From contig NZ_JABXWB010000001.1 of NCBI RefSeq assembly GCF_013375555.1, positions 2,170,001 to 2,234,000 of the forward strand: a stretch of DNA of 64,000 nt, given 5' to 3'. This document shows, one piece after another, positions 1 to 64,000 of this stretch; positions within the stretch are counted from its first letter, which is position 1; each line of letters starts with the position of its first letter. Position numbers and translations under genes: made by a program. The DNA comes from Sphingobium sp. EM0848 (GTDB lineage Bacteria > Pseudomonadota > Alphaproteobacteria > Sphingomonadales > Sphingomonadaceae). The notes beneath the pieces were generated by a model. The model ran no database searches, was not told where the DNA came from, and saw only the letters and a program-made list of their open reading frames with translations.

Positions 1-1
1 T

Positions 2-472
2 CGACGGCCATATCTCGCCGATTTCCTCAGAAGGGTTCGGGCGGATTTCGACCTCGCTGTCTGGTCGTCCGCCTCTGACGACTATGTCGCCGCCGTCGTC
101 GGCCATATTTTCAGCGCCGACTGTCCTCTGCGTTTCGTATGGGGACGGAGCCGTGCGACGTTGATGCGGCTCGTCCGCGATGAATATGGCTACACCTATG
201 ATCCCTGGGACCACCGCCGTTATCTGAAACCACTCAAGAAGGTAAAGCGGATGGGATGGCGTCTGGAGCGGATGCTGATCGTCGACGATACACCAGAGAA
301 ATGCGTCAGGAACTATGGGAATGCGATCTATCCGCTTCCCTTCGAGGGCGACGAGGCCGATGCTGAACTCTTGTCGTTAGCGGCCTATCTCTCGTCTCTC
401 AAAGACGAACCAGACATGCGTCGGATTGAAAAGCGGCGCTGGCGCGAGTTGATGGCCGCCTCTGAGGATTAA
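2..472 (+). CDS. FCP1/NIF-like HAD phosphatase, 5' truncated
   Basis: The open frame runs into the window from the left, so the N-terminus, including the DxDxT nucleophile motif, is missing. The visible part starts RRPYLADFLRRVRADFDLAVWSSA-like, which is the FCP1-homology core (a threonine/serine-rich strand after a hydrophobic block). It later has LIVDDTPEK, the conserved acidic motif with DD that binds magnesium in HAD phosphatases. An internal ATG at 161 is in frame, but conserved family sequence lies upstream of it, so it is not the true start. Family knowledge predicts phosphoserine or phosphothreonine hydrolysis; the substrate here is unknown. It faces the leftward toxin-antitoxin pair and ends 25 bp from it. 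Confidence 0.8.
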   Translation, partial: RRPYLADFLRRVRADFDLAVWSSASDDYVAAVVGHIFSADCPLRFVWGRSRATLMRLVRDEYGYTYDPWDHRRYLKPLKKVKRMGWRLERMLIVDDTPEKCVRNYGNAIYPLPFEGDEADAELLSLAAYLSSLKDEPDMRRIEKRRWRELMAASED

Positions 473-497
473 GAAAGCTGGGTTGGTGCCCAGCCAG

Positions 498-884
498 TTA
501 GATCTTGCGGATCGGACCCGGATATTGACCGACAAGGCTGTCCGCAGTGAGCAAGACGATCCCTTCGACCATCGACTGAGCGATCAGCAGCCGGTCAAAG
601 GGATCCTTGTGAATGGGCGGCAGCCCGTCGATCGCGACAGCATGTTCGCTAGCCACAGACAGTTCGCCATAGCCATTGTCCAGTAGCCCGCGCCGCAACA
701 ACCGCGCATCGACAGCGAAATCCTCCCGCCCCAATGCGCTCTTGATCGCGACCTCCCACAAGCTGGCCGCGCTGAAGAAAAGGTCGTTGTTCTTGTCCTC
801 GATCAGTTCGCGCGCTTCCACCGACAAGCGCTCCGGAAATCCCGCGGCCCAGATCAACAAATGCGTATCCAGCAACAGCTTCAC
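498..884 (-). CDS. vapC: PIN-domain ribonuclease toxin, VapC type
   Basis: 128-residue PIN-domain protein, expected to cleave RNA as the toxin of a type II pair. Visible PIN acidic positions: the first Asp in LLLDTHLLIW (residues 3-12), the Glu in SLWEVAIKS, the DPFDRLLIAQ block near residue 92, and TADS near the C-terminus. The start is GTG at 884, which overlaps the TGA of the upstream antitoxin (GTGA), so translation is probably coupled. Length and order (antitoxin first) fit Phd/VapC pairs. All catalytic positions appear present, so it is probably functional. Confidence 0.9.
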   Translation of the reverse strand: MKLLLDTHLLIWAAGFPERLSVEARELIEDKNNDLFFSAASLWEVAIKSALGREDFAVDARLLRRGLLDNGYGELSVASEHAVAIDGLPPIHKDPFDRLLIAQSMVEGIVLLTADSLVGQYPGPIRKI

Positions 885-1126
885 GACTGTCCGCCAAACA
901 GCGCCTCTATCTCCTGTTCGCCCATGCGGTCGAAGTCAGCGGGCACGCGCAACTGGCCCGCCATGAAGCCGAGCCTTTTCGCCTTGTCGCTATCGGGAGC
1001 GCTGAGCGGCACGATCTTGGCCACTGGCTTGCCAGCCTTGGCAATGATGAAGCCGCCACTGCTGGCGACCCGATCGATCAACCGGGACAAATGGGTCTTG
1101 GCTTCGTGGATGTTGACCGTATCCAT
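881..1126 (-). CDS. Phd/YefM-family antitoxin
   Basis: 81-residue protein starting MDTVNIHEAKTHLSRLIDRV, the standard Phd/YefM N-terminal DNA-binding fold. The C-terminal half (KAKRLGFMAGQLRVPADFD) resembles the toxin-wrapping tail of Phd partners of VapC. The start was placed at the ATG at 1126 rather than the in-frame ATG at 1141, because GAGAAG lies 7 bases before 1126 and the family always starts at this point. Two short dyads just upstream are a likely autoregulatory operator. Its stop overlaps the toxin start. Confidence 0.9.
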   Translation of the reverse strand: MDTVNIHEAKTHLSRLIDRVASSGGFIIAKAGKPVAKIVPLSAPDSDKAKRLGFMAGQLRVPADFDRMGEQEIEALFGGQS

Positions 1127-1140
1127 AAATGCACTTCTCA

Positions 1141-1165
1141 AACTTAGTTTGCTAGACTTAGTCTA
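1141..1165 (-). promoter_or_regulatory. Two tandem dyads, probable toxin-antitoxin operator
   Basis: AACTTAGTT (1141-1149) and TAGACTTAGTCTA (1153-1165) are both perfect inverted repeats around a central T. They share the core ACTTAGT, with centres 14 bp apart. They sit directly upstream of the antitoxin gene. Phd/YefM proteins bind paired palindromes in their own promoter; that this is the site here is inferred. Confidence 0.6.
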
Positions 1166-1275
1166 ACCTTTGTCCTTCTGAGGCGCAATGGCCCTGAACA
1201 AGTCGCTTCATCATAGTTTCTAGCCCCGCTCGCCAATCGGGTAAGGTTTTCCCATGCGCCCGCACGACCCTTATA

Positions 1276-1306
1276 TGTGTGATAATGTCCTTTATCACAC
1301 ATTATC
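1276..1306. promoter_or_regulatory. Overlapping inverted repeats TGTGTGATAA/TTATCACACA
   Basis: TGTGTGATAA (1276-1285) and TTATCACACA (1292-1301) form a perfect inverted repeat with a 6-base spacer. GATAATGT (1281-1288) and ACATTATC (1299-1306) form a second one inside the same sequence. It lies 60-90 bp upstream of the ParD-like gene at 1365 and is probably an operator. Confidence 0.5.
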
Positions 1307-1317
1307 GGAGATTCGTT

Positions 1318-1337
1318 GGAGCCGTTTAAACGGCTCC
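1318..1337. promoter_or_regulatory. Perfect 20-bp palindrome upstream of the ParD-like gene
   Basis: GGAGCCGTTTAAACGGCTCC is a perfect palindrome without a spacer, 28 bp before the ATG at 1365. With the dyad at 1276-1306 it gives two different palindromic sites in one short leader. An operator for the downstream RHH protein is the simplest reading. Confidence 0.5.
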
Positions 1338-1364
1338 GAGAGTTACCGCGAAAGAGGGTGCCCC

Positions 1365-1736
1365 ATGACCGACGACAAGCTGCCCGATGACAACCCCGCC
1401 GAGCGTGCCCAGGCCGAGGCCCTGCGCGACCAAGCCCGCACGAGCGGTCTGCGCTTCGAGGCGTATCTACCCCCAGCGCTGGCCGACTGGATACTTGAGC
1501 GCATCGAGCGCGGCATATTTGCCGATCCTTCCGAAGCGGTATTCGCGATCGTGCGAACCTATAGTGAACTGGAGCCACACCGCGATCTTCGCGACGAGCT
1601 GCTAAGCCGGATGCTGGACTCATCGGCAGCCGAACTGGAATCGGCCCGCCCCGCCGACGAGGTGTTCGCCGAGCTGCGTCGGAAACTGGCGCAGCCCCTT
1701 CCAGAGCCAGTCCGGTGGGAGAAGATGGCGCGATGA
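1365..1736 (+). CDS. ParD-like ribbon-helix-helix protein
   Basis: 123 residues. The start was set at the ATG at 1365, with GAGG about 9 bases upstream. An upstream in-frame ATG at 1254 would run through the palindromes and is rejected. The middle (LRFEAYLPPALADWILERIERGIFADPSEAVFAIVRTYSEL) has the strand, two helices and turn expected of ParD/CopG proteins. The C-terminal half is charged. No ParE follows; instead its TGA overlaps the ATG of a broken tyrosine recombinase. It may regulate that recombinase or be an orphan antitoxin. Confidence 0.65.
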   Translation: MTDDKLPDDNPAERAQAEALRDQARTSGLRFEAYLPPALADWILERIERGIFADPSEAVFAIVRTYSELEPHRDLRDELLSRMLDSSAAELESARPADEVFAELRRKLAQPLPEPVRWEKMAR

Positions 1737-1853
1737 ATTGCCCCCTACCCAGACCCTCCCAGCCTGGCGCTGCCCGCGCTGGTCGCGGCGGCCGACGATG
1801 CCACGCGGCAGCGCTTCCTTGAGTTCTTCGCGGTGATGGTCGGCCAACTTTAA
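1733..1853 (+). pseudogene. Tyrosine recombinase N-terminal remnant
   Basis: ATG at 1733 overlaps the preceding TGA and encodes MNCPLPRPS. The next recognisable residues, SLALPALVAA then RQRFLEFFA, are in another frame, from 1761 to the TAA at 1851-1853. Together they match the usual start of XerC-like integrases (a PLP-rich opening, then an RFLEFFA helix). A frameshift near 1755 and loss of everything after the first 40 or so residues make this a dead remnant. It marks an old integration or deletion scar at the left edge of the transfer region. Confidence 0.6.
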
Positions 1854-1974
1854 AACCTCGTCGAGGCGGTGACATTGGCGGCGCTTAACGTCCGCTAATT
1901 ATATCATGCCCAAAAGTGGGCGAAAATTGCTGGTTGATGATATGATGGGCAGCCGGACTCGATGGAGGTGGAAC

Positions 1975-2193
1975 ATGGATACCGGAACCGAGCTTGCGAT
2001 CCGTGCCATCATCCGTGCCCTATATAATACGGAAGCGATCAATGCGCGGCAGGTCAGGGGCATTATGAGCGCCATCAAGGACGCCGCAGGCGCAGCGCTG
2101 GATCGCCGTGAGCCGGAGACAGCAAAAATGCTGGCCTCCCTTTGCAAAGGCGTTCATCTCGACACAGCTGTCACCCCGCCCGAAAATACGTAG
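1975..2193 (+). CDS. Small conserved-looking protein, function unknown
   Basis: 72 residues, starting MDTGTELAIRAIIRALYNTE. The ATG at 1975 has an ideal GGAGGT five bases upstream, so it was preferred over the in-frame ATG at 1906. Largely helical, no membrane segment, no domain I recognise. It runs convergently toward the DUF2274 gene and ends 15 bp from it. It may be the outermost gene of the integrative element. Confidence 0.5.
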   Translation: MDTGTELAIRAIIRALYNTEAINARQVRGIMSAIKDAAGAALDRREPETAKMLASLCKGVHLDTAVTPPENT

Positions 2194-2208
2194 CAGAAAT
2201 TATGCGCT

Positions 2209-2433
2209 TCAGCTGGACTTGAGCCCATTTCTACGTTTGGCGAACATGCGATCTCCGTCGAGAAATGCCTCCAGCATCGCTGGTACAAGTTCAGTGACCG
2301 GTTCCTGCTTCCCATAAGTCTGGCTGTATAGCGTAGCATAGTCGAGGAGCGCTTGGTGGAGATTAGGAAGAACGGTAATCGTTATCTTCACCGGCGTTCG
2401 ATCTGGGATACGCGGCAATTTCAGATCAGTCAT
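2209..2433 (-). CDS. DUF2274 protein
   Basis: 74 residues (MTDLKLPRIPDRTPVKITITVLPNL...). The sequence VKITITVLPNLHQALLDYATLY looks like a short ribbon-helix-helix-like unit and matches the DUF2274 proteins regularly found directly after trbI in alphaproteobacterial transfer operons. It begins 9 bp after the trbI stop and is the last gene of the operon. Its role is unknown; the position suggests an accessory or regulatory role in conjugation. Confidence 0.8.
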   Translation of the reverse strand: MTDLKLPRIPDRTPVKITITVLPNLHQALLDYATLYSQTYGKQEPVTELVPAMLEAFLDGDRMFAKRRNGLKSS

Positions 2434-2442
2434 GTTCCACTC

Positions 2443-3705
2443 CTATTCTTTCCATGGCGGAAGGACGAGATCGCGATGAACAAGCAATCGTACCGGCGTT
2501 CCCGGACGAATGATGATCGTCGGCTGCACCTGAAGATTGTGCGAGGTGATCTGATCGCCAGCCCGGGACACATTCTGCTGGGCCGCCTCGCGGACAGCCC
2601 GCACCAGATCGCTCTGCCCGGCAATGGAGAGATTGGCGCCAACACCCAGCAAGGTCGAGATCGCCACGCCCTGCAGCAATCGCAGACTATGATGATCGAC
2701 CTTGTCCGCCAGCCCCGCATAGCCCGATGTGTCGGTCGCCGGCGCATTATCCAGCCGGATCGAACTGCCGTCGGGCATGATGATGCGCTGCCAGATGACC
2801 AGGGCGCGGTTCTGCCCATAGCTGATGGCGCTGTCGTATCGGCCGATCAGTCGTGCTCCCTGCGGAACGAGCAAGGTGCGACCGCTTGGGCTGTCGTAAA
2901 CACGTTCCGAGACCTGGGCGGTTACTAGGCCGGGGAGGTCCGATCGCAGACCTGTGATCAGGCTTGCCGCGATCACGCTGCCTGCTGACAATATATTCGG
3001 TGCCACGGGCGGCTCCCGGCTGTGCAAATTGATGTCGCCCTCCCCCTGAGACGACATCATGAACCGCTGCTTCCTCTCCTGCCCGTTTGGATCGAAATCC
3101 TTATCGGGGGCTGCCCCCTCTGGCATGTTGGCCATCGGTGTGACCTGCGCCACCGATGCTATTCCGGTGCTGGCCGCTGTTCCACCCTTTTGCGCGGCGA
3201 TGGCCAGCAAGGAAGACTGACGGGCGGCTTGCAGATCGGCCGCAGCTTTCTCGCGTGCAGCAGCCGCAGTTCGTGCATCAGCGTCATCTGGCCGTGCACC
3301 GGCCAAATCATCTCCTTCTCGTTGCCGCTTCAGGATCGGGCGTCCCAGATCACCCGGCAATGGCGGTCCCAGCTGTGGTACCGCATCATAGCTTTTGGGC
3401 AATCCAGCCAACTGATCCGATGGCAGGTGCGAAACCTCGGCATCATTTATCGACATACCGATAGCCACGGGTCGATGCGGCGCCAGCGCCCACCACATCG
3501 TGGCTGCGATGCCAATGGAGAAAATGGCGACACCGCCCACCAGAATATTGCGCTTAAACCTTAGGGCTCTCACCGGCTGAGCCCGCATCTGCAGCGTTGC
3601 CGGATTTTCCTTTGGTCGGACTTCTTCCGTCGGTGGGTGAGCAGTGCCGTTTTCCGGCAGTTCGCCGCTTGGTGGGGTTTCCGCCCGTGACTCCTGTCCG
3701 CTCAT
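2443..3705 (-). CDS. trbI: TrbI/VirB10-family secretion channel protein
   Basis: 420 residues. Order: proline/glutamate-rich cytoplasmic tail (1-45), one transmembrane helix (about 53-72, ILVGGVAIFSIGIAATMWWAL), a charged periplasmic linker with alanine-rich repeats (150-190), then the conserved VirB10 beta-barrel domain from about 240, with VYDSPSGRTLLVPQGARLIG and RLDNAPATDTSGYAGL. TrbI spans the inner membrane to the outer-membrane complex of the mating apparatus. Its ATG overlaps the trbG stop by four bases. No defect seen. Confidence 0.95.
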   Translation of the reverse strand: MSGQESRAETPPSGELPENGTAHPPTEEVRPKENPATLQMRAQPVRALRFKRNILVGGVAIFSIGIAATMWWALAPHRPVAIGMSINDAEVSHLPSDQLAGLPKSYDAVPQLGPPLPGDLGRPILKRQREGDDLAGARPDDADARTAAAAREKAAADLQAARQSSLLAIAAQKGGTAASTGIASVAQVTPMANMPEGAAPDKDFDPNGQERKQRFMMSSQGEGDINLHSREPPVAPNILSAGSVIAASLITGLRSDLPGLVTAQVSERVYDSPSGRTLLVPQGARLIGRYDSAISYGQNRALVIWQRIIMPDGSSIRLDNAPATDTSGYAGLADKVDHHSLRLLQGVAISTLLGVGANLSIAGQSDLVRAVREAAQQNVSRAGDQITSHNLQVQPTIIIRPGTPVRLLVHRDLVLPPWKE

Positions 3706-4559
3706 GAGGACCTCCGCCGGCGAGTTGCACCCATCCGTTTGACCCGCACGACCTGCTGCTTCCTGGTGCCAAAACGCAGCTCAGCCTGGTCAAAAATCCG
3801 GTCGACAATATAGAAGTGATCCTTCAGCCGATAATTGACGAGCTGCGCTGCACCCTTGCCATCGACCAGAAAGAGTGGCGGCGCATCGCCAACGACGATC
3901 GATGCCGGAAACTCGATATAGGTCTGCCGCCCGTCATCAAAAGCGCGGAGCGGACGCCATGCCGGCGCATCGCCTGAAATCTCATAATTGAAATGCAGTT
4001 GTTCGACCTGAATTCCTACCGCGATGGGTTCGGCGGCAAGGGCTGCGTCGCTCGCGCGGTGTAGAGCCAGCAAGGCATCTTCAGGATAGCTCCACGAAAT
4101 GCCCGTCAGCGCAGTCCGACCGGTGCTGACCAGCGCCAGATGATAGGCACGGCGATCGGTCGTAATGAGCAGATTGGTCGACAGGCCCGCCAGGCTGGGT
4201 TTGATCAATATATGGGTCCGCTTCGCAGCTCCGCTTCCGCTGGACGTATCGCCTATGACCCAGCGAACGGTATCCCCGCTTGCGACGGAGACGAGCATTT
4301 CCCCCTGCTCCAGCGCGATGTCCGTTATCCGTTCGGGCGCGGTGATCAGCTTGTAGATCGTTCCCGCCGAATAGGGATAGACCTGCACTGCATTGAGGAA
4401 CGCATCGGCTTTGGGCGCCAAGGTGGCATTGCGATTGGCAAGCTCGACATTCGCCGGGCCACGATTCTGCACGTGCGCTGACATGTTTCCTCCATCGGCG
4501 ATAGCGGGCGATGCAATCATGGTCAGCATGGTGATCGACGTGGTTGATATACGGATCAT
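3702..4559 (-). CDS. trbG: TrbG/VirB9-family protein of the mating channel
   Basis: 285 residues with an N-terminal signal peptide (MIRISTTSITMLTMIASPAIADGG). The VirB9 domain follows: VQVYPYSAGTIYKLITAPERITDIALEQGE near 57-86, then GDTVRWVIGDTSSG. The C-terminal part holds HFNYEISGDAPAWRP, PLFLVDGKGAAQLVNYRLKD and YIVDRIFDQAELRFG, typical of the family. Acts in the periplasm and outer membrane with TrbI. Start and stop overlap trbF and trbI by four bases each. Confidence 0.95.
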   Translation of the reverse strand: MIRISTTSITMLTMIASPAIADGGNMSAHVQNRGPANVELANRNATLAPKADAFLNAVQVYPYSAGTIYKLITAPERITDIALEQGEMLVSVASGDTVRWVIGDTSSGSGAAKRTHILIKPSLAGLSTNLLITTDRRAYHLALVSTGRTALTGISWSYPEDALLALHRASDAALAAEPIAVGIQVEQLHFNYEISGDAPAWRPLRAFDDGRQTYIEFPASIVVGDAPPLFLVDGKGAAQLVNYRLKDHFYIVDRIFDQAELRFGTRKQQVVRVKRMGATRRRRSS

Positions 4560-5323
4560 GGCTGCGCCTCCATCCTGTCGGCCGATGGGTTGGAAATGGC
4601 TGTTGGCGCTGCCGCTGCCCGTTGCGCCTGGGAGGCGTCGCCCTCGATCTCCCGGCTCCAGTCAATCGCATCGACATAGATGCCGAGCGGATTGCGGCGG
4701 AGGTCATCGGCAGTTCGCGGAACCTTGGTGACGAAGGTCAATATGGCCGTCCAGCGCGACGAACCCGCCTGGCTCCCCCGCTCATATTCTGTCTCGGCCC
4801 ATTTCACCTGAAAGGATTTATTCGACGCGCGCAGGACGCTCGTCACCTGCACCGAAGCCGTCTGTTCACCGATCCGGGCGAAGGGTTGCCGCACCCGCGC
4901 ATATTCCCCGAGGAAAATGGCGCCCCGTTCACTGGCAAAATCATAAGCCTGCAACCAGTTGCGGCGCATGAGGACAGGATCGAGCGACACACCACGCACA
5001 TTCTCGATGAACCGTGCCAGCTGATATGCGATCTGCGGATCGGTAGGCTGATAGTCGGCCTCGGCCTGCGACACCGCCCTCGCCTCACCCAGTCGATCCA
5101 CCTCGACAACATAGGGCACGACGCGGCTTTGCAGCGATTGCCAGATCAGGCCCGATGCCATTGCGCTCGACAAGGCCAATGTGCCGAAAGCCATCAATCG
5201 CCAGTTCCGCGCCTGCACGCGCGCGCTCCCGATCCGTTCGTCCCAGAGCTGACCCGCACGCTGATAGGGCGTTTCGGGCGCTGGAGTCTGACCATAGCGC
5301 TGGACTGCTCGTCGAAAGATCAT
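4556..5323 (-). CDS. trbF: TrbF/VirB8-family assembly protein
   Basis: 255 residues starting MIFRRAVQRYGQTPAPETPYQRAGQ, a standard TrbF opening. The ATG at 5323 lies one base after the trbL stop (TGAGATG), so it was preferred over an in-frame start 16 codons upstream. One transmembrane helix at about 40-60 (LMAFGTLALSSAMASGLIWQSL), then the VirB8-like periplasmic domain with VVPYVVEVDRLGEA and the helix RNWLQAYDFASERGA. It nucleates the inner-membrane part of the channel. Confidence 0.95.
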   Translation of the reverse strand: MIFRRAVQRYGQTPAPETPYQRAGQLWDERIGSARVQARNWRLMAFGTLALSSAMASGLIWQSLQSRVVPYVVEVDRLGEARAVSQAEADYQPTDPQIAYQLARFIENVRGVSLDPVLMRRNWLQAYDFASERGAIFLGEYARVRQPFARIGEQTASVQVTSVLRASNKSFQVKWAETEYERGSQAGSSRWTAILTFVTKVPRTADDLRRNPLGIYVDAIDWSREIEGDASQAQRAAAAPTAISNPSADRMEAQP

Positions 5324-5324
5324 C

Positions 5325-6620
5325 TCAGTCGTCCTTTTCGTGAATGTCGGGGGTGACGGACGCGCCGCCACGATCGCCTTCCTTCAAGGTCTGCGCGGCA
5401 AGGTGACGGTGATGACGCCCCTCCTGACGGCGTTGCATCGCCTGCGCCCAGTCCGGTATATCGCCCCGCTGCGCCGCAGATGATTTTTCACCGCCAGTGC
5501 CCAGCGCCGACCAGGCCGCCTCCCGCCCCCGCTCGGCGGCGGCGGCGATACCCAAACTGCTTGCCGCCTTGTTGCGAACGGCATGGCCGGCTGCCTTGGC
5601 GACGCCGCCCAATCCGGCGGCCATGCCCGAAGAGCCAGACGTCTCCTGGCCTAGCTTGTAGGATGCCTGCGCTGCCGACCCCATCATGGTGCCGGCCCGG
5701 ATCGCGGACAGTGCCCCACCGGCAAGCGCACGGCCACCACCGATCGCTGCGGCACCGCCGAGAGCCGCGACCCCGGCAGCACCAGCCACGCTCCCGACGG
5801 CGGCTCCAGCTCCCAATTGCGGCGCGCCGGCGGCGAGACCTGATGCCATGGCCGGCGCAAAGATACCCAGGCCGAACAGGGCAAGCGCTGCAAGCACCAG
5901 GCTCATGGCCACGCCGATGTCGGGGTCCTGGCCTTTGAGGGCGCCCACCATCTGGGCGAAGAAGCTGGAACCGATCCCGACAATCACGCCCAGCACCATG
6001 ACCTTGATGCCGGAGCTCACGACATGACCCAGCACGCGTTCGGCCAGAAAACTCGTGCGGTTCCAGAGCGCGAAGGGAATGAGAATGAAGCCCGCCAGCG
6101 ACACGAGCTTGAACTCGATCACGGTGACGAACATCTGCACCGCAAGGATGAAAAAGGCGAGAATGACGATCACCCAGGCGAACAGCAATATGGCGATCGT
6201 CAGGAAATTGTCGAAGAAGCTGGTAAACCCCATCAGATCGGATGCCTGGTCGAGCAGCGGCCACGCCGCCTCGAAACCGGCTCCGGCCAGCCGTCCGGGC
6301 TTCAGCAGATCGTCGGCGGACATGCCGCCGCCACCCGCCGTCAGCCCGGCCGCGGCAAAGGAACGGAAGATGATTTCGGAAAGAGAGGAGAAGCTGTTGA
6401 TGATGAACGCAAAGGCGCCAACGAAGAGGATTTTCTTCAGAAACCGCCCGATCACATCCTGCTCGCCCCCCATTGCCCAGAACAGCCCCGCGAGGGTCAT
6501 GTCGATGCCGATCAGTGTCGCCGTCAAAAACCGCACATCGCCGCCCAGCAGGCCGAAGCCGCTGTCGATATAGGCGATGAATGTCGCGAGAAATCGGTCG
6601 ATGACATTGAGATCATTCAT
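5325..6620 (-). CDS. trbL: TrbL/VirB6-family polytopic membrane protein
   Basis: 431 residues. The first 260 contain several hydrophobic segments (around 25-50, 70-100, 135-165, 170-200, 225-260), as in TrbL. After these comes a glycine/alanine-rich stretch and a charged, probably cytoplasmic tail ending HEKDD. TrbL forms part of the inner-membrane channel. The start overlaps the small ORF upstream by four bases; the stop leads into trbF through TGAGATG. Confidence 0.95.
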   Translation of the reverse strand: MNDLNVIDRFLATFIAYIDSGFGLLGGDVRFLTATLIGIDMTLAGLFWAMGGEQDVIGRFLKKILFVGAFAFIINSFSSLSEIIFRSFAAAGLTAGGGGMSADDLLKPGRLAGAGFEAAWPLLDQASDLMGFTSFFDNFLTIAILLFAWVIVILAFFILAVQMFVTVIEFKLVSLAGFILIPFALWNRTSFLAERVLGHVVSSGIKVMVLGVIVGIGSSFFAQMVGALKGQDPDIGVAMSLVLAALALFGLGIFAPAMASGLAAGAPQLGAGAAVGSVAGAAGVAALGGAAAIGGGRALAGGALSAIRAGTMMGSAAQASYKLGQETSGSSGMAAGLGGVAKAAGHAVRNKAASSLGIAAAAERGREAAWSALGTGGEKSSAAQRGDIPDWAQAMQRRQEGRHHRHLAAQTLKEGDRGGASVTPDIHEKDD

Positions 6621-6745
6621 GAGACAGGGTCCTCATGGGCTTTGGTGTCGCGGAGCCCCGCTGCGAAAGGGGCTGTTGATGAGCGAGACTCCGCGACGAG
6701 GCAGCGTCCGGCCGTGGGGGAGCGGCGGGACCGGCGCTGCCTCAT
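6617..6745 (-). CDS. Small ORF between trbJ and trbL, at the trbK position
   Basis: 42 codons starting MRQRRSRRSPTAGR. The ATG is one base after the trbJ stop, in the same TGAGATG arrangement as trbE-trbJ and trbL-trbF, and its stop overlaps the trbL start. This is where many relatives carry trbK, the entry-exclusion lipoprotein. The product here is Arg/Ser-rich with no signal peptide, lipobox or membrane helix, so it does not look like TrbK. The DNA is dominated by two nested hairpins. It may be a coupling ORF or a degenerate trbK. Confidence 0.35.
   Translation of the reverse strand: MRQRRSRRSPTAGRCLVAESRSSTAPFAAGLRDTKAHEDPVS
6647..6743 (-). repeat. Tandem hairpins between trbJ and trbL
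   Basis: GTCGCGGAG (6647-6655) pairs with CTCCGCGAC (6689-6697), enclosing AGCCCC (6654-6659) with GGGGCT (6669-6674). Immediately after, GAGGCAGCG (6698-6706) pairs with CGCTGCCTC (6735-6743). The two structures fill almost the entire trbJ-trbL interval and could be RNA folds that tune trbL expression or protect upstream mRNA. Confidence 0.5.
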
Positions 6746-6746
6746 C

Positions 6747-7484
6747 TCAATTTCGGTTATAGGCAGAGCCGGACCCAAGAAATTGCCTGGTCGCGGCGCG
6801 CGCGTCAGCCTCGGCCTGGATCCGGCGCGCCTCTTCGACCGTCTGGGCACGGAAATGCGCGGCCATCATATTCTGGATCTGGAGCTGCTGCTTGGCAGCC
6901 AATGCCAACAACTGGTTGGTCGCCTGAGCTGCCTGCAACGCACCCTCGGCGCCCTGGCTCTTCCCTACCAGCGTTTCGATGGTGGCAGCATCCTGGGCAA
7001 CATTGCCGACGACCTGTGACTGGATGCGCATGGACTGCTGATAGGCATCCTTGGCAGCGTCGAAACGTTCCCGTGCCGATGCCAGACGTTCATCGCTCCG
7101 CATCGCCATATCATAATTGTTTGGAAAGAGGTGCTTGAACTGACTGTCGAGCGTGTCGATCCGAAAATCGATGCCTTGGGCGCTGGCCATGAGCTGGTCG
7201 ACGGCGCGCAGTTTTTCGGTCAGTTGCTGTAGCTCAGGAAAGCTGATGCGGCCGAGATTCTTCGCCATGTTGGTCAGCATTGACGCTTCATTCTGGAGCG
7301 ACTGGATCTGCTGGAGGGTCCGGGCAGCGGTCAGCAGGTTCTGTGCATAATTGGCGCTGTCAAATACGGGGATGGCATGGGCTGGCCGGCTCTGGAGGAT
7401 GAGACCCGTTGCCATGGCGCCGGCAGCACCCAGGGCAAGGGCAGAAGCGACAAGATATTTCTTTAGGGGAATGCGCGCTTTCAT
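6747..7484 (-). CDS. trbJ: TrbJ/VirB5-family protein
   Basis: 245 residues. The start MKARIPLKKYLVASALALGAAG at 7484 is one base after the trbE stop (TGAGATG). The signal peptide ends near AHA at about residue 37, then IPVFDSANYAQNLLTAARTLQQIQSL, the TrbJ signature. The rest is long amphipathic helices rich in Gln/Ala. TrbJ is the periplasmic, pilus-associated component. An open frame extends upstream into trbE but has no family similarity there. Confidence 0.93.
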   Translation of the reverse strand: MKARIPLKKYLVASALALGAAGAMATGLILQSRPAHAIPVFDSANYAQNLLTAARTLQQIQSLQNEASMLTNMAKNLGRISFPELQQLTEKLRAVDQLMASAQGIDFRIDTLDSQFKHLFPNNYDMAMRSDERLASARERFDAAKDAYQQSMRIQSQVVGNVAQDAATIETLVGKSQGAEGALQAAQATNQLLALAAKQQLQIQNMMAAHFRAQTVEEARRIQAEADARAATRQFLGSGSAYNRN

Positions 7485-7485
7485 C

Positions 7486-9936
7486 TCATTTCTCCTTGGA
7501 CCGGCAGGAAGCGGGGGACGCAAAAAGCGCAAGATCGTCCGCTGCGGCGGGGAGGCCCCATCCGCGCAGGAAGGGACCCGTAAATTCGTCCGGGCCGTGT
7601 TCGATGACGATCGCATCGATCCGGCTCTGGCTATCAGGGTCGGACGCACCGCACAGCGCCAGGGCGACCGGTCCCAGATCCAGTTCGAACAGGCGGTTGC
7701 CCCGCCGGGACTGGAGATAATAATGGCGCTTGGGGGTTGCGCGGCTGATGAGCTCGATCTGCCGTGCATTGAGGCCGAAGCGCTCATAGGCGGCCCTCGA
7801 CTGCGGTTCGACCGCCCGATCGTTGGGGAGCAGGATGCGCTGCGGACAGCTTTCGATGATCGCGGGTGCGATGCTGCTTTCGCTGATATCGGCAAGGCTC
7901 TGGGTCGCGAACAGCACCGACACATTCTTCTTGCGGAGGGTCTTCAGCCATTCCCGGATGCGCGCGGCGAAGAGCGGATCGTCGAACAGGCTCCAGGCCT
8001 CGTCCAGGATCATCAGTGTCGGCCGGCCGTCAAAACGCTGCTCGATCCGATGGAAAAGATAGGTAAGGACCGGAGCGACCAGGCCCTTGCGCCCCATCAG
8101 CGCCTCGGTTTCGAAACATTGGACATCGCGCTGCGCGAGCCGCTCCTCCGCGGCGTCCAGATATCCGCCATGACTGCCATCCAGCATATAGGGCGCGAGC
8201 GCCAGCCGCAGCGCATTGGACTGGAGGAGAAGCGACAGGCCGGTCAGCGTCCGCTGTTCGACAGGCGCGGTCGCAAGGCTGGAGAGCGCGGACCAGAGTG
8301 CATCCTTGATTTCGGGGGTCAGCAGCACGCGTTCCTGGGCGAAGATATCACCCAGCCATTCGGCCGCCCAGCTACGCTCGTTTTCCCTGTCGATATCGCG
8401 TAATGGCTGGAAGGAAAGCGGATCGTCTTCCCCCTCGCCAACGCCCAGTGCATGGTGGCTTCCACCCATGGCAAGCACCGCCGCGCGAGCCGACCGTCCC
8501 ATGTCGAACATGATGACGCGGGAACCGGCATAGCGGCGGAACTGGAGCGCGATGAAGGACAGGAGAACCGATTTTCCCGCGCCGGTTGGCCCCACGACCA
8601 TCATATGCCCGACATCACCGACATGGGTCGACAGGCGGAACGGTGTCGATCCGCTGGTCTTTGCCTGGAGCAAGGGCGGCCCGGCGAGGTGGCGATTGCC
8701 ATGAGGTCCGGCCCAGACGGCGGAAAGCGGCATCAGATGGGCGAGATTGAGGCTGTGCACCAGCGGCTGTCTCACATTGGCGTAGACTTGCCCCGGCAGG
8801 CCCGACAACCATGCTTCGACCGCATTGACGGTTTCGCGGATGCAGGTGAAGCCAAGGCCGTTCACAACCCGCTCGACGGCGCGGACCTTTGCGTCGACGG
8901 CGGCTATGTCGCGATCCATCACCGTGATCGTCGTGGTCAGATAGCCGAAGGCGACATGATCGCCGCCCAGCGCCTGCAAGGCGAGGTCCGCATCGACTAC
9001 CTTGTTTTCGGCATCGCTGTCCAGCAGCTGGGCCGGTTGATTATACATCACCTCGCGCAACAGTGCCGTGACCGATTTGCGCTTGTTGAACCATTGCCGC
9101 CGGAGCTTCGTCAAAGCGCGGGTGGCATCGCTCTTGTCGAGCGCGATGTAGCGCGTGACCCAGCGATAACCGAAATTCTGGTTATTGAGGGCGTCGAGCA
9201 GGCCCGGCCTACTCATATTGGGGAAACCGAGCAACGTCAGCGTGCGGATATGCTGCTCGCCAAGGCGCGGTTCGAGCCCGCCGACAAGCGGCGTGTCCGC
9301 CAGCAGGCCGTCGAGATAGAAGGGCGTATCGAGGACATGCACGCCATGATCCCGGTCCGACACGGTCGCATGAAGAAATGTCAGGGTCGCGGCATCGTCC
9401 AGCGGCTGGATTTCAGGCATGAAAGTGCTGAACAGATCGATGATCCGCCCCGTCTCGGCCACAAAGCCGCCGAGCGCCTGACGCCAATCGCGCCGCAAAT
9501 CCTTACCCTCGCGCTCGACAAGATGCCGCCCCGCCGCATCGCTGCTGTCAGCGGGCGGCAACCACAGGAGAGTTGCGTGATAAGCACTTTCGAAATGCTG
9601 CTCGTGAGACGCGAATTGCGCGCGCCGTTCCTGATCCACGAGCCAGGAAGCGGGATCGACAAAAGCGCCATCGGGATAACCCTGCGCTTCCCGTCTGTGC
9701 ACGTCGAAGAAGATCGCCCAGCCTGAACCGAGCCGTTTCAATACATTATTGGTGCGCGCGCAGGTGGCAATCAGTTCCGCTTCCGTCGCGCTCTCGATGT
9801 CTGGACCCCGGAAACGGAATGTGCGCTGGAAACTGCCATCCTTGTTGAGGACCACGCCGGACGCCACGAGTGCGGCCCAGGGCAGATGGTCGGCAATGCG
9901 ATCGGCCCGGGACCGATATTCGGAAAGGTTCAGCAC
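7486..9936 (-). CDS. trbE: TrbE/VirB4-family ATPase
   Basis: 816 residues from a GTG at 9936 that overlaps the trbD stop. The product then begins (V)LNLSEYRSRADRIADHLPWAAL, as TrbE proteins do. Walker A is VVGPTGAGKSVLLSF, Walker B is PTLMILDEAWSLFDD, followed by the conserved ATQSLADISESSI block. It powers pilus assembly and transfer at the inner membrane. The ATPase motifs are complete. The longer open frame running back to 10248 is a shadow of trbC and trbD. Confidence 0.95.
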   Translation of the reverse strand: MLNLSEYRSRADRIADHLPWAALVASGVVLNKDGSFQRTFRFRGPDIESATEAELIATCARTNNVLKRLGSGWAIFFDVHRREAQGYPDGAFVDPASWLVDQERRAQFASHEQHFESAYHATLLWLPPADSSDAAGRHLVEREGKDLRRDWRQALGGFVAETGRIIDLFSTFMPEIQPLDDAATLTFLHATVSDRDHGVHVLDTPFYLDGLLADTPLVGGLEPRLGEQHIRTLTLLGFPNMSRPGLLDALNNQNFGYRWVTRYIALDKSDATRALTKLRRQWFNKRKSVTALLREVMYNQPAQLLDSDAENKVVDADLALQALGGDHVAFGYLTTTITVMDRDIAAVDAKVRAVERVVNGLGFTCIRETVNAVEAWLSGLPGQVYANVRQPLVHSLNLAHLMPLSAVWAGPHGNRHLAGPPLLQAKTSGSTPFRLSTHVGDVGHMMVVGPTGAGKSVLLSFIALQFRRYAGSRVIMFDMGRSARAAVLAMGGSHHALGVGEGEDDPLSFQPLRDIDRENERSWAAEWLGDIFAQERVLLTPEIKDALWSALSSLATAPVEQRTLTGLSLLLQSNALRLALAPYMLDGSHGGYLDAAEERLAQRDVQCFETEALMGRKGLVAPVLTYLFHRIEQRFDGRPTLMILDEAWSLFDDPLFAARIREWLKTLRKKNVSVLFATQSLADISESSIAPAIIESCPQRILLPNDRAVEPQSRAAYERFGLNARQIELISRATPKRHYYLQSRRGNRLFELDLGPVALALCGASDPDSQSRIDAIVIEHGPDEFTGPFLRGWGLPAAADDLALFASPASCRSKEK

Positions 9937-10190
9937 GTCCAATATCCCTTCTGCCGGAGATGGCGAAGCAGGACCGGCGCGAAATCGGGATCGCGACGGG
10001 TCGCTATGACCGCGATGCTGTGCCCGATCGCCCATGCCGCAATGCCGACCAGCCATTGTTGAAGGCCAAGGCCAATCGCAGCGGCCAGCGTCCCGTTGAC
10101 AATCGAAAGGCCACGAGGCGCCCCGCCCAGCAAGATGGGTGAGGCGAGGCTCGCATGGATGGGCACCTCGAAGCCTTCGATCGCGCTCAT
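9930..10190 (-). CDS. trbD: TrbD/VirB3-family membrane protein
   Basis: 86 residues starting MSAIEGFEVPIHASLASPILLGGAPRG, the typical TrbD opening, followed by one hydrophobic hairpin (about residues 28-62). VirB3-like proteins work with the VirB4 ATPase next door. The ATG at 10190 overlaps the trbC stop by four bases, and the TGA overlaps the trbE GTG start. Confidence 0.93.
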   Translation of the reverse strand: MSAIEGFEVPIHASLASPILLGGAPRGLSIVNGTLAAAIGLGLQQWLVGIAAWAIGHSIAVIATRRDPDFAPVLLRHLRQKGYWTC

Positions 10191-10534
10191 GCCACGAGCG
10201 CCCCGCCGCCGAAGCTGAAGAAGGAGAGGAAGAAGGACGATGCGGCAAAAGCGATGGAAAGGCCGAAGACGATCTGGATCAGGCGGCGAAAACCGCCCGA
10301 TGTTTCGCCAAAGGCGAGCGTGAGGCCGGTCGAGATGATGATGATCACGGCGACGATCTTCGCCACCGGTCCCTGCACCGATTCCAGCACCTGTTCGAGC
10401 GGCTGTTCCCAGGGCATGCCGGAGCCGGCGGCATGCGCAGCGGCCGAAGCCATGGCAAAGCTGACGGCAAGCATGATGGCAACGGACCCGGCGCCGCGAA
10501 AGGCAGCTGGCTGGGACAATGATATTTTGATCAT
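10187..10534 (-). CDS. trbC: TrbC/VirB2-family pilin
   Basis: 115 residues with a long signal segment ending near AHAAG (about residue 37). Two hydrophobic helices follow (KIVAVIIIISTGLTLAFG and IVFGLSIAFAASSFFLSFF), separated by the short loop ETSGGFRRL. This is the prepilin pattern of TrbC. It would be processed by the S26-family TraF peptidase encoded at 20592-21164, which in IncP systems also cyclises the pilin. Confidence 0.93.
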   Translation of the reverse strand: MIKISLSQPAAFRGAGSVAIMLAVSFAMASAAAHAAGSGMPWEQPLEQVLESVQGPVAKIVAVIIIISTGLTLAFGETSGGFRRLIQIVFGLSIAFAASSFFLSFFSFGGGALVA

Positions 10535-11553
10535 GGATGGTCTCCTGTGGGGAATGGGGGGACGAGGAGTTCGGTGAGCCGGTAGCCGCCCTGCGGGTCG
10601 AGACCATCGACGCGCGCGAGGCTGGTGACCCGCCGCGAGGCGCCTCGCCCGGAGAGAAAGACGATGAGGTCGATGGCCTCTGCGATGAGGGCGCGCGGAA
10701 CCGTCGCCACGGCCTCCTGCACCAGGCTTTCGATACGGCCGAGCGCAGCGGCTGACCCATTGGCGTGGACGGTCGCAATCCCGCCGGGGTGACCTGTATT
10801 CCAGGCCTTGAGCATGTCGAGGGCTTCGGGTCCCCTTACCTCACCGACGATGATCCGGTCGGGCCGCAAGCGGAGCGTGGAACGCACAAGGTCGGTCATG
10901 GTGACGATGCCCGCCCGCGTGCGCAGCGCCACGGTATCGACCGATGGGCTTTGCAATTCGCGCGTGTCTTCGATGAGGATCAGGCGTTCCTCGGTCGCCC
11001 CAATCTCGCCCAGCAGGGCATTGGCAAGCGTCGTCTTGCCCGAGCTGGTGCCGCCGGCGACAAGGATGTTCCACCGCTCATGCACCGCGCGACGTAGGAG
11101 TGCTGCGGCGGTATCGCTGATGATGCCATCGCTGACATAATCGTCCATGCTATAGGGACGAGATGCCGGCTTGCGGATCGCGAAGCAGGGGCCGACCGCA
11201 ACCGGCGGCAGGATCGCCTCAAAACGCTCGCCGGCCCTTCCTTCGGCCTGCGGCGGCAGTTCCGCTGATAATATGGGCGCGCCGGCATGGACCTCGGCAC
11301 GGACATGCGAGGCAACCAGGCGGATAATCCGTTCGACTTCGCTGGGCCCAAGGACAATATCGGTGTCGACGCGTCCCTCGCCCAGCAGATCGAGCCGCAG
11401 GGCACCATCGGGATTGACCATGATCTCGATCACGCGGGGATCATCGAGCGCCGCAGCGATGGCCGGCCCCATCGCGCTGTGCAGCATGGCCTTGCGCCGT
11501 CCGGCTGCCGTTTCATCGCGCACGGTCGTCGTGGATGTCTCATGCCTGCTCAC
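10531..11553 (-). CDS. trbB: TrbB/VirB11-family ATPase
   Basis: 340 residues. N-terminal domain with IEIMVNPDGALRLDLLGEG. Walker A GGTSSGKTT at about 167-175, LILIEDTRELQ (Walker B/Asp box region), then RPDRIIVGEVRGPEALDML and TGHPGGIATVHANGS, the conserved His box. A hexameric traffic ATPase at the channel base. Overlaps its neighbours by four bases on both sides. Confidence 0.96.
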   Translation of the reverse strand: MSRHETSTTTVRDETAAGRRKAMLHSAMGPAIAAALDDPRVIEIMVNPDGALRLDLLGEGRVDTDIVLGPSEVERIIRLVASHVRAEVHAGAPILSAELPPQAEGRAGERFEAILPPVAVGPCFAIRKPASRPYSMDDYVSDGIISDTAAALLRRAVHERWNILVAGGTSSGKTTLANALLGEIGATEERLILIEDTRELQSPSVDTVALRTRAGIVTMTDLVRSTLRLRPDRIIVGEVRGPEALDMLKAWNTGHPGGIATVHANGSAAALGRIESLVQEAVATVPRALIAEAIDLIVFLSGRGASRRVTSLARVDGLDPQGGYRLTELLVPPFPTGDHP

Positions 11554-11966
11554 CCCTCGCCTCCCTCGGCCGATGGGACCGCGATCATCCGCTTGCCGGT
11601 CGCAAGCTGGCGGCCAACCTGGCTGATGAATGCCTCGAAGCGCTGGCGGCCCTGGGCACGTCCAACCTCGTCATTGTCCCCGAGCGGGGGCGTCACCATG
11701 AGCTGATAGCGGATGAAGAGAGCGAGGCTCTCGACCAATATGTCAATGTCGCGGCGGGCAGCTGTCAGTTCCTTCGACAGTTCATTGAGGCGCATGCGCA
11801 GCGCCGCTTCCGCCTCGCTCGCGCCGCGATGACGCAGCCATGTCCGCAACGCATCATTGACCAATCGGCTCTTATTCCCTGCATAGCCGGTAGCCATGGC
11901 ATCGAGCGCATCGCCGATCTCGCGGTCGATGTAGAGATTCTGGCGGATCTTGGGTGCGCGCTTCAT
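11550..11966 (-). CDS. CopG-type ribbon-helix-helix regulator of the tra operon
   Basis: 138 residues. RQNLYIDREIGDALDAMATGYAGNKSRLVNDALRTWL forms the strand-helix-helix DNA-binding unit; a long helical region follows (SLALFIRYQLMVTPPLG, then RQRFEAFISQVGRQL). Genes of this kind commonly sit between traG and trbB. It overlaps both by four bases. A broken relative with the same N-terminal pattern lies at 43655. Likely a transcriptional regulator of transfer genes or a relaxosome accessory. Confidence 0.85.
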   Translation of the reverse strand: MKRAPKIRQNLYIDREIGDALDAMATGYAGNKSRLVNDALRTWLRHRGASEAEAALRMRLNELSKELTAARRDIDILVESLALFIRYQLMVTPPLGDNDEVGRAQGRQRFEAFISQVGRQLATGKRMIAVPSAEGGEG

Positions 11967-13987
11967 AGCCCCAGCACCTTTTCATGGGTTGACGCGACAT
12001 CGATGGCATGGCCACGGATGACCGGCGCCATGCGCTGCGCCTGCTCCATGGCGCGCTTGTCGGAAACGACGTCCTCATCCTCGACGATGGAGCGATCCAT
12101 CTCCGGCTCGGAATCCTGCCTATCCGGCTGAACCTCATTTTCAAGCGCCGGATGCCGATGCTGCTCGCGCCCACCTTCGTCGGCCGCCTGCCTAGTCTCG
12201 GCGGTGGCGGGGACCATTTTGCGTCCCGCATCGGCGGTCGCACCCCAATCATCCTTCCGGGACGGAGGAATGTCGGGATAGGCCTTGTCGCTTAGCAGCG
12301 GCGGCGCTCCGACACGATCTGCAAAATTGGGGTCGTTATAATAGCGCAGCTTCTTCGCGCGGATCGGCGCCATGCCGGCGACGAGGACCAGTTCCTCGTC
12401 GGCCGAAAGCTGCATGACTTCGCCGGGCGTCAGGAGCTGGCGTGCGGTCTCCTGACGGCTGACCATGACATGGGCGAGCCACGGGGCCAGACGGTGGCCG
12501 GCATAGTTGCGCATGGCGCGTTGTTCGGTCGCCGTTCCCAACGCGTCCGATATCCGCTTCGCGGTCCTCTCGTCATTGGTCGCAAAGGCGATACGGACAT
12601 GGCAATTGTCGAGAATGGCATTGTGCTCGCCATAGGCCTTCTCGATCTGGTTGAGGCTCTGCGCAATCAGGAAGGCGCGGATGCCGTAACCGGCCATGAA
12701 GGCAAGGCTGGTTTCGAAGAAATCCAGGCGGCCAAGCGCGGGGAACTCATCCAGCATCATGAGGAGTTGGTGCCGGCTTGTCGTCCCGGCCTGCTGATCG
12801 AGCCGTTCGGTAAGGCGCCGTCCGATCTGGTTCAGGATGAGCCGGATCAGCGGCTTGGTGCGGCTGATATCGGACGGCGGCACCACCAGATAGAGGGAAC
12901 AGGGCTCTGCACCCTCCATCAGATCGGCGATCCGCCAGTCGCAGCGCGACGTCACTTGCGCAAGGGTCGGGTCGCGATAGAGGCCAAGGAACGACATGGC
13001 GGTCGAGAGCACGCCCGAGCGTTCATTCTCGCTCTTGTTCAGCAATTCCCGGGCAGCGGATGCGACGACCGGATGGACCTGCGGATGCTCGTTCGTCCCC
13101 AGATGGTTGGCGGTCATCATGCGATGGAGCGTTGCCGCAAAGCTCTGCCGGGGATCGGACAAAAAGGTCGCCACATGGGCGAGCGTCTTTTCTTCCTCGG
13201 CATAGAGAATATGGAGAATGACGCCAACCAGCAGCGAATGGCTGGTCTTTTCCCAGTGATTCCGGGTGGTCAGCGCGCCCTCGGGGTCAACCAGGATATC
13301 GGCGATATTCTGGACGTCCCGGACCTCATCGGCGCCGCGGCGGACCTCAAGCAGGGGATTGTAGCGGGCCGAGCGCGCGTCCGTCGGATTGAACAGCAGG
13401 CAGTGCGAGAAGCGAGCGCGCCAGCCTGCCGTCAGGATCCAGTTTTCCCCCTTGATGTCGTGAATGACCGCGGACCCGGTCCAGGACAGCAGGGTCGGCA
13501 CGACCAGCCCGACACCCTTACCCGAGCGCGTGGGCGCAAAGGCCATGACATGCTCAGGCCCCTCATGACGCGAATAATGGTGGCCATGGCGGCCGAGCAT
13601 GACGCCGGCCGGCCGATACAGTCCCGCCCGCCGAACATCTCTGGAACTCGCCCAGCGCGCCGAGCCATAGGTCGTCACCTGCCGGGATTGGCGGGCGCGC
13701 CATAGCGAACCGAAGATCGCGGCGCCGCAGCCGACGAACCCGCTGGCCGCGGCCAGCGCGCCTGCCTTGTCGAAGACGATCGGCGCATAAGCGTCGAAAT
13801 GATACCACCAGGGAAAGAGCGACCAGGGGCGATAGACCGGAATGTCGCCGAGCATGAACCAGGCGGGCCCGAGCTGGGACTGATAGGCGAGCATGGCTGC
13901 CGCCCATTGGGTGGCTGCCCATAGGCCTGCAAGGACGATAGCCAGCACAATGAGAATCTGGCCGATCAGCAATTTGGTCGGGGTCAC
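11963..13987 (-). CDS. traG: TraG/VirD4 type IV coupling protein
   Basis: 674 residues. Two N-terminal membrane helices (about 5-36 and 75-95), then TYGSARWAS. Walker A APTRSGKGVG lies at 151-160, Walker B LLMMLDEFPALGRLD near 410, followed by IRAFLIAQSLNQIEKAYG. The last 100 residues are acidic and poorly conserved. It recruits the relaxase-DNA complex to the channel and hydrolyses ATP. First gene of the leftward transfer operon; the operon promoter should lie in 13988-14132. Confidence 0.96.
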   Translation of the reverse strand: MTPTKLLIGQILIVLAIVLAGLWAATQWAAAMLAYQSQLGPAWFMLGDIPVYRPWSLFPWWYHFDAYAPIVFDKAGALAAASGFVGCGAAIFGSLWRARQSRQVTTYGSARWASSRDVRRAGLYRPAGVMLGRHGHHYSRHEGPEHVMAFAPTRSGKGVGLVVPTLLSWTGSAVIHDIKGENWILTAGWRARFSHCLLFNPTDARSARYNPLLEVRRGADEVRDVQNIADILVDPEGALTTRNHWEKTSHSLLVGVILHILYAEEEKTLAHVATFLSDPRQSFAATLHRMMTANHLGTNEHPQVHPVVASAARELLNKSENERSGVLSTAMSFLGLYRDPTLAQVTSRCDWRIADLMEGAEPCSLYLVVPPSDISRTKPLIRLILNQIGRRLTERLDQQAGTTSRHQLLMMLDEFPALGRLDFFETSLAFMAGYGIRAFLIAQSLNQIEKAYGEHNAILDNCHVRIAFATNDERTAKRISDALGTATEQRAMRNYAGHRLAPWLAHVMVSRQETARQLLTPGEVMQLSADEELVLVAGMAPIRAKKLRYYNDPNFADRVGAPPLLSDKAYPDIPPSRKDDWGATADAGRKMVPATAETRQAADEGGREQHRHPALENEVQPDRQDSEPEMDRSIVEDEDVVSDKRAMEQAQRMAPVIRGHAIDVASTHEKVLGL

Positions 13988-14060
13988 GGTTTTGCTCCCG
14001 CCCGCCGGACTGGTCCGGTTCGAGCGGGTTCAAGAATCCGTCACAGCGCTTCAGAAGGAC

Positions 14061-14087
14061 ATGGTGCAGATCGGCGCAGATCGGCTC
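14061..14087 (+). promoter_or_regulatory. CAGATCGGC direct repeat upstream of traG
   Basis: ATGGTGCAGATCGGC is followed directly by GCAGATCGGCTC, so CAGATCGGC occurs twice head to tail with one base between. It lies about 75 bp upstream of the traG start. Almost the same block occurs inverted at 43512-43540, upstream of a related RHH gene, and a partial copy at 21461. Possible operator or relaxosome-protein site. Confidence 0.4.
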
Positions 14088-14132
14088 ATTCCGGACGCCA
14101 TCTGCGGGTCTACACAATCATCGCCCGATCGA

Positions 14133-15053
14133 TCAGGCCCCGGCATCCACCCGCAGCTGTTCGATTCGCTCGCATGCCGATGTTTCGACAGCATCCCGCA
14201 ACATGCAGACGGACCGGGCAATCGCCTCCAGATCCTCGATACTGATGTCGTACTGGGCCGAGTAACGCGACTCGACATAGGCGCGCTTCAACAGTTCGAA
14301 CAGGCGACGCTCCACCCTTGTGCCCCGCGGCCAGGCTGAGATGAGACGTGCCTCGATGTTTTCGGCAAGGGATCGAAGAAATTTGATGTTATGAGAGCGT
14401 GGAAAATACAGTGTTCGAACGAGCAGAAAACAGGCATATGCAGTTTCAGCCGCCTGATGAAAGTTGAAAGCCGCTTTACGCTTCCAATCAAGATCCTCTT
14501 TCGCTTTCGATCCAGCATATCCAGCCAGATCGATCCAGTTATCGAGTGATTTTATCTGCTCCCTATAATATTTGTTTGCCATCTCGAAAGCGTCTCGAGG
14601 CGTCAGTGGCTGTGGTGCTACCAAACTCGATCCGGGGAGTTCGTACAGAACGATCCCGTCGCGAGCGATATCGACCCAGAAATATTCGCCTTTCCGCAGC
14701 CCCTGATTCACCTCATCCAGTGTGTGAACGATGATGTTGACCGGCCGGCCCACATCATCATCGTGCAGGATCTTGTCCTCGGCGACATACCAATAATCTG
14801 CAATGTCGGTGAGATCGGCATGGCTGACGATGATCAGCAGATCGAAATCGGACTGGTAGCCATTTTCAGGTTCGTCGACCCAATCCGTACGCGAATAGCT
14901 CCCGAAAAGGATGATCTTCAGGATTCGCCCGTTGCGCTTCCAGGACTGGCTTGCGCGCGACGTCGCCTCGACAAATTCCGCAAGCAGAATTTTCTGGACC
15001 AGCTCCAACTCGCCGCGCTGGACATCCGGCAGGTGATCAAGATCCGCTTTCAT
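14133..15053 (-). CDS. Nucleotidyltransferase-HEPN fusion protein
   Basis: 306 residues. The N-terminal nucleotidyltransferase domain has GSYSR at 51-55 and SDFDLLI at 69-75, the GS...DxD catalytic pattern. The C-terminal HEPN-like helical domain runs from about 165 to 290 (AAFNFHQAAETAYACFLL, then PRSHNIKFLRSLAE). MNT and HEPN proteins usually form toxin-antitoxin pairs in which MNT modifies the HEPN ribonuclease; here both are in one chain. The gene is slightly less GC-rich than the trb genes, suggesting recent acquisition. A role in element maintenance or defence is inferred. Confidence 0.8.
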   Translation of the reverse strand: MKADLDHLPDVQRGELELVQKILLAEFVEATSRASQSWKRNGRILKIILFGSYSRTDWVDEPENGYQSDFDLLIIVSHADLTDIADYWYVAEDKILHDDDVGRPVNIIVHTLDEVNQGLRKGEYFWVDIARDGIVLYELPGSSLVAPQPLTPRDAFEMANKYYREQIKSLDNWIDLAGYAGSKAKEDLDWKRKAAFNFHQAAETAYACFLLVRTLYFPRSHNIKFLRSLAENIEARLISAWPRGTRVERRLFELLKRAYVESRYSAQYDISIEDLEAIARSVCMLRDAVETSACERIEQLRVDAGA

Positions 15054-15205
15054 GGCCGGATTCTCGCGGGATTTCCTTCCCTTGGCAAGCGCCTATGAAC
15101 TTGTCCTGTATGGAGGGGCGAAGCGTAACCCATCATGGCACGCAGGGGCGAGAGCAGCCCTCCAGGTCACGGGTGTTGCATTTGCTTGCCAAGCCAACAG
15201 CTTTT

Positions 15206-15220
15206 GATTAATTTTTAATC
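15206..15220 (+). promoter_or_regulatory. GATTAA-TTT-TTAATC dyad, probable toxin-antitoxin operator
   Basis: A perfect inverted repeat of six bases with a three-base spacer, in an AT-rich stretch that stands out from the GC-rich surroundings, 23 bp before the antitoxin start at 15243. It could overlap the -10 region. RHH antitoxins bind such dyads. Confidence 0.5.
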
Positions 15221-15242
15221 ATATCGATTTGGAGTTATGAGG

Positions 15243-15512
15243 ATGGCAACGGGAACCAGGGTTTTGACGGCCCATGTGCCGGAGGGGCTGGCCGATAAAG
15301 TCGATGCCTTGGCCGCTCGCATCGAACGTTCGCGAGGGTGGATCATGAAACAGGCTCTGGCGGCATGGATCGACCAGGAGGAAGAGCGGCACAAGATGAC
15401 GCTTGAGGCCCTGGCGGATGTAGACGCGGGCCGGGTGATCGATCATCAGAGCATTCAGGCCTGGGCTGACAGCCTTTCGACCGACAGCCCGCTACCCTCG
15501 CCGACCGCATGA
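15243..15512 (+). CDS. Ribbon-helix-helix antitoxin (ParD/CopG type)
   Basis: 89 residues, MATGTRVLTAHVPEGLADKVDALAARIERSRGWIMKQALAAW, a clear RHH unit followed by an acidic helical tail for toxin binding. The ATG at 15243 has GGAG eight bases upstream; the ATG at 15237 is only two bases from the same GGAG and is less likely. Its stop overlaps the toxin start (ATGA). Forms a two-gene operon with the RelE/ParE toxin. Confidence 0.88.
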   Translation: MATGTRVLTAHVPEGLADKVDALAARIERSRGWIMKQALAAWIDQEEERHKMTLEALADVDAGRVIDHQSIQAWADSLSTDSPLPSPTA

Positions 15513-15802
15513 AGCTTCAGTGGACCAGCAAGGCGTCATCTGATCTTTTGCGCTTGCATGAGCATCTGCGGCCGGTCGCACCTGAGGCAGCCGCGCGCGT
15601 CGTGCAGCAGCTTGCGCATGCGCCTGACCGCCTGCTCGACTATCCGCGCCTTGGCGAAAAGCTGGAGGCCTTCGAACTGCGTGAGGTCCGGCGAATCATC
15701 GTGGGCAACTATGAGATGCGATACGAGATCGTAAGCGGCACCATCTTCATTCTCCGCCTTTGGCATTGCCGGGAGAACCGGAGCTTCGCAGCAGAGCAAT
15801 GA
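15509..15802 (+). CDS. RelE/ParE-family toxin
   Basis: 97 residues. MKLQWTSKASSDLLRLHEHLRP, then RLGEKLEAFELREVRRIIVGNYEMRYEI and FILRLWHCRENR, is the standard ParE/RelE pattern, with the C-terminal Arg/His-rich strand present. ParE members poison gyrase and RelE members cleave mRNA; which applies cannot be told from sequence alone. Translationally coupled to the antitoxin. Converges on the relaxase gene, with about 95 bp between stops. Confidence 0.9.
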   Translation: MKLQWTSKASSDLLRLHEHLRPVAPEAAARVVQQLAHAPDRLLDYPRLGEKLEAFELREVRRIIVGNYEMRYEIVSGTIFILRLWHCRENRSFAAEQ

Positions 15803-15897
15803 ACGACGAAGCCCGATCTTATGGACAGAATGGCGAAAATGATGCCCAGCCAGACGATGTGACAACCTCCGCATAACTGACGACCGTTTTTCCAAGC

Positions 15898-17910
15898 TCA
15901 ACTGATCGTCGATCCGCCTCGGCCACGCCCGAAGGACCAGCTCACGCCATCTTCGCGCATCAGGCCGGACACGCTTTGCCCGACACGCCGCTCCAGCACC
16001 GGCCGCCAGGGCAAGAGCGCAAAATCCCGCGACCGTTCGAGCACCGCAAAGCGCCCGGAAATGAGGTCGACCCGGCGCCTGTATATACCCTCGAGCTTCT
16101 CGCCCTCGACGGTCTCAGCAAATGGCAAAGCCAGTTCGCGCGATAACTGGCCCGCCACGCGCAAAAGCTCACGTCGCCGCAGGACTGCGAGGAAATCCTT
16201 GCGATAGCGTATCTCGCCTTCGCCCTGCTCGGCCAGCCCTTCCTCCACCAGCCATTGCCGCCGACGCGCCAGCGCATCCGTCATATCTCGGCCGAACCCT
16301 GCATTGCGCAACTGGGGAGGATCACCGTCGACCAGCGTGCGATCGAGCCAGGTTGCCGCATGGGCGGTCGCCAGTTCTGCGACACCCACCGGCGAGAGCA
16401 TCGCGATCATAACGGGCTCGGCCTTGAGTTGTCGCTGCTCGAACGCCGCGACGCGCTCAAGATGGTCGGGGGCAATGCTCCAGCTCCCATCGCCCAAGCG
16501 CACGGCAATATCCCCGGCACGCGCAAGCGCTTCGAGCCTGCGGGCATGTGCTTCCACATAGTCCGAACGCGCATCGGGGTCATGGAGGCGATGCGCTTCG
16601 CCATCATAGCGCCCGCCATTGCCTGCCGCGACGGCAGCGATCGTCCGATCGACCTCGCGGACGGCCGCTTCCCTTGGCCTGATGGCAACGACCGGGCCGC
16701 CCGGCTGAGGACTATCGCCCTCCACCTTCGATGGCGGGAACCAATCACCGGTCTCGCCCTTGCCGATCGGCACATAATGGGTGCGTCCGTCGACACCGTC
16801 GACCAGCAGAAAATGTCGATCCTCCAGCTCGTCGGCAAGCCCACGCATGAGCAGGCGCCCGATGAGCGGCTGTGCACCCGGCGCGGCCGGATCATAGATC
16901 AGCTGGTCAGCGCTCGCCCGCTCCAGCCGCAGCCGCGAAAATTCGCGCTGCATCGTGCGGATGATGTCCCCCCTTTCCCCCATGGTGTGAAGGACGGTTT
17001 CAAGATCGGGATCAAGCCGATAACGGCCGGTGGGCAAGGGCTCGGCCAGCCCCATGCGCGCAAGATGCCCAAGTCTGCTCGCCTGCAGGTCATGTTCAAG
17101 GGGATCGCGGGCCACGGGTTTGACGACATGGTCATCGGCCATGCGGAGCAGCGAACGGTCGATCGAAGTGAACCTGTCCTGCGTGATTTCGGCGCGGCGC
17201 GAGACGAGAATTTCGCGATCGCTTCTGGGGCCAAGATCAAGTTCAACCAACTCAGCCGCACGCTCGCGCAATCCCCTGCCGATATAGTCGCGCGCGATGA
17301 CAAGATTGTCGCCATCCTCATCGACGCCCCGCAGCAGGATATGGCTGTGCGGATGGCCTGTATTATAGTGATCGACCGCGACCCATTCGAGTCGCGTGCC
17401 GAGATCTTCTTCCATCTGCCTCATGAGACGGCGAACAAGGGGTTCCAGATCCTCGTAGCGGTTCCCATCCTCCGGCGCGACGATGAACCGGAACTGATGC
17501 CTGTCTCTATTGCCCTTCTCCAGAAAGGCCTTGCCGTCGGCATGGTCTTCCCCGGGACCGTATAGCGTGCTGCGCTCACCCGCCCTATTGGTCCCGTCCC
17601 GCTGAAGATAACGCAGATGGGCGACCGCCTGGTTCCCACTCTTGCCACCCAGCCTGACGAGCCGCGCCTTGACGATGACGCGCCGGCGCCGGAAGAGCGT
17701 ATTGCTCCCCCCAACGCTAAGCAACCGGCCGATGCCGGCACCACGCCCATAGCGATGGCCGGAAAAACCGGCACGTCCCTTTCGTCCAGGCCCTGCGCCC
17801 CGCGCCAGATTGGCCGCCGCGATCACTCTTCCAGCATAGCGCCGCGCCTTGGGTCCAGGCGACGCACGCTGCCGTCCAAGCCGGGGCGTCAAATCCTCAT
17901 CATCGGCCAT
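15898..17910 (-). CDS. MOBP-type relaxase with DUF3363 domain
   Basis: 670 residues from the ATG at 17910 (MADDEDLTPRLGRQRAS), with AGGA eight bases upstream; the frame is open further but this is the family start. The N-terminal basic region is followed by KARLVRLGGKSGNQAVAHLRYLQRDG (relaxase core, about 85-110) and by the histidine triad in VAVDHYNTGHPHSHILLRG near 190-210. The C-terminal half is the DUF3363 region. It nicks oriT and leads the strand into the recipient. The family includes RlxS of ICEMlSymR7A. The oriT was not located. Confidence 0.93.
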   Translation of the reverse strand: MADDEDLTPRLGRQRASPGPKARRYAGRVIAAANLARGAGPGRKGRAGFSGHRYGRGAGIGRLLSVGGSNTLFRRRRVIVKARLVRLGGKSGNQAVAHLRYLQRDGTNRAGERSTLYGPGEDHADGKAFLEKGNRDRHQFRFIVAPEDGNRYEDLEPLVRRLMRQMEEDLGTRLEWVAVDHYNTGHPHSHILLRGVDEDGDNLVIARDYIGRGLRERAAELVELDLGPRSDREILVSRRAEITQDRFTSIDRSLLRMADDHVVKPVARDPLEHDLQASRLGHLARMGLAEPLPTGRYRLDPDLETVLHTMGERGDIIRTMQREFSRLRLERASADQLIYDPAAPGAQPLIGRLLMRGLADELEDRHFLLVDGVDGRTHYVPIGKGETGDWFPPSKVEGDSPQPGGPVVAIRPREAAVREVDRTIAAVAAGNGGRYDGEAHRLHDPDARSDYVEAHARRLEALARAGDIAVRLGDGSWSIAPDHLERVAAFEQRQLKAEPVMIAMLSPVGVAELATAHAATWLDRTLVDGDPPQLRNAGFGRDMTDALARRRQWLVEEGLAEQGEGEIRYRKDFLAVLRRRELLRVAGQLSRELALPFAETVEGEKLEGIYRRRVDLISGRFAVLERSRDFALLPWRPVLERRVGQSVSGLMREDGVSWSFGRGRGGSTIS

Positions 17911-18282
17911 CGCATGGTTCCTGCTCTGGCCCCTCTCGTCGCCAGAGTGCGACATCTCTTGCGCCATGGAAAGCGGTGCCGCCAGAAAGCGCGGAAATCC
18001 GTGGCTTTCAGCGAGAAATGGCACTGGACGCGCGCTCATCCCGAACCATGGCACCACGAAAAAAGATGTGCAGACAAAGGGTTAGACGGCATAAGGTGCC
18101 GGCTCTTTTATCTTGCCTTACGCGCCCTATCCGCCCCCGTTGCCCCCTCCCTCCTGCTCGCCGCCCCTCGCCCACCTCCTTTCCGCCGCGCAAAAGCCGC
18201 AGCCGCCTCGAAGGAAATTCCCCGCCGCTCGTCGTTTCGCGACGCCCCGCCGGTGCCACTGATGGCGATGTCCGGTTCTGAA

Positions 18283-18317
18283 AAAGGGGACGCTTCCTGC
18301 ACGGAAGCGTCCCCTTT
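18283..18317 (-). terminator. Rho-independent terminator after the methyltransferase gene
   Basis: AAAGGGGACGCTTCC (18283-18297) and GGAAGCGTCCCCTTT (18303-18317) form a perfect 15-bp stem with a 5-base loop. On the minus strand it is followed by a run of T. It starts 6 bp after the methyltransferase stop. It would separate that gene from the relaxase gene downstream. Confidence 0.85.
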
Positions 18318-18322
18318 GCCGA

Positions 18323-19021
18323 TCAGGACAATAGCCCCATGCGATTGCTTGCCGTGCGAAAATGCCCGCTGTCCAATTCAACGCCGAGGAAGGCGCGTCC
18401 GCAACTTTGCGCTGCTTCCAGCGTCGATCCCGAACCGCAAAAAGGGTCGAGCACAATGTCGTCTGGCACGCTGAAAGTCTCGATCAGGGGGCGCAAAATC
18501 TCCACCGGCTTCTCGGTCGGATGGCGCCTGTTCCCGGTATAGAGGGGCCAGTCGATCACGTCCGGCAGGGGATGCGCGGGCTGCTCCGGGCGTCCTTTTG
18601 CCAACAGGAAAGCCTGCTCATGCTCGTAGCGAAGGAAGCGCGTCGCCGAAGCATAATGTTTGCGAAAGACGATATGGCCGACTGGCAGCAGCCCGACGGA
18701 ACGCCAGGCCATCATGAACTTTTCAACAGCACTCCAGCCGTAGAAACTGACGGCGAAACTGCCCGGCTTCATCACCCGCGCGACTTCTGCGAAAGCGGGG
18801 AGGACCCAACGTGCATTATCGTCATTGGCCACGCTGCGCCCGTCGCGCGACCGGTATCGGCAAATATAGGGCGGATCGGTAACAACGAGATCGATTGCCC
18901 CATCGGGTAGCATTTTCAATTTTTCAATGCAGTCGCCATGGGCAATGCGGTTTCGGGGAACGGACTTTGCCCGTGGTTGAAAATGGGACGAACGCGCCTC
19001 CTCAAGCGGTGTCTTTTCCAT
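18323..19021 (-). CDS. Orphan DNA methyltransferase (amino-methylating)
   Basis: 232 residues. Motif IV is DPPY at 49-52; motif I is LDPFCGSGST near 192-201, so the catalytic motif precedes the AdoMet motif (beta-group order). HPTEKPVEILRPLI lies between, as in small CcrM/Dam-like and plasmid orphan enzymes. No restriction gene is near. It probably methylates adenine or N4-cytosine to protect the element or mark its DNA for regulation; the target sequence cannot be told. Its own terminator suggests separate expression. Confidence 0.9.
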   Translation of the reverse strand: MEKTPLEEARSSHFQPRAKSVPRNRIAHGDCIEKLKMLPDGAIDLVVTDPPYICRYRSRDGRSVANDDNARWVLPAFAEVARVMKPGSFAVSFYGWSAVEKFMMAWRSVGLLPVGHIVFRKHYASATRFLRYEHEQAFLLAKGRPEQPAHPLPDVIDWPLYTGNRRHPTEKPVEILRPLIETFSVPDDIVLDPFCGSGSTLEAAQSCGRAFLGVELDSGHFRTASNRMGLLS

Positions 19022-19372
19022 GTCTATATGCTCCTGGTGCTGGGGTCGGCACCGTCATCGGCGCCTGCCCCCTGCCTCACGGCGAGCAGCGGGAGAGAGG
19101 GGGGCAGCGGGAATCTGCCGGGGTGGTGCGGGCGCAGGCGCAGCCGAGCCACGGCCCGGTCGATTGCCGTTGCGGGGGAGAGAGGGCGGAGTTCTCTTTC
19201 CCCTTCCCTGCATAAGGAAACGGCTTGGACCCCGGCGTCAAAGAAGCGCGATTTCACCGCTGCCAATGCCGTCAAGGACAGGCTGAACGGCCAAGTGCCC
19301 AGCCGATTTTCAGCATGAATGACCCTATGGGGCGTCAATCCGGCGTGCCCCACAGGAAGCGGGCGCTCCCGC

Positions 19373-19657
19373 TCAACCCGCCTCCCAGCGTGCCCGCGCG
19401 ATGTTCTCCCCCACCGCATCATGCCGCGCGAGCAGGCCTTGCGCCCTGCCCTCGCCATCGACCAATATGATGGCGTTGAACCATGTGCCGCCCAGGCTGC
19501 CGATGATTGCGATCCGATCGAGTTCTTCCTCCTCATCGCAACCTTCCCAGCCGCCCAGCCAGCGTTCCGCTCGCCGCGCGTCCCAGAGAAAATCAGCCTC
19601 CTCCGCAGCGATCAGCTGAGCCAGATCCCCAGCGATGTCCTTGTCCATCATGCCCAT
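19373..19657 (-). CDS. Small acidic protein of transfer regions, unknown function
   Basis: About 94 residues (MGMMDKDIAGDLAQLIAAEEADFLWDARRAERWLGGWEG...). Acidic N-terminal helix, then DRIAIIGSLGGTWFNAIILVDGEGRAQGLL, a compact beta-rich unit. I associate this pattern with hypothetical proteins found beside traF and relaxase genes in alphaproteobacterial plasmids and ICEs, but know no function. The start could also be the ATG two codons in. Confidence 0.6.
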   Translation of the reverse strand: MGMMDKDIAGDLAQLIAAEEADFLWDARRAERWLGGWEGCDEEEELDRIAIIGSLGGTWFNAIILVDGEGRAQGLLARHDAVGENIARARWEAG

Positions 19658-19968
19658 GATGTGCCTCCATCATTCGATCCGTCCTCCTCATCGAGGACAG
19701 ACCTTCCGGGGCGGGCGGCGGCGCGGCTGTCAGGGCCGCGAAGCGCCGCGTCAGCGGCGGCGGAGGAACCGATTTTGTCGGGTCGGCAACAAACAAAATG
19801 CGCGCATCGCGCGCTCCATCTCCCGGCAAAATTGGAGGGGCCGCCGGCCTTGCACAGCCGCGTCGCCGCCCGCCATGCTGGGCCTTGCCGAGACGAGCCC
19901 TTCCGCCCTCCCGATGATGAGCGACCATCGAACCGGACGCCGGAGTGTTCCCGCACCGTCCTCCATGT

Positions 19969-20604
19969 TCAGAAGGTTCGACGCACGGCGAAAAGCGAAT
20001 CCGTTTTCGCTACCCCATCGCGTCCTGATTCTTCGGTGGCAAGTTCCGGTTTTTCCACGCGATAGAGGAACAGGGACGGAGGATTCTTCGCCGGCGGGCG
20101 TGTTTGCGGCGCAGCCCATTCCATCCCCAGCGATGCGGTAATGCCGGTCATATAGGCGCGCGTTTCCGGCGGCAGTGGCCGACCTTCTAAGAGAAATTGC
20201 CGATAGCGCGCCGGGCCGGCATGATAGGCTCCGAACAGTCCCGGATAGCCGAAACGCCGGTTCATGGCGGCCAGATAGGCCGTGCCCGCGACGATATTGT
20301 CATGAGGATCATGCGGGTTCTGTCCAAGACCATGAAGCCTGCGCATGTCCGCCCAGGTGCCGGGCATGAGTTGCATCAGGCCCATGGCCCCGGCAGCACT
20401 GGTGATCGGCCTGCCCCGCCAGACCGTGCGGCCGCCACTCTCCGCGCGCATGACCGCTTCGACCCATTGTCGGTCGATCCCGAAACGGGCCGATGCCGCG
20501 GCGATATCTTCGGCCCTAGCCGCCACGGGATCAGCGTGCAGTGGCGCAGCCAAAGGGATGAGCCCGATCGCTACTGCCAGCACCAAGTCCCTTAGCGTAG
20601 CCAT
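19969..20604 (-). CDS. Lytic transglycosylase, VirB1/TrbN type
   Basis: 211 residues with a signal peptide (MATLRDLVLAVAIGLIPLAAPLHA). The SLT domain follows: GIDRQWVEAVMRAESGGRT with the catalytic Glu at about residue 54, AGAMGLMQLMPGTWAD, and YLAAMNRRFGYPGLFGAYHAGPARY. The C-terminal 60 residues are proline-rich and variable. It opens peptidoglycan for pilus and channel assembly. It overlaps the end of traF by 13 bp and is in the excisionase-traF operon. Confidence 0.92.
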   Translation of the reverse strand: MATLRDLVLAVAIGLIPLAAPLHADPVAARAEDIAAASARFGIDRQWVEAVMRAESGGRTVWRGRPITSAAGAMGLMQLMPGTWADMRRLHGLGQNPHDPHDNIVAGTAYLAAMNRRFGYPGLFGAYHAGPARYRQFLLEGRPLPPETRAYMTGITASLGMEWAAPQTRPPAKNPPSLFLYRVEKPELATEESGRDGVAKTDSLFAVRRTF

Positions 20605-21164
20605 AGCGGGCTCGCTTTGCCGATGATGTCGCCCTCGCTGACCGGCCCGAAATAGCGGCCGTCAAAGGAGGCCGGAACCTTGTCCATGAGCAGGAAATAG
20701 CGGCCGGGAAGCAGGCCCTCGCAGCCCTCCCACCAGGGCAATGTCCGGCCCATGCTGTCGTGCGACAGACGTCGCGCGACCGGCTCACCGTCCAGCGTCA
20801 CCCGGTCGCCACGGGCGCAGATGATGTCGCCCGGCACGCCTACGACCCGCTTCATCAGCGGCACGTTCATGGGGAGATAATGCCGCCGCGCGGCGAGCAG
20901 GCGAGCTGGATAGGGCGCACGCGCCACCACCATGTCGCCGCGCGCGAGCCGCGCGCCGGGCGAGACCAGATAGAAGCCGGCGGGCGCGCTGGCGGTCGCG
21001 TTCCAGAGCAGGCGCGGCGGCGGCGGAAAGACGATGGTCGCTCCGAGCGCGAACCCGCCGAGGCCCAGCCAGACAAGCTGGCGGCGCAGATGGTGCCGCC
21101 GCGCACGAGCGGCACGCAATGCCTCGCCCCAGGCGAAAAGCGGCAGGTCGCGGGGCCGGTTCAT
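20592..21164 (-). CDS. traF: TraF-type S26 peptidase (pilin maturation)
   Basis: 190 residues from the ATG at 21164 (MNRPRDLPLFAWGEALRAAR), which overlaps the upstream stop. One membrane helix (about 31-48). The catalytic Ser is in NATASAPAGFYLVSPG (near 59) and the Lys in PLMKRVVGVPGD (near 105), then DSMGRTLPWWEGC and DGRYFGPV. TraF of IncP plasmids trims and cyclises the TrbC pilin; the trbC gene at 10187 is the expected substrate. The frame is open upstream to 21548 but that part has no family similarity. Confidence 0.93.
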   Translation of the reverse strand: MNRPRDLPLFAWGEALRAARARRHHLRRQLVWLGLGGFALGATIVFPPPPRLLWNATASAPAGFYLVSPGARLARGDMVVARAPYPARLLAARRHYLPMNVPLMKRVVGVPGDIICARGDRVTLDGEPVARRLSHDSMGRTLPWWEGCEGLLPGRYFLLMDKVPASFDGRYFGPVSEGDIIGKASPLWLR

Positions 21165-21418
21165 GCGCCTTCTCCCGACTTGCGGGCGGCCGACCAGGCA
21201 TCGAGATCGTCCACATGATAGCGCCAGTTCCCACCATGCATGCGGCAGAGCGGACCGCGTCCCTGATGGCGCAGGCGCTTTAAGGTGTTGGCGGCGATAC
21301 CCAGATGAAAGGCCGCCTGCTTGGCGGTCAGATAAGGGCAGGTTTCGCGCGCAATCCGCGCGCGCTCGGCCAGTTCCCGCGAAACGGCGCCGCGCCGCTC
21401 CTTCGCATTGTCGTCCAT
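21161..21418 (-). CDS. MerR/excisionase-like HTH protein, candidate RdfS
   Basis: 85 residues from the ATG at 21418, with AAGGA 8-9 bases upstream. CPYLTAKQAAFHLGIAANTLKRLRHQGRGPLCRMHGGNWRYHVDDLDAW is a winged HTH of the excisionase/MerR type. It heads the operon with traF and the transglycosylase. In ICEMlSymR7A, as I recall it, rdfS (the recombination directionality factor) stands immediately before traF and is activated by FseA. The same order here, plus a split fseA-like gene at 28.3-29.1 kb, supports that role by analogy. It could instead be a plain regulator. Confidence 0.75.
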   Translation of the reverse strand: MDDNAKERRGAVSRELAERARIARETCPYLTAKQAAFHLGIAANTLKRLRHQGRGPLCRMHGGNWRYHVDDLDAWSAARKSGEGA

Positions 21419-21460
21419 GGCTGTTTTCCTTGGATGCCCGGCCCCGGAAGGGGGCATTTG

Positions 21461-21500
21461 GGCCAGATCGGCTCATCCTGGGCCGATCCAGTCCATCCGG
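21461..21500. promoter_or_regulatory. CAGATCGGCTC / GGGCCGATC inverted motif upstream of the excisionase-like gene
   Basis: CCAGATCGGCTCATCC is followed by GGGCCGATCCAGTCC, so the GATCGGC core occurs in both orientations within 25 bp, 45-80 bp before the start at 21418. CAGATCGGCTCAT is identical to part of the block upstream of traG (14061). A shared operator is possible. Confidence 0.35.
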
Positions 21501-21596
21501 GCACGGTCGGAAAATGGGGGGCACGCTTTTCGACCCCCCAGCCATCATCGACCGGTCCCGGCCGCGTGGGAAGCGGCCGGGACCGAGGGCAGGCCG

Positions 21597-21917
21597 TCAG
21601 TCGGCGGGGTTCCAGATGATGGCGAAGGCATCGTCATCATCCTGACCGGCCGCCCGGCCGAGATTGGCGTAGAGCCGGCGGGGTCCGAATTCCGGGGCGG
21701 CGAGGCTCAAGGAAACATAGTCCTTGCCGGAGGTTTCGCTGATCCGAATCCAGCCCGCCCCGATCTCCACGCCCGACGCCATGACGCGATAATCGGGCTG
21801 GCTGTTGCCATTCTTGCGGTTGTTGGGGATGATCTCGACATCAGTGCGGATAGAGAGGGTGCGAAGCTGGCCCTTGAAGCCGTTTCCGTTGCGGGTGACA
21901 TAACCGATAGCAGCCAT
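21597..21917 (-). CDS. DUF736 protein
   Basis: 106 residues, MAAIGYVTRNGNGFKGQLRTLSIRTDVEIIPN, then DYRVMASGVEIGAGWIRISETSGKDYVSLSLAAPEFGPRRLYANLGRA. This is the full DUF736 domain, a beta-rich unit common on alphaproteobacterial conjugative elements and of unproven function. Strong ribosome-binding site (AGGAGACAGGAA before the ATG at 21917). Separate from the excisionase operon, 180 bp upstream of it. Confidence 0.93.
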   Translation of the reverse strand: MAAIGYVTRNGNGFKGQLRTLSIRTDVEIIPNNRKNGNSQPDYRVMASGVEIGAGWIRISETSGKDYVSLSLAAPEFGPRRLYANLGRAAGQDDDDAFAIIWNPAD

Positions 21918-22736
21918 TTCCTGTCTCCTGATGCGCGCCCGCGAACCATTTCCGGGCGACAGCAGGCCGGCATGGCCGGGACGAAAAGGCCTCGTGCACC
22001 GAAGGCCGAAGCGGCAGCGGAGGACCGGGCGGCCAGCCTTATTTGATGCGCGAGGAGCCCTGTCAGGGGCGGGGAAATAAGGCGCAGCAGCGCCGGTTGC
22101 CGGAGGACGGGACCGGCCTAAGAGCCTGCTTCCCAAGGCGCCGGAATGGATCGCGCAGCAGCGCACCCGGGAAGCGATGGCATGGATGGCCTGTCAGCCC
22201 GCCAACCGGGCAATGAGTCCAGGATGCGCCAGGCCATATCCGCGTCGACACAGCCCAGACCGCGCAAACGGCAAGGATCCGCGCCATTTTCTTAAAAAGG
22301 GGTGCGGAGAGCGGCGGGACTGCTGGCCGAAGAGAATAATCCGGCCCAATAGCCTTCGGGCGGCCCACGCGCCGCTGTCCCAATGCTCTTTCGTCAATCC
22401 CGGCCGGGTCGCTAAAGCCGAAACGCGCCCATGGTCCACCGACAGGGAGGCTGACGTCACCGGGCGAACGGCGCATCCGCCTATCGCGACGGGTCTGCGC
22501 ACCGTGGCCAGCATGAATCAGAAGCTCCGCCCCTCCTGAGAACGTCCCATGGTGGGGATAGGATATGCCAACAAATCCGACATCATAAGCATATGTTCCA
22601 ACTCAAAAATCTTGCAGAATTGAGTTTCCCGGCACCATCAATGCGGTTATTCCTGATCCAGGTGAATGGGGGCCTACGACATTGGGCCAGGCCCGTCCTG
22701 ACCGGCAGGGACGGCCATCAACGGAGACAGTGGAAA
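21918..22736. other. Intergenic region between DUF736 and the YqaE-like gene
   Basis: About 820 bp. The part next to DUF736 holds the purine-rich leader block described at 22004. The remainder has open frames in several directions but none with a convincing start, motif or composition. A promoter for each of the divergent flanking genes must lie here. No dyad or iteron strong enough to report, and no oriT could be recognised. Confidence 0.4.
22004..22038 (-). repeat. Leader element shared with the ardC upstream region, copy 1
   Basis: GGCCGAAGCGGCAGCGGAGG followed by ACCGGGCGGCC lies about 90 bp before the DUF736 start. A close copy lies at 26861-26893 before ardC, in the same orientation relative to the gene. 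A looser relative occurs near 19730-19765 before the 94-residue gene. It would be in the mRNA leader. Confidence 0.4.
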
Positions 22737-22943
22737 ATGCGCCTGATCATCGCCCTTATCTTTCCCTGGCTAACCTTCTTCACCATCGGCAGGCCGCTTG
22801 CGGGCATCGTCTGCTTTCTTCTCCAGATCACGCTGATCGGATGGCTGCCCGCGACGATTTGGGCCGTCTATGCGCTGAGCCAATATAAGACCGATCGCAA
22901 GATCGAGCGGGCGCTGGCGCGCAACGCGGGATCGATCCGCTAA
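22737..22943 (+). CDS. YqaE/Pmp3-family small membrane protein
   Basis: 68 residues with two hydrophobic helices (IIALIFPWLTFFTIGRPLAGIVCFLLQ and IGWLPATIWAVYAL), then a basic tail. The central PLAGIVCFLLQITLIGWLPATIWAVY matches the YqaE/Pmp3 family of stress-linked membrane proteolipids. The ATG at 22737 has GGAGACAG upstream; a longer open frame starting at 22593 is not supported. The only rightward gene in this part of the element. Confidence 0.85.
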   Translation: MRLIIALIFPWLTFFTIGRPLAGIVCFLLQITLIGWLPATIWAVYALSQYKTDRKIERALARNAGSIR

Positions 22944-23254
22944 ACATTGCGTCTCGCTCCCGGCCTTTTCAGGACATTCCCGGGATGAGTTGCGATAGGC
23001 TGCACCGGCAATGGGGCAGTATGTGTTCCTGACCATCCCGTTGATCGAGTCGATCGTCAACGGCGGCGGATCACCATGCCGCCTTCATCGCACAGACTGC
23101 ATGCGCCCCTGAAGCGCCCAAAGCCGTGACTGCCGGCCAGTTCATGTCCCGCCCCTCATTCCAGCGGCCCCTTGCGGGACAGGCACCATAGAGGCAAGGG
23201 GAAATAGGTTTTACCGCGCGGGCGCGCCGCCGATTTTTTTGCTCCCTCAAAGCC
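22944..23254. other. Intergenic region after the YqaE-like gene
   Basis: About 310 bp between the convergent YqaE-like and parB-like genes, ending in the hairpin at 23255-23286. No gene seen. Confidence 0.4.
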
Positions 23255-23286
23255 AAGGAACGGGACCGCCCTGCGATCCCGTTCCT
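23255..23286 (-). terminator. Hairpin after the parB-like gene, probable terminator
   Basis: AAGGAACGGGA (23255-23265) pairs with TCCCGTTCCT (23277-23286), loop 11 bases, 17 bp beyond the parB-like stop. A T-rich run follows only after a gap of about 15 bases, so intrinsic termination is likely but not textbook. Confidence 0.55.
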
Positions 23287-23302
23287 CCTGTCCAGCGCTG
23301 TG

Positions 23303-25177
23303 TCAGGCCGCCAGCCGCTGTTCCTGCTGGGAAATCTGCTGCCCGGTTTCATCCCGCCCATCGGGGTCCGGTAGGGCCGCGCCGCCCTGCGGCGGCACCG
23401 GGTCATCCTCCCCGTCCTGCGCCGCGTTCGCGGCAGCGCAGGCCGCTTCATGCGCTCTCACCGTGCCGACGCCGCCGCGCGCCGTATAGGCGGACGGAGG
23501 GAAGGCCATCCAGCGCGGCACCCATCCGACGCGTGCCTGCCGCCCATTCTCCCCACGCAGATGATCGCCCAATATCCGGCGCTGAGTCTTGGCCTTTTCC
23601 CTGGCATTGGCCGCAGCGACTCCCTCCCCCGCCACGTCGGCCAGCAAGGCTCCCAGCAGTTCGCGGTCCCGCAGCAACTCCAGAAAGGCGTCATCGCCCT
23701 CCCACCATTGCCCCATGTCAACGCCCAGCACGAGGCCGACCGCCTCGACGGCAGCGCCACCGCTGGCGAGACATTCCCCCATGACGACCCCAACGATGTC
23801 CATCAACGCGGCATCCGGAAGGTCGAGCATCCGATGGAACAGTGTGACGAGGGCGGGCACATCATCGCCGCCGACAAGATGTGGCTCGTCGGGTTCCGCG
23901 CCCAGCAGCGCCAGCACCGCACGCCGCCGCTCGCTGAACAGGGCCTCGCCCCGGCTCGCCGCCAAACTATGCGCGACCTCCTCATTGCGCGCCGTCTGCG
24001 GTTCGGGTCGGATCGACCAGAGGGACGAGCCTGCAACGACATGGGCCAGCATCAGCCGGAGCGCCGTGTCGGGCCGGTCGAGCAGCGCCGCGCGCACGGC
24101 GGCGTGGCGATGCAGATCGACATAGATATTGAGCGCCGAGGTGAGTTCCGGGCGCACGATCTTGGGCCGCTCGGCTTCACTCTGCCCTGACGCCCTCTGC
24201 CGGGCTTCCTTGCGGCTCAAATACCCCTCATGGATGACCGCCTCGCCATTGGCGCGCAGATCGACATAGACGCGCCCGCCCTTGCGCTTGGGCGCCTTCT
24301 CATATTCCCAAACCGAGAAATGCTCGGTCACAGGCACGATCACCACATCGCTCCAGCCCGCGTCCAGCCATGCCTCGCGGCGGGTGTCGAGCTCCGCATT
24401 TTGTGCGTCCCAGAAGGCGGCGGCATCAGCAAAATAGGCGTCCTCCCCGAACAGGTCCGATATGATGACCAGCCCGCTTGCCTGTTGGTCGAACAGGGCA
24501 TGGCGCACCGGGATCGACTGGCCGCCGAAAAGCCAAGCCTTCAGCTGATGCCCGACCGGTGCATAAGCATCCTCGTCATCGAACAAGGCGAGCCATGCGC
24601 GCTGCTGGCTTTTCGACGCCAAGGTCAGATGCCGCACCGTCGCGCGGTCAATCTCCTCGCGATCATAAAGCTGCCGGATACGGGGCAGGAGATTACCGAG
24701 CGCCAGCACCCGCCGCACGGCGATGTCGGGTAGGCCGAAGGTCGCCGCGATATCCTCCACACTGCGTCCTTCCTTCACCAGCCGGGTAAAGGCCTCCCAT
24801 TGCGCCACTTCGGCGGGATCGCGGCGCGCGGCATTTTCGATGAGCGAGGCTTCGATGGCATCGGCATCATCGCCTTCGTCGAGAATGGCGCAGGGCAGCG
24901 CCGCGCATTCGGCGTCGGCATCGCCCGCCGTCCGCTTTTCTTGCCAAACGGCGCGGGCCGCATGGAAGCGGCGGCTTCCCGCCACGATCTCATATTCGGG
25001 CGCACCGTTTTCAGCTTCGCCCGCAGCCGTTGCGCAGAGCCGCACGATGACGGGCTGGATGACGCCGCGCTTGCGCACAGTGGGCAATATGTCGCTTATA
25101 TCGGGAGCCTTTTTGCTCCAGCGCATATTGGCCTTGCTGATGCACAGCCTCTCAAGGGCGATAAATTCGAGTTTCAT
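23303..25177 (-). CDS. ParB-like partition or nuclease-domain protein
   Basis: 624 residues from the ATG at 25177 (MKLEFIALERLCISKANMRW) with GGAG eight bases upstream. N-terminal ParB/sulfiredoxin domain: DILPTVRKRGVIQPVIVRL, YEIVAGSRRFHAA, then EASLIENAARRDPAEVAQWEAF with the ENxxR box. HTH at about 150-175 (RSVEDIAATFGLPDIAVRRVLAL). The long C-terminal part is helical and specific to these elements. There is no ParA next to it, so it is more likely an ICE regulator or stabilising protein than half of a ParAB system. Confidence 0.88.
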   Translation of the reverse strand: MKLEFIALERLCISKANMRWSKKAPDISDILPTVRKRGVIQPVIVRLCATAAGEAENGAPEYEIVAGSRRFHAARAVWQEKRTAGDADAECAALPCAILDEGDDADAIEASLIENAARRDPAEVAQWEAFTRLVKEGRSVEDIAATFGLPDIAVRRVLALGNLLPRIRQLYDREEIDRATVRHLTLASKSQQRAWLALFDDEDAYAPVGHQLKAWLFGGQSIPVRHALFDQQASGLVIISDLFGEDAYFADAAAFWDAQNAELDTRREAWLDAGWSDVVIVPVTEHFSVWEYEKAPKRKGGRVYVDLRANGEAVIHEGYLSRKEARQRASGQSEAERPKIVRPELTSALNIYVDLHRHAAVRAALLDRPDTALRLMLAHVVAGSSLWSIRPEPQTARNEEVAHSLAASRGEALFSERRRAVLALLGAEPDEPHLVGGDDVPALVTLFHRMLDLPDAALMDIVGVVMGECLASGGAAVEAVGLVLGVDMGQWWEGDDAFLELLRDRELLGALLADVAGEGVAAANAREKAKTQRRILGDHLRGENGRQARVGWVPRWMAFPPSAYTARGGVGTVRAHEAACAAANAAQDGEDDPVPPQGGAALPDPDGRDETGQQISQQEQRLAA

Positions 25178-25293
25178 GGGTCTCACTCCATTTGTGCAAA
25201 TGGCCGGTCCCGCCGCGAACGGACCGTCGCGGTGGATAGGTGGCGGGACCGGTCCTTAAATGGGCGGCAGGCGGCCGCCCGCGCCTTCGCCGC

Positions 25294-25695
25294 TCAAGGC
25301 GGCGGAAGCTCGTCGGTCGGCCGGGCCGTGAGGCTGCGGGCGAGGAAAGTCTGGGCCTGAAGGATGGACCCGGCGCGGCGGGCCATGTCGGCCCAGACCG
25401 AAAGCGGATGCAGCGAGGAAAAGGCAAGGTCGCGCTCGATACGCAGGCCAAAGGGCAATCGGATGCTCTCGATCTCGCGCAGGGAGAAATATCCCAGTTC
25501 CGGGCATCCGAAACCCAGATCGGCAAGACCGAACAAACTGTCGCCATCCTGCGCCAATTCAGTGACGAGCCACGTCGCAGCCCCAAAGGGATTGAAGAAT
25601 TTGGCGACAGGGCAAGGATCATGCCCTAGGATTTCCACACTGGTCCGCGCCTGCGCGCGCAGCTTGGCGCGCAGTTCATCGGAAAGGAGGATCAT
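25294..25695 (-). CDS. DUF2958 protein
   Basis: 133 residues, MILLSDELRAKLRAQ, then PVAKFFNPFGAATWLVTELAQDGDSLFGLADLGFGCPELGYFSLREIESI. This is the DUF2958 domain, found beside ardC on conjugative elements. Function unknown; possibly antirestriction or single-strand DNA related by association. Its ATG overlaps the ardC stop, so it is the second gene of an ardC-DUF2958 operon. Confidence 0.92.
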   Translation of the reverse strand: MILLSDELRAKLRAQARTSVEILGHDPCPVAKFFNPFGAATWLVTELAQDGDSLFGLADLGFGCPELGYFSLREIESIRLPFGLRIERDLAFSSLHPLSVWADMARRAGSILQAQTFLARSLTARPTDELPPP

Positions 25696-26750
25696 GCCGC
25701 CCTCCCCTGCATGGTGTTGACCGCTGCCGCCGGATGGGCGTTTCCCTGACCATCCACTGCCTTCCGGGCAGAACGATGCCGTTCCAGCAACCAGTCGGCG
25801 GCAAGACTGGCCGCGCGCGCGGCGCGGAAAATGGCCTTGCTGTCCTCGCGCAACACCGCCAACCATGCGCCGATATAATCGGCATGGCGCACGGTGGGGA
25901 CGATCCCCAGCGATGCGCAGAGGAAGGCCGATCCCATTTCCGCGATCAGTTCCTCGCGGGCATAATTTGGTGTTCCGAAAGTGTTCGTGAGGTCGCGCGC
26001 CAAGCGCGAGGCATGACCGGTCGCATGGGTCAGTTCGTGCAGGCAGGTCCGGTAATAGTTGATCTGCTCGAAAAAGGCGGGTTGGGGCGGCACCTGCACG
26101 ATATCGAGCGAAGGCATATAATAGGCTTTGTCACCGCCGATGCGAAAATCGACGCCGCTCGCCGTGATGACTTCCTCTGCTACCGGGACAATTTCGCGTT
26201 CGGGCAGCGGCGCAGGATCGGCAATGATTTGGCCTTCCAGCCCCTCGCATTGCGCGATATTGAAGACCGTGAAGCGTTTCAGGAATGGAACCGTCCGCGC
26301 TTCTTCTCCGCTTTCCTGTGCGCGCGCCTTTTCGGCCTCGGGAATGAAGCGGTCGGCATAGACCAGCATGCAACCCTGTTCGTCCTTGCGGACATTGCCG
26401 CCTGCTTGGCTTGCCTGCCGGAAGGTCAGCCAGCTCTGACTGGGATAGCCCTTGGCAACCCCCTCGCCCCAGAGCAGAAGAATGTTGATGCCGGAATATT
26501 CGCGACCTGAGAGCGCGTTGCGGGGAAGCGCTGGACAAGCGCCAGTGCCTTCACCCGCCTTGGCCCAAGGCTGCACCCAAGGCAGCCGCCCCGCCTCCAG
26601 TTCGGCAACGATGCGGGCCGTTACCTGCTCATAGATATTGGGCGGCGCACCATCATGCGCACCGTGCGCCCGATCGCCTGCATATTTGCCGATCGAATGT
26701 GCGTGATTCCGACGCCGGTCATGGGCGCGGGATGAAGAACGGGACGTCAT
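25692..26750 (-). CDS. ardC: ArdC-like antirestriction protein with zincin domain
   Basis: 352 residues from the ATG at 26750 with GGAGG six bases upstream. N-terminal single-strand DNA-binding domain (NIYEQVTARIVAELEAGRLPWVQPW, GINILLLW, YPSQSWLTFRQA). C-terminal metalloprotease fold with HELTHATGH at about 238-246, and EELIAEMGSAFLC supplying the third zinc ligand. ArdC protects incoming single-stranded DNA from restriction. The first 35 residues are Arg/His-rich and likely disordered. Confidence 0.93.
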   Translation of the reverse strand: MTSRSSSRAHDRRRNHAHSIGKYAGDRAHGAHDGAPPNIYEQVTARIVAELEAGRLPWVQPWAKAGEGTGACPALPRNALSGREYSGINILLLWGEGVAKGYPSQSWLTFRQASQAGGNVRKDEQGCMLVYADRFIPEAEKARAQESGEEARTVPFLKRFTVFNIAQCEGLEGQIIADPAPLPEREIVPVAEEVITASGVDFRIGGDKAYYMPSLDIVQVPPQPAFFEQINYYRTCLHELTHATGHASRLARDLTNTFGTPNYAREELIAEMGSAFLCASLGIVPTVRHADYIGAWLAVLREDSKAIFRAARAASLAADWLLERHRSARKAVDGQGNAHPAAAVNTMQGRAA

Positions 26751-27273
26751 GCCTAGCCTCCAAGGACCACCCCAAAACCCCAAATGGTCCCCCGCAGGGC
26801 GGGGGTGGGCGGCAAGGCGCACGGCAAGGCACGCGGCCAAGCGCCGAGCGCACCCGAAAGGGCCGAAGCGAAGCGGAGGAATGGCGGCCTGCCGCCATTT
26901 GCGAGAGGTGCGCGCGGGCCTAGCAGGGCGACAAAGCCCATCCCCGCCTGAAGGGATGGACCAGAACCAGCAACGCCGCGGCGCCCCGCGCCGCGCCCAT
27001 ATCGGGACGGCAAGGCCGACCCAACCGCCAGCGATCGAAACCCCGTGGCCGAGACCCGCCCGACGGGGCTCGGCAGCGAGGCCCCCAATGGCCGAACCGT
27101 GAGAGCGCGGTCGCGCCGCCTAGGGCGGCGCGAGGCGGCCTTAAGCGTCTGGCGCAATCACGGCAGTTCAAAATGCCGCGAAAGCCATTGCCGGCATTAA
27201 ATAGAAAACGCACCAAGCCGGAGCCGCGGCCGGTCTCCCGTGAACGGTGAATGCGGGGTTTATCGTGGCGGCA
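26751..27273. other. GC-rich leader and intergenic region upstream of ardC
   Basis: No gene seen. It contains the leader element at 26861-26893 and two strong palindromes: AATGGCGGC-CT-GCCGCCATT (26880-26899) and CGCGCCGCC-TAG-GGCGGCGCG (27112-27132). Either could be a regulatory fold in the ardC mRNA or a terminator-like element for the gene at 27274. Confidence 0.5.
26861..26893 (-). repeat. Leader element, copy 2, upstream of ardC
   Basis: GGCCGAAGCGAAGCGGAGGA, then ATGGCGGCCTGCC, matches the block at 22004 with few changes, and the flanking GCAC...CGAA also matches. It lies about 110 bp before the ardC start. Confidence 0.4.
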
Positions 27274-28182
27274 TTAGCTTTGTGTTTCGGTGGAACTCCC
27301 ATCCACGAGATACAAGGACCATTCGGCGCCGTTTTTCAGATGATTGATGTTGGCAGAGAAATTCGCCTTTCGGCACCAACTCTGACCAAAAACATCTTCA
27401 AATCTAATTTCGAAGGAGCAAATCCAATCGTCTCCCGCTCTGAGAAATTCCTCGAATCTCAATTTCTCATCGCCGCTCATATCGATGATTTGAGAGAATC
27501 CATTATGAGGATCAATCAGCCCAAATTGCTCCTCTTTAGTCTGAACTGGGGCTTGGATAGATATGCACCGGAAAATCGCGGACACTTTTCGGGCAGGTGT
27601 CTTCCCCGAATTTTCGACCGTTATGGTTATATTCCCAAGCACTGCGTCATAGCTGGCGCTATCTATGCCAAGATAGGCGCGCAATTCATGCCGATCTCTT
27701 TCCAAAGCCATGCGATTCGCTTCGCCGGCGGCTTCGGCAGTCCTTTCGGCGGCCTGCAAGGCCCTGATGGTTTCGCCTTCCGAATTCCTGGCTTGCCGCC
27801 ACGCCTCAAAGTTGAACCACAAGGTTACACCAAGGCCAATGATTCCAAAAAAGCTGAAAACCATTTGCCACCAGGCCCAGCGGGAGGCCCGTTCAGTGGC
27901 CTCTGCCGAGCGCCATTGGTTACACAGCTCAGATTGATCGCGCCCGGTTATATTCTCGCATGGCTGGCGGTCTTTCGCGGCCCTCGAAGCTTGTGCGAGA
28001 GAAAGGGCTGGGAGGCGGCCTTGTACTTCCTGTGGGCTTTCGCGGTATTCGGGATAACGGTTTGGACCATCGACCCATATACTTGCTCGATAGACTCCGG
28101 CCCCTATTGCCAGAACAATTAGGAATCCGACAATCGCAACGATGTAGCGCCAATAGCCTCTAGGCTTGTGATCAAGAACCAT
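27274..28182 (-). CDS. Two-helix membrane protein of unknown function
   Basis: 302 residues. Membrane helices at about 12-32 (YIVAIVGFLIVLAIGAGVY) and 103-125 (WQMVFSFFGIIGLGVTLWF), then a helical stretch rich in Ala/Glu/Arg (AAERTAEAAGEANRMALERDRHELRAYL), then a beta-rich domain (NITITVENSGKTPARKVSAIFRC). The arrangement resembles membrane-anchored sensor or defence proteins, but I do not recognise a family. It is clearly less GC-rich than its neighbours, so probably a late insertion. An antisense frame of similar length is a shadow. Confidence 0.75.
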   Translation of the reverse strand: MVLDHKPRGYWRYIVAIVGFLIVLAIGAGVYRASIWVDGPNRYPEYRESPQEVQGRLPALSLAQASRAAKDRQPCENITGRDQSELCNQWRSAEATERASRWAWWQMVFSFFGIIGLGVTLWFNFEAWRQARNSEGETIRALQAAERTAEAAGEANRMALERDRHELRAYLGIDSASYDAVLGNITITVENSGKTPARKVSAIFRCISIQAPVQTKEEQFGLIDPHNGFSQIIDMSGDEKLRFEEFLRAGDDWICSFEIRFEDVFGQSWCRKANFSANINHLKNGAEWSLYLVDGSSTETQS

Positions 28183-28333
28183 GCTGGAAACGCCCCCCGG
28201 TTTATCTTGACCGTGATGAAGCCTTCCGATTCTGGCAATCCCCGCACGCTCAGGCGCTCACCCGGTTCCTTGTCGCTGACACCAGCCCCGGGCGCAGGCC
28301 GACGAGTTGAGCGGCATTCCCGCCTCCACGCTT

Positions 28334-28927
28334 CTATTTCGATCGCATGAGGAGCCGATATCCTCCTTCCGCCATGGCCCGGGCGGATTTCACCATCCGC
28401 CTGACCCTCTGCCGCAGATGGTCCGACCGCCCCTCCCAACCGGTTTCGATCGCTCGCGCCCCGAAGAGCACCTCGCCTATTTCGCGATGACTGGCCCCTG
28501 ACGTACGGGCATCATGGACACGCAACAGCGCAAGGCCGCGCCCGACCGCTGGGTCGATGGGATAGAGCAGCGCGCGAAAGCGGCCGGTCCTCACTAAATC
28601 GAGGAAACGCTCCAGGGTTCGCAAGCGCCGGGCGGCGGTTCTCGCGCCCCACAACTCATAACGTAGCAATATCTCGCTCTCGGATCGGACAAGGCTGCCC
28701 TCCATGATGTCGAGCCGTAAATGCCGGCGGCCATCGGTCAGCGCCGCATATTCGCGGCCTGCGGCGTCAGTGGCCACGCGCAGCCATGGCGCCAGTCGCG
28801 CAACATCGATGCCGTCTTGCGACGGAACGGCGCAGGGCACAATGAAGACGGGCAAAGCCGCAGGATCGAAATCGGCGCGCCAGATGATCCGCGCCTCCGG
28901 GGCCGGGAGGTCGGGATGCTCAGCGAA
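28334..28927 (-). CDS. DUF2285 half of an FseA-like excision activator
   Basis: C-terminal part of a split gene. Reading in the +1 frame from 28927 gives FAEHPDLPAPEARIIWRADF, then PVFIVPCAVPSQDGIDVARLAPW and the DUF2285 domain (TSGASHREIGEVLFGARAIETGWEGRSDHLRQRVRRMVKSARAM). No ATG or GTG lies in this frame before the conserved part; the only candidate is a TTG at 28855 with no ribosome-binding site and sited inside conserved sequence. It is therefore probably made only by frameshifting from the gene at 29120, giving about 261 residues. The ICEMlSymR7A genes msi172/msi171 (fseA) are the known case. Confidence 0.8.
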   Translation of the reverse strand, partial: FAEHPDLPAPEARIIWRADFDPAALPVFIVPCAVPSQDGIDVARLAPWLRVATDAAGREYAALTDGRRHLRLDIMEGSLVRSESEILLRYELWGARTAARRLRTLERFLDLVRTGRFRALLYPIDPAVGRGLALLRVHDARTSGASHREIGEVLFGARAIETGWEGRSDHLRQRVRRMVKSARAMAEGGYRLLMRSK

Positions 28928-29120
28928 AGTGCAGCCCCCAATGTGCTGGATCGGCCGTGCCGCGGGTCATCCTGCTCGCCTGCGCATACCAGGCGACATA
29001 ATCCTGATCGCGGCGCAACCATTCCCACATCAGTCCTGCCCGGTCGATCCCGTGCAAGGCGGCATAGGGTCCAGGATCCCGCCAATTTTCAGGCGCAGGA
29101 TCGATCGAACCCCTTGTCAC
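28920..29120 (-). CDS. DUF6499-like N-terminal half of an FseA-like activator
   Basis: 66 codons from a GTG at 29120. PENWRDPGPYAALHGIDRAGLMWEWLRRDQDYVAWY is the short regulator-like domain (DUF6499) usually fused to DUF2285. The frame stops at a TGA (28920-28922) right after HWGLHFR; the fused relatives continue at this point. One base removed from the TTT at 28926-28928 joins both halves perfectly. Divergent from the luxR gene, with about 240 bp between starts. Confidence 0.75.
   Translation of the reverse strand: MTRGSIDPAPENWRDPGPYAALHGIDRAGLMWEWLRRDQDYVAWYAQASRMTRGTADPAHWGLHFR
28923..28931 (-). other. Candidate +1 ribosomal frameshift site
   Basis: The zero frame reads CAC-UUU-CGC-UGA. 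If the Phe tRNA in the P site slips one base forward, it moves from UUU to UUC, a better match for its GAA anticodon, and reading continues GCU-GAG-CAU into the DUF2285 frame. The stop codon comes two codons after the UUU. The site lies exactly at the junction expected from fused homologues. A plain frameshift mutation or sequencing error cannot be excluded. Confidence 0.55.
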
Positions 29121-29358
29121 CGCCCGCCTTCAGCCCGAGCGGTTAAGCTCCAGGCCATCCGTTTGCCGGGTTTTTCCAACGCTTTGCTGCACGGCAGCAG
29201 ATAAAACCCCACCCGGGAGAAATTTTGATATGACGGTTTCATGACAAATCTGTCGACCCGCGGCGTGAGGCCCTGCTGGTCGGCAACAGACATGGAGAAA
29301 GGACGGCTGCGGGGCGCACGGCAGCTTGAGATGCCGCCAGCGGCCGGAAGGCGTGCGC

Positions 29359-30126
29359 ATGAGCATGCTGCAAAATGCGATGCATCTCCTCGAATGCATC
29401 AACAGGGTCAAAACGCATGATGACATGGCGTCGGTCATGCGCCTGATCGCGGAACAGCTGGGTTTCCAATATTTCGCGCTGACGCAACATGTCGATGTGA
29501 TCGCGGCCGGTGCGAGCGCGATCCACATTCACAATTATCCAGCCCGCTGGGCCGATTTCTATGCGGAAAACGCGCTGGGCGTGACCGATCCCGTCCACCG
29601 GGCCTCCCATTTGACCAGCCTGGGCTTCCGCTGGTCGAAGATATCCGCGCTCATTCCGCTGACGTCCGGTGATCGCCGGCAACTCGTGCGCGGGCGCCAG
29701 GCCGGTATAGGGGACGGCTTTACCATCCCCTCCAATGTCGGAGGAGAGGCGCCGGGCTCCTGCACCTTCGCCAATTCGGCCGATCGCCCGCTCCGCGAGG
29801 ACGGACTTGTGCTGGCACAGCTGCTCGGCAATTATGCGTTCGACGCGGCACGGCAGCTCTGGGCGGTGCCGAAACGGCAAGGGGCTGCCACGCTCATCAC
29901 CGACCGCCAGCGCGACTGCGTACAATGGGCGGCGCGGGGCAAGAGCGACTGGGAGACCAGCCAGATCCTGGGCATCAGCAAGGAAACCGTGACGAGCCAT
30001 ATCAAGGAAGCCTGTGCACGCTACCAGGTCAACAAGCGGATATTGCTCGTCGGCCGGACGCTGGGTGACGGAACCCTGACGATCAGCGACATCGGCGGCT
30101 GGCGCCATCCCCATTTCTGGGAATAG
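29359..30126 (+). CDS. luxR: LuxR-family quorum-sensing regulator
   Basis: 255 residues from the ATG at 29359, with GGAAGG seven bases upstream. The autoinducer-binding domain holds the conserved cluster NYPARWADFYAENALGVTDPVH (Trp, Tyr and Asp-Pro positions all present). The C-terminal HTH is LITDRQRDCVQWAARGKSDWETSQILGISKETVTSHIKEACARY. It is the acyl-homoserine-lactone receptor for the synthase gene that follows 56 bp later. By analogy with TraR of ICEMlSymR7A it would activate the synthase and the excision activator. Confidence 0.92.
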   Translation: MSMLQNAMHLLECINRVKTHDDMASVMRLIAEQLGFQYFALTQHVDVIAAGASAIHIHNYPARWADFYAENALGVTDPVHRASHLTSLGFRWSKISALIPLTSGDRRQLVRGRQAGIGDGFTIPSNVGGEAPGSCTFANSADRPLREDGLVLAQLLGNYAFDAARQLWAVPKRQGAATLITDRQRDCVQWAARGKSDWETSQILGISKETVTSHIKEACARYQVNKRILLVGRTLGDGTLTISDIGGWRHPHFWE

Positions 30127-30149
30127 CGGCGACTCGCCCTTCGACCCGA

Positions 30150-30173
30150 CCCTTGATCGACCACGACCAAGGG
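30150..30173 (+). promoter_or_regulatory. Dyad overlapping the luxI ribosome-binding site
   Basis: CCCTTGATCG (30150-30159) pairs with CGACCAAGGG (30164-30173) with one mismatch (a possible G-U in RNA) and a 4-base loop. The last GGG is the start of the GGGAG ribosome-binding site of luxI (ATG at 30183), so the folded RNA would hide it. It could also be a DNA site for the LuxR protein: the dyad is 18-24 bp long, as lux/tra boxes are. Confidence 0.5.
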
Positions 30174-30182
30174 AGTTTGCCC

Positions 30183-30782
30183 ATGTTGCACATAGTGAAA
30201 GAACCGTTCCGGCCGGTGCCGGACGCCGTGCTGCGCGCCATGTTCGCGGCGCGCAAATCCGTCTTCGTCGATCTGCTGAAATGGCAGATTCCGGTGCTCG
30301 ACGGCCGGTTCGAGGTCGACCAGTTCGACGATGAACATGCGCGCTATGTCATCCTGTCTGAGCCCGACGGCACCCATCTGGCCTCGGCCAGGCTTCTGCC
30401 GACCATGCGCCCCCATATTCTCGACAGCTTCTACGCCTCCCTGTGCGAAGCCTCGCCGCCGCGTGGCGAGGATGTCTTCGAGATCACCCGCTTCTGCCTC
30501 GATCGGAACCTGCGCGCACCCGAGCGGCGGGTGGTCCGCAACCGCCTCGTGACCGCGATCGCGGACCATGCGCTTGCAAACCGCATCAGCCGCTATGTCG
30601 CGATCGCCGAGATGAACTGGTTCCAGCAGATCCTTGCCTTTGGTTGGCAATGCAGGCCGCTGGGCGTGCCACGATGGCATGACGGTTCGCTCCTCGTCGC
30701 GCTCGAGATCGAGATTGGCGCGGACACGCTCGACCGGCTCGCTGAAGCCGGCATCTATGACCAGGCGCCGATGGCGGCCTGA
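30183..30782 (+). CDS. luxI: LuxI-family acyl-homoserine lactone synthase
   Basis: 199 residues from the ATG at 30183. Key family positions are visible: Arg in AARKSVFVDLLKW (about 24), Trp 34, DQFD (about 45-48), ASARLLPTMRPH with its Arg, and FEITRFCLDRN with Glu and Arg. The C-terminal half is the GNAT-like acyl-binding part (MNWFQQILAFGWQCRPLG). It makes an acyl-homoserine lactone from SAM and acyl-ACP; the acyl chain cannot be told from sequence. Followed after 16 bp by a dioxygenase gene, likely one operon. Confidence 0.95.
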   Translation: MLHIVKEPFRPVPDAVLRAMFAARKSVFVDLLKWQIPVLDGRFEVDQFDDEHARYVILSEPDGTHLASARLLPTMRPHILDSFYASLCEASPPRGEDVFEITRFCLDRNLRAPERRVVRNRLVTAIADHALANRISRYVAIAEMNWFQQILAFGWQCRPLGVPRWHDGSLLVALEIEIGADTLDRLAEAGIYDQAPMAA

Positions 30783-30798
30783 GGCAGGAGGAGCGATC

Positions 30799-31665
30799 AT
30801 GAACTCACTTCTGTCCACCGGCGCTTCGTCCCTGCTTGGGCAATTGTTCGCGCAGGGGTGGTGCATCATTCCGGACGCCTTGCCCGAAAGCATCATCGCG
30901 GCGCTGGACGCCGATCTCGCACCAGTCTTTGCGGCGACACCTTTCTGCCAGGGACCATTTTATGGCGAAACGACCAAGCGCTTCGGGCGGCTACTGACCC
31001 GGTCGCCCCATGCCGAAGCACTTGTCCGGCATCCGCTCATCACCCGGATCGCCACGCAGATCCTTGACCGCTGGTGCGACTGCATCCAGCTCAATGTGGG
31101 ACAGGCCATCGCCATCCACCCGAACGCGCCGGCGCAAGCACCGCACCGGGACCAGGATATGTGGCGCGCGCCAAAAGGGGAAATCGAATATCTGGTGAAT
31201 ATCATCTGGCCGCTCACCCCCTTCACTGCCCACAATGGCGCGACGCTGGTCTGGCCACGCAGCCATGGCGCCCAGGCGCTGGAGGCAGAGCCATCCGAGC
31301 CGCCGGTCCCTGCCATTATGGACCCTGGGTCTGCCCTTCTTCTGCTGGGCTCGACCCTGCATGGCGCCGGCGCGAACCGGACGGCGGCGGTGAGGCGCGG
31401 GATCGTCACCGGCTACTCACTGGGATGGCTCAAACCCTATGAGAATCCCTGGCTCGCCTATCCGCCCGATGTCGCCCGCCGATTTTCACCCGAACTGGCG
31501 GCGCTTGCCGGCTATCGCCAGCACCGCCCCAATCTCGGCAATTTCGAGGGGCAGTGCCCATCGGTCCTGCTCACCGGTGAACCGGACCGCGCACTTGCTG
31601 CGATCGACGCGTTGCGGCCCGATCAGGAAGCGATGGTGTCGGCCTTTGCGGCACAGCAGAGGTGA
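30799..31665 (+). CDS. PhyH-like Fe(II)/2-oxoglutarate dioxygenase in the quorum-sensing operon
   Basis: 288 residues from the ATG at 30799 (GGAGGAG upstream). LFAQGWCIIPDALPESIIAAL is the PhyH opening. HRDQDMW near 115 supplies the HxD iron ligands, HGAGANRTAAVRRGIVTGY near 195 the second His and the 2-oxoglutarate-binding Arg. PhyH enzymes hydroxylate small molecules, often on acyl chains. Its place right after the synthase suggests it acts on the signal, or is a quorum-controlled enzyme; the substrate is unknown. Confidence 0.85.
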   Translation: MNSLLSTGASSLLGQLFAQGWCIIPDALPESIIAALDADLAPVFAATPFCQGPFYGETTKRFGRLLTRSPHAEALVRHPLITRIATQILDRWCDCIQLNVGQAIAIHPNAPAQAPHRDQDMWRAPKGEIEYLVNIIWPLTPFTAHNGATLVWPRSHGAQALEAEPSEPPVPAIMDPGSALLLLGSTLHGAGANRTAAVRRGIVTGYSLGWLKPYENPWLAYPPDVARRFSPELAALAGYRQHRPNLGNFEGQCPSVLLTGEPDRALAAIDALRPDQEAMVSAFAAQQR

Positions 31666-31671
31666 GCGACG

Positions 31672-32277
31672 ATGAACGCCGGTCCCACCTCCGAGCGCGT
31701 TCAGCAGAGTCTGAGGCGTCTCATCATGGAGCGCAGCTATCGTCCCGGATCCCGCCTCGACCCCACGGAACTCGCCGCGATCCTGGCTTCGAGCACGACG
31801 CCGATCCGGGAGGCGCTCAACCATCTTGCCGGCGAAGGTCTGGTCGAAGCGCGGAGCAGTGGCGGATTCCTTGTTCCCCTGATCGACGAGCCGGGCCTCA
31901 AGGATCTCTACGCCTGGTCGAGCGACATCATCCAGCTCGCCCTGCGCAGCGCCCGGCGTCCCGTGCTGCAATCGATCGAGCTCGACCCGGACTCGGCATC
32001 AACCGCTGAACAGGCAGCACAGCTCCTCCACAGCATCGCCAGCGCCTCCAGCAATCGCGAACATGGCGAAGCGATGGAACGGACCAACGCGCGCCTGCAC
32101 GTTGCACGGATCGGGGAGGAGGACATGCTGGGCGGCATTGACGAGGAACTCTATGCGCTGGCGCACGGCGCGCGTGCAGGCGACATCAAGCTGCTGCGCC
32201 GGACTTCATCGACCTATCATCTTCGCCGCCAGCGCGCCGCGGCCAGACTGCTCCGGGGCGTCTATCGGGACGACTGA
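31672..32277 (+). CDS. GntR-family regulator
   Basis: 201 residues. N-terminal winged HTH (RVQQSLRRLIMERSYRPGSRLDPTELAAILASSTTPIREALNHLAGEGLVEARSSGGFLVPLID) is clearly GntR. The C-terminal part is a shortened helical domain of the FadR/FCD type. It starts 6 bp after the dioxygenase gene. It may control that enzyme or the downstream lasso peptide operon, from which an insertion sequence now separates it. Confidence 0.9.
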   Translation: MNAGPTSERVQQSLRRLIMERSYRPGSRLDPTELAAILASSTTPIREALNHLAGEGLVEARSSGGFLVPLIDEPGLKDLYAWSSDIIQLALRSARRPVLQSIELDPDSASTAEQAAQLLHSIASASSNREHGEAMERTNARLHVARIGEEDMLGGIDEELYALAHGARAGDIKLLRRTSSTYHLRRQRAAARLLRGVYRDD

Positions 32278-32284
32278 CGCCCGC

Positions 32285-32293
32285 GACACGCCG
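32285..32293 (+). repeat. Target-site duplication, left copy
   Basis: GACACGCCG abuts the left inverted repeat of the IS66-like element. The same nine bases follow the right end at 34014-34022. Confidence 0.85.
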
Positions 32294-34013
32294 GTAAGCG
32301 GGGCAAATTTCCGGGCAGGGGGACTGGACAAGGTTGGTTTGGCGTGATTCACACTGCCGATGACTTCGGGCAACGACATTGGCGGTACAAGAGGCGAGGA
32401 GGATATTCGTCGGGTTGTTGCTGCGCTGGTTGAGCGTTGCGACCGTCTGGAAGCGACGAACCAGGATCTGCTGATCGAGAGGGCGGCTGACAAGCTGGAG
32501 ATCCAGGCATTACGGGACGAGATTGCGCGATTGAAGGGCGATCCGCCGCGTCCCCGCTTCAAGTCGAAGCCATCGGGGATGGAGAAGTCGACGTCACCGA
32601 CACCGGGGAAGAAGCGGAGCAAGCGGAGGCGTGGGGCGGTGCAATCGAAGCTCACCGTCAGCCGGGATGTGACGCTGAAAGCGGCAGTTCCTGATGGCTC
32701 ACGTTTCAAGGGTTACGAAGACGTCTTGGTGCAGGATCTTCGGCTTGAAGTTGACGTCATCCGCTATCGTCGCGAGATTTGGCGGGGTCCTGATGGTAAG
32801 CGGATCGCAGCAGAGTTGCCGGCGGGCATTTTGGGAGGCTTTGGCCCCGAGCTACGGCGCTTTATCACGGCGGGTCATTTCCAAGGTCAGATCACCAGCG
32901 AACGGCTGTGCTCGATGTTGAACGGGATGGGTTTGGCCATTTCCAAACGCCAGGTCGTACGACTGCTCAGCCGTGGGCTCGACGATCTGGTTGCCGAAGA
33001 TCGGGCGATTTTAGCCACGGGGATTTCCACGGCGCAATGGATCAATGTCGACGACACTTCCGCTCCGCATGCTCGCAAGAATGGGTATGTCACCCATCTT
33101 GGGGATCGGCGCTTCGCGGTGTTTCGCAGCAGCTTTTCCAAATCGCGGCGCAATTTTCTCAATCTTCTTCAGGCGGGCATCAGCCATTTTGTCGTCAACG
33201 ACGAAGCGCTAGCCAAAATGCGCGAGATGAACCTCGCGTCCGAACCGATTGCCGTGCTGGAAGCCCACGAAGCCAAGCATTTTGAGAGCCCCGAGGCGTG
33301 GCAGGCGCATCTTTGCGCGCTGGGCTTTGACAAGTTGAGCGTCACGCCCGATCCCACCAAGGTCGCGACCGAAGGCGCGCTATGGGGCGCCCTTTGCGAA
33401 CAAGGTCTGCTCGGCGACACAGCTATCGTCTCCGATGGCGCCGGTCAGTTCCGCGTCGGCAGCAACCATGCGTTGTGCTGGGTACATGCAGAAAGGCTGG
33501 TCCACAAACTCCATCCCCGCTCGAAGAAAGATCGTGAAGCGCTCGAACTCATCCGCACGTTGATCTGGTGGTTCTACGCCGATCTCAAAGCCTGGCAAAA
33601 GCATCCGGATCCCAAACGGGGCCGTGCCCTCAGGGTTCGTTTTGACCGGATCTTTGCCCGCAAAACCGGCTTTGTGATGCTCGATCGGCAATTGGCACGC
33701 CTCTACCGCCAGAAAAACGATCTCCTGCGCGTTCTGACACGTCCCGAAATCCCGTTGCATACCAACGGTTCGGAAAACGATATCCGCAGCTTTGTCACCA
33801 AGCGCAAAATTTCCGGTGGCACCGTTAGCGAACAAGGACGGATCGCTCGCGACATCATGCTCGGCCTGATCAAAACCTGTGCCAAGCTTGGCGTCTCCTT
33901 CTACCAATTCCTCGGTGATCGCTTCGCCGTTCCCGGCGCGCCATCCGTTCCATGGCTGCCGGACCTCGTCAGCGCCGCTCCCGCCTGACCGCCCGGGAGT
34001 TTGCCCCGCTTAC
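32294..34013 (+). mobile_element. Intact IS66-like insertion sequence
   Basis: About 1.72 kb. Terminal inverted repeats: GTAAGCGGGGCAAATTTCCG... at 32294-32316 and its inverse ending ...TTTGCCCCGCTTAC at 33991-34013, about 21 of 23 matching. The GTAA start is typical of IS66. The family duplicates 8 bp; here 9 bases match (GACACGCCG), or 8 if one border base belongs to the element. A single transposase gene and no tnpA/tnpB helpers fit the ISBst12-like branch. Fresh-looking ends imply a recent insertion. Confidence 0.9.
32360..33988 (+). CDS. IS66-family transposase, single-gene type
   Basis: 542 residues. N-terminal coiled coil (VAALVERCDRLEATNQDLLIERAADKLEIQALRDEIARLKG), then a basic linker (GKKRSKRRRGAV). 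The DDE core includes QWINVDDTSAPHARKNGYVTHLGDRRFAVF, ALCWVHAERLVHKL, and RPEIPLHTNGSENDIRSFVTKRKISGG with the catalytic Glu. It ends 3 bp before the right inverted repeat. It appears complete. Confidence 0.9.
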   Translation: MTSGNDIGGTRGEEDIRRVVAALVERCDRLEATNQDLLIERAADKLEIQALRDEIARLKGDPPRPRFKSKPSGMEKSTSPTPGKKRSKRRRGAVQSKLTVSRDVTLKAAVPDGSRFKGYEDVLVQDLRLEVDVIRYRREIWRGPDGKRIAAELPAGILGGFGPELRRFITAGHFQGQITSERLCSMLNGMGLAISKRQVVRLLSRGLDDLVAEDRAILATGISTAQWINVDDTSAPHARKNGYVTHLGDRRFAVFRSSFSKSRRNFLNLLQAGISHFVVNDEALAKMREMNLASEPIAVLEAHEAKHFESPEAWQAHLCALGFDKLSVTPDPTKVATEGALWGALCEQGLLGDTAIVSDGAGQFRVGSNHALCWVHAERLVHKLHPRSKKDREALELIRTLIWWFYADLKAWQKHPDPKRGRALRVRFDRIFARKTGFVMLDRQLARLYRQKNDLLRVLTRPEIPLHTNGSENDIRSFVTKRKISGGTVSEQGRIARDIMLGLIKTCAKLGVSFYQFLGDRFAVPGAPSVPWLPDLVSAAPA

Positions 34014-34022
34014 GACACGCCG
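33991..34022 (+). repeat. IS66-like right inverted repeat and target duplication
   Basis: Right terminal repeat at 33991-34013, followed by GACACGCCG at 34014-34022, the second copy of the duplication seen at 32285. Confidence 0.85.
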
Positions 34023-34169
34023 CCCGCATGCCATTGACCTTCAACATCTATTTCTCCCGCCTCCTCATATATTCGCGATATCAAATCCGTATAAGTTTCG
34101 GATAAGGCCTTGCCGTTCCTACGCTTCTGGGTGCTGCAATTCCCGCAGCAAAGCCAAGGAGTGACTATC

Positions 34170-34289
34170 ATGGAACGTGACAATGACGTGATCGAACTCG
34201 GCGCGATCAGCGTGGAAACCAAGGGTCCCGGCGGCCTTACGGGCGATGTCGGCCTTAATGAAATCCAGGCCGGTCTTTCCGACGACTGA
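34170..34289 (+). CDS. Lasso peptide precursor, sphingonodin-like
   Basis: 39 codons with AGGAG eight bases before the ATG. The leader is MERDNDVIELGAISVETK, with the conserved Thr at the second-last leader position. The 21-residue core begins GPGGLTGDVGL and ends QAGLSDD. Gly1 and Asp8 give the standard 8-residue macrolactam ring; the tail is 13 residues. From memory the core closely matches sphingonodin I (GPGGITGD...GLSDD), differing mainly at position 5 and in the middle of the tail, so this would be a new variant. Two processing genes follow directly. Confidence 0.92.
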   Translation: MERDNDVIELGAISVETKGPGGLTGDVGLNEIQAGLSDD

Positions 34290-34291
34290 AG

Positions 34292-34325
34292 CGATGGCGC
34301 GCAGCTTCATGGCTGCGCGCCATCG
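34292..34325 (+). promoter_or_regulatory. Hairpin between lasso precursor and processing genes
   Basis: CGATGGCGCGCAGC (34292-34305) and GCTGCGCGCCATCG (34312-34325) form a perfect 14-bp stem with a 6-base loop, three bases after the precursor stop. There is no T run, so it is not a strict terminator. Proteobacterial lasso operons commonly have such a hairpin here, thought to stabilise the precursor mRNA and lower expression of the enzyme genes. Confidence 0.85.
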
Positions 34326-34343
34326 TCCTGTTCGAGACAGAGC

Positions 34344-35000
34344 ATGACCGGCTATTCACTTCGCGATGGTCTGAGCTTCTGCCGGACAGAGGGGCGGACC
34401 ATTTTCCTCGACCTAAATGCAGATCGCTATTTCGGTCTGCGACCCGCCTTGGAACAGGCTTTCTGTTCCCTGATCGACGCCGACCGCATCGATGACCGGC
34501 AGTGCGACACATTGCTGGAAGCTGGCATCATCATCCGGTCGCCAGCCAGCAGCAGGCCTGTCCCCTGCCCGCTCGCACATCCGGCCGAGGCCAGGCTCCC
34601 GCTGGAGAAAGCCTGCCCATCGCCTGCCCTTGTCGCCAGCGCATTGACCCGCCGGCTCTGGTGGCGCGCGAGACTGAGACAGTTGCCCTTTTCCCGCAAC
34701 ATCCGCGTGATCGAACAACGAAAGCACAGCGTGACACAGCGGGGCGTCCCGATCGACAGGCTTGCCCGTCTCGACCAAGCTTATCGTCGGGCCGCCATGA
34801 TCCTTTCCGCCCGCGACCAGTGCCTCCCCACCGCGCTGTCGCTGGCGTCATGGCTCATCGCGCTCAGCATCCGGCCGAATCTTGTCCTGGGCGTCAAACT
34901 CAACCCTTTCCAGGCCCATAGCTGGATCGAGGTCGACGGCATGATCATGGCCGACGATCCCGATCAGGTCCGCCCGTTCAGCCCGATCAGGATCATCTGA
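34344..35000 (+). CDS. Lasso leader peptidase with RRE domain (B protein)
   Basis: 218 residues. The first 75 (SFCRTEGRTIFLDLNADRYFGLRPALEQAFCSLI) are a PqqD-like recognition element that binds the leader. The C-terminal part is the transglutaminase-like Cys protease: Cys160 in DQCLPTALSLASWLI, His192 in FQAHSWIEVDG, and the Asp in the strand that follows. It removes the leader in step with the cyclase. Its stop shares one base with the cyclase ATG (TGATG). Confidence 0.93.
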   Translation: MTGYSLRDGLSFCRTEGRTIFLDLNADRYFGLRPALEQAFCSLIDADRIDDRQCDTLLEAGIIIRSPASSRPVPCPLAHPAEARLPLEKACPSPALVASALTRRLWWRARLRQLPFSRNIRVIEQRKHSVTQRGVPIDRLARLDQAYRRAAMILSARDQCLPTALSLASWLIALSIRPNLVLGVKLNPFQAHSWIEVDGMIMADDPDQVRPFSPIRII

Positions 35001-36745
35001 TGAAACGCTTTGTCGCCATATTAGCGCCGACGCCGGAACGCAGCCCCATCGCGCCCGCTATCCGCGGCGCACTCTCCCGTACCGAGGGGCTGTCGGTTAT
35101 GATCGACCGCGACGACATGCTCGTTGCAGGCAGTGACGGACATATCCGGCAACTGGGCGATGATATCGGTATCATCATCGGGCCGATCTTTGCGACCGGC
35201 AAAAGCGATCCGGTCACCCTGCCATCCGATTTCGCGCCCGGCGGCGAGCCCGTGGAACTCGATCGTTTCAGCCAGGACCATTGGGGCAATTTCGTTACGA
35301 TCCTGCGCGATGGCGCGGCAGGCTTCCATGTCCTGCGCTCAGCCTTCGGCCGCCTGCCCTGCTTCCATGCGATGCAGGACGATCAGCTAATCTGCGCGTC
35401 CGACACATCCCTGCTGACGCTTGCGGGATGGACGTCCCGCAGGATCGATTGGTCCGGCGTCCTGCGCCGCCTGGCGCTCAAGGATATCCCCTCGCCCTCC
35501 ACCTGCCTTGCCGGCGTTCAGGAACTGCGCGGAGGCTCGCGTCTCCACCTCACCGCCAAAGGGCTGAGCGTCGCGCAGACATGGAACCCATGGGATCGGG
35601 CAGGCAGGCGCCACTGGATCGATGACCGGGACGAGGCCCCGCGCATGGTCCGCCGCGCGGTGTCGACCGCGACCCGCGCCAGCATCATGGGGGCGGATCG
35701 CGCCCTGCTCATGCTGTCGGGCGGAATAGATTCCTCCGTGCTGGCCGCTGCGCTCGGCACCCATGGCTGCCCCTTTGCCTGTTTCAATCTCGCCAGCCTC
35801 GGCACCGTCGGCGATGAACGGCGTTATGCGCAAATGGTCGCATCCCATATGGGCGCCTCGATCATGGAATCGCAGTGGGACGTCGGCATGGTCGACATTA
35901 CCCGTTCCCATGCCATCAATCACCCCAACCCCATTGCCCGCAGTTTCATGCAGGGCACGTCCCGCCTGCTGGGCGAGGCGGTCGAAACCAGCGGCGCCGA
36001 TCTCACGATCGATGGCGGCGGCGGGGACAATGTCTTCTTCTCCCTGCGGTCCATAGCGCCGGTCACCGACGCTTTTCTGCGCGGGGGGAGCCTCAGCGAA
36101 GGCTGGTCGACCACCCTGTCGATTGCGGCCATGGCGGACGTGAGCGCGTTCACCGTGCTCGGCCGGGCAGCAGCACGCGCCTTCCGCCGGTCACCCGCCT
36201 ATCGTTGGCGGCCGATGACCCAATATCTGTCTCCAGAAGTGATGGATGACGAGGCTCTGGTGCCTCGACATCCATGGCTGGAACCACCGTGCGGCGGCGA
36301 AACAGGAACGGCCGCCCATATCGCGCTCATTACCGCCGCCCAGGGCTGGGCCGAGGGAAATGATATCAGAAGTCCGGTGCGTCATGTGACGCCATTGGCC
36401 TCCCAACCCGTCGTCGAAGCATGCCTGCGGATTCCGAGTTGGTGGTGGTTCCGACACGGTCAGAACCGGATCGTCGCGCGCGATGCCTTTCGCGACCGCC
36501 TACCGGCGCCGGTCGTCAATCGCAGGACAAAGGGCACGCCCGACAGCTATATCGCGGAAATCTTCACCGCGAACCGCCCCGTCATCCGCGCCATGCTGCT
36601 GGACGGGCATCTGCGTCGAGCCGGGCTGCTCGACATTCCCTTGCTAGAACGTGCCCTGGACAGCGAGGGACCTGTCCAGGGCACACACTATCACCGCATC
36701 ATGCATCTCGCGGACGTCGAGGCATGGATCGCGGGACAGGTCTAG
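35000..36745 (+). CDS. Lasso cyclase, asparagine synthetase-like (C protein)
   Basis: 581 residues. The N-terminal glutaminase-like domain lacks the usual Cys2 nucleophile (it starts MKRFVAIL), as in lasso cyclases. The ATP-pyrophosphatase loop is LSGGIDSSVL at about 239-248; TIDGGGGDNVFF near 335 and FRHGQNRIVARDAFRDRLP near 485 complete the synthetase domain. It adenylates the Asp8 side chain and joins it to Gly1. Its TAG interlocks with the stop of the convergent isopeptidase gene (CTAG). Confidence 0.94.
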   Translation: MKRFVAILAPTPERSPIAPAIRGALSRTEGLSVMIDRDDMLVAGSDGHIRQLGDDIGIIIGPIFATGKSDPVTLPSDFAPGGEPVELDRFSQDHWGNFVTILRDGAAGFHVLRSAFGRLPCFHAMQDDQLICASDTSLLTLAGWTSRRIDWSGVLRRLALKDIPSPSTCLAGVQELRGGSRLHLTAKGLSVAQTWNPWDRAGRRHWIDDRDEAPRMVRRAVSTATRASIMGADRALLMLSGGIDSSVLAAALGTHGCPFACFNLASLGTVGDERRYAQMVASHMGASIMESQWDVGMVDITRSHAINHPNPIARSFMQGTSRLLGEAVETSGADLTIDGGGGDNVFFSLRSIAPVTDAFLRGGSLSEGWSTTLSIAAMADVSAFTVLGRAAARAFRRSPAYRWRPMTQYLSPEVMDDEALVPRHPWLEPPCGGETGTAAHIALITAAQGWAEGNDIRSPVRHVTPLASQPVVEACLRIPSWWWFRHGQNRIVARDAFRDRLPAPVVNRRTKGTPDSYIAEIFTANRPVIRAMLLDGHLRRAGLLDIPLLERALDSEGPVQGTHYHRIMHLADVEAWIAGQV

Positions 36746-38853
36746 GATTGGGAGGGCGGCAACCGTTGCTGGCGGAGCTTGCGCCAGATCGCATATTGAC
36801 CTGCCTTGCGTGGATCGGGATCTTCCCTGTCCTGAAGCCAGTAGAGAAACCAGTCGAGATTGCGCTCGTAGATCGCCAGCCGATGCAGCGGCTGCCACTT
36901 ATTATGATATTCGTCGGGGAAGACATACATGTCGACCGGCTTGTTCTGTTCCCGCAAAGCAGCGAACACGTCGATCGCCGTCAGATATTCCCTGTCCGCA
37001 AGCTGCATCAGCAGCGGCGTATCGATAATCGACGCATTGCGGATCATGGAACCCGGCTGCCAGAACTGCCGATCGTCGGATGTGGCCGGGGGAAAACCCT
37101 GCTGCCGCATCTTGCGGGCAAAGGCAGGACCAATGGTCGAATTGACCGTCCATGGTTCGAGACAGCAGGTACTGACTGCGGCGGCGGCGAAGCGGCGGCT
37201 GTTGATGAGGGCGAAGCCAACCGTGCTCGACCCATCGCTGAGGCCGCTGATGCCGATGCGATCCGGATCGGCTATGCCCATGTCGATCACGCGCTGGACT
37301 CCCGTCATCACCGAGGATTGCATGCTGCGCCGTTCCCCCCAATCCCGGTCATTGTCGGCGAGGAGCTTCTGCCAGTCCTTGTTGAGCGGGTTGATCGCGC
37401 CGACATGGGGCGGGCGGTCCACGCTGAGAACGGCGAAGCCCTTCTGCGCGAACAGATGGATGGGATATTCATTGCCGGTCGCGCCCCGGAGAAATCCATT
37501 GCTACGATAGGTCGTCACGATGAGCGGCAGCCGTTCATGCCCATCATAATCTGGCGGCAGGACGAGATCGCCAGCAACTTCGAGACCCCGGTCATTCCGC
37601 CATTCGAGCCGTTCTACCCTGCCGAACCGGATGGATCGCAATTCCGGATTGGGGTCGTAGAGCAGCTCGGAACGTCCATTATACGGATCGATCCGCACAA
37701 TCCGCGGCGCTATGGTCGCGCTTTCGCGCAAACAGACGAGCCGGGTGCCCGCCAGGTCACAACCGCTGATGACATCGCTCGTTACCAACACTTTTTTCGG
37801 CTCGTCCTTGCCGGGCGCCCAGCGATAGAGTGCCGTCGATCGGGCATTCCATCCCTCGCGGCGAAGGAAGAGCAAGGGGCCACCATGGGGCATCCACCAA
37901 AACCCGGCGAACTTGCCGCTACAGGCCTCACCTCGACAGGGGATTTTCACGCCAGTCGCGGATGACACGGCCAGCGCCCAGGGACTGGCCGGATTGGCCG
38001 AGACATGCTCGGCCAGGACGGATCGCCCATCATCGGCCTTTGCCGCGAGGGGACGGATTTCATAGCGGATCGGATCGGGCGCCAGCAACGCCCGGTCGCT
38101 TTCTTCGCCGGGTCGAGCTTCTCCAGCCGCCGGATCGATGCGAAACAGGGACAAGGCTGTCGTCGCCACCGGCATGGGCTTGTCGCCCATCATCGGCACA
38201 TAGCGATCGTCGTACCGAAATCCGGTCACAGCCTCACGCGCCAGAGCGGAGCGTTCGGCGAGCTGCCCCGTCCGGCTCGCATAAACAAGCGTCGCGCCGT
38301 CGGGCGTCCATGCAAATTGTTCAATGTCGACCGGCGAGCGCGTGAGCGCCCGGGCAGGACCGCCATCAGCGCGGACCGCCCAGAGCTGGGTGATCCCCTG
38401 TTCCCGCCGCAGGAAGGCGATCCACCGGCCATCAGGCGACCATGAGGGCGCGAGCACTATGGGAAATCCGGTCGGCAGGATGACGCCGCGATAATCCCCG
38501 GCCCCGCTTATGAACTCACCGCCCTGGTCCAGGAGGCGCGGCGTCGCGTCGGGCTGCAGGTCCATGACAGCGAGCCCAATGCAATAGCTGTTGGCCGATG
38601 CATCCGCCCTCATGATGATGAAGGCGATCCGTCTGCCATCCGGTGACAGGCCGAGCGGGCTCTCACCGCCAAGCAGCGACCCATCGCCCCGTCCGATATC
38701 GCGGACGCCAAGCAGATCTTTCGCGGTGATGGCGCGCGGTTTCGCCATCGTCTCGGGATTTGGCAACAGGTCGCTGCAGTCCGCCCTGGCTTCGGAAGCC
38801 AAGCCCAGAAACGCCACGCCCGCAGCCAGCAGCGCAATCGAGGTCCTGCCCAT
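36742..38853 (-). CDS. Lasso peptide isopeptidase (AtxE-like, S9 family)
   Basis: 703 residues. Signal peptide MGRTSIALLAAGVAFLGLASEARA. N-terminal beta-propeller (about 50-430), then an alpha/beta hydrolase with GISGLSDGSS (Ser near 539), LADREYLTA (Asp near 620) and DEYHNKW (His near 650). Such enzymes open the isopeptide ring of the cognate lasso peptide in the periplasm. Start taken at 38853 for the signal peptide; an in-frame ATG at 38865 overlapping the receptor stop is also possible. No ABC exporter is present, as usual in this cluster class. Confidence 0.92.
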   Translation of the reverse strand: MGRTSIALLAAGVAFLGLASEARADCSDLLPNPETMAKPRAITAKDLLGVRDIGRGDGSLLGGESPLGLSPDGRRIAFIIMRADASANSYCIGLAVMDLQPDATPRLLDQGGEFISGAGDYRGVILPTGFPIVLAPSWSPDGRWIAFLRREQGITQLWAVRADGGPARALTRSPVDIEQFAWTPDGATLVYASRTGQLAERSALAREAVTGFRYDDRYVPMMGDKPMPVATTALSLFRIDPAAGEARPGEESDRALLAPDPIRYEIRPLAAKADDGRSVLAEHVSANPASPWALAVSSATGVKIPCRGEACSGKFAGFWWMPHGGPLLFLRREGWNARSTALYRWAPGKDEPKKVLVTSDVISGCDLAGTRLVCLRESATIAPRIVRIDPYNGRSELLYDPNPELRSIRFGRVERLEWRNDRGLEVAGDLVLPPDYDGHERLPLIVTTYRSNGFLRGATGNEYPIHLFAQKGFAVLSVDRPPHVGAINPLNKDWQKLLADNDRDWGERRSMQSSVMTGVQRVIDMGIADPDRIGISGLSDGSSTVGFALINSRRFAAAAVSTCCLEPWTVNSTIGPAFARKMRQQGFPPATSDDRQFWQPGSMIRNASIIDTPLLMQLADREYLTAIDVFAALREQNKPVDMYVFPDEYHNKWQPLHRLAIYERNLDWFLYWLQDREDPDPRKAGQYAIWRKLRQQRLPPSQS

Positions 38854-38858
38854 GGCGC

Positions 38859-41423
38859 TCACCATTTCTTGACCAGCTCGAGCGCGATGAAGCGCCCGAC
38901 CGCCGAATAGTTGGTCGAGTCATAGGGCGTGTCATAATAAAGGCTGGTGGCAACGACCGAAGGCAGCTGATTGAGGAGATTCTGGATTGAGAGGCCAAGC
39001 TCGACACCGCGCAGAATACCCTTTCGCTCGCCAAATCGGTAGCGCGTGCTGATATCGACCGTCGTCATCCCGTCGATGTGCAGTGCCGGCGTTGCGCGCA
39101 CATCCTTGACGCCGCCGATCGTGCTGAGCGTCGCTGCCACGCTGAAGGCGCCGTCGCTCCAGTTGACCGTTCCCCTGCCGCGCCAGTGCGGTGGGTTGAA
39201 CAATCTTCCCGCCAGCTGTTCGACCGGACCTGCCAGCGAGATCTGCTGCTCGCTGTCGAGATAGGTGAGATTGGCCGACAGCCCCATTTTCCCATTGGCC
39301 AGATCCGTCTGATAGTTGAGCTGGGTATCGATGCCCTGGATCGTCTGGCGCCCGGCATTGATATTGGCGCGATTGACGATCGCGCCGACCTTTGACGGAT
39401 CATAGGGAACACCTGCGCCGTTCAGAAATTGCGCCGCATGGGCAATCGCCGCGGCAAGCTGCTGGGGCGTCGGCGCGTAGATGATCTGGTTGGCATAGAT
39501 GGGATCGACAAGCGCTCGCGCTGTCGTTGGGATCGGGTTCACAATGCGATCGACATAGCGGGTATGGAAGTAGCTGAGTTCAAACGACGCGCCCGCCATG
39601 CCGGGCGGATGCAGCGCCATTGTGGCCGACCAGCTACGCGCCTTTTCCGGTTTAAGATCGGTGTTGCCCCCGGCCACCAGCAGCGCCGTGGTCCCGGCGG
39701 GATAGCCCCGCCCCCCGAAGGTCGTGATGGGATAGAGGACGGCCTGTTCGATCGAATAGAGCTGGATGAAGCTCGGCGCCCGGAAGGAACGCCCCCAGCT
39801 TGCTTTGAAGTCGATGAAATCCGCGGGCGCGTAGATCATGCCGAATTTGGGCGTCACGACATCGACCAGGCCGCGATAGCGTTCGTAGCGCAGCGCGGCG
39901 CTCAGGCTGAGGCTGCGCATCAGGGGAATAGCCTGCGCTGGCCCTATCAGGGGGAAACTGGCTTCGCCAAAGGCATAGACGCTGTCCTGCGACGGTTTGG
40001 CATTGTTGACATTACCGGCACCCCGGTAAATCTCGAAATCATTCGCCCGGATGCCGGCGCCAAGCGCGAGCTTGGCGTCCCCGCCCGGCAAGGCGAACAA
40101 TGGTCCATCGGCGGAGATTTCACCGGTGATGCTCTGATTATTATAGCGACCCCAGGCTCGGCTTGCGAACTGGTCGTTGAGGAAGGTGTCGCCCTGGAAA
40201 TAGGTGCGTCCCTTGCCGAAACTTCCCGACAGACTCAGTTCCCACTGGCCCAGGGTCAGCCGCACGGCGCCCGAAAATGCCAGCGTGTAACTATCATAGC
40301 TCTGGGTGATCCGACTGACCGCAAGATTGGCGGCGGTGCTCGTGGGATAGGAAAATTCGCCGGTCCGCTGATTATAGAGGCCATCCAGTTCGATGGTGAG
40401 ATTGTCACTGATATCCTGATGGACGCTTCCCGCCACGGCATGTCGGCTACTGGCCGGCAGCAGGGTCAGATCAGGCCTGATCCGGCCATATTTTCGCTGG
40501 TTGGTCATGAGGGCGCTATTCCGGCCATATTCATAGGTGAGGAAGCCACCGCCCCCATTCCAGCGGCGACCGGCCAGCACGCTATATTGCTGCTGGAAAT
40601 TACCGCCATCGGGCGATCCGCCGACGCGCGCGCGGGTTTCAACGCCGTCATAGTCGCGCCTGAGAATCACATTGACGACGCCGCCGACCGCGTCCGACCC
40701 GTAAATGGCCGAAGCGCCATCCGCCACCACCTCTATGCGATCGACGGCGGCAAGCGGGATGGCGGAAATATCGACACCCTGCCGGGCCGAGTCATAGGGC
40801 ACACGGCGACCGTTCAGCACGGTGAGCGTTGCATCGCTGCCCAGGCCACGCAGATTGACCGACGACCCGCCCCCGACATTGCCGCCGGTACTCGAGGGCA
40901 CGTTGAAGCCGACACCAGGATTCTGCCCGCCACCAAAGCTTTGCGGCAGGCTGCGGGCGACGTCGCCCAGATCGGCGAGTCCGGTATCTCTGATGGCCTG
41001 GTTGTCGAGAACCATGACCGTCGACGGGACCGGCGCGCCGCGAATGCGGCTGCCGGTGACCACGATGCCAACGCCCCCATCCCTCTCCTGCAGGGACAGA
41101 CTCTCCTTTCGGATGACGATGCTGCCTTCGAGCCGGGTCCAGGAAAGGCCGGTTCCGGCGAGCAGTCGGTCGAGCGCGCCTTCGACCGTATATACGCCGT
41201 GGATCGCGGGGCCGTTCATCCCCTCGACAAGGCTGGCATCGACAAGGATCGTCTGACCCGATCGCAGGGACAGTTCACGAACCGATGCGCCGAGCGGCTG
41301 GGCAGGCAGCGTGATCGCCATTTCGGCAGCTTGCTGGGCGAGCGCGATCGGCGCGCTGGCTACCAACATGGCGGCAGCGATGCTGCCGGACAGATAATAT
41401 GCGGTGACTGAAAACCGAGACAT
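38859..41423 (-). CDS. TonB-dependent receptor with STN signalling domain
   Basis: 854 residues. Signal peptide to about 29. STN domain at 33-106 (ITLPAQPLGASVRELSLRSGQTILVDASL...GLSWTRLEGSIVIRK). Plug from about 117 (GIVVTGSRIRGAPVPSTVMVLD, then VNLRGLGSDATLTVLNGRR and IEVVADGASAIYGSDAVGGVVNVIL). The C-terminal barrel ends in Trp after YSAVGRFIALELVKKW. The STN domain lets it signal through FecR to FecI. Expected to import the lasso peptide for breakdown by the isopeptidase encoded next to it. Confidence 0.93.
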   Translation of the reverse strand: MSRFSVTAYYLSGSIAAAMLVASAPIALAQQAAEMAITLPAQPLGASVRELSLRSGQTILVDASLVEGMNGPAIHGVYTVEGALDRLLAGTGLSWTRLEGSIVIRKESLSLQERDGGVGIVVTGSRIRGAPVPSTVMVLDNQAIRDTGLADLGDVARSLPQSFGGGQNPGVGFNVPSSTGGNVGGGSSVNLRGLGSDATLTVLNGRRVPYDSARQGVDISAIPLAAVDRIEVVADGASAIYGSDAVGGVVNVILRRDYDGVETRARVGGSPDGGNFQQQYSVLAGRRWNGGGGFLTYEYGRNSALMTNQRKYGRIRPDLTLLPASSRHAVAGSVHQDISDNLTIELDGLYNQRTGEFSYPTSTAANLAVSRITQSYDSYTLAFSGAVRLTLGQWELSLSGSFGKGRTYFQGDTFLNDQFASRAWGRYNNQSITGEISADGPLFALPGGDAKLALGAGIRANDFEIYRGAGNVNNAKPSQDSVYAFGEASFPLIGPAQAIPLMRSLSLSAALRYERYRGLVDVVTPKFGMIYAPADFIDFKASWGRSFRAPSFIQLYSIEQAVLYPITTFGGRGYPAGTTALLVAGGNTDLKPEKARSWSATMALHPPGMAGASFELSYFHTRYVDRIVNPIPTTARALVDPIYANQIIYAPTPQQLAAAIAHAAQFLNGAGVPYDPSKVGAIVNRANINAGRQTIQGIDTQLNYQTDLANGKMGLSANLTYLDSEQQISLAGPVEQLAGRLFNPPHWRGRGTVNWSDGAFSVAATLSTIGGVKDVRATPALHIDGMTTVDISTRYRFGERKGILRGVELGLSIQNLLNQLPSVVATSLYYDTPYDSTNYSAVGRFIALELVKKW

Positions 41424-41518
41424 TGGACCTTCTCCCCCGTGCCGCCATTCAAGCGGGACAATGGGGAGACGCCGGTTCGCGAAAACACCCGACAGATTTT
41501 TTACGGGGCTATGTTTAC

Positions 41519-42511
41519 CTATTTCGCCGGAGCAACCAGCAGGATTGTATCGCTGTCGGGCCGCTCGACCTTCAAATGGAAGCTTGTCGCGACAGCGCGG
41601 GCGAATGCTTCTGGATCGCGGACCCGGAAACCGCCCGTCACACGCACCGGCAGGGCAAAGGGCTCCGCCAGACGGACCTGCACCTTATTATAGCGGTTGA
41701 TCGCCGCCACCGCCTCGGCAAGCGGCGTTCCGTCGAGCGCCAGCATGCCCGACACCCAACGCGCTTCAGCCGGAGAGGCCACACGCTCCGCCATCGAGGC
41801 GTCCAGCGTCATGCTCTTGCCCATCGGGAGCGTTCTCGCCTGATCGGACGCCCCATCCAAACCGCGCAGGTCCACCGATCCATCGAGAACGGTCACCACC
41901 GGTTTCTCGCCGATCATGTTTACGTCGAACATCGTGCCATGAGCTATGATCTCACCGCCGGCCACCTGCACACGGAACGGGCGCTTCGAGTCTGCCGCGA
42001 CACGGAACCGCGCTCGTCCCCGCTCGAGATCGAGCCGCCGATCGCCGCCCGACAATTGGACGCGAAGGCGTGTGGCCGTGTCGAGGATGACGGTCGATCC
42101 GTCCGAAAGCCCGACGGTGCGGATCTCGCCGACCCCAGTCTCATAGATCGCGGCCTGCGCCGTCATGGAAATGGCCAATGGCCTGCCGGGCCGGACAAGA
42201 CTGACCGTCACCACGCCCAGCAGTACCGCCGCGCCAAGACCGGCGGCAGCGATATGCGTCTTTTGCCGCATCCAGAAGGGCGCGCGGCCAAGCGACCGGG
42301 TCTGCCCGACAGGGCGCTCGCCCAGAAGCGTGCCTAGCTGCCAGTCACGCTTGATCCGGTCATAGGCGATGCGATGACGCGGATCCGCCTCGAGCCAGGT
42401 CGTGAACGCGCGCTCTGCCGCAGGATCGGAATGTCCGGCATGGCTCACCAGCCATTTTTCGGCAGCGTCATGAATGGATTGGGGGATCGGCATCCCCTCA
42501 GGCTCAGTCAT
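41519..42511 (-). CDS. fecR: FecR-family anti-sigma/transducer
   Basis: 330 residues from the ATG at 42511, which overlaps the fecI stop by 8 bp. N-terminal DUF4880-like helix region (AAEKWLVSHAGHSDPAAERAFTTWLEADPRHRIAYDRI), one membrane helix at about 80-100 (HIAAAGLGAAVLLGVVTVSLV), then the FecR domain (TGVGEIRTVGLSDGSTVILDTATRLRVQL, RGRARFRVAADSKRPFRVQVAGGEIIAHGTMFDVN). The C-terminal part resembles an STN-like receptor contact domain. It relays the receptor signal to FecI. Confidence 0.93.
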   Translation of the reverse strand: MTEPEGMPIPQSIHDAAEKWLVSHAGHSDPAAERAFTTWLEADPRHRIAYDRIKRDWQLGTLLGERPVGQTRSLGRAPFWMRQKTHIAAAGLGAAVLLGVVTVSLVRPGRPLAISMTAQAAIYETGVGEIRTVGLSDGSTVILDTATRLRVQLSGGDRRLDLERGRARFRVAADSKRPFRVQVAGGEIIAHGTMFDVNMIGEKPVVTVLDGSVDLRGLDGASDQARTLPMGKSMTLDASMAERVASPAEARWVSGMLALDGTPLAEAVAAINRYNKVQVRLAEPFALPVRVTGGFRVRDPEAFARAVATSFHLKVERPDSDTILLVAPAK

Positions 42512-43085
42512 GCGCCCGCAAATGCCGGCCAAGCTGTCTGATCGCCCTGCTCATCTGCTTCTCGACCCCCCTCACGCTCAAACCGGTCCGCTCCGCAATC
42601 TCGGCATAGCTATAGCCATCGAGACGGCAAGCGAGGAATATTTCGCGGGTCAGCGGCTTGAGCCGCAGTACGGCCTCTTCGATGCGGGCCAGCCGGTCGC
42701 GGGCCTCCAGTGCGGCCACGGGATCGCCGCTCGCCAAAGACAGATCCTCGATTGGAACATGATGATGCTCGCACCTGCGTCCCGCACTTCTGGCTTCATC
42801 TCGCAGCACATTGCGCGCGGCATGGCGCAGATAGGCCCGTGGCGCCTGGATCGGCGCAGTTGCGCTCTGCGGCTTACCGGCCATGCGGCTGAAAACCTGC
42901 TGTATGACATCTTCCGCCCTGTCATGCCCCGTCCATCGCGAGAGGAAACGCAGCAGCGACGGTCGCTCTTCCCGATAAAGACTGTCCAGCGGATCAGGCT
43001 GCACCACCAATCGATCATGCCCCGGAGGCAAGGGATCGCCCTCATCGAGTGGCGAGCGCGATATTTCCGATGCAGGCCACATCAT
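42504..43085 (-). CDS. fecI: FecI-type ECF sigma factor
   Basis: 193 residues from the first of two adjacent ATGs (43085 or 43082), with AAGGCAGG upstream. Sigma-2 region LYREERPSLLRFLSRWTGHDRAEDVIQQVFSRMAG, then sigma-4 region LKPLTREIFLACRLDGYSYAEIAERTGLSVRGVEKQMSRAIRQL. First gene of the fecI-fecR-receptor-isopeptidase set. It probably drives the receptor gene, after the 95-bp gap at 41424-41518, when the lasso peptide is bound. Confidence 0.92.
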   Translation of the reverse strand: MMWPASEISRSPLDEGDPLPPGHDRLVVQPDPLDSLYREERPSLLRFLSRWTGHDRAEDVIQQVFSRMAGKPQSATAPIQAPRAYLRHAARNVLRDEARSAGRRCEHHHVPIEDLSLASGDPVAALEARDRLARIEEAVLRLKPLTREIFLACRLDGYSYAEIAERTGLSVRGVEKQMSRAIRQLGRHLRAHD

Positions 43086-43654
43086 GGCCTGCCTTCGGCA
43101 TGTTTCCTGGCTTCTGATCCCATCCGCCGCTCCCTCGCATTGACGAGGTCGCGCCGGTAAGAAACCGGGCGTTGAGCCGCGCTTGAGAACGCGTGCCGAT
43201 GCCTTTGGCCACGAATGGCTTGGACATAACATCGGCCACCCGGCCGCATGTGCGGCGAGTCTATTCTTCCCAAGCGAGGGGCTCAAACCTCGGCGTCTCC
43301 CAACGGAAACGCTCTGTCACATTATCGTAATATCAAGCCGATGCAATATGTTAGAGAAGGATCGGTCGGCCCCGTTCCACCTTGTCCGCGTAAACCATGG
43401 ATGAGAGGCACCTCTGACACTCTCCAGGTTGATGTGCGAGGAGCGGCCAGTCGCCTAGAGCATCGGCCGAGATCACAGCTTTCCCACCATCGGCGGCATG
43501 AGAGTCCAATCCGGGCCGATCTGGGCCGATCTGCACCATTCCCTTGGAGGCAGCCTGACAGCGATAATCGTCCATGGCAGCGGATCGCTTCTGCATCCCC
43601 CGCGCGAGACTGGTCCGCTGTCTCCGGACATCAGCATGAGCAGGCCAACGTCCC
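43086..43654. other. Intergenic region upstream of fecI
   Basis: 570 bp without a convincing gene. The left part should hold the fecI promoter. The right part holds the inverted copy of the CAGATCGGC block (43512-43540), about 115 bp before the RHH remnant at 43655. Confidence 0.45.
43512..43540 (-). promoter_or_regulatory. CAGATCGGC direct repeat, second copy
   Basis: Read on the minus strand it is ATGGTGCAGATCGGC then CCAGATCGGCCC, differing from the block at 14061-14087 at only two or three positions. It lies between fecI and the RHH remnant. Coding is unlikely; conservation across 29 kb suggests a protein-binding site. Confidence 0.4.
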
Positions 43655-43959
43655 ATGAAGAGCTACACGACCCGGCATCAGCTGTTCCTGCCCGAGGAGA
43701 TGAGCAGGCGGCTCGACTATCTGGCGAAGAATTTGGGACAGGCATGGTCGGAAATCCGGGTCGAGGTACTCCATGCCTGGTTCAACCTGCGGCAGGCACC
43801 AAAATTCCGTCGATGCCAGTCGATGCCAGTCGATGCCAGTCGATGCCAGTCGATGCCATCGGCATTCGCCTTACCCAGGTCGAGCGCAACACCGGCTGGA
43901 TGCCGCGCGATCAGGCAATGCTGCGCCGGCCACCGACGATCCCACAACCCGGAAGCTGA
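43655..43959 (+). pseudogene. Broken RHH regulator interrupted by a 10-bp tandem repeat
   Basis: Starts like transfer-region RHH regulators (MKSYTTRHQLFLPEEMSRRLDYLAKNLGQAWSEIRVEVLHAWF), the same class as the gene at 11550. At 43809 it runs into five copies of GTCGATGCCA. Beyond them the expected continuation (IRLTQVERNTGWMPRDQAML) is in another frame and then ends at a TGA near 43957 without the usual C-terminal helix. Read in the original frame, the ORF goes on to 44146 as unrelated sequence. Interrupted and truncated. Confidence 0.7.
43809..43858 (+). repeat. Tandem repeat (GTCGATGCCA)x5
   Basis: Five perfect 10-bp copies, no spacers. The unit length is not a multiple of three, so each change in copy number shifts the reading frame of the RHH gene it sits in. 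Typical of slippage-prone DNA. Confidence 0.95.
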
Positions 43960-44237
43960 GGAGTTTGCAATGTGTCGTAAACATAGACCGTTCAAGCCCA
44001 CGGCGCTTCCGAACCCCAACAGCTCGAGTCCATCGCCCTGCGCGTTTCCGAACGGATGCCCGGGCCGTACACGGAACGGCGCGGCGCTCCAGCCAACTAT
44101 CGGTGGAGCTATACAGGCGGTAACGGCTAACCCGTCGTATTCATGAGGCTGGACGTGAAGGGGTGGCGGGAGTGGCGTAAGACTTTGTCTTGTTGTAGGA
44201 AATTGGATGTCTAGACCAACCTGCAACGAGGCAAAAA

Positions 44238-45608
44238 ATGCCACAGGCCACACCCGCCGGGGGCGACGATAGCGCGCCTCTGATTTCGTTTCCAGCGGTC
44301 GCGCGCAAGAAAGTCACGGCCGCCTTTGATGGTGGCCGGTTGACCTCGGACGGCGGGGTTTTGCTACTGGCGCAAGCCGAGCGCGAGATGGGTATCTGCC
44401 GGCAGCTCGCCACCTGCATTGCCGATCCGCGCGATCCTTCCCGTGTGACCCACAGGCTCGATGACATTCTGCGAGCGCGGGTTTTGGCTATTGCCTGCGG
44501 CTACGAGGATGCCGATGATCTCGACGCCCTGCGCGACGACCCAGGCTTTCGCCTGGCGCTGGGCAAACTGTTGGGTTCAGGCGCAGGCCTGGCGAGCCAG
44601 CCGACAATGAGCCGCTGGGAGAATGCGCCGACCACGCGCGAATTGGCGCGGATGCTGGTCGCGATGGTCGGCATCTACTGCGCCAGCTACCCCGAGCCGC
44701 CCAAGGCGGTGATACTGGACATCGATGATACGTGTGATGTCGTGCATGGCTACCAACAGCTTTCGTTCTGGAACGGCCATCACGGCGAGCGCTGCTTCCT
44801 GCCGATCCACATCTATGACACGGCGACGGGACGGCCGGTCGCCATGCTGCTGCGTACCGGCAAGACGCCGTCAGGCGCGGAGGCTGCGGGGCACATTCGA
44901 CGGCTTGTCCGGCATATCCGTCGGCATTGGCCGCAAACGCACATCACCATCCGCGGCGATGGGCATTATGGCCGGCCAGAGGTCATGGCCTTCTGCGAGG
45001 CGCACGGCATCGACTATGTCTTCGGCCTTCCCACCAATGCCGCGCTGCGCGCCAATACAGACATTGTCGCTGCCGCTGATGCCTGCGCCGTCAAGCGCGC
45101 CGAGCAAGACCGGGTTGTCCTGCGCAGCTATGCCGAGATCCGCTATGGGGCGAAAAGCTGGAAATGCCAGCGCCGCGTCGTAACCCGGATCGAAGCCAGC
45201 ATCATGGGCATGGATATCCGCTATGTCGTCACTTCCCTGGCAGAAGGCTCCGCTGAACACATCTACGACAGCCTCTATTGCGCCCGCGGCCAGGCCGAGA
45301 ACCTGATCAAACAGCACAAGACACAGCTCAGCAGTGATCGCACTTCGTGCCGATCAGCCAACGCAAATCAGATGCGGCTCATTCTGCACACCGCGGCCTA
45401 CTGGCTAATGTGGCGCATCCAGCAGGTCATCCCCAAGACCACCGCGCTCGCCACCGCCGAGTTCGCAACCCTGCGCCTGCGGCTTCTCAAGATCGCCGCC
45501 CGCGTCATCGAAACCGCCTCCCGCGTCCGGGTCGCCTTCGCTTCGGCCTGTCCCGACGCCGCCGTGTTCCGGACCATCGCCACCGCGCTCAGGGCCACCC
45601 AGACATAG
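44238..45608 (+). CDS. IS1380-family transposase
   Basis: 456 residues. VTAAFDGGRLTSDGGVLLLAQAERE is the characteristic IS1380 opening. The DDE core is visible in VILDIDDTCDVVHGYQQLSFWNGHHGERCFLPIHIY, ITIRGDGHYGRPEVMAFCE and YCARGQAENLIKQHKTQL. The length fits an intact enzyme. Element ends are unclear: GGCGGGAGTGGCGTAAG near 44157 and the inverse of CTATCAGACACTCGCGC near 45661 are similar but imperfect, so about 44155-45690 is only a guess. Confidence 0.92.
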   Translation: MPQATPAGGDDSAPLISFPAVARKKVTAAFDGGRLTSDGGVLLLAQAEREMGICRQLATCIADPRDPSRVTHRLDDILRARVLAIACGYEDADDLDALRDDPGFRLALGKLLGSGAGLASQPTMSRWENAPTTRELARMLVAMVGIYCASYPEPPKAVILDIDDTCDVVHGYQQLSFWNGHHGERCFLPIHIYDTATGRPVAMLLRTGKTPSGAEAAGHIRRLVRHIRRHWPQTHITIRGDGHYGRPEVMAFCEAHGIDYVFGLPTNAALRANTDIVAAADACAVKRAEQDRVVLRSYAEIRYGAKSWKCQRRVVTRIEASIMGMDIRYVVTSLAEGSAEHIYDSLYCARGQAENLIKQHKTQLSSDRTSCRSANANQMRLILHTAAYWLMWRIQQVIPKTTALATAEFATLRLRLLKIAARVIETASRVRVAFASACPDAAVFRTIATALRATQT

Positions 45609-45793
45609 CCCGCGCGGCCGCGCCGCCGAACCGCAAAGCCCCGTCCCTCAATCCGAAAGCCTATCAGACACTCGCGCTGAAATAGACGCAGCATGATCGC
45701 TTGTCCTGATCATAAGCCCGATGGTGCAAAAGGCCAGTGAGCGGCAGAAGGGAGAGCGTCACGAATAAGGCGGGCTAAGGGGGTTGCGTCCAC

Positions 45794-46309
45794 ATGTCGA
45801 TAAGAAGTCGCCCAACGACGACACCCAGCCCAGCCGACGCGGCAGCGCCGCACGGGACGCAAACGGCTGGTGAAACGTCGGCATCATCTGAACGGCGCAC
45901 GGCTACCCCGCAGCGATCTGCCAAGCCCGCGGTTGACGCGTGCGCCACCGTCTCCCATTCCGATAAAGCACGGGCGCCGCCTCGCTCGCTCGCTGCTGGT
46001 CACCACGAGTCCCTCCTTACCCCTCGCGATATCCTCTCACGGCTCAGCATGACCAGCACCGAGCCGACGAAATGGATGCGGCGTACCTTCGACAAATATG
46101 GCGTGCCCTACGTCCATGTGTGCGGAAAAATGCGCGCGACAGAAGCGCAATATCAGATGCTATTGGAAAAGATCACATGCTCTCCGTCCGTCGCCGTGGG
46201 AAGAACGGCATTTACCATATCCGAGGAACGGTCTCGCTCGGCGACAAGCAAATCGTCGTCAAAGAATTCAGTTCAGGAACGAGTGACACAGATGCTGCGT
46301 CGCACCTGA
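45794..46309 (+). CDS. HTH DNA-binding protein beside the integrase
   Basis: Up to 171 residues if the ATG at 45794 is used, but the first 70 residues are low-complexity (Ala/Pro/Ser/Thr-rich) and the start is doubtful. The recognisable part is SLLTPRDILSRLSMTSTEPTKWMRRTFDKYGVPYVHVCGKMRATEAQYQMLLEKI (about 73-128), an AlpA/excisionase-like HTH, with an in-frame ATG at 46049. The end overlaps the integrase start by about 130 bp. Possibly the directionality or control factor of this integrase. Confidence 0.5.
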   Translation: MSIRSRPTTTPSPADAAAPHGTQTAGETSASSERRTATPQRSAKPAVDACATVSHSDKARAPPRSLAAGHHESLLTPRDILSRLSMTSTEPTKWMRRTFDKYGVPYVHVCGKMRATEAQYQMLLEKITCSPSVAVGRTAFTISEERSRSATSKSSSKNSVQERVTQMLRRT

Positions 46310-47214
46310 TGTCGGAATATGAGACCAGGCTACGCCATCAGTTGATGTTCGGCCCCGCATCAGTCGTTGCGCAGGGCATTATTGCCGACGCCTTCGAAAG
46401 CTATCTGACGAAGGCGACCCTGCCTTGCGCCGCCGACATATTGCGTATCGGCAAGCTCAACGCCCAGATCGGCCACCTGTCGCTGCGGGAACCGAAACAG
46501 GCGTGGGAGAAGTTCCGGCTTGCCAACCTGCCCGATCATGCTCCCGCCGGTCAGGACCGCTATCGGGCGGTGTTTCAGGCGGCAATCAATGTCCATCATG
46601 AATTGCATGATCTTCCGCCGTTCAAGATCAAGGCCATCCCGTTCGACAATGAACGAGTACGCTTCCTGACGAAGGGCGATCGCGACCGGCTGATCTCAGC
46701 CTATGCGCCGCATGTTCGGCCGATCATCACCATGCTGGCCTTCCACGGACCGCGCATTCAGACCGCCCTCCAGATGCCGTGGGGCGTCAAGGGCGTGGAT
46801 ATGCAGCAGGAAGTGATCCGGCTCAACCACACAAAAAACGCGATGACCCAGTCGGTCCCAATGCATCCCCGTGTCAAGGAGGTGCTGTCGCCGATCTGGG
46901 AGGAGCAGGGCAATCCCCTGAAAGGTTATGTCTTCCTCAACCGCTTCGGCCAGCCCTATCAGGACACCCGCCTCGCACGGATTCCTGGCGGCAATCCACT
47001 CAAGAGCCAGCACAAGACGGCGTGCAAGCGTGCGGAGATCGACGACTTCACCATCCATGACTGGCGTCATCACTGGGCGTCGCACTGCGTGATGGCGGGG
47101 ATCGACCTCATCACCATCATGCACATGGGCGGCTGGAAGTCGCTGCGCATGGTCCAGCGCTATGCCAGCGTGGGCGTTGATCACATGCTGACAGCGATCA
47201 ACAAGATTGACTGA
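46177..47214 (+). CDS. Tyrosine integrase beside a tRNA gene
   Basis: 345 residues from the ATG at 46177 (MLSVRRRGKNGIYHIRGTVSL), with GGAAAAG upstream. The upstream extension belongs to the HTH gene in another frame. Catalytic pattern: Arg in FHGPRIQTALQMPW, HDWRHHWASH (His294, Arg297), HMGGWKSLRMVQRYA (Trp320, nucleophile Tyr329). It ends 96 bp before a tRNA-Gly gene, the usual place for an element's integrase. Likely the integrase of the ICE or of a smaller island carrying it. Confidence 0.9.
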   Translation: MLSVRRRGKNGIYHIRGTVSLGDKQIVVKEFSSGTSDTDAASHLMSEYETRLRHQLMFGPASVVAQGIIADAFESYLTKATLPCAADILRIGKLNAQIGHLSLREPKQAWEKFRLANLPDHAPAGQDRYRAVFQAAINVHHELHDLPPFKIKAIPFDNERVRFLTKGDRDRLISAYAPHVRPIITMLAFHGPRIQTALQMPWGVKGVDMQQEVIRLNHTKNAMTQSVPMHPRVKEVLSPIWEEQGNPLKGYVFLNRFGQPYQDTRLARIPGGNPLKSQHKTACKRAEIDDFTIHDWRHHWASHCVMAGIDLITIMHMGGWKSLRMVQRYASVGVDHMLTAINKID

Positions 47215-47310
47215 TGCGGCTATGATGGCGTGAGCAAACCATGCCTCGTGGATGTCTCGTTTTGATATTGACGGGTGCCACGAAAAGCTGGCAGAGCGCG
47301 TCGGCGACGG

Positions 47311-47384
47311 GCGGGTACAGCTCAATGGTAGAGCACTAGCCTTCCAAGCTTGTGATGCGGGTTCGATCCCCGCTACCCGATCCA
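47311..47384 (+). tRNA. tRNA-Gly(TCC), irregular, possibly decayed
   Basis: 74 bases with CCA encoded. D arm GCTC...GAGC, anticodon loop CTTCCAA (anticodon TCC), T arm GCGGG-TTCGATC-CCCGC. Three faults stand out: base 8 is C where T is nearly universal, 28-42 is a T-T mismatch, and 1-72 is G-A. One such change is tolerable; three suggest decay or a recombinant gene. It lies just after the integrase gene and may hold the attachment site. Confidence 0.75.
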
Positions 47385-47702
47385 GTCAAAACCTTATGAA
47401 AATCATGGCTTTTACTCCCCCAATCATGCCGGGTGAATCTTTTTGTAAGGCATCGCGCAGCGCGGAGCCAGATTGGACGGATGCGGCCTAAATGCCGCTG
47501 TTCGCGAAGGGGACGTGTCCCAGCATGATTTCTCATGCCGCGGGTTCCCCTCTCCGATACGGCCGCGGACCACCGTGGACATCAAGCGGCGGATGACTTC
47601 GGACTCTCCTTGCGATCGCCAGATAGCTGGCATAGACGATCCGCCCCCCCCGACCTGGCGCAATGGCTACGCCATTTTCCAACTGATGGTTCAGACAGCA
47701 GG
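47385..47702. other. Intergenic region after the tRNA
   Basis: About 320 bp with no gene I can support. If the tRNA is the attachment site, chromosomal DNA should begin here. Confidence 0.4.
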
Positions 47703-48566
47703 TTAGCCGCTGACGGGTCTCCGAGGTAGAGACGGAATGTCAATCTGTTGCGCGACTGAAGAGCTGGGCTGAGCAAGAAGGGCGCTCATCGGTTCCACAA
47801 TCTCCACGGTGGCCTCCCCCTCTATCAACCAACATTCGCCGGGCCGCCAGCTTTCACCGTTGAGCGTTCCGGCACCGGCCAGGGGGATGAACCACGACAT
47901 TTCTCCGTTGACCTTCCAGCAAGTCTTGGCCTTCCCTTGAACGATATCGAGAGTGAAAGGGGCACCGGCCTCAATCAGTCGCCCTTCAGTCGTCGGAGGT
48001 ACGACGCGATCGGGCAAGGAGTATGGCTCAGCCACACTGACAGCCACTCCCTGTTCAAGATGCAATTCACGCGGACGTCCATAATCATAAAGCCGATACG
48101 TCACGTCATTATTCTGTTGAATTTCCACCAATGCCACACCCCCGCCAATGGCGTGCACTGTTCCAGCGGGTATATAATAAAAGCTGCCGGGCTTAACGAG
48201 TTTCCATTCCATGAGTGATTCAATGCTGCCATCCAGCGCCGCAGCACGCAACTCCTCGGGCGTCAGATCCTGATACATGCCAATCCCAAGTCGCGCATCA
48301 GGGGCCGCATCCAGCACGTACCAACATTCCGACTTTCCGCCCGCCATTCCACATTGCTGGCCTTGCTCATCGTTGGGATGGACCTGAACAGAGAGATTTT
48401 CACTGGTAAAGATATATTTCACCAAAAGAGGGAGGCTGGTCCGCCGTTCGGCAGAAAACCAGACCTCTCCGATGCGACGGCCATCATTAGCAGCAACGTG
48501 GGATGGGATATCAGTTCGACCCCAAGGCTTTTCGATCGCATGGGCAACAAGGCGATGTGCCGGCAT
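47703..48566 (-). CDS. manA: Type I phosphomannose isomerase
   Basis: 287 residues, ATG at 48566 with GAGGGG close upstream. HAIEKPWGRTDIP is the family opening. YIFTSENLSVQVHPNDEQG gives QVHP, SECWYVLDAAPDARLGIGM the second ligand region, and YYIPAGTVHAIGGGVALVEIQQNNDVTYRLYDYGR the zinc-binding and substrate region. Converts fructose-6-P to mannose-6-P, the entry to GDP-mannose for the gmd-rmd pathway encoded further right on the same strand. Shorter than full-length ManA, as in alphaproteobacteria. Confidence 0.9.
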   Translation of the reverse strand: MPAHRLVAHAIEKPWGRTDIPSHVAANDGRRIGEVWFSAERRTSLPLLVKYIFTSENLSVQVHPNDEQGQQCGMAGGKSECWYVLDAAPDARLGIGMYQDLTPEELRAAALDGSIESLMEWKLVKPGSFYYIPAGTVHAIGGGVALVEIQQNNDVTYRLYDYGRPRELHLEQGVAVSVAEPYSLPDRVVPPTTEGRLIEAGAPFTLDIVQGKAKTCWKVNGEMSWFIPLAGAGTLNGESWRPGECWLIEGEATVEIVEPMSALLAQPSSSVAQQIDIPSLPRRPVSG

Positions 48567-48775
48567 ATACCCCTCAGTCCACTTCCCTTAGATGGCCTTT
48601 TATGTATCTGATATTCCGCCTTCATCGCCTTACTGGCGTGGAACAGAAGCTTGTGCAGAAGTAGCTCTGCTTTGGCAATAGCTGCTGCAGATATCCTGCA
48701 CGAATACTATACCGCTGCTGTGCTCGGCGAAGAGATCAGCGCGGAAGCTTTCCGGCGGCGCTTACGGTGATCACA
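48567..48775. other. Intergenic region upstream of manA
   Basis: About 210 bp; no gene seen. Probably contains the manA promoter and more decayed transposon sequence leading into the remnant at 48776. Confidence 0.35.
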
Positions 48776-48859
48776 ACGTTTGCCAACAAGATGGCGCGCA
48801 CCGTGTGGGCACCGATGGCGAAGAACGAGATTTATCGAGCTCCAGTTGTGGCAGAATAA
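48776..48859 (+). pseudogene. IS110-family transposase C-terminal remnant
   Basis: The frame reads TFANKMARTVWAPMAKNEIY, then RAPVVAE and a TAA. ANK-ARxxWA-ALM...YR is the usual C-terminus of IS110/IS116 transposases. Nothing of the catalytic domains is visible upstream, so only the tail survives. It sits between manA and the wza-like gene and indicates past rearrangement there. Confidence 0.55.
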
Positions 48860-49114
48860 CCAGTCATGAGCATGAGGGTGTCGGCAAATGTAGGAAGGTC
48901 AGGTGGAAAGCAAGGAATAACGGTCGACGAGACGGGATAGGCAAAACCAGATAGGCTCAAGGTGCCAACCAAGCACGCAGTCCTGATTGGAGCCGATCCG
49001 TGAACTCCCATACAGGCCAGCGGTATCAATAAAGCCGCATTAAAAGCCAGCACCCGACTATGCGCCAAGCCTCCCAAAAACCGCTTGCATCCTAAGGGGT
49101 GTCCACCGATGACT

Positions 49115-50299
49115 CTAAGGCGCAACCGTAATCGCCGTCGCGACAGGGAGGATGGCGGAATAGATGACGTTCACGAATTTTTGAATGTCTACCAATGGCG
49201 CATTGGAAACATATAGAACATCCTTGTCCTTGATAGGAAATGCCTGAGCAACAAAGAATATTCCTGGATCCTTCACGTCGATCTGGTAAATCACCGGAAG
49301 TTTTCCATCAGGTGTCAGACGCGCATTGACACGCATGGTAGGATCAACAGCCTCAGTATTCTCTAAACGAAAAATGAACACCCCGCGCGTATTGGCCCGA
49401 TTGTCCTGCAGCCCCGCAATTCTACCCAGAGCCTGCGACAAAGTGATGCCGGTCCCCTCGAATGGCAACTCTTCATTACGGCCCGCAGCACCCAGCGCGG
49501 TGAAGCTGTAAGGCTGGTACAGCGCGGTCACGACATCGTCGGGCTGCAAGCGGATGTTCTGGCGAGGATCCTTGATGACCCCCTCCAAAGGCATCGAAGC
49601 AATCCTTTCGCCGCGAGTGATCTGGACCGTCATTTTATTGATGGGCTGCTTAACACCGCCCACCGTAGCCAGCACATCCAGCAGGCGTTCGCCCCGCGCG
49701 GTCAGTGGAACGCGCGCGCTATTCGCGACATCGCCCACCACCGTCACATTGGTCGTGGCGCTGCGGACCGTCCGCACGACAACCTGCGGATCATGCGCCA
49801 TACCGATCAGTCGTTGCCTTATGGTCTGAGCAACCTGCTGCGGCGTCCGGCCCGCCGCCTGGACATAGCCGATGAACGGAATCGTGACACGACCGTCGCT
49901 ATCCACCATCTGCTCCGGCAGTGTGGTCCCGCGCGCCGTCGCACCGGACGAAACGATGCGTGGATCACCGCCGCCGGATCCGAACAACGCCGCAGGAGGC
50001 GCTTCCCAGACCGCAATGTCGAGTACATCACCCCGACCAATCATCGAACCCACCGGGATACCGTCCCCCATGGTGTCGGCAAAATGGGTGTTTCGTTCGC
50101 TGGCGATGACCCGCCGTGCCACCGCATCGGTTACCGGTATGATCTTTATATCGCCGTTGATGGATGTGCTTCCTACGTCGGCCAGCTTGTTCACCGCATG
50201 GGTGGAAGGGCCGCCCGCCGGCATGATCGAACAAGCGCTCGTTGCACAAACCGCTGCACCCAATAATGCAAGCCGTGGGGTACTAAAAATAGGATTCAT
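49115..50299 (-). CDS. Wza-like polysaccharide export lipoprotein
   Basis: 394 residues from the ATG at 50299 (a TTG seven codons upstream is unlikely). Lipobox CATSAC near residue 23. Poly_export domain: IGRGDVLDIAVWEAPP, VDSDGRVTIPFIGYVQAAGRTPQQVAQTIRQRL. SLBB repeats: VTVVGDVANSARVPLTARGERLLDVLATVGG, and a second copy around VVTALYQPYSFTALGAAGRNEELPFEGTGITLSQALGRIAG. Forms the outer-membrane export channel. The inner-membrane partner (Wzc-like) is not in this window. Confidence 0.93.
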   Translation of the reverse strand: MNPIFSTPRLALLGAAVCATSACSIMPAGGPSTHAVNKLADVGSTSINGDIKIIPVTDAVARRVIASERNTHFADTMGDGIPVGSMIGRGDVLDIAVWEAPPAALFGSGGGDPRIVSSGATARGTTLPEQMVDSDGRVTIPFIGYVQAAGRTPQQVAQTIRQRLIGMAHDPQVVVRTVRSATTNVTVVGDVANSARVPLTARGERLLDVLATVGGVKQPINKMTVQITRGERIASMPLEGVIKDPRQNIRLQPDDVVTALYQPYSFTALGAAGRNEELPFEGTGITLSQALGRIAGLQDNRANTRGVFIFRLENTEAVDPTMRVNARLTPDGKLPVIYQIDVKDPGIFFVAQAFPIKDKDVLYVSNAPLVDIQKFVNVIYSAILPVATAITVAP

Positions 50300-50412
50300 C
50301 CCTGATCCAATGACAAACAAGGCTCGGTCTGGCCCTTTTAAACTATATCCAACGTGCTAATGCACGAATAGCCAACGTGGAGCAAGCGTCGGCCAGTCCG
50401 CCTTTTACAGCC

Positions 50413-51516
50413 TCACGCTGCCATGACGCGGCGGTAGACGCCAAGTGTCCGCTCCACACACAGCTCCCAGCTATAGCCGGCCGCGACCCGCCGTCCGTCC
50501 GCGATGATCCGGCCACGCAGATCGCTGTCAAGCAGGCCCGCTCTTATCGCACCAGCGAAGCCATCGATATCGTCGGGATCGATCATCAGAGCCGCGCCCC
50601 GTGTGATTTCGGGGAGGCAGGAACGATTGGCGGCGATCACCGGCACACCGCTCGCCATCGCTTCCACGGGGGGCAGGCCGAACCCCTCATAGATGGACGG
50701 ATAGAGGAAGATAGCCGCATTGGCATAGAGGATCGGCAACTGTGCTTCCGGCACATAACCCAGGAACCGGATCTTGCCCCCGGCCCGGTTGATCAGGTCG
50801 TGGATTTCCTCATTATGCCAGCCACTGGCGCCCGCGAGCACAAAGGGCACGGATATGTCCCCGCGCTCCGTCGCCAACAGGAAAGCACGGATGGCATTGA
50901 CAAGCTTCTTGCGCGGTTCAAGCGTGGCCACGGACAAACAATAGCCACCAGACTGAAGCCCGAAACCCTCGAGCACCGCCCGCGCGGCGATGGACCGGTT
51001 ATGCGGCCCAAAGTCCGGCGAAACGCCTAGGGGGATGGCGGTGACGGCGGTGACGTCGACGCCGAACCGCTCACATAATTCCGTCTTCACAGTCTGGCTG
51101 TCGGTAATGATATGCCGCGCCCGACGCAGCGAACTCGGGAAATGCTCGTCAAAATATCGGCGCCGTTCCTCGGGATGCGTTTCGGGGAACAGAAAGACCG
51201 ACAGGTCATGAACCGTTATCACGCCCCGTTGCGCGCCTTCGGGTAGGAAGAAATTGGGGCCGTGGAGGAGCCGCCGGTCGAATTCGCGCCGTGAGCGCCA
51301 GCGCGCCAGCCGTTTCCAGCTCCGCAAAGGATTGCGGATGTGGGGCGCCTCCTCGATCAGGAACGGCGCATAATCCTTCAGCCAGCGCTGGTTACGGAAA
51401 TAAGCGAGATCAACCACTTCCGGATGGCGGGAAAGATAGGTGCACAGATTGAGCGTGTAACGACCGATCCCCGAAAGCTGCGGTGTGAGGGAATCGATAT
51501 TGAGCGCGAGCCTCAT
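50413..51516 (-). CDS. Family 4 glycosyltransferase
   Basis: 367 residues. N-terminal MRLALNIDSLTPQLSGIGRYTLNL (nucleotide-binding loop with G-IGRY), middle VITVHDLSVFLFPE and IITDSQTVKTEL, C-terminal YCLSVATLEPRKKLVNAIRAF and LYPSIYEGFGLPPVEAMASGVPVIA, the EGFGLP sugar-nucleotide motif of GT4 mannosyl- or rhamnosyltransferases. The start overlaps the rmd stop. It may transfer the D-rhamnose made by the neighbouring enzymes. Confidence 0.92.
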   Translation of the reverse strand: MRLALNIDSLTPQLSGIGRYTLNLCTYLSRHPEVVDLAYFRNQRWLKDYAPFLIEEAPHIRNPLRSWKRLARWRSRREFDRRLLHGPNFFLPEGAQRGVITVHDLSVFLFPETHPEERRRYFDEHFPSSLRRARHIITDSQTVKTELCERFGVDVTAVTAIPLGVSPDFGPHNRSIAARAVLEGFGLQSGGYCLSVATLEPRKKLVNAIRAFLLATERGDISVPFVLAGASGWHNEEIHDLINRAGGKIRFLGYVPEAQLPILYANAAIFLYPSIYEGFGLPPVEAMASGVPVIAANRSCLPEITRGAALMIDPDDIDGFAGAIRAGLLDSDLRGRIIADGRRVAAGYSWELCVERTLGVYRRVMAA

Positions 51517-52409
51517 CCGTCCGCCAGCATCCAGGCAATCGTGTCCTCGACCGGAATCGCATCGACCGGACCAATTACCTGCTCGAGGGCCGCCTTGCTC
51601 CCTGCGAGAGTCTTCACTTCGTCGCGACGGACGAGATTGGGATCAATCTCGATCTCGATGCGATGACCCGTCTTCTCTTCGGCCATTGCGATGATATCCC
51701 GCAACAGATGTGCTTCGCCCGAGCAAATATTAAACGTACCGCCCAAGGACTCCTCGCATTCAAGAAGCCGAATGTAGCAATCCACCAGCGTACGCACGTC
51801 CGAGAAATCACGGGCCACGTCGATGTTTCCTAGGCGGATGGACGGTGCCTTGCTACGAAAATGCTCCACGATCTTGGGCAGCAAAAACTGCTGGGATTGG
51901 CCGCGCCCCGTATAGTTGAAAGGCCGGGTCACGATGATCGGCAGCCGCCCGCTATAAATCCGCGCGAGGGACTCGACCGCCTGCTTGCTGATGCCATAAT
52001 CATTGGCAGGCTGCGACGGCATGTCCTCGCTCAATATGCCTTCCCGCCTATTGCCATAGACGTTTGCGCTGCTCGCCACCAATATTCGGGAGGGCATGAC
52101 GTCCGCACGCGACAGGAGGTCGAGCAGGTTGCGGGTGCCGATGATGTTCGCCTGGTAAAGCTCCGTCACATCGGCATGCGCCACGAAGGATATCGCCGCG
52201 AGATGCACGACCCAGTCGGCACGACAGGTCGTAATCATCTCCTGAAGCGCAGCGACGTCGGTCAAATCGCAGGCGTGGACTTCCACACCATTCTCCAACA
52301 CGCCCGCCGTCCGGGACAAGCCTATGACATGATGCCGACGCTCAAGAAGCGCCGACGACAGATAACGGCCCGTGAAACCGTCAGCACCAGTGATCAGAAC
52401 CTTGGCCAT
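51513..52409 (-). CDS. rmd: GDP-4-keto-6-deoxymannose reductase (Rmd-like)
   Basis: 298 residues. VLITGADGFTGRYLSSAL is the Rossmann NAD(P) site. Catalytic SSANVYG (Ser/Thr) and YGISKQAVE (YxxxK, near 139-143), then RPFNYTGRGQSQQFLLPKI, which is typical of Rmd and related short-chain epimerase/reductases. Follows gmd directly. Together they give GDP-D-rhamnose from GDP-mannose. A GDP-fucose route would need an epimerase-reductase; the RPFNYTGRGQ block favours Rmd. Confidence 0.88.
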   Translation of the reverse strand: MAKVLITGADGFTGRYLSSALLERRHHVIGLSRTAGVLENGVEVHACDLTDVAALQEMITTCRADWVVHLAAISFVAHADVTELYQANIIGTRNLLDLLSRADVMPSRILVASSANVYGNRREGILSEDMPSQPANDYGISKQAVESLARIYSGRLPIIVTRPFNYTGRGQSQQFLLPKIVEHFRSKAPSIRLGNIDVARDFSDVRTLVDCYIRLLECEESLGGTFNICSGEAHLLRDIIAMAEEKTGHRIEIEIDPNLVRRDEVKTLAGSKAALEQVIGPVDAIPVEDTIAWMLADG

Positions 52410-52449
52410 TACTCAGGGCTCGTTAGGTAGGGATGCAAAAGAAGGACAG

Positions 52450-55804
<3,355 letters not shown>

Positions 55805-55819
55805 GGCTGACAACCGCCT

Positions 55820-56680
55820 TTAGGATATCGATCGGGACTGAGAGCTGAGATTGTTACGATCCAGCACAGGCGTAAAAACTATCTCCTCCTGACCAACCAT
55901 CGGGAGCGGCTTGCGGACAACGATGAGATCGTGAAGCGACGAGCCGATGTTACCGCCCATCCAGCAACCATATTCCACCTTCATGATCGCGAGGCCGGCT
56001 TCCCAAGCCATGTTTTCGAGCAATTGCTTGTCAAACGCGATGAACGCCAGCGGATCGCTCTTTTCGCCCCACAGAACCTCGCCATTGTCGACATAGGCCT
56101 TGTCGGCAAGCGGGAAGATCGTCTGGCGATGGTCGATCATCTTGCGTGAGAATTCAGTGAGGGTGAAGCAGGTGAACAGGAAATATCCACCAGGTGCGAG
56201 CATCGCCTCGACGAGCTTCAGAAGATCCACGAAGTCCTTGCGATCAATGTGCGTGAACACCGAAAATGCATAGGCAATGTTGAAGTAGTTCTTGTAATCC
56301 TGCTTAATCTGCGTGAGCGGCTTACGGAACTGATCCCCGATGAACTGGTCATAATGGTCGTTCGCGCCTTCGATTAGGTCGAAGCTGACCCCAGGAAAAT
56401 GAGGCGCGATATTTTCCTGACAGAAAGAAATGACAGGAGGCATGATATCCATGCCGACGACCTTTGCCGGAGCACCGCCGCGCAGTAACGAAAGCATGCC
56501 ACGACCGATACCGCATCCGAAATCAAGCACCCGGGACTCAGACGAAACGGGCATCATGCGGCGGATGATGTCGGCGCTTGCATCGCCGACGGCCTCGGGG
56601 TCCGATCCGCCGACCCAGTCATTCATTTCCGTCGACCGCATCTTCTCGAAAATTGCAGAAATCACGCTGATATCCCCCAT
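55820..56680 (-). CDS. Class I SAM-dependent methyltransferase
   Basis: 286 residues from the ATG at 56680 (MGDISVISAIFEKMRSTEMNDWVGG), a family-like start; the frame is open 30 codons further up. SAM-binding motif SRVLDFGCGIGRGMLSLL near 50-68, then VVGMDIMPPVISFCQ and AYAFSVFTHIDRKDFVDLL, LAPGGYFLFTCFTL. Heads the leftward polysaccharide operon, 15 bp before the large glycosyltransferase. Likely O-methylates or caps a sugar; the acceptor is unknown. Confidence 0.85.
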   Translation of the reverse strand: MGDISVISAIFEKMRSTEMNDWVGGSDPEAVGDASADIIRRMMPVSSESRVLDFGCGIGRGMLSLLRGGAPAKVVGMDIMPPVISFCQENIAPHFPGVSFDLIEGANDHYDQFIGDQFRKPLTQIKQDYKNYFNIAYAFSVFTHIDRKDFVDLLKLVEAMLAPGGYFLFTCFTLTEFSRKMIDHRQTIFPLADKAYVDNGEVLWGEKSDPLAFIAFDKQLLENMAWEAGLAIMKVEYGCWMGGNIGSSLHDLIVVRKPLPMVGQEEIVFTPVLDRNNLSSQSRSIS

Positions 56681-56956
56681 ATAAACTTCGGCGATGACGA
56701 ACAAAACGACCGCATCATTTTCAAAATCGATCTTGCGGCCGCAGACTGAAATGTTGCAGAAACATGACACTTATTGTCCATGAACAAGCCCTTGCGTCTT
56801 CGGTTAATCGACCTATCCCGCGCCGCGCAAGCGCTATTCAACACTCGCGACAAATATGTCCCTGCCACACCCCGCATAGTCGAATGGCATTGCATCCCAA
56901 CCTCCACACGCTATCACGAGCGCCCTGTTCGCTGCAGTCTCGCGAGCGCAGCTTAA

Positions 56957-57721
56957 ATGCTCGTAATGCAATTGGAAAGTTTGATGACGAAGCAGGCTGA
57001 GAGGGAATATCTAGCGAAGTTAGGAGATGCCGGCGCCCAACATTCGCTTGGCAAGCCCTTCTCCAACGAGGATTGCGGCCTGACGCTGAGTTCGATCGGC
57101 ACCGTCATGGCCTTGATGCCCCCTGCCCCGGCCAGCATTCTGGACCTGGGCTGCGGTGGCGGCTGGACCAGCATCTTCTTCGCCAAAAGGGGTTATGACG
57201 TCACCGGGCAGGATATCGCTGATGACATGATCGATCTTGCGCGGCGGAACAGCGAGATCAACGCCATTCAGCACAAGGCTCAGTTCGTGCTGGGCGATTA
57301 TGAGACGCTGGATTTCACCGAAAGCTTCGACTGTGCGGTGTTCTTCGACAGCCTTCACCATGCGGACGATCCGCAACTCGCCATTTCCTGCGCTTATCGC
57401 GCCCTCAAGCCGGGCGGCATCCTAATCACCCACGAGCCGGGCGAGGGCCATTCGACCGCCCCCTGGTCGATTCTGGCCATGGAGGAATTCGGTGTGAACG
57501 AGCGAGATATGCCGCCGCACCTCATTGCCGATTGCGCCCTTACTGCGGGCTTTCGCCAGTTACGCGTGTTCCCGATGCAGCACGATATCCACGAGGTATT
57601 TTACGGCGCGCCGCCACCCCGCCTGTTCAGTCGAAAGGGTCTACGGCTAGCCAGGCGCGTTCTATCCATGCTGTTCACGCCCAACATGCGGTGCGGCTCG
57701 ATTGTCGTGATGACGAAATAG
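56957..57721 (+). CDS. Class I SAM-dependent methyltransferase
   Basis: 254 residues (start at 56957, or the in-frame ATGs at 56966 or 56984). SILDLGCGGGWTSIFFAKRGYDVTGQDIADDMIDLARRN is a full SAM-binding motif. CAVFFDSLHHADDPQLAISCAYRALKPGGILITHEPG is the typical UbiE/COQ5-type middle. The C-terminus is basic. First gene of the rightward three-gene set, divergent from the operon at 56680, with 276 bp between them. Confidence 0.85.
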   Translation: MLVMQLESLMTKQAEREYLAKLGDAGAQHSLGKPFSNEDCGLTLSSIGTVMALMPPAPASILDLGCGGGWTSIFFAKRGYDVTGQDIADDMIDLARRNSEINAIQHKAQFVLGDYETLDFTESFDCAVFFDSLHHADDPQLAISCAYRALKPGGILITHEPGEGHSTAPWSILAMEEFGVNERDMPPHLIADCALTAGFRQLRVFPMQHDIHEVFYGAPPPRLFSRKGLRLARRVLSMLFTPNMRCGSIVVMTK

Positions 57722-57735
57722 CGGAACCCTTTGTG

Positions 57736-59760
57736 ATGCCCCCCCCTTTCCCAGACATGCCAGCTTCGCCTCGATATTCCTGCGTGACGGACTATGGGAG
57801 CCTTTACGCACAAAACTATTTCGCACATGATACGCAATCGACATCTTTCGACCTCGCCAGCGTGCCGGACATGGTGGCTTCCCTTGCGCAGAAGCATGGG
57901 GACGCCCTCCTCGATCTGGGTGGCGGCAATGGGGTATTGGCAACCCTGCTCAGGGATCGCGGACTAAAGGCGTTCACCGTCGATGCGGCCGACCGGGAAC
58001 AGGAGCATTACGCTCATTATGATCTGGCGAGCCATAATCCGGAAGCGGTGGGTATGCTGCTATCCCGCTTGCACGCATCGTTGGGTTTGAACTGGATCGT
58101 CACCTGCCTGGATGTGGCGGAACATATCGACCGGGAACATCTCGCCGACTTCCTGCTCAACCTCCGGCACTTGACGACCCACGATTGCATCATCTCGATC
58201 TCGACCCGGCCCAGTTCGATGGGAAACCGGTTCCACTCTTCGGTACTTCCCATCTCGACCTGGCAGAAAATGCTCTCCCTTGCGGGGTTCGAGATCGTGG
58301 CCGAGAATCTCTTTGCGGCGGTCAATCAAGGACATCGTTTTCAGGGCGACACGGAGCAGATCGGTGCCGTGGCCCATTGGGAAAGGGTCAACCCCTTCCG
58401 CGATGCCAATGCGCATCAGCATTATCTGCTCATCCGGCAGAATGCGGCATCACCCGACGCACAGGGGTTGCGCGATTCCATCGCCGGCCTTCTCGACATT
58501 CGTTATCGCAATGTCAAGCGCGGTTCGATCACCGTTCCCTTCCCCCCCACATTTTTCAATGTCAATTTCATCCAGGACTGGTCTTTCGTGCGACCGATCA
58601 TGGATGTGTATCCCGCCCGGCGCCTGCATCTTCTCTTTCGGAAGGATTGCATCGCACCGCAATATCTTCACCTGCTCCGCAATTATTGTGAGCGCACCGC
58701 CACGCCCTATGCCGTGATCGGCAGCGTCATGGAGGGTTCCTCGGTGTTGTCCGACTGGGGTTGCGGTGCGAATTCGCTCTTCATGACAGCCACCGAAGGG
58801 CTTCCTTCGCCCACCCATGCGATGAACGCGCTCGTCGCCTGCGAAGCCGGGATAATAGGCGCGACCACCTTATCGCTCCAACATGGCGTAAACATCTCGC
58901 AGGCTTTCTCCTCATCATGCGACATCGTCGGCACCTGGGATCGAAAGACCGCGAATAGGCTGCTCGACCGAATGGACGGAGAAGGCCATCCTGCAGTCCA
59001 TGCCGTCGGCAACTTCAAATTCCTCGACGCATTGATACCGCCCGGCGATGGCGGCCTGTCGGCCCGGCTCGGCAGTTGGACCTGCGCATTCGAGGCGGTG
59101 TATCTCATAGGCCTGAATCTTCACTGGAAGATGCATGAACATGGCGAGGCGGCCACCTATGAATGGGTGCGCAGAACGATTCACCGGAACGCCAACTGCC
59201 TGTTCATCCTTCGTCCGCATCCGGACGATCATAGCATCTACGCCATGGCGGACCTCCTCCATGCCCCCAATATCCTGCTTCTGGACGATATGACCCTGCT
59301 CGCCATGGACGTTTCGATCAGCCGGTTGATGCAGGATGTAGACGGCGTCATCTCCACCAATTCCAGCCTGCACATCGATGCCATGGCTGCCGGAAAGCCG
59401 ACCGTTATGCTGCCCGCACAACCCGGACTGGCGGAACGGGGCGGACTACTTGACAGCTCATGGCCGACAAGGACTGGCAACGCGCCCGAAACGATCAGCG
59501 AAGAGGAGTGGTCGACGGGCAATCTGCCGAACGCGCTCAATATCCCGGCTGAAGTCGATCCCGAATGGTTCGCCCCGAGCGCTGAGGTGCTGCAAACCCT
59601 GGCCACACTGGCACCCCACCCCAAGCGCCAGCCCGAGATCGTGGTGCGCGCCACTTCGGCCCTGGTAGTTGCGGGGAACAGACAACTCTCCTTTAATCGT
59701 CATCCGCATCAGGACATGACACTTCTTTCGGCAGCGCTCAGCGCCTTTGTCGGTGGCTGA
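57736..59760 (+). CDS. Methyltransferase-glycosyltransferase fusion (GT-B)
   Basis: 674 residues from the ATG at 57736, 14 bp after the previous stop. Residues 1-240: class I methyltransferase (DALLDLGGGNGVLATLLRDRGLKAFTVDA; WIVTCLDVAEHIDREHLADFLLNL). The remainder has a GT-B-like or capsule-synthesis-like pattern: LSLQHGVNISQAFSSSCDIVGTWD, CLFILRPHPDDHSIYAMADLL, DVDGVISTNSSLHIDAMAAGKPTVMLP. The C-terminal third resembles CDP-glycerophosphotransferase and surface-polysaccharide GT-B enzymes. The exact sugar is unknown. Confidence 0.8.
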   Translation: MPPPFPDMPASPRYSCVTDYGSLYAQNYFAHDTQSTSFDLASVPDMVASLAQKHGDALLDLGGGNGVLATLLRDRGLKAFTVDAADREQEHYAHYDLASHNPEAVGMLLSRLHASLGLNWIVTCLDVAEHIDREHLADFLLNLRHLTTHDCIISISTRPSSMGNRFHSSVLPISTWQKMLSLAGFEIVAENLFAAVNQGHRFQGDTEQIGAVAHWERVNPFRDANAHQHYLLIRQNAASPDAQGLRDSIAGLLDIRYRNVKRGSITVPFPPTFFNVNFIQDWSFVRPIMDVYPARRLHLLFRKDCIAPQYLHLLRNYCERTATPYAVIGSVMEGSSVLSDWGCGANSLFMTATEGLPSPTHAMNALVACEAGIIGATTLSLQHGVNISQAFSSSCDIVGTWDRKTANRLLDRMDGEGHPAVHAVGNFKFLDALIPPGDGGLSARLGSWTCAFEAVYLIGLNLHWKMHEHGEAATYEWVRRTIHRNANCLFILRPHPDDHSIYAMADLLHAPNILLLDDMTLLAMDVSISRLMQDVDGVISTNSSLHIDAMAAGKPTVMLPAQPGLAERGGLLDSSWPTRTGNAPETISEEEWSTGNLPNALNIPAEVDPEWFAPSAEVLQTLATLAPHPKRQPEIVVRATSALVVAGNRQLSFNRHPHQDMTLLSAALSAFVGG

Positions 59761-59819
59761 CGCGCTTATCAATGCGCATCCGGCCTGATAGAACCGACAG
59801 TATCGTCACGGGGAACAAA

Positions 59820-61691
59820 ATGACGCTCTACCATCTTCCTGAGGTCTATCGATCGCGCGATGCGGTTTCCTATTTCTCGGATATCCAACCGACCCAGGGC
59901 GCCCCCCTCTATCAGCCGGAAGTCTATGAGGTCGCCGAGTATTTCCTCCGCAAGACGGGTCGATCGACGGTAATCGATTTCGGTTGTGGTATGGCCTCCA
60001 AGCTGGTGTGCTTGCCGGCCGCCCACCGCATCGGCGTCGATTTCGGGTCGAATATCGAATATTGCCGAGCTCATCACGAGGGGGCCGGCGAATGGATCGA
60101 AGCTGATTTCTCCGATACCGGGTCGATTACCCTTGCGGATCGTGCGGGGCCGGACTGCGTGGTGATCTGCGCCGACGTTGTCGAGCATCTTCTGGACCCC
60201 CGTCCTCTCCTGCAGATTTTAGCGGCATGCTATGCCAAGGGTGCAGTCGTGCTGACGAGCACGCCGGATCGCATCCGGGCATGGGGGAAGGATCATAATG
60301 GCCCCCCACCAAACCCGTCCCATGTCCGGGAATGGGCGCTTGAGGAATATCGCGGGCTGCTGGAAGACAATGGGCTCCCCTGCGTCTATTCGGGCTACAC
60401 ATTCGACAATGACCGGGATCTACAACTCGAAACGATCATCACCATTCATGACAAGTCCGCTGCGCCGGACATGGCTGGAGACGCCCCGCCGATAACGCGG
60501 CCGCTGGCCATATTGGCGCTCTATAACGAGGCGGATTGCATCGAGCAGGTGATCCGAGATTGGGTGGTACAGGGTTGCGATGTCCATGTGATCGACAATT
60601 GGTCCAACGATTCTAGCTGGGACATACTGGACCGGATCGCCGCGGAAGCGCCGGAGAGGATCACAGTAGAGCGTTTTCCGGAACATCCCGGCCCGCATTA
60701 TGAGTGGCGCGACATATTGCGTCATAAGGAAATGATCGCGGCGGCTCATCCGGGGCGCTGGATCATCCATACCGACGCAGACGAATTGAGGCGTTCGTTC
60801 TTCCCCGGCGTGCCAATGGATCGCGCCTTGAAAATCGTCCAGGACGCCGGTGCCAACCGTGTCAATTTTACGCTCATCAATTTCCGGCCTACGCCCGAGC
60901 ATCCCGATCTCTCACTCGACCTAGATGCCACTGGCGGTTTTTTCGAATTCGCATCCAAACCCGATGAATTCGACCAGGCCAAGGCTTGGCTGCAGCCCGG
61001 GCAGCAGGTCGATCTGGTTTCCAGCGGTGGGCATGTCGCGAACTTCGAAGGTGCCGTGGAATTTCCCTATCGATTCCTTCTCAAGCATTTCCCAATCCGC
61101 TCACCCGATCATGGCCGTCGTAAAGTTATGATGGAAAGAAAGGGGCGTTGGTCGCCCGAAGAACGCGCAATGGGATGGCATATTCAATATGACGGCTATC
61201 ACGCCGGATCGCGCTACCTCTGGAATGCCGCCGATCTATTCCTCTTCACCGATGCGTTTTGGGAGAACCATGGCCTCGCAGTCATCACCGATATCGCGAA
61301 GGATGGCCTGCGTGGTACATCGCGGTCCGATCCGCCATCCGCCCTACCCTCCTTCTCGGTTGAGGAGATTGCCGATCACTTGGCCGTGCTGATTGCCCGG
61401 ATGGGTTCGATCGAGGCAGGCTGGGAGACAGCCCTACTAGAGCAACAGAAGCACAGGGCCGATGTCGAAGGCATGATCCAGCAGATGCGGGCAGCCCATG
61501 AGAGCCAGATTGCCGCGCTGACGGAAGGGCGGACTGCCGAACGCAATGCTTACGATCATGTCGTCGGGATATTGACGCAGCGCATATTTGCCCTGGAGGA
61601 AATGCTGGCCACCATTCGCGACGACATGGCCGTCAAGGAACAGACGCTGAATCGGCGCTACAGAACGGCCATCAGGCGCCAGCAATTCTAG
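59820..61691 (+). CDS. Methyltransferase-GT2 fusion with coiled-coil tail
   Basis: 623 residues from the ATG at 59820, with GGGGA upstream; an in-frame ATG at 59772 is possible. Residues 1-215: class I methyltransferase (STVIDFGCGMASKLVCLPAAHRIGVDFG; CVVICADVVEHLLDPRPLLQILAAC). Residues about 225-500: GT2-like, LAILALYNEADCIEQVIRDWVVQGCDVHVIDNWSNDSSWDIL and WIIHTDADELRRSF (DAD). The last 80 residues form a coiled coil (EEMLATIRDDMAVKEQTLNRRYR). Last gene of the rightward set. Confidence 0.8.
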   Translation: MTLYHLPEVYRSRDAVSYFSDIQPTQGAPLYQPEVYEVAEYFLRKTGRSTVIDFGCGMASKLVCLPAAHRIGVDFGSNIEYCRAHHEGAGEWIEADFSDTGSITLADRAGPDCVVICADVVEHLLDPRPLLQILAACYAKGAVVLTSTPDRIRAWGKDHNGPPPNPSHVREWALEEYRGLLEDNGLPCVYSGYTFDNDRDLQLETIITIHDKSAAPDMAGDAPPITRPLAILALYNEADCIEQVIRDWVVQGCDVHVIDNWSNDSSWDILDRIAAEAPERITVERFPEHPGPHYEWRDILRHKEMIAAAHPGRWIIHTDADELRRSFFPGVPMDRALKIVQDAGANRVNFTLINFRPTPEHPDLSLDLDATGGFFEFASKPDEFDQAKAWLQPGQQVDLVSSGGHVANFEGAVEFPYRFLLKHFPIRSPDHGRRKVMMERKGRWSPEERAMGWHIQYDGYHAGSRYLWNAADLFLFTDAFWENHGLAVITDIAKDGLRGTSRSDPPSALPSFSVEEIADHLAVLIARMGSIEAGWETALLEQQKHRADVEGMIQQMRAAHESQIAALTEGRTAERNAYDHVVGILTQRIFALEEMLATIRDDMAVKEQTLNRRYRTAIRRQQF

Positions 61692-61727
61692 ATCTGGATG
61701 GACGTTAGACTGATTCAAGCTACCTGC

Positions 61728-61797
61728 GTTCGCTTCGAGCGAAGTCGAGAAGCGGATAGAGCAATGCCCGCGTTTCTCGACTTCGCTCGAAACGAAC
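61728..61797. repeat. Large inverted repeat, possible bidirectional terminator
   Basis: GTTCGCTTCGAGCGAAGTCG (61728 onward, 27 bases in all to 61754) is mirrored at 61771-61797 (CGTTTCTCGACTTCGCTCGA...), 25 of 27 matching, with a 16-base centre. It lies between convergent genes ending at 61691 and 61973. The arm TTTCTCGACTTCGCTCGAAACGAA is familiar to me from intergenic repeats in sphingomonad genomes, but I could not check. Confidence 0.7.
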
Positions 61798-61972
61798 AGA
61801 TCAAAGTAAAGTCATCTCGCTCTAGGTAGACAACGAGGGAGGCGGCGGCACCGCGGCTCGCCTCTTCCCGCTATCCGGGTCTATCTGCCACAAGCCTTGA
61901 AAGCCAGGCCTGTGCTTCAAAGGACCCACACGGAGAGAACAAGCGTGCCCTCTCCGTGCGCCCTCTCGCTAG

Positions 61973-62875
61973 TCAGAGACGATAATGCTGGCTGGAATAA
62001 GCGAGGTCGCCAAATTGCTTGACCACGCTATGCTCGGGATTGGTCGAGAAATAATAAGGCGCCGCTGTCTGAGGGCAGAAGTGGCCGACCAGGCTCTGGC
62101 GTGTCAAATCATCATTCTCCACCGGCGCGCCGCCATGAGCGAGATCTGCATGCCAGATAAGAATGTCGCCCTTCTTGGCATAGAAAGGCACAATGCCGCG
62201 ATCGCTACGCTTCGCTTGTTCAGCGACGTCCACGCTCCACGCGTTATGAGTATCCGGGCCATCCTGGGACGGATCCCAATGCTTCTTGTTACCGCCAAAA
62301 TCCCAGTCCGGGCGACGGTGGCTACCCGGCGCATAGACCAATTGGCCGGAACCGGGACGTACATCTTCCAGGGCGATCCAGCAGGCCGCCAGTTCCAGGG
62401 GACGGTTAACCACGACATAGGCGGTGTCCTGATGCAGTCCCTGTTGCGACCCCTGATCGAAGCTAAGGCTCTGGAACAACAGGGGATGCGCGTCAAAGAT
62501 GAGCTTGAAAAAGTTCATGAGCCGTGGAACGGAAAAGAGGTCAAGCGCTTCGCTGAGCGGCACGAAGGAGTCCACGACCCGGCCGCCCTTACGATCCGCA
62601 GGCTCGTTCAGATACTGCACGACCTGCTGACCATGCTTCTGGTAAAGCACCTGATCATTGCCTTCCCGAAAGGCCAGTTCAATCTTGCGCTGGAAGGCGT
62701 CCACCAGATGGTGCGGCGCTGCCCCTTCGAGGATGACATAACCGTTGTCGACGAAGTCCGTCACCATGCTCGCTTCGGTGGCATCAAGGCCACGAGCGGT
62801 GATTTCCTGACGCCAATCCGACCGGTCGATCCATAACCCACCAAATTTTGAATGGTAGGTAGCTTCTTCAATCAT
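61973..62875 (-). CDS. PhyH-like Fe(II)/2-oxoglutarate dioxygenase
   Basis: 300 residues from the ATG at 62875, with GGAGAAGTGAGA just upstream. FVDNGYVILEGAAPHHLVDAF is the PhyH opening. GLHQDTAYVVVNRP gives the HxD iron ligands (about 155), RPGSGQLVYAPGSHRRPDW a conserved loop, and WHADLAHGGAPVENDDLTRQSLVGHF the second His and the 2-oxoglutarate Arg. It is within the polysaccharide locus and may hydroxylate a sugar or lipid part. Distinct from the PhyH protein at 30799. Confidence 0.87.
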   Translation of the reverse strand: MIEEATYHSKFGGLWIDRSDWRQEITARGLDATEASMVTDFVDNGYVILEGAAPHHLVDAFQRKIELAFREGNDQVLYQKHGQQVVQYLNEPADRKGGRVVDSFVPLSEALDLFSVPRLMNFFKLIFDAHPLLFQSLSFDQGSQQGLHQDTAYVVVNRPLELAACWIALEDVRPGSGQLVYAPGSHRRPDWDFGGNKKHWDPSQDGPDTHNAWSVDVAEQAKRSDRGIVPFYAKKGDILIWHADLAHGGAPVENDDLTRQSLVGHFCPQTAAPYYFSTNPEHSVVKQFGDLAYSSQHYRL

Positions 62876-63003
62876 TCTCACTTCTCCACGACATATTTTC
62901 GAAGACATTCGCGCTGTGAGTCCGAATTCGCCTTCATCATGCCCAAGCGATGAGACGGGCTTGATCACAGAAGCTCAGTTTGCCCGCTCGCCCTCTCATC
63001 TTG

Positions 63004-63999
63004 CTAAGCGTTTGCAAGTTGGGCTTCAATGACATTCATCAACGACAGAGCCGTGTTCGACCAAGACCTCCTATCGACGATCATTTTCTCGCCTGTGCCT
63101 TGCCGGACGCTCCCGATAAAGTCGCCGATCGACGCGGCCAGCGCATCCGGACCGTCATCCCGGAAAAAGAAGACATGCTGCGATCCTATTTCCCGAAAGA
63201 CGGGCAGATCCCGCACCAATACCGGCCTGTGGTGCGCCAGTGCTTCCAAGACCGGCAATCCACAGCCTTCCGCATAGGAGGTCATCAGAACGCCCGCTGC
63301 CGCATCATATAATCGATCGAGAAATTCGTCGCTGACATCTTCAAGCCAGCGGAACCCTTGCCCTGATTGAGGATGCGTGCGCAGACGCCGCTGAAACGCC
63401 TCCGTCTTCCAGCCCGCCCTGCCCACAATGAGCAGCCGCGGCGCAGCATCACCCTGGCGCTGCCAAAGCCGCTCGAACGCCCTCAGCGCCTTGTCATGCG
63501 CCTTACGTGGCTCGATCGTCCCCACCATCAAGATGGTCGGCCGCGATCGGACCTCCTCCAGCAGAGCCTCCGTTCCCGCCGGGAGACCAGAACTAGGCAG
63601 CGTTGCCATCATGTCGCCGCCAAGCGGGATAGTCGAGACGAGAGGACGGCCCGCCTGCGTTCCCGATCCCGCGAGCGCCTCCTCCAGTTCCGCCGCCACA
63701 GCGTGGGAGATGCAGATGGCTCCATCCACGCGCCGGGCGAGCAGTTTCAACCAGGACCGAAAACGACCGCGGAGCTTCGCCGTGAACCAGCGTCGGTCAA
63801 GCAAAGGCAGCAGATCATAAACAATCACGAAGAGGGCAACGTCTTCCTTCTTCCAATGGGCGATCTGACGTTCATGGATGGGAAGGAGATGGATCGCGAG
63901 ATCGAGCCCCAGAAACACGTCACCGGCACGTGGAACGACAACTCCACTCGCCGATGGCGCCTGCACCGGCAGACTCCGGTTCAGGAAGGCAAGGTCGCA
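63004..63999 (-). CDS. Family 4 glycosyltransferase, 5' end outside window
   Basis: 332 residues visible; the frame stays open to the edge of the window (CDLAFLNRSLPVQAPSASG...), so the N-terminus is cut. FVIVYDLLPLLDRRWFTAKL, GAICISHAVAAELEEAL, RPTILMVGTIEPRKAHDKALRAFERLW, and VLMTSYAEGCGLPVLEALAHHRPVLVRDLPVFREI (EGCGLP motif) place it in GT4. It probably belongs to the polysaccharide locus, in a leftward set with the dioxygenase gene. Confidence 0.92.
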   Translation of the reverse strand, partial: CDLAFLNRSLPVQAPSASGVVVPRAGDVFLGLDLAIHLLPIHERQIAHWKKEDVALFVIVYDLLPLLDRRWFTAKLRGRFRSWLKLLARRVDGAICISHAVAAELEEALAGSGTQAGRPLVSTIPLGGDMMATLPSSGLPAGTEALLEEVRSRPTILMVGTIEPRKAHDKALRAFERLWQRQGDAAPRLLIVGRAGWKTEAFQRRLRTHPQSGQGFRWLEDVSDEFLDRLYDAAAGVLMTSYAEGCGLPVLEALAHHRPVLVRDLPVFREIGSQHVFFFRDDGPDALAASIGDFIGSVRQGTGEKMIVDRRSWSNTALSLMNVIEAQLANA

Positions 64000-64000
64000 A

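Follow-up and report, generated by a model that had tools for sequence, protein, structure and literature searches.

The window (the whole 64,000-nucleotide stretch of Sphingobium sp. EM0848 DNA that was analysed) carries on its minus strand two overlapping reading frames, frame 0 and frame +1, that correspond to the two halves of an FseA-like protein (Table 1). The N half starts with GTG at 29120, encodes 66 aa and has the 3' end TGG GGG CTG CAC TTT CGC TGA, giving a peptide that closes in AHWGLHFR. It scored 58.1 bits against the DUF6499 family (Pfam cut-off 23.8), and the AWEFLRRN-like motif of this domain is present in the variant form MWEWLRRD. The C half lies in the +1 frame, has its stop codon at 28334-28336 and scored 66.7 bits against DUF2285 (cut-off 26.4). 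The split into these halves had been proposed in an earlier note made from the letters alone, as had a TGA two codons after CAC-UUU and a continuation in the +1 frame; both are borne out, with UUU at 28926-28928, CGC at 28923-28925 and UGA at 28920-28922. Skipping one base joins the halves, also as proposed there, so that HWGLHF is followed by AEHPDLPAPEARIIW within a single 261-aa protein that matches both PF20109 and PF10074, in the FseA-family order of DUF6499 then DUF2285. The predicted junction peptide of the frameshifted FseA is HWGLHFAEHPDLPAPEAR. The sequence TGGGGGNTGNNNTTTC occurs once in the window and in none of 100 shuffles. All 48 named relatives found with the FseA protein are from Sphingomonas, Sphingobium, Novosphingobium or related genera, the nearest being from Sphingobium chlorophenolicum (69% identity).

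An element of about 77.4 kb encloses the window. In the 184 kb searched, its borders are marked by a 34-bp exact repeat that contains the last 33 bases of tRNA-Val(GAC) and stands at contig positions 2166633 and 2244081; the left copy adjoins a tyrosine integrase (L153:17164-18201). Integrase, tRNA direct-repeat borders, relaxase, T4CP and T4SS are thus all present, as in the core of an ICE, and the rdfS-like gene is found just 5' of traF, before the relaxase. This anatomy, together with the named relatives, supports the sphingomonad mobile element that the earlier note had suspected. A second tyrosine integrase (46072-47214, plus strand) lies inside the ICE and adjoins tRNA-Gly(TCC) (47311-47384, plus strand); no repeat copy of the end of this tRNA was detected within the 184 kb examined.

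Table 1. Positions of the features in the window
Feature	Position	Strand	Evidence
trb-type type IV secretion genes (TrbI, CagX, VirB8, TrbL, CagE/TrbE, T2SSE matches)	2443..11553	-	
TraG coupling protein	11963..13987	-	PF02534
Relaxase (DUF3363 + MobA/VirD2-like)	15898..18057	-	PF11843, PF03432
Lytic transglycosylase (SLT)	19969..20604	-	PF01464
traF-like signal peptidase S26 (ORF, domain in C-terminal half)	20592..21548	-	PF10502
rdfS-like excisionase (HTH_17), directly upstream of traF	21161..21418	-	PF12728, E 2.8e-11
FseA-box-like inverted repeat GGTCG-N21-CGACC	21505..21535	-	87-117 nt upstream of rdfS
FseA C half (DUF2285), +1 frame, from predicted slip TTC to stop	28334..28927	-	PF10074, E 3.3e-18 on the half alone
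Predicted +1 frameshift site: TGGGGG (SD-like) + 6 nt + TTT C, as TGG GGG CTG CAC TTT C	28925..28940	-	TTT in 154/154 aligned split loci
FseA N half (DUF6499), frame 0	28920..29120	-	PF20109, E 1.1e-15 on the half alone
Candidate structured luxR 5' leader RNA, between fseA and luxR	29226..29360	+	Covariance model R1, 101 bits
luxR-type regulator (autoinducer-binding + GerE), divergent from fseA	29359..30126	+	PF03472, PF00196
luxI-type AHL synthase	30153..30782	+	PF00765
Phytanoyl-CoA dioxygenase-like (phyH), start approximate	30634..31665	+	PF05721
Lasso-peptide precursor ORF, 39 aa	34170..34289	+	
Lasso B (Transglut_core3) and C (Asn_synthase)	34344..36745	+	PF13471, PF00733

Upstream of the rdfS-like gene, the inverted repeat GGTCG-N20/21-CGACC was found in 17 of 24 sequences, the window included, and was missing in 7. 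The window and L208 have a gap that exceeds that of the other 15 by one base. Taken together, the remaining spacer lengths tried, from 8 to 35, yielded a single match in the same 24 upstream regions. Taken alone, the repeat is not beyond chance in the 64-kb window. The FseA box is described in PMC10359603 as a pair of inverted hexamers separated by 15 or 16 bp; by this description the repeat fits and is a candidate FseA box.

PF10074 occurs at two places in the host genome at E ≤ 0.001, each with PF20109, and no stand-alone DUF2285 (QseM-like antiactivator) was found there with this profile at this threshold, which a diverged QseM could escape. As a positive control, an 83-aa stand-alone DUF2285 of Mesorhizobium scored above the PF10074 cut-off. 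QseM is possibly dispensable, in that not every FseA element need carry an antiactivator.

Conservation of the junction among relatives

Among the matches listed, PF10074 was present in 106 of the 298 genomes of the host family. The 149 family loci, again among the matches listed (2 from the host genome, 30 delivered by the search itself and 117 retrieved from the listed matches; at least one listed match, overlapping another, was left out), were sorted with profiles built from clear cases: 111 were split by +1, 29 were in one frame, 8 were without the N half and 1 was split by +2. The named relatives were split by +1 in 47 of 48 cases. The two +2-split loci are L105 and L205, the latter being a named relative.

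The junction carried TTT in all 107 of the +1-split family loci that aligned there (the next base was C in 105 and T in 2) and in 47/47 of the split named relatives (C next in 46). The earlier note had said that breaks at random places would make the split an error or an ordinary mutation. With both sets pooled, TTT stands at the same codon in 154 of the 158 +1-split loci, followed by C in 151, across 102 clusters. The 154 loci include an overlap of both genome sets, 147 being distinct within 120 bases of the slip. The other four were left uncounted at the junction for not aligning to the end of the N-profile; TTT is absent at the junction in L067 and L117, L057 is truncated and L135 is badly aligned. 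In the rest of these genes 32% of Phe codons are TTT, so the need of the protein does not explain TTT, and never TTC, in 154 of 154 aligned loci.

The Gly codon upstream is GGG in 123/153 split loci, compared with 19% elsewhere in the genes, and GGC in 26/153; counted by cluster representatives, GGG is found in 78 of 101 (p 1.4e-36). GGG is also the Gly codon in 11/24 in-frame homologues, so part of the excess may have another cause. At the junction, the fused homologues, with which the earlier note had advised comparison, have TTC in 9 of the 11 aligned (TTT in 1, TAT in 1). TGG and TTT stand at a constant distance across the split loci. The same junction, as TGG GGG CTC CTG TTT CGC, is present on a Mesorhizobium plasmid in which DUF6499 and DUF2285 genes are annotated and which was compared in place of R7A's own msi172/msi171 DNA. 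A conserved +1 PRF site with UGGGGG at the WGL motif is thus found here, and with TTT kept as it is and GGG in excess, the predicted +1 frameshift site of FseA is under nucleotide-level selection beyond what the protein needs, in mostly sphingomonad loci (n = 154 aligned). A quick tree was made from the C halves of 146 split and 28 fused genes (174 in all). At least nine changes between split and fused were counted on it, five of them forced by well-supported branches, indicating that split genes are scattered across the tree.

The kept parts of the site are UGG-GG(G)-6 nt-UUU-C, and CAC and UGA are variable. Conservation of CAC-UUU-CGC-UGA as a whole, which the earlier note had put up for checking, therefore holds for UUU-C only. 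Among the 107 family loci, the codon before UUU was CGA in 34, TCC in 18, AGC in 8, GAA in 8, CAC in 7 and others in the rest. UGA as in the window was seen in 4/48 named relatives (L167, L179, L190, L208) and 0/106 other aligned family loci; relative L080 has CAC TTT CGC GGA at the same place. All 154 split loci have a real frame-0 stop within the fetched DNA; the 107 family loci have it 1 to 88 codons past UUU, and in the named relatives it lies as far as 392 codons away. UGA as a part of the signal is ruled out by this range, and with the stop so variable in position, the shift cannot generally depend on a stop codon in the A site. In L193, L194, L198 and L206, frame 0 is open for 181 to 392 codons beyond the slip before a real stop, and unshifted ribosomes would there yield a long second product.

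Alternative readings of the split gene

The C half might be made as a second, separate protein, started by translational coupling or at an internal start. A stand-alone DUF2285 protein is known in the Mesorhizobium antiactivator QseM (PMC10359603), and in 96/154 split loci the +1 frame extends back, with no stop between, to an ATG or GTG upstream of the slip. The window is not among these loci: its C frame is closed by a stop 13 codons upstream of the slip and contains neither ATG nor GTG from there up to its conserved part (past the slip, TTG first appears after 24 codons and GTG after 29), just as the earlier note had stated for the C half. Across the 154 loci the first C-frame ATG or GTG lies 1 to 158 codons past the slip, with an SD-like 4-mer before it in only 15, and a conserved internal start was rejected on these varying positions and the rarity of the 4-mer. 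Bases from the slip onward also vary with the periodicity of the +1 frame, variability being highest at its third positions (0.53 vs 0.30 and 0.24). Before the slip the contrast between codon phases is weak (0.52 vs 0.45 and 0.46), perhaps because this ungapped comparison, made on 63 loci picked by the first nine bases of the slip site, ignores indels there. We consider two separate proteins improbable.

Transcriptional slippage at the G or T run, which would leave a minority of mRNAs one base short, could make use of the GGGGG run 5' of the site, but this run is not strict, having GGC in the 26 loci counted above, and the invariant TTT is only 3 bases long. The near-invariant element moreover takes in the base after TTT, as tRNA re-pairing predicts, and slippage of this kind is very improbable. 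A sequencing error or a recent inactivating frameshift in the window copy would account for frames that lie one base apart and for a UGA straight after the slip that is rare among relatives, but it is scarcely credible, and an error is rejected, when the same +1 break with TTT recurs at the same codon in 154 aligned loci and 102 clusters, and when PF20109 and PF10074 are intact in their halves.

The luxR leader and its surroundings

The spacer between fseA and luxR is conserved among the relatives in the stretch just 5' of luxR. This stretch forms a candidate leader RNA with two TGAGA-loop hairpins and a GAAAGGGCG block, and it runs into the luxR start codon; the ATG of luxR in the window was placed by the leader model. 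A regular expression for TGAGA upstream of luxR had found 22 of 49 and missed the window, so it was judged too strict and was replaced by a covariance model built from 22 sequences, the window's own included. The leader loci are those of the window, L161-L203, L205-L208, L211 and L214-L220. At E ≤ 1e-8 the model matched 49 of 53 sources once each (the window, G057 and 47 of the 48 named loci), the sources without a match being L204 and three stretches that flank the window. Of the 48 matches checked, that of G057 being left out, 45 had a same-strand luxR match no more than 80 bases away; the distance is 101 to 111 in L203 and L186, and L190 is cut by the contig end. All 46 full-length matches run into a start codon (41 ATG, 4 TTG, 1 GTG).

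Covariation is the evidence for this RNA, since the single-sequence fold of the window leader is unremarkable (z -0.54). In an alignment of 53 distinct leaders, fitted to a structure that was derived from an earlier MAFFT alignment, 90% of the cells pair and 19 of the 23 pairs have changed on both sides. Its covariation score of 0.418 compares with 0.193 +/- 0.010 for shuffles (0/500 as high) and at most 0.106 when slid. In the earlier MAFFT alignment, 12/23 pairs were double-sided and the score was 0.383. G-U cells outnumbered A-C cells in both (46 vs 13 in the first alignment, 103 vs 35 in the second), which favours the luxR strand. No match for the leader was found in Rfam 15, nor did the titles and abstract openings of a limited literature collection reveal a structured RNA at luxR in Sphingomonadales.

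The leader was detected in 19 of 298 family genomes at E ≤ 0.01 (11 at E < 1e-10, the window's included) and in 7 of 246 genomes of the order, all of the same family; in 240 genomes of the class, it gave one weak match outside the family with no luxR beside it. Strong matches are thus confined to the bacterial family of the host, among the genomes searched. The weak matches in G675, G217, G266 and G153 (L230, L232, L233, L223) were taken as chance, because a luxR match is absent nearby; another weak match, in G432 (L231), adjoins luxR. In genome G090 the leader (L220) precedes luxR-luxI, without PF10074 among the matches listed.

Near the 48 named fseA loci, which were picked by FseA similarity and of which some are on short contigs, tblastn matches were obtained for LuxR at 47, LuxI at 44, PhyH at 42, lasso B at 36 and lasso C at 36. 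The LuxR match is divergent from fseA and adjoins it at the named loci except L204, with L190 cut by the contig end. No palindrome shared among relatives, as a lux box would be, turned up between fseA and luxR when 15 loci were scanned. The placing of phyH next to luxI was noted for Novosphingobium in PMC3704786.

In the window, a lasso cluster (34170-42532) has a precursor, the PF13471 and PF00733 genes that we take to be lasso B and C, and then an S9 peptidase, a TonB receptor and FecR, and is linked to luxR-luxI-phyH and fseA. An IS66-type transposase (32360-33988, plus strand) lies between a GntR-type gene and this cluster. By a loose pattern, a precursor-like ORF was found upstream of lasso B in 38/38 sources (36 named, the window and G057), most with the leader end LGxxSxET-x-G. 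Within the titles and abstract openings of the same limited collection, no report was found of lasso-luxI or lasso-quorum-ICE links in sphingomonads, and none of such a link for FseA ICEs in Sphingomonas.

The surroundings of fseA add a structured RNA before luxR and a linked lasso-peptide cluster. It is a tentative idea, for which we would give somewhat less than even odds, that the control region of fseA also houses a cis-regulatory RNA of a new class, and that the leader may gate translation of LuxR and thereby frameshifted FseA and RdfS, with the lasso cluster under the same switch. If so, the leader would act upstream of the frameshift, in the order leader, LuxR, FseA, RdfS.

Proposed mechanism and known systems

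We read 28334-29120 (minus strand) as fseA, carried by an ICE of about 77 kb within a sphingomonad-like chromosome, with a +1 slip at UUU-C that would yield one DUF6499-DUF2285 protein (probability about 0.87). The DNA holds the two halves, the slip signature, the ICE borders, the rdfS-traF-relaxase order, the box-like repeat and the linkage to luxR-luxI. From these we infer the following course, from the occurrence and rate of the shift to DNA binding by FseA and its quorum control. At UUU-C a minority of ribosomes would move on by one extra base as the P-site tRNA-Phe re-pairs from UUU to UUC, and the SD-like UGGGGG six bases 5' of UUU probably causes the ribosome to pause. Ribosomes that do not slip would end two codons on at UGA and give the 66-aa N half only. 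The most likely target of the joined FseA is the inverted repeat 5' of rdfS-traF, where its binding would turn on excision and transfer, with the adjoining LuxR-LuxI pair presumably supplying the quorum signal. The frameshift would in this way limit excision of the sphingomonad element. The domain matches and the invariant TTT at the junction support what the earlier note had made of the gene, namely an FseA-like product with a +1 shift from UUU to UUC.

The +1 frameshifting of FseA, by which transferable elements limit the protein that sets off their excision, is a known phenomenon and is not new here. According to PMC10359603, about 61% of 4709 FseA homologues are split at a conserved +1 site, FseA-like genes with this site occur in alpha-, beta- and gammaproteobacteria, and UGGGGG was noted at it, so the window fseA joins an already known kind. 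With FseA of R7A (msi172/msi171 on ICEMlSymR7A of Mesorhizobium), a case reviewed in PMC5009743, it shares the DUF6499 and DUF2285 halves, the +1 shift (predicted here) and, beside the site, the UGGGGG that codes for part of the WGL motif (PMC10359603). Shared as well are the rdfS-traF-relaxase order with an inverted repeat 5' of rdfS, and LuxR-type quorum control, which is suggested here by the luxR-luxI genes (PMC10359603, PMC11963761); in R7A, too, rdfS is directly upstream of traF (PMC11963761). Unlike in R7A, the window fseA is divergent from luxR-luxI and has the motif WEWLRRD, not AWEFLRRN, and the host genome gave no QseM-like protein in the search above.

The joined FseA also matches RovC (PDB 6xz5, E 6.9e-5), to which the Pfam description assigns a type VI secretion role; what is shared is the DUF2285/RovC DNA-binding domain, and the match is limited to query residues 195-254. 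An FseA paralogue with PF20109 and PF10074 in the host genome itself (L001:1492-2289, minus strand, on contig 1 near 2.894 Mb) differs from the window fseA in being one open frame, with TTC at the junction and no shift. Its neighbours, named by eye, are a small DNA-binding-like ORF and a replication-initiator-like ORF.

In prfB (RF2), an SD-like sequence lies upstream of a +1 slip in the P site, with a stop codon in the A site. The predicted FseA slip, in contrast, needs no adjacent stop, frame 0 remaining open for as many as 392 codons in relatives, and it lies on UUU-C with a spacing of 6 nt from the SD-like sequence to the codon. With UGGGG(G), a fixed 6-nt gap and UUU-C kept, and the stop and the codon before UUU free, P-site re-pairing without a stop becomes testable.
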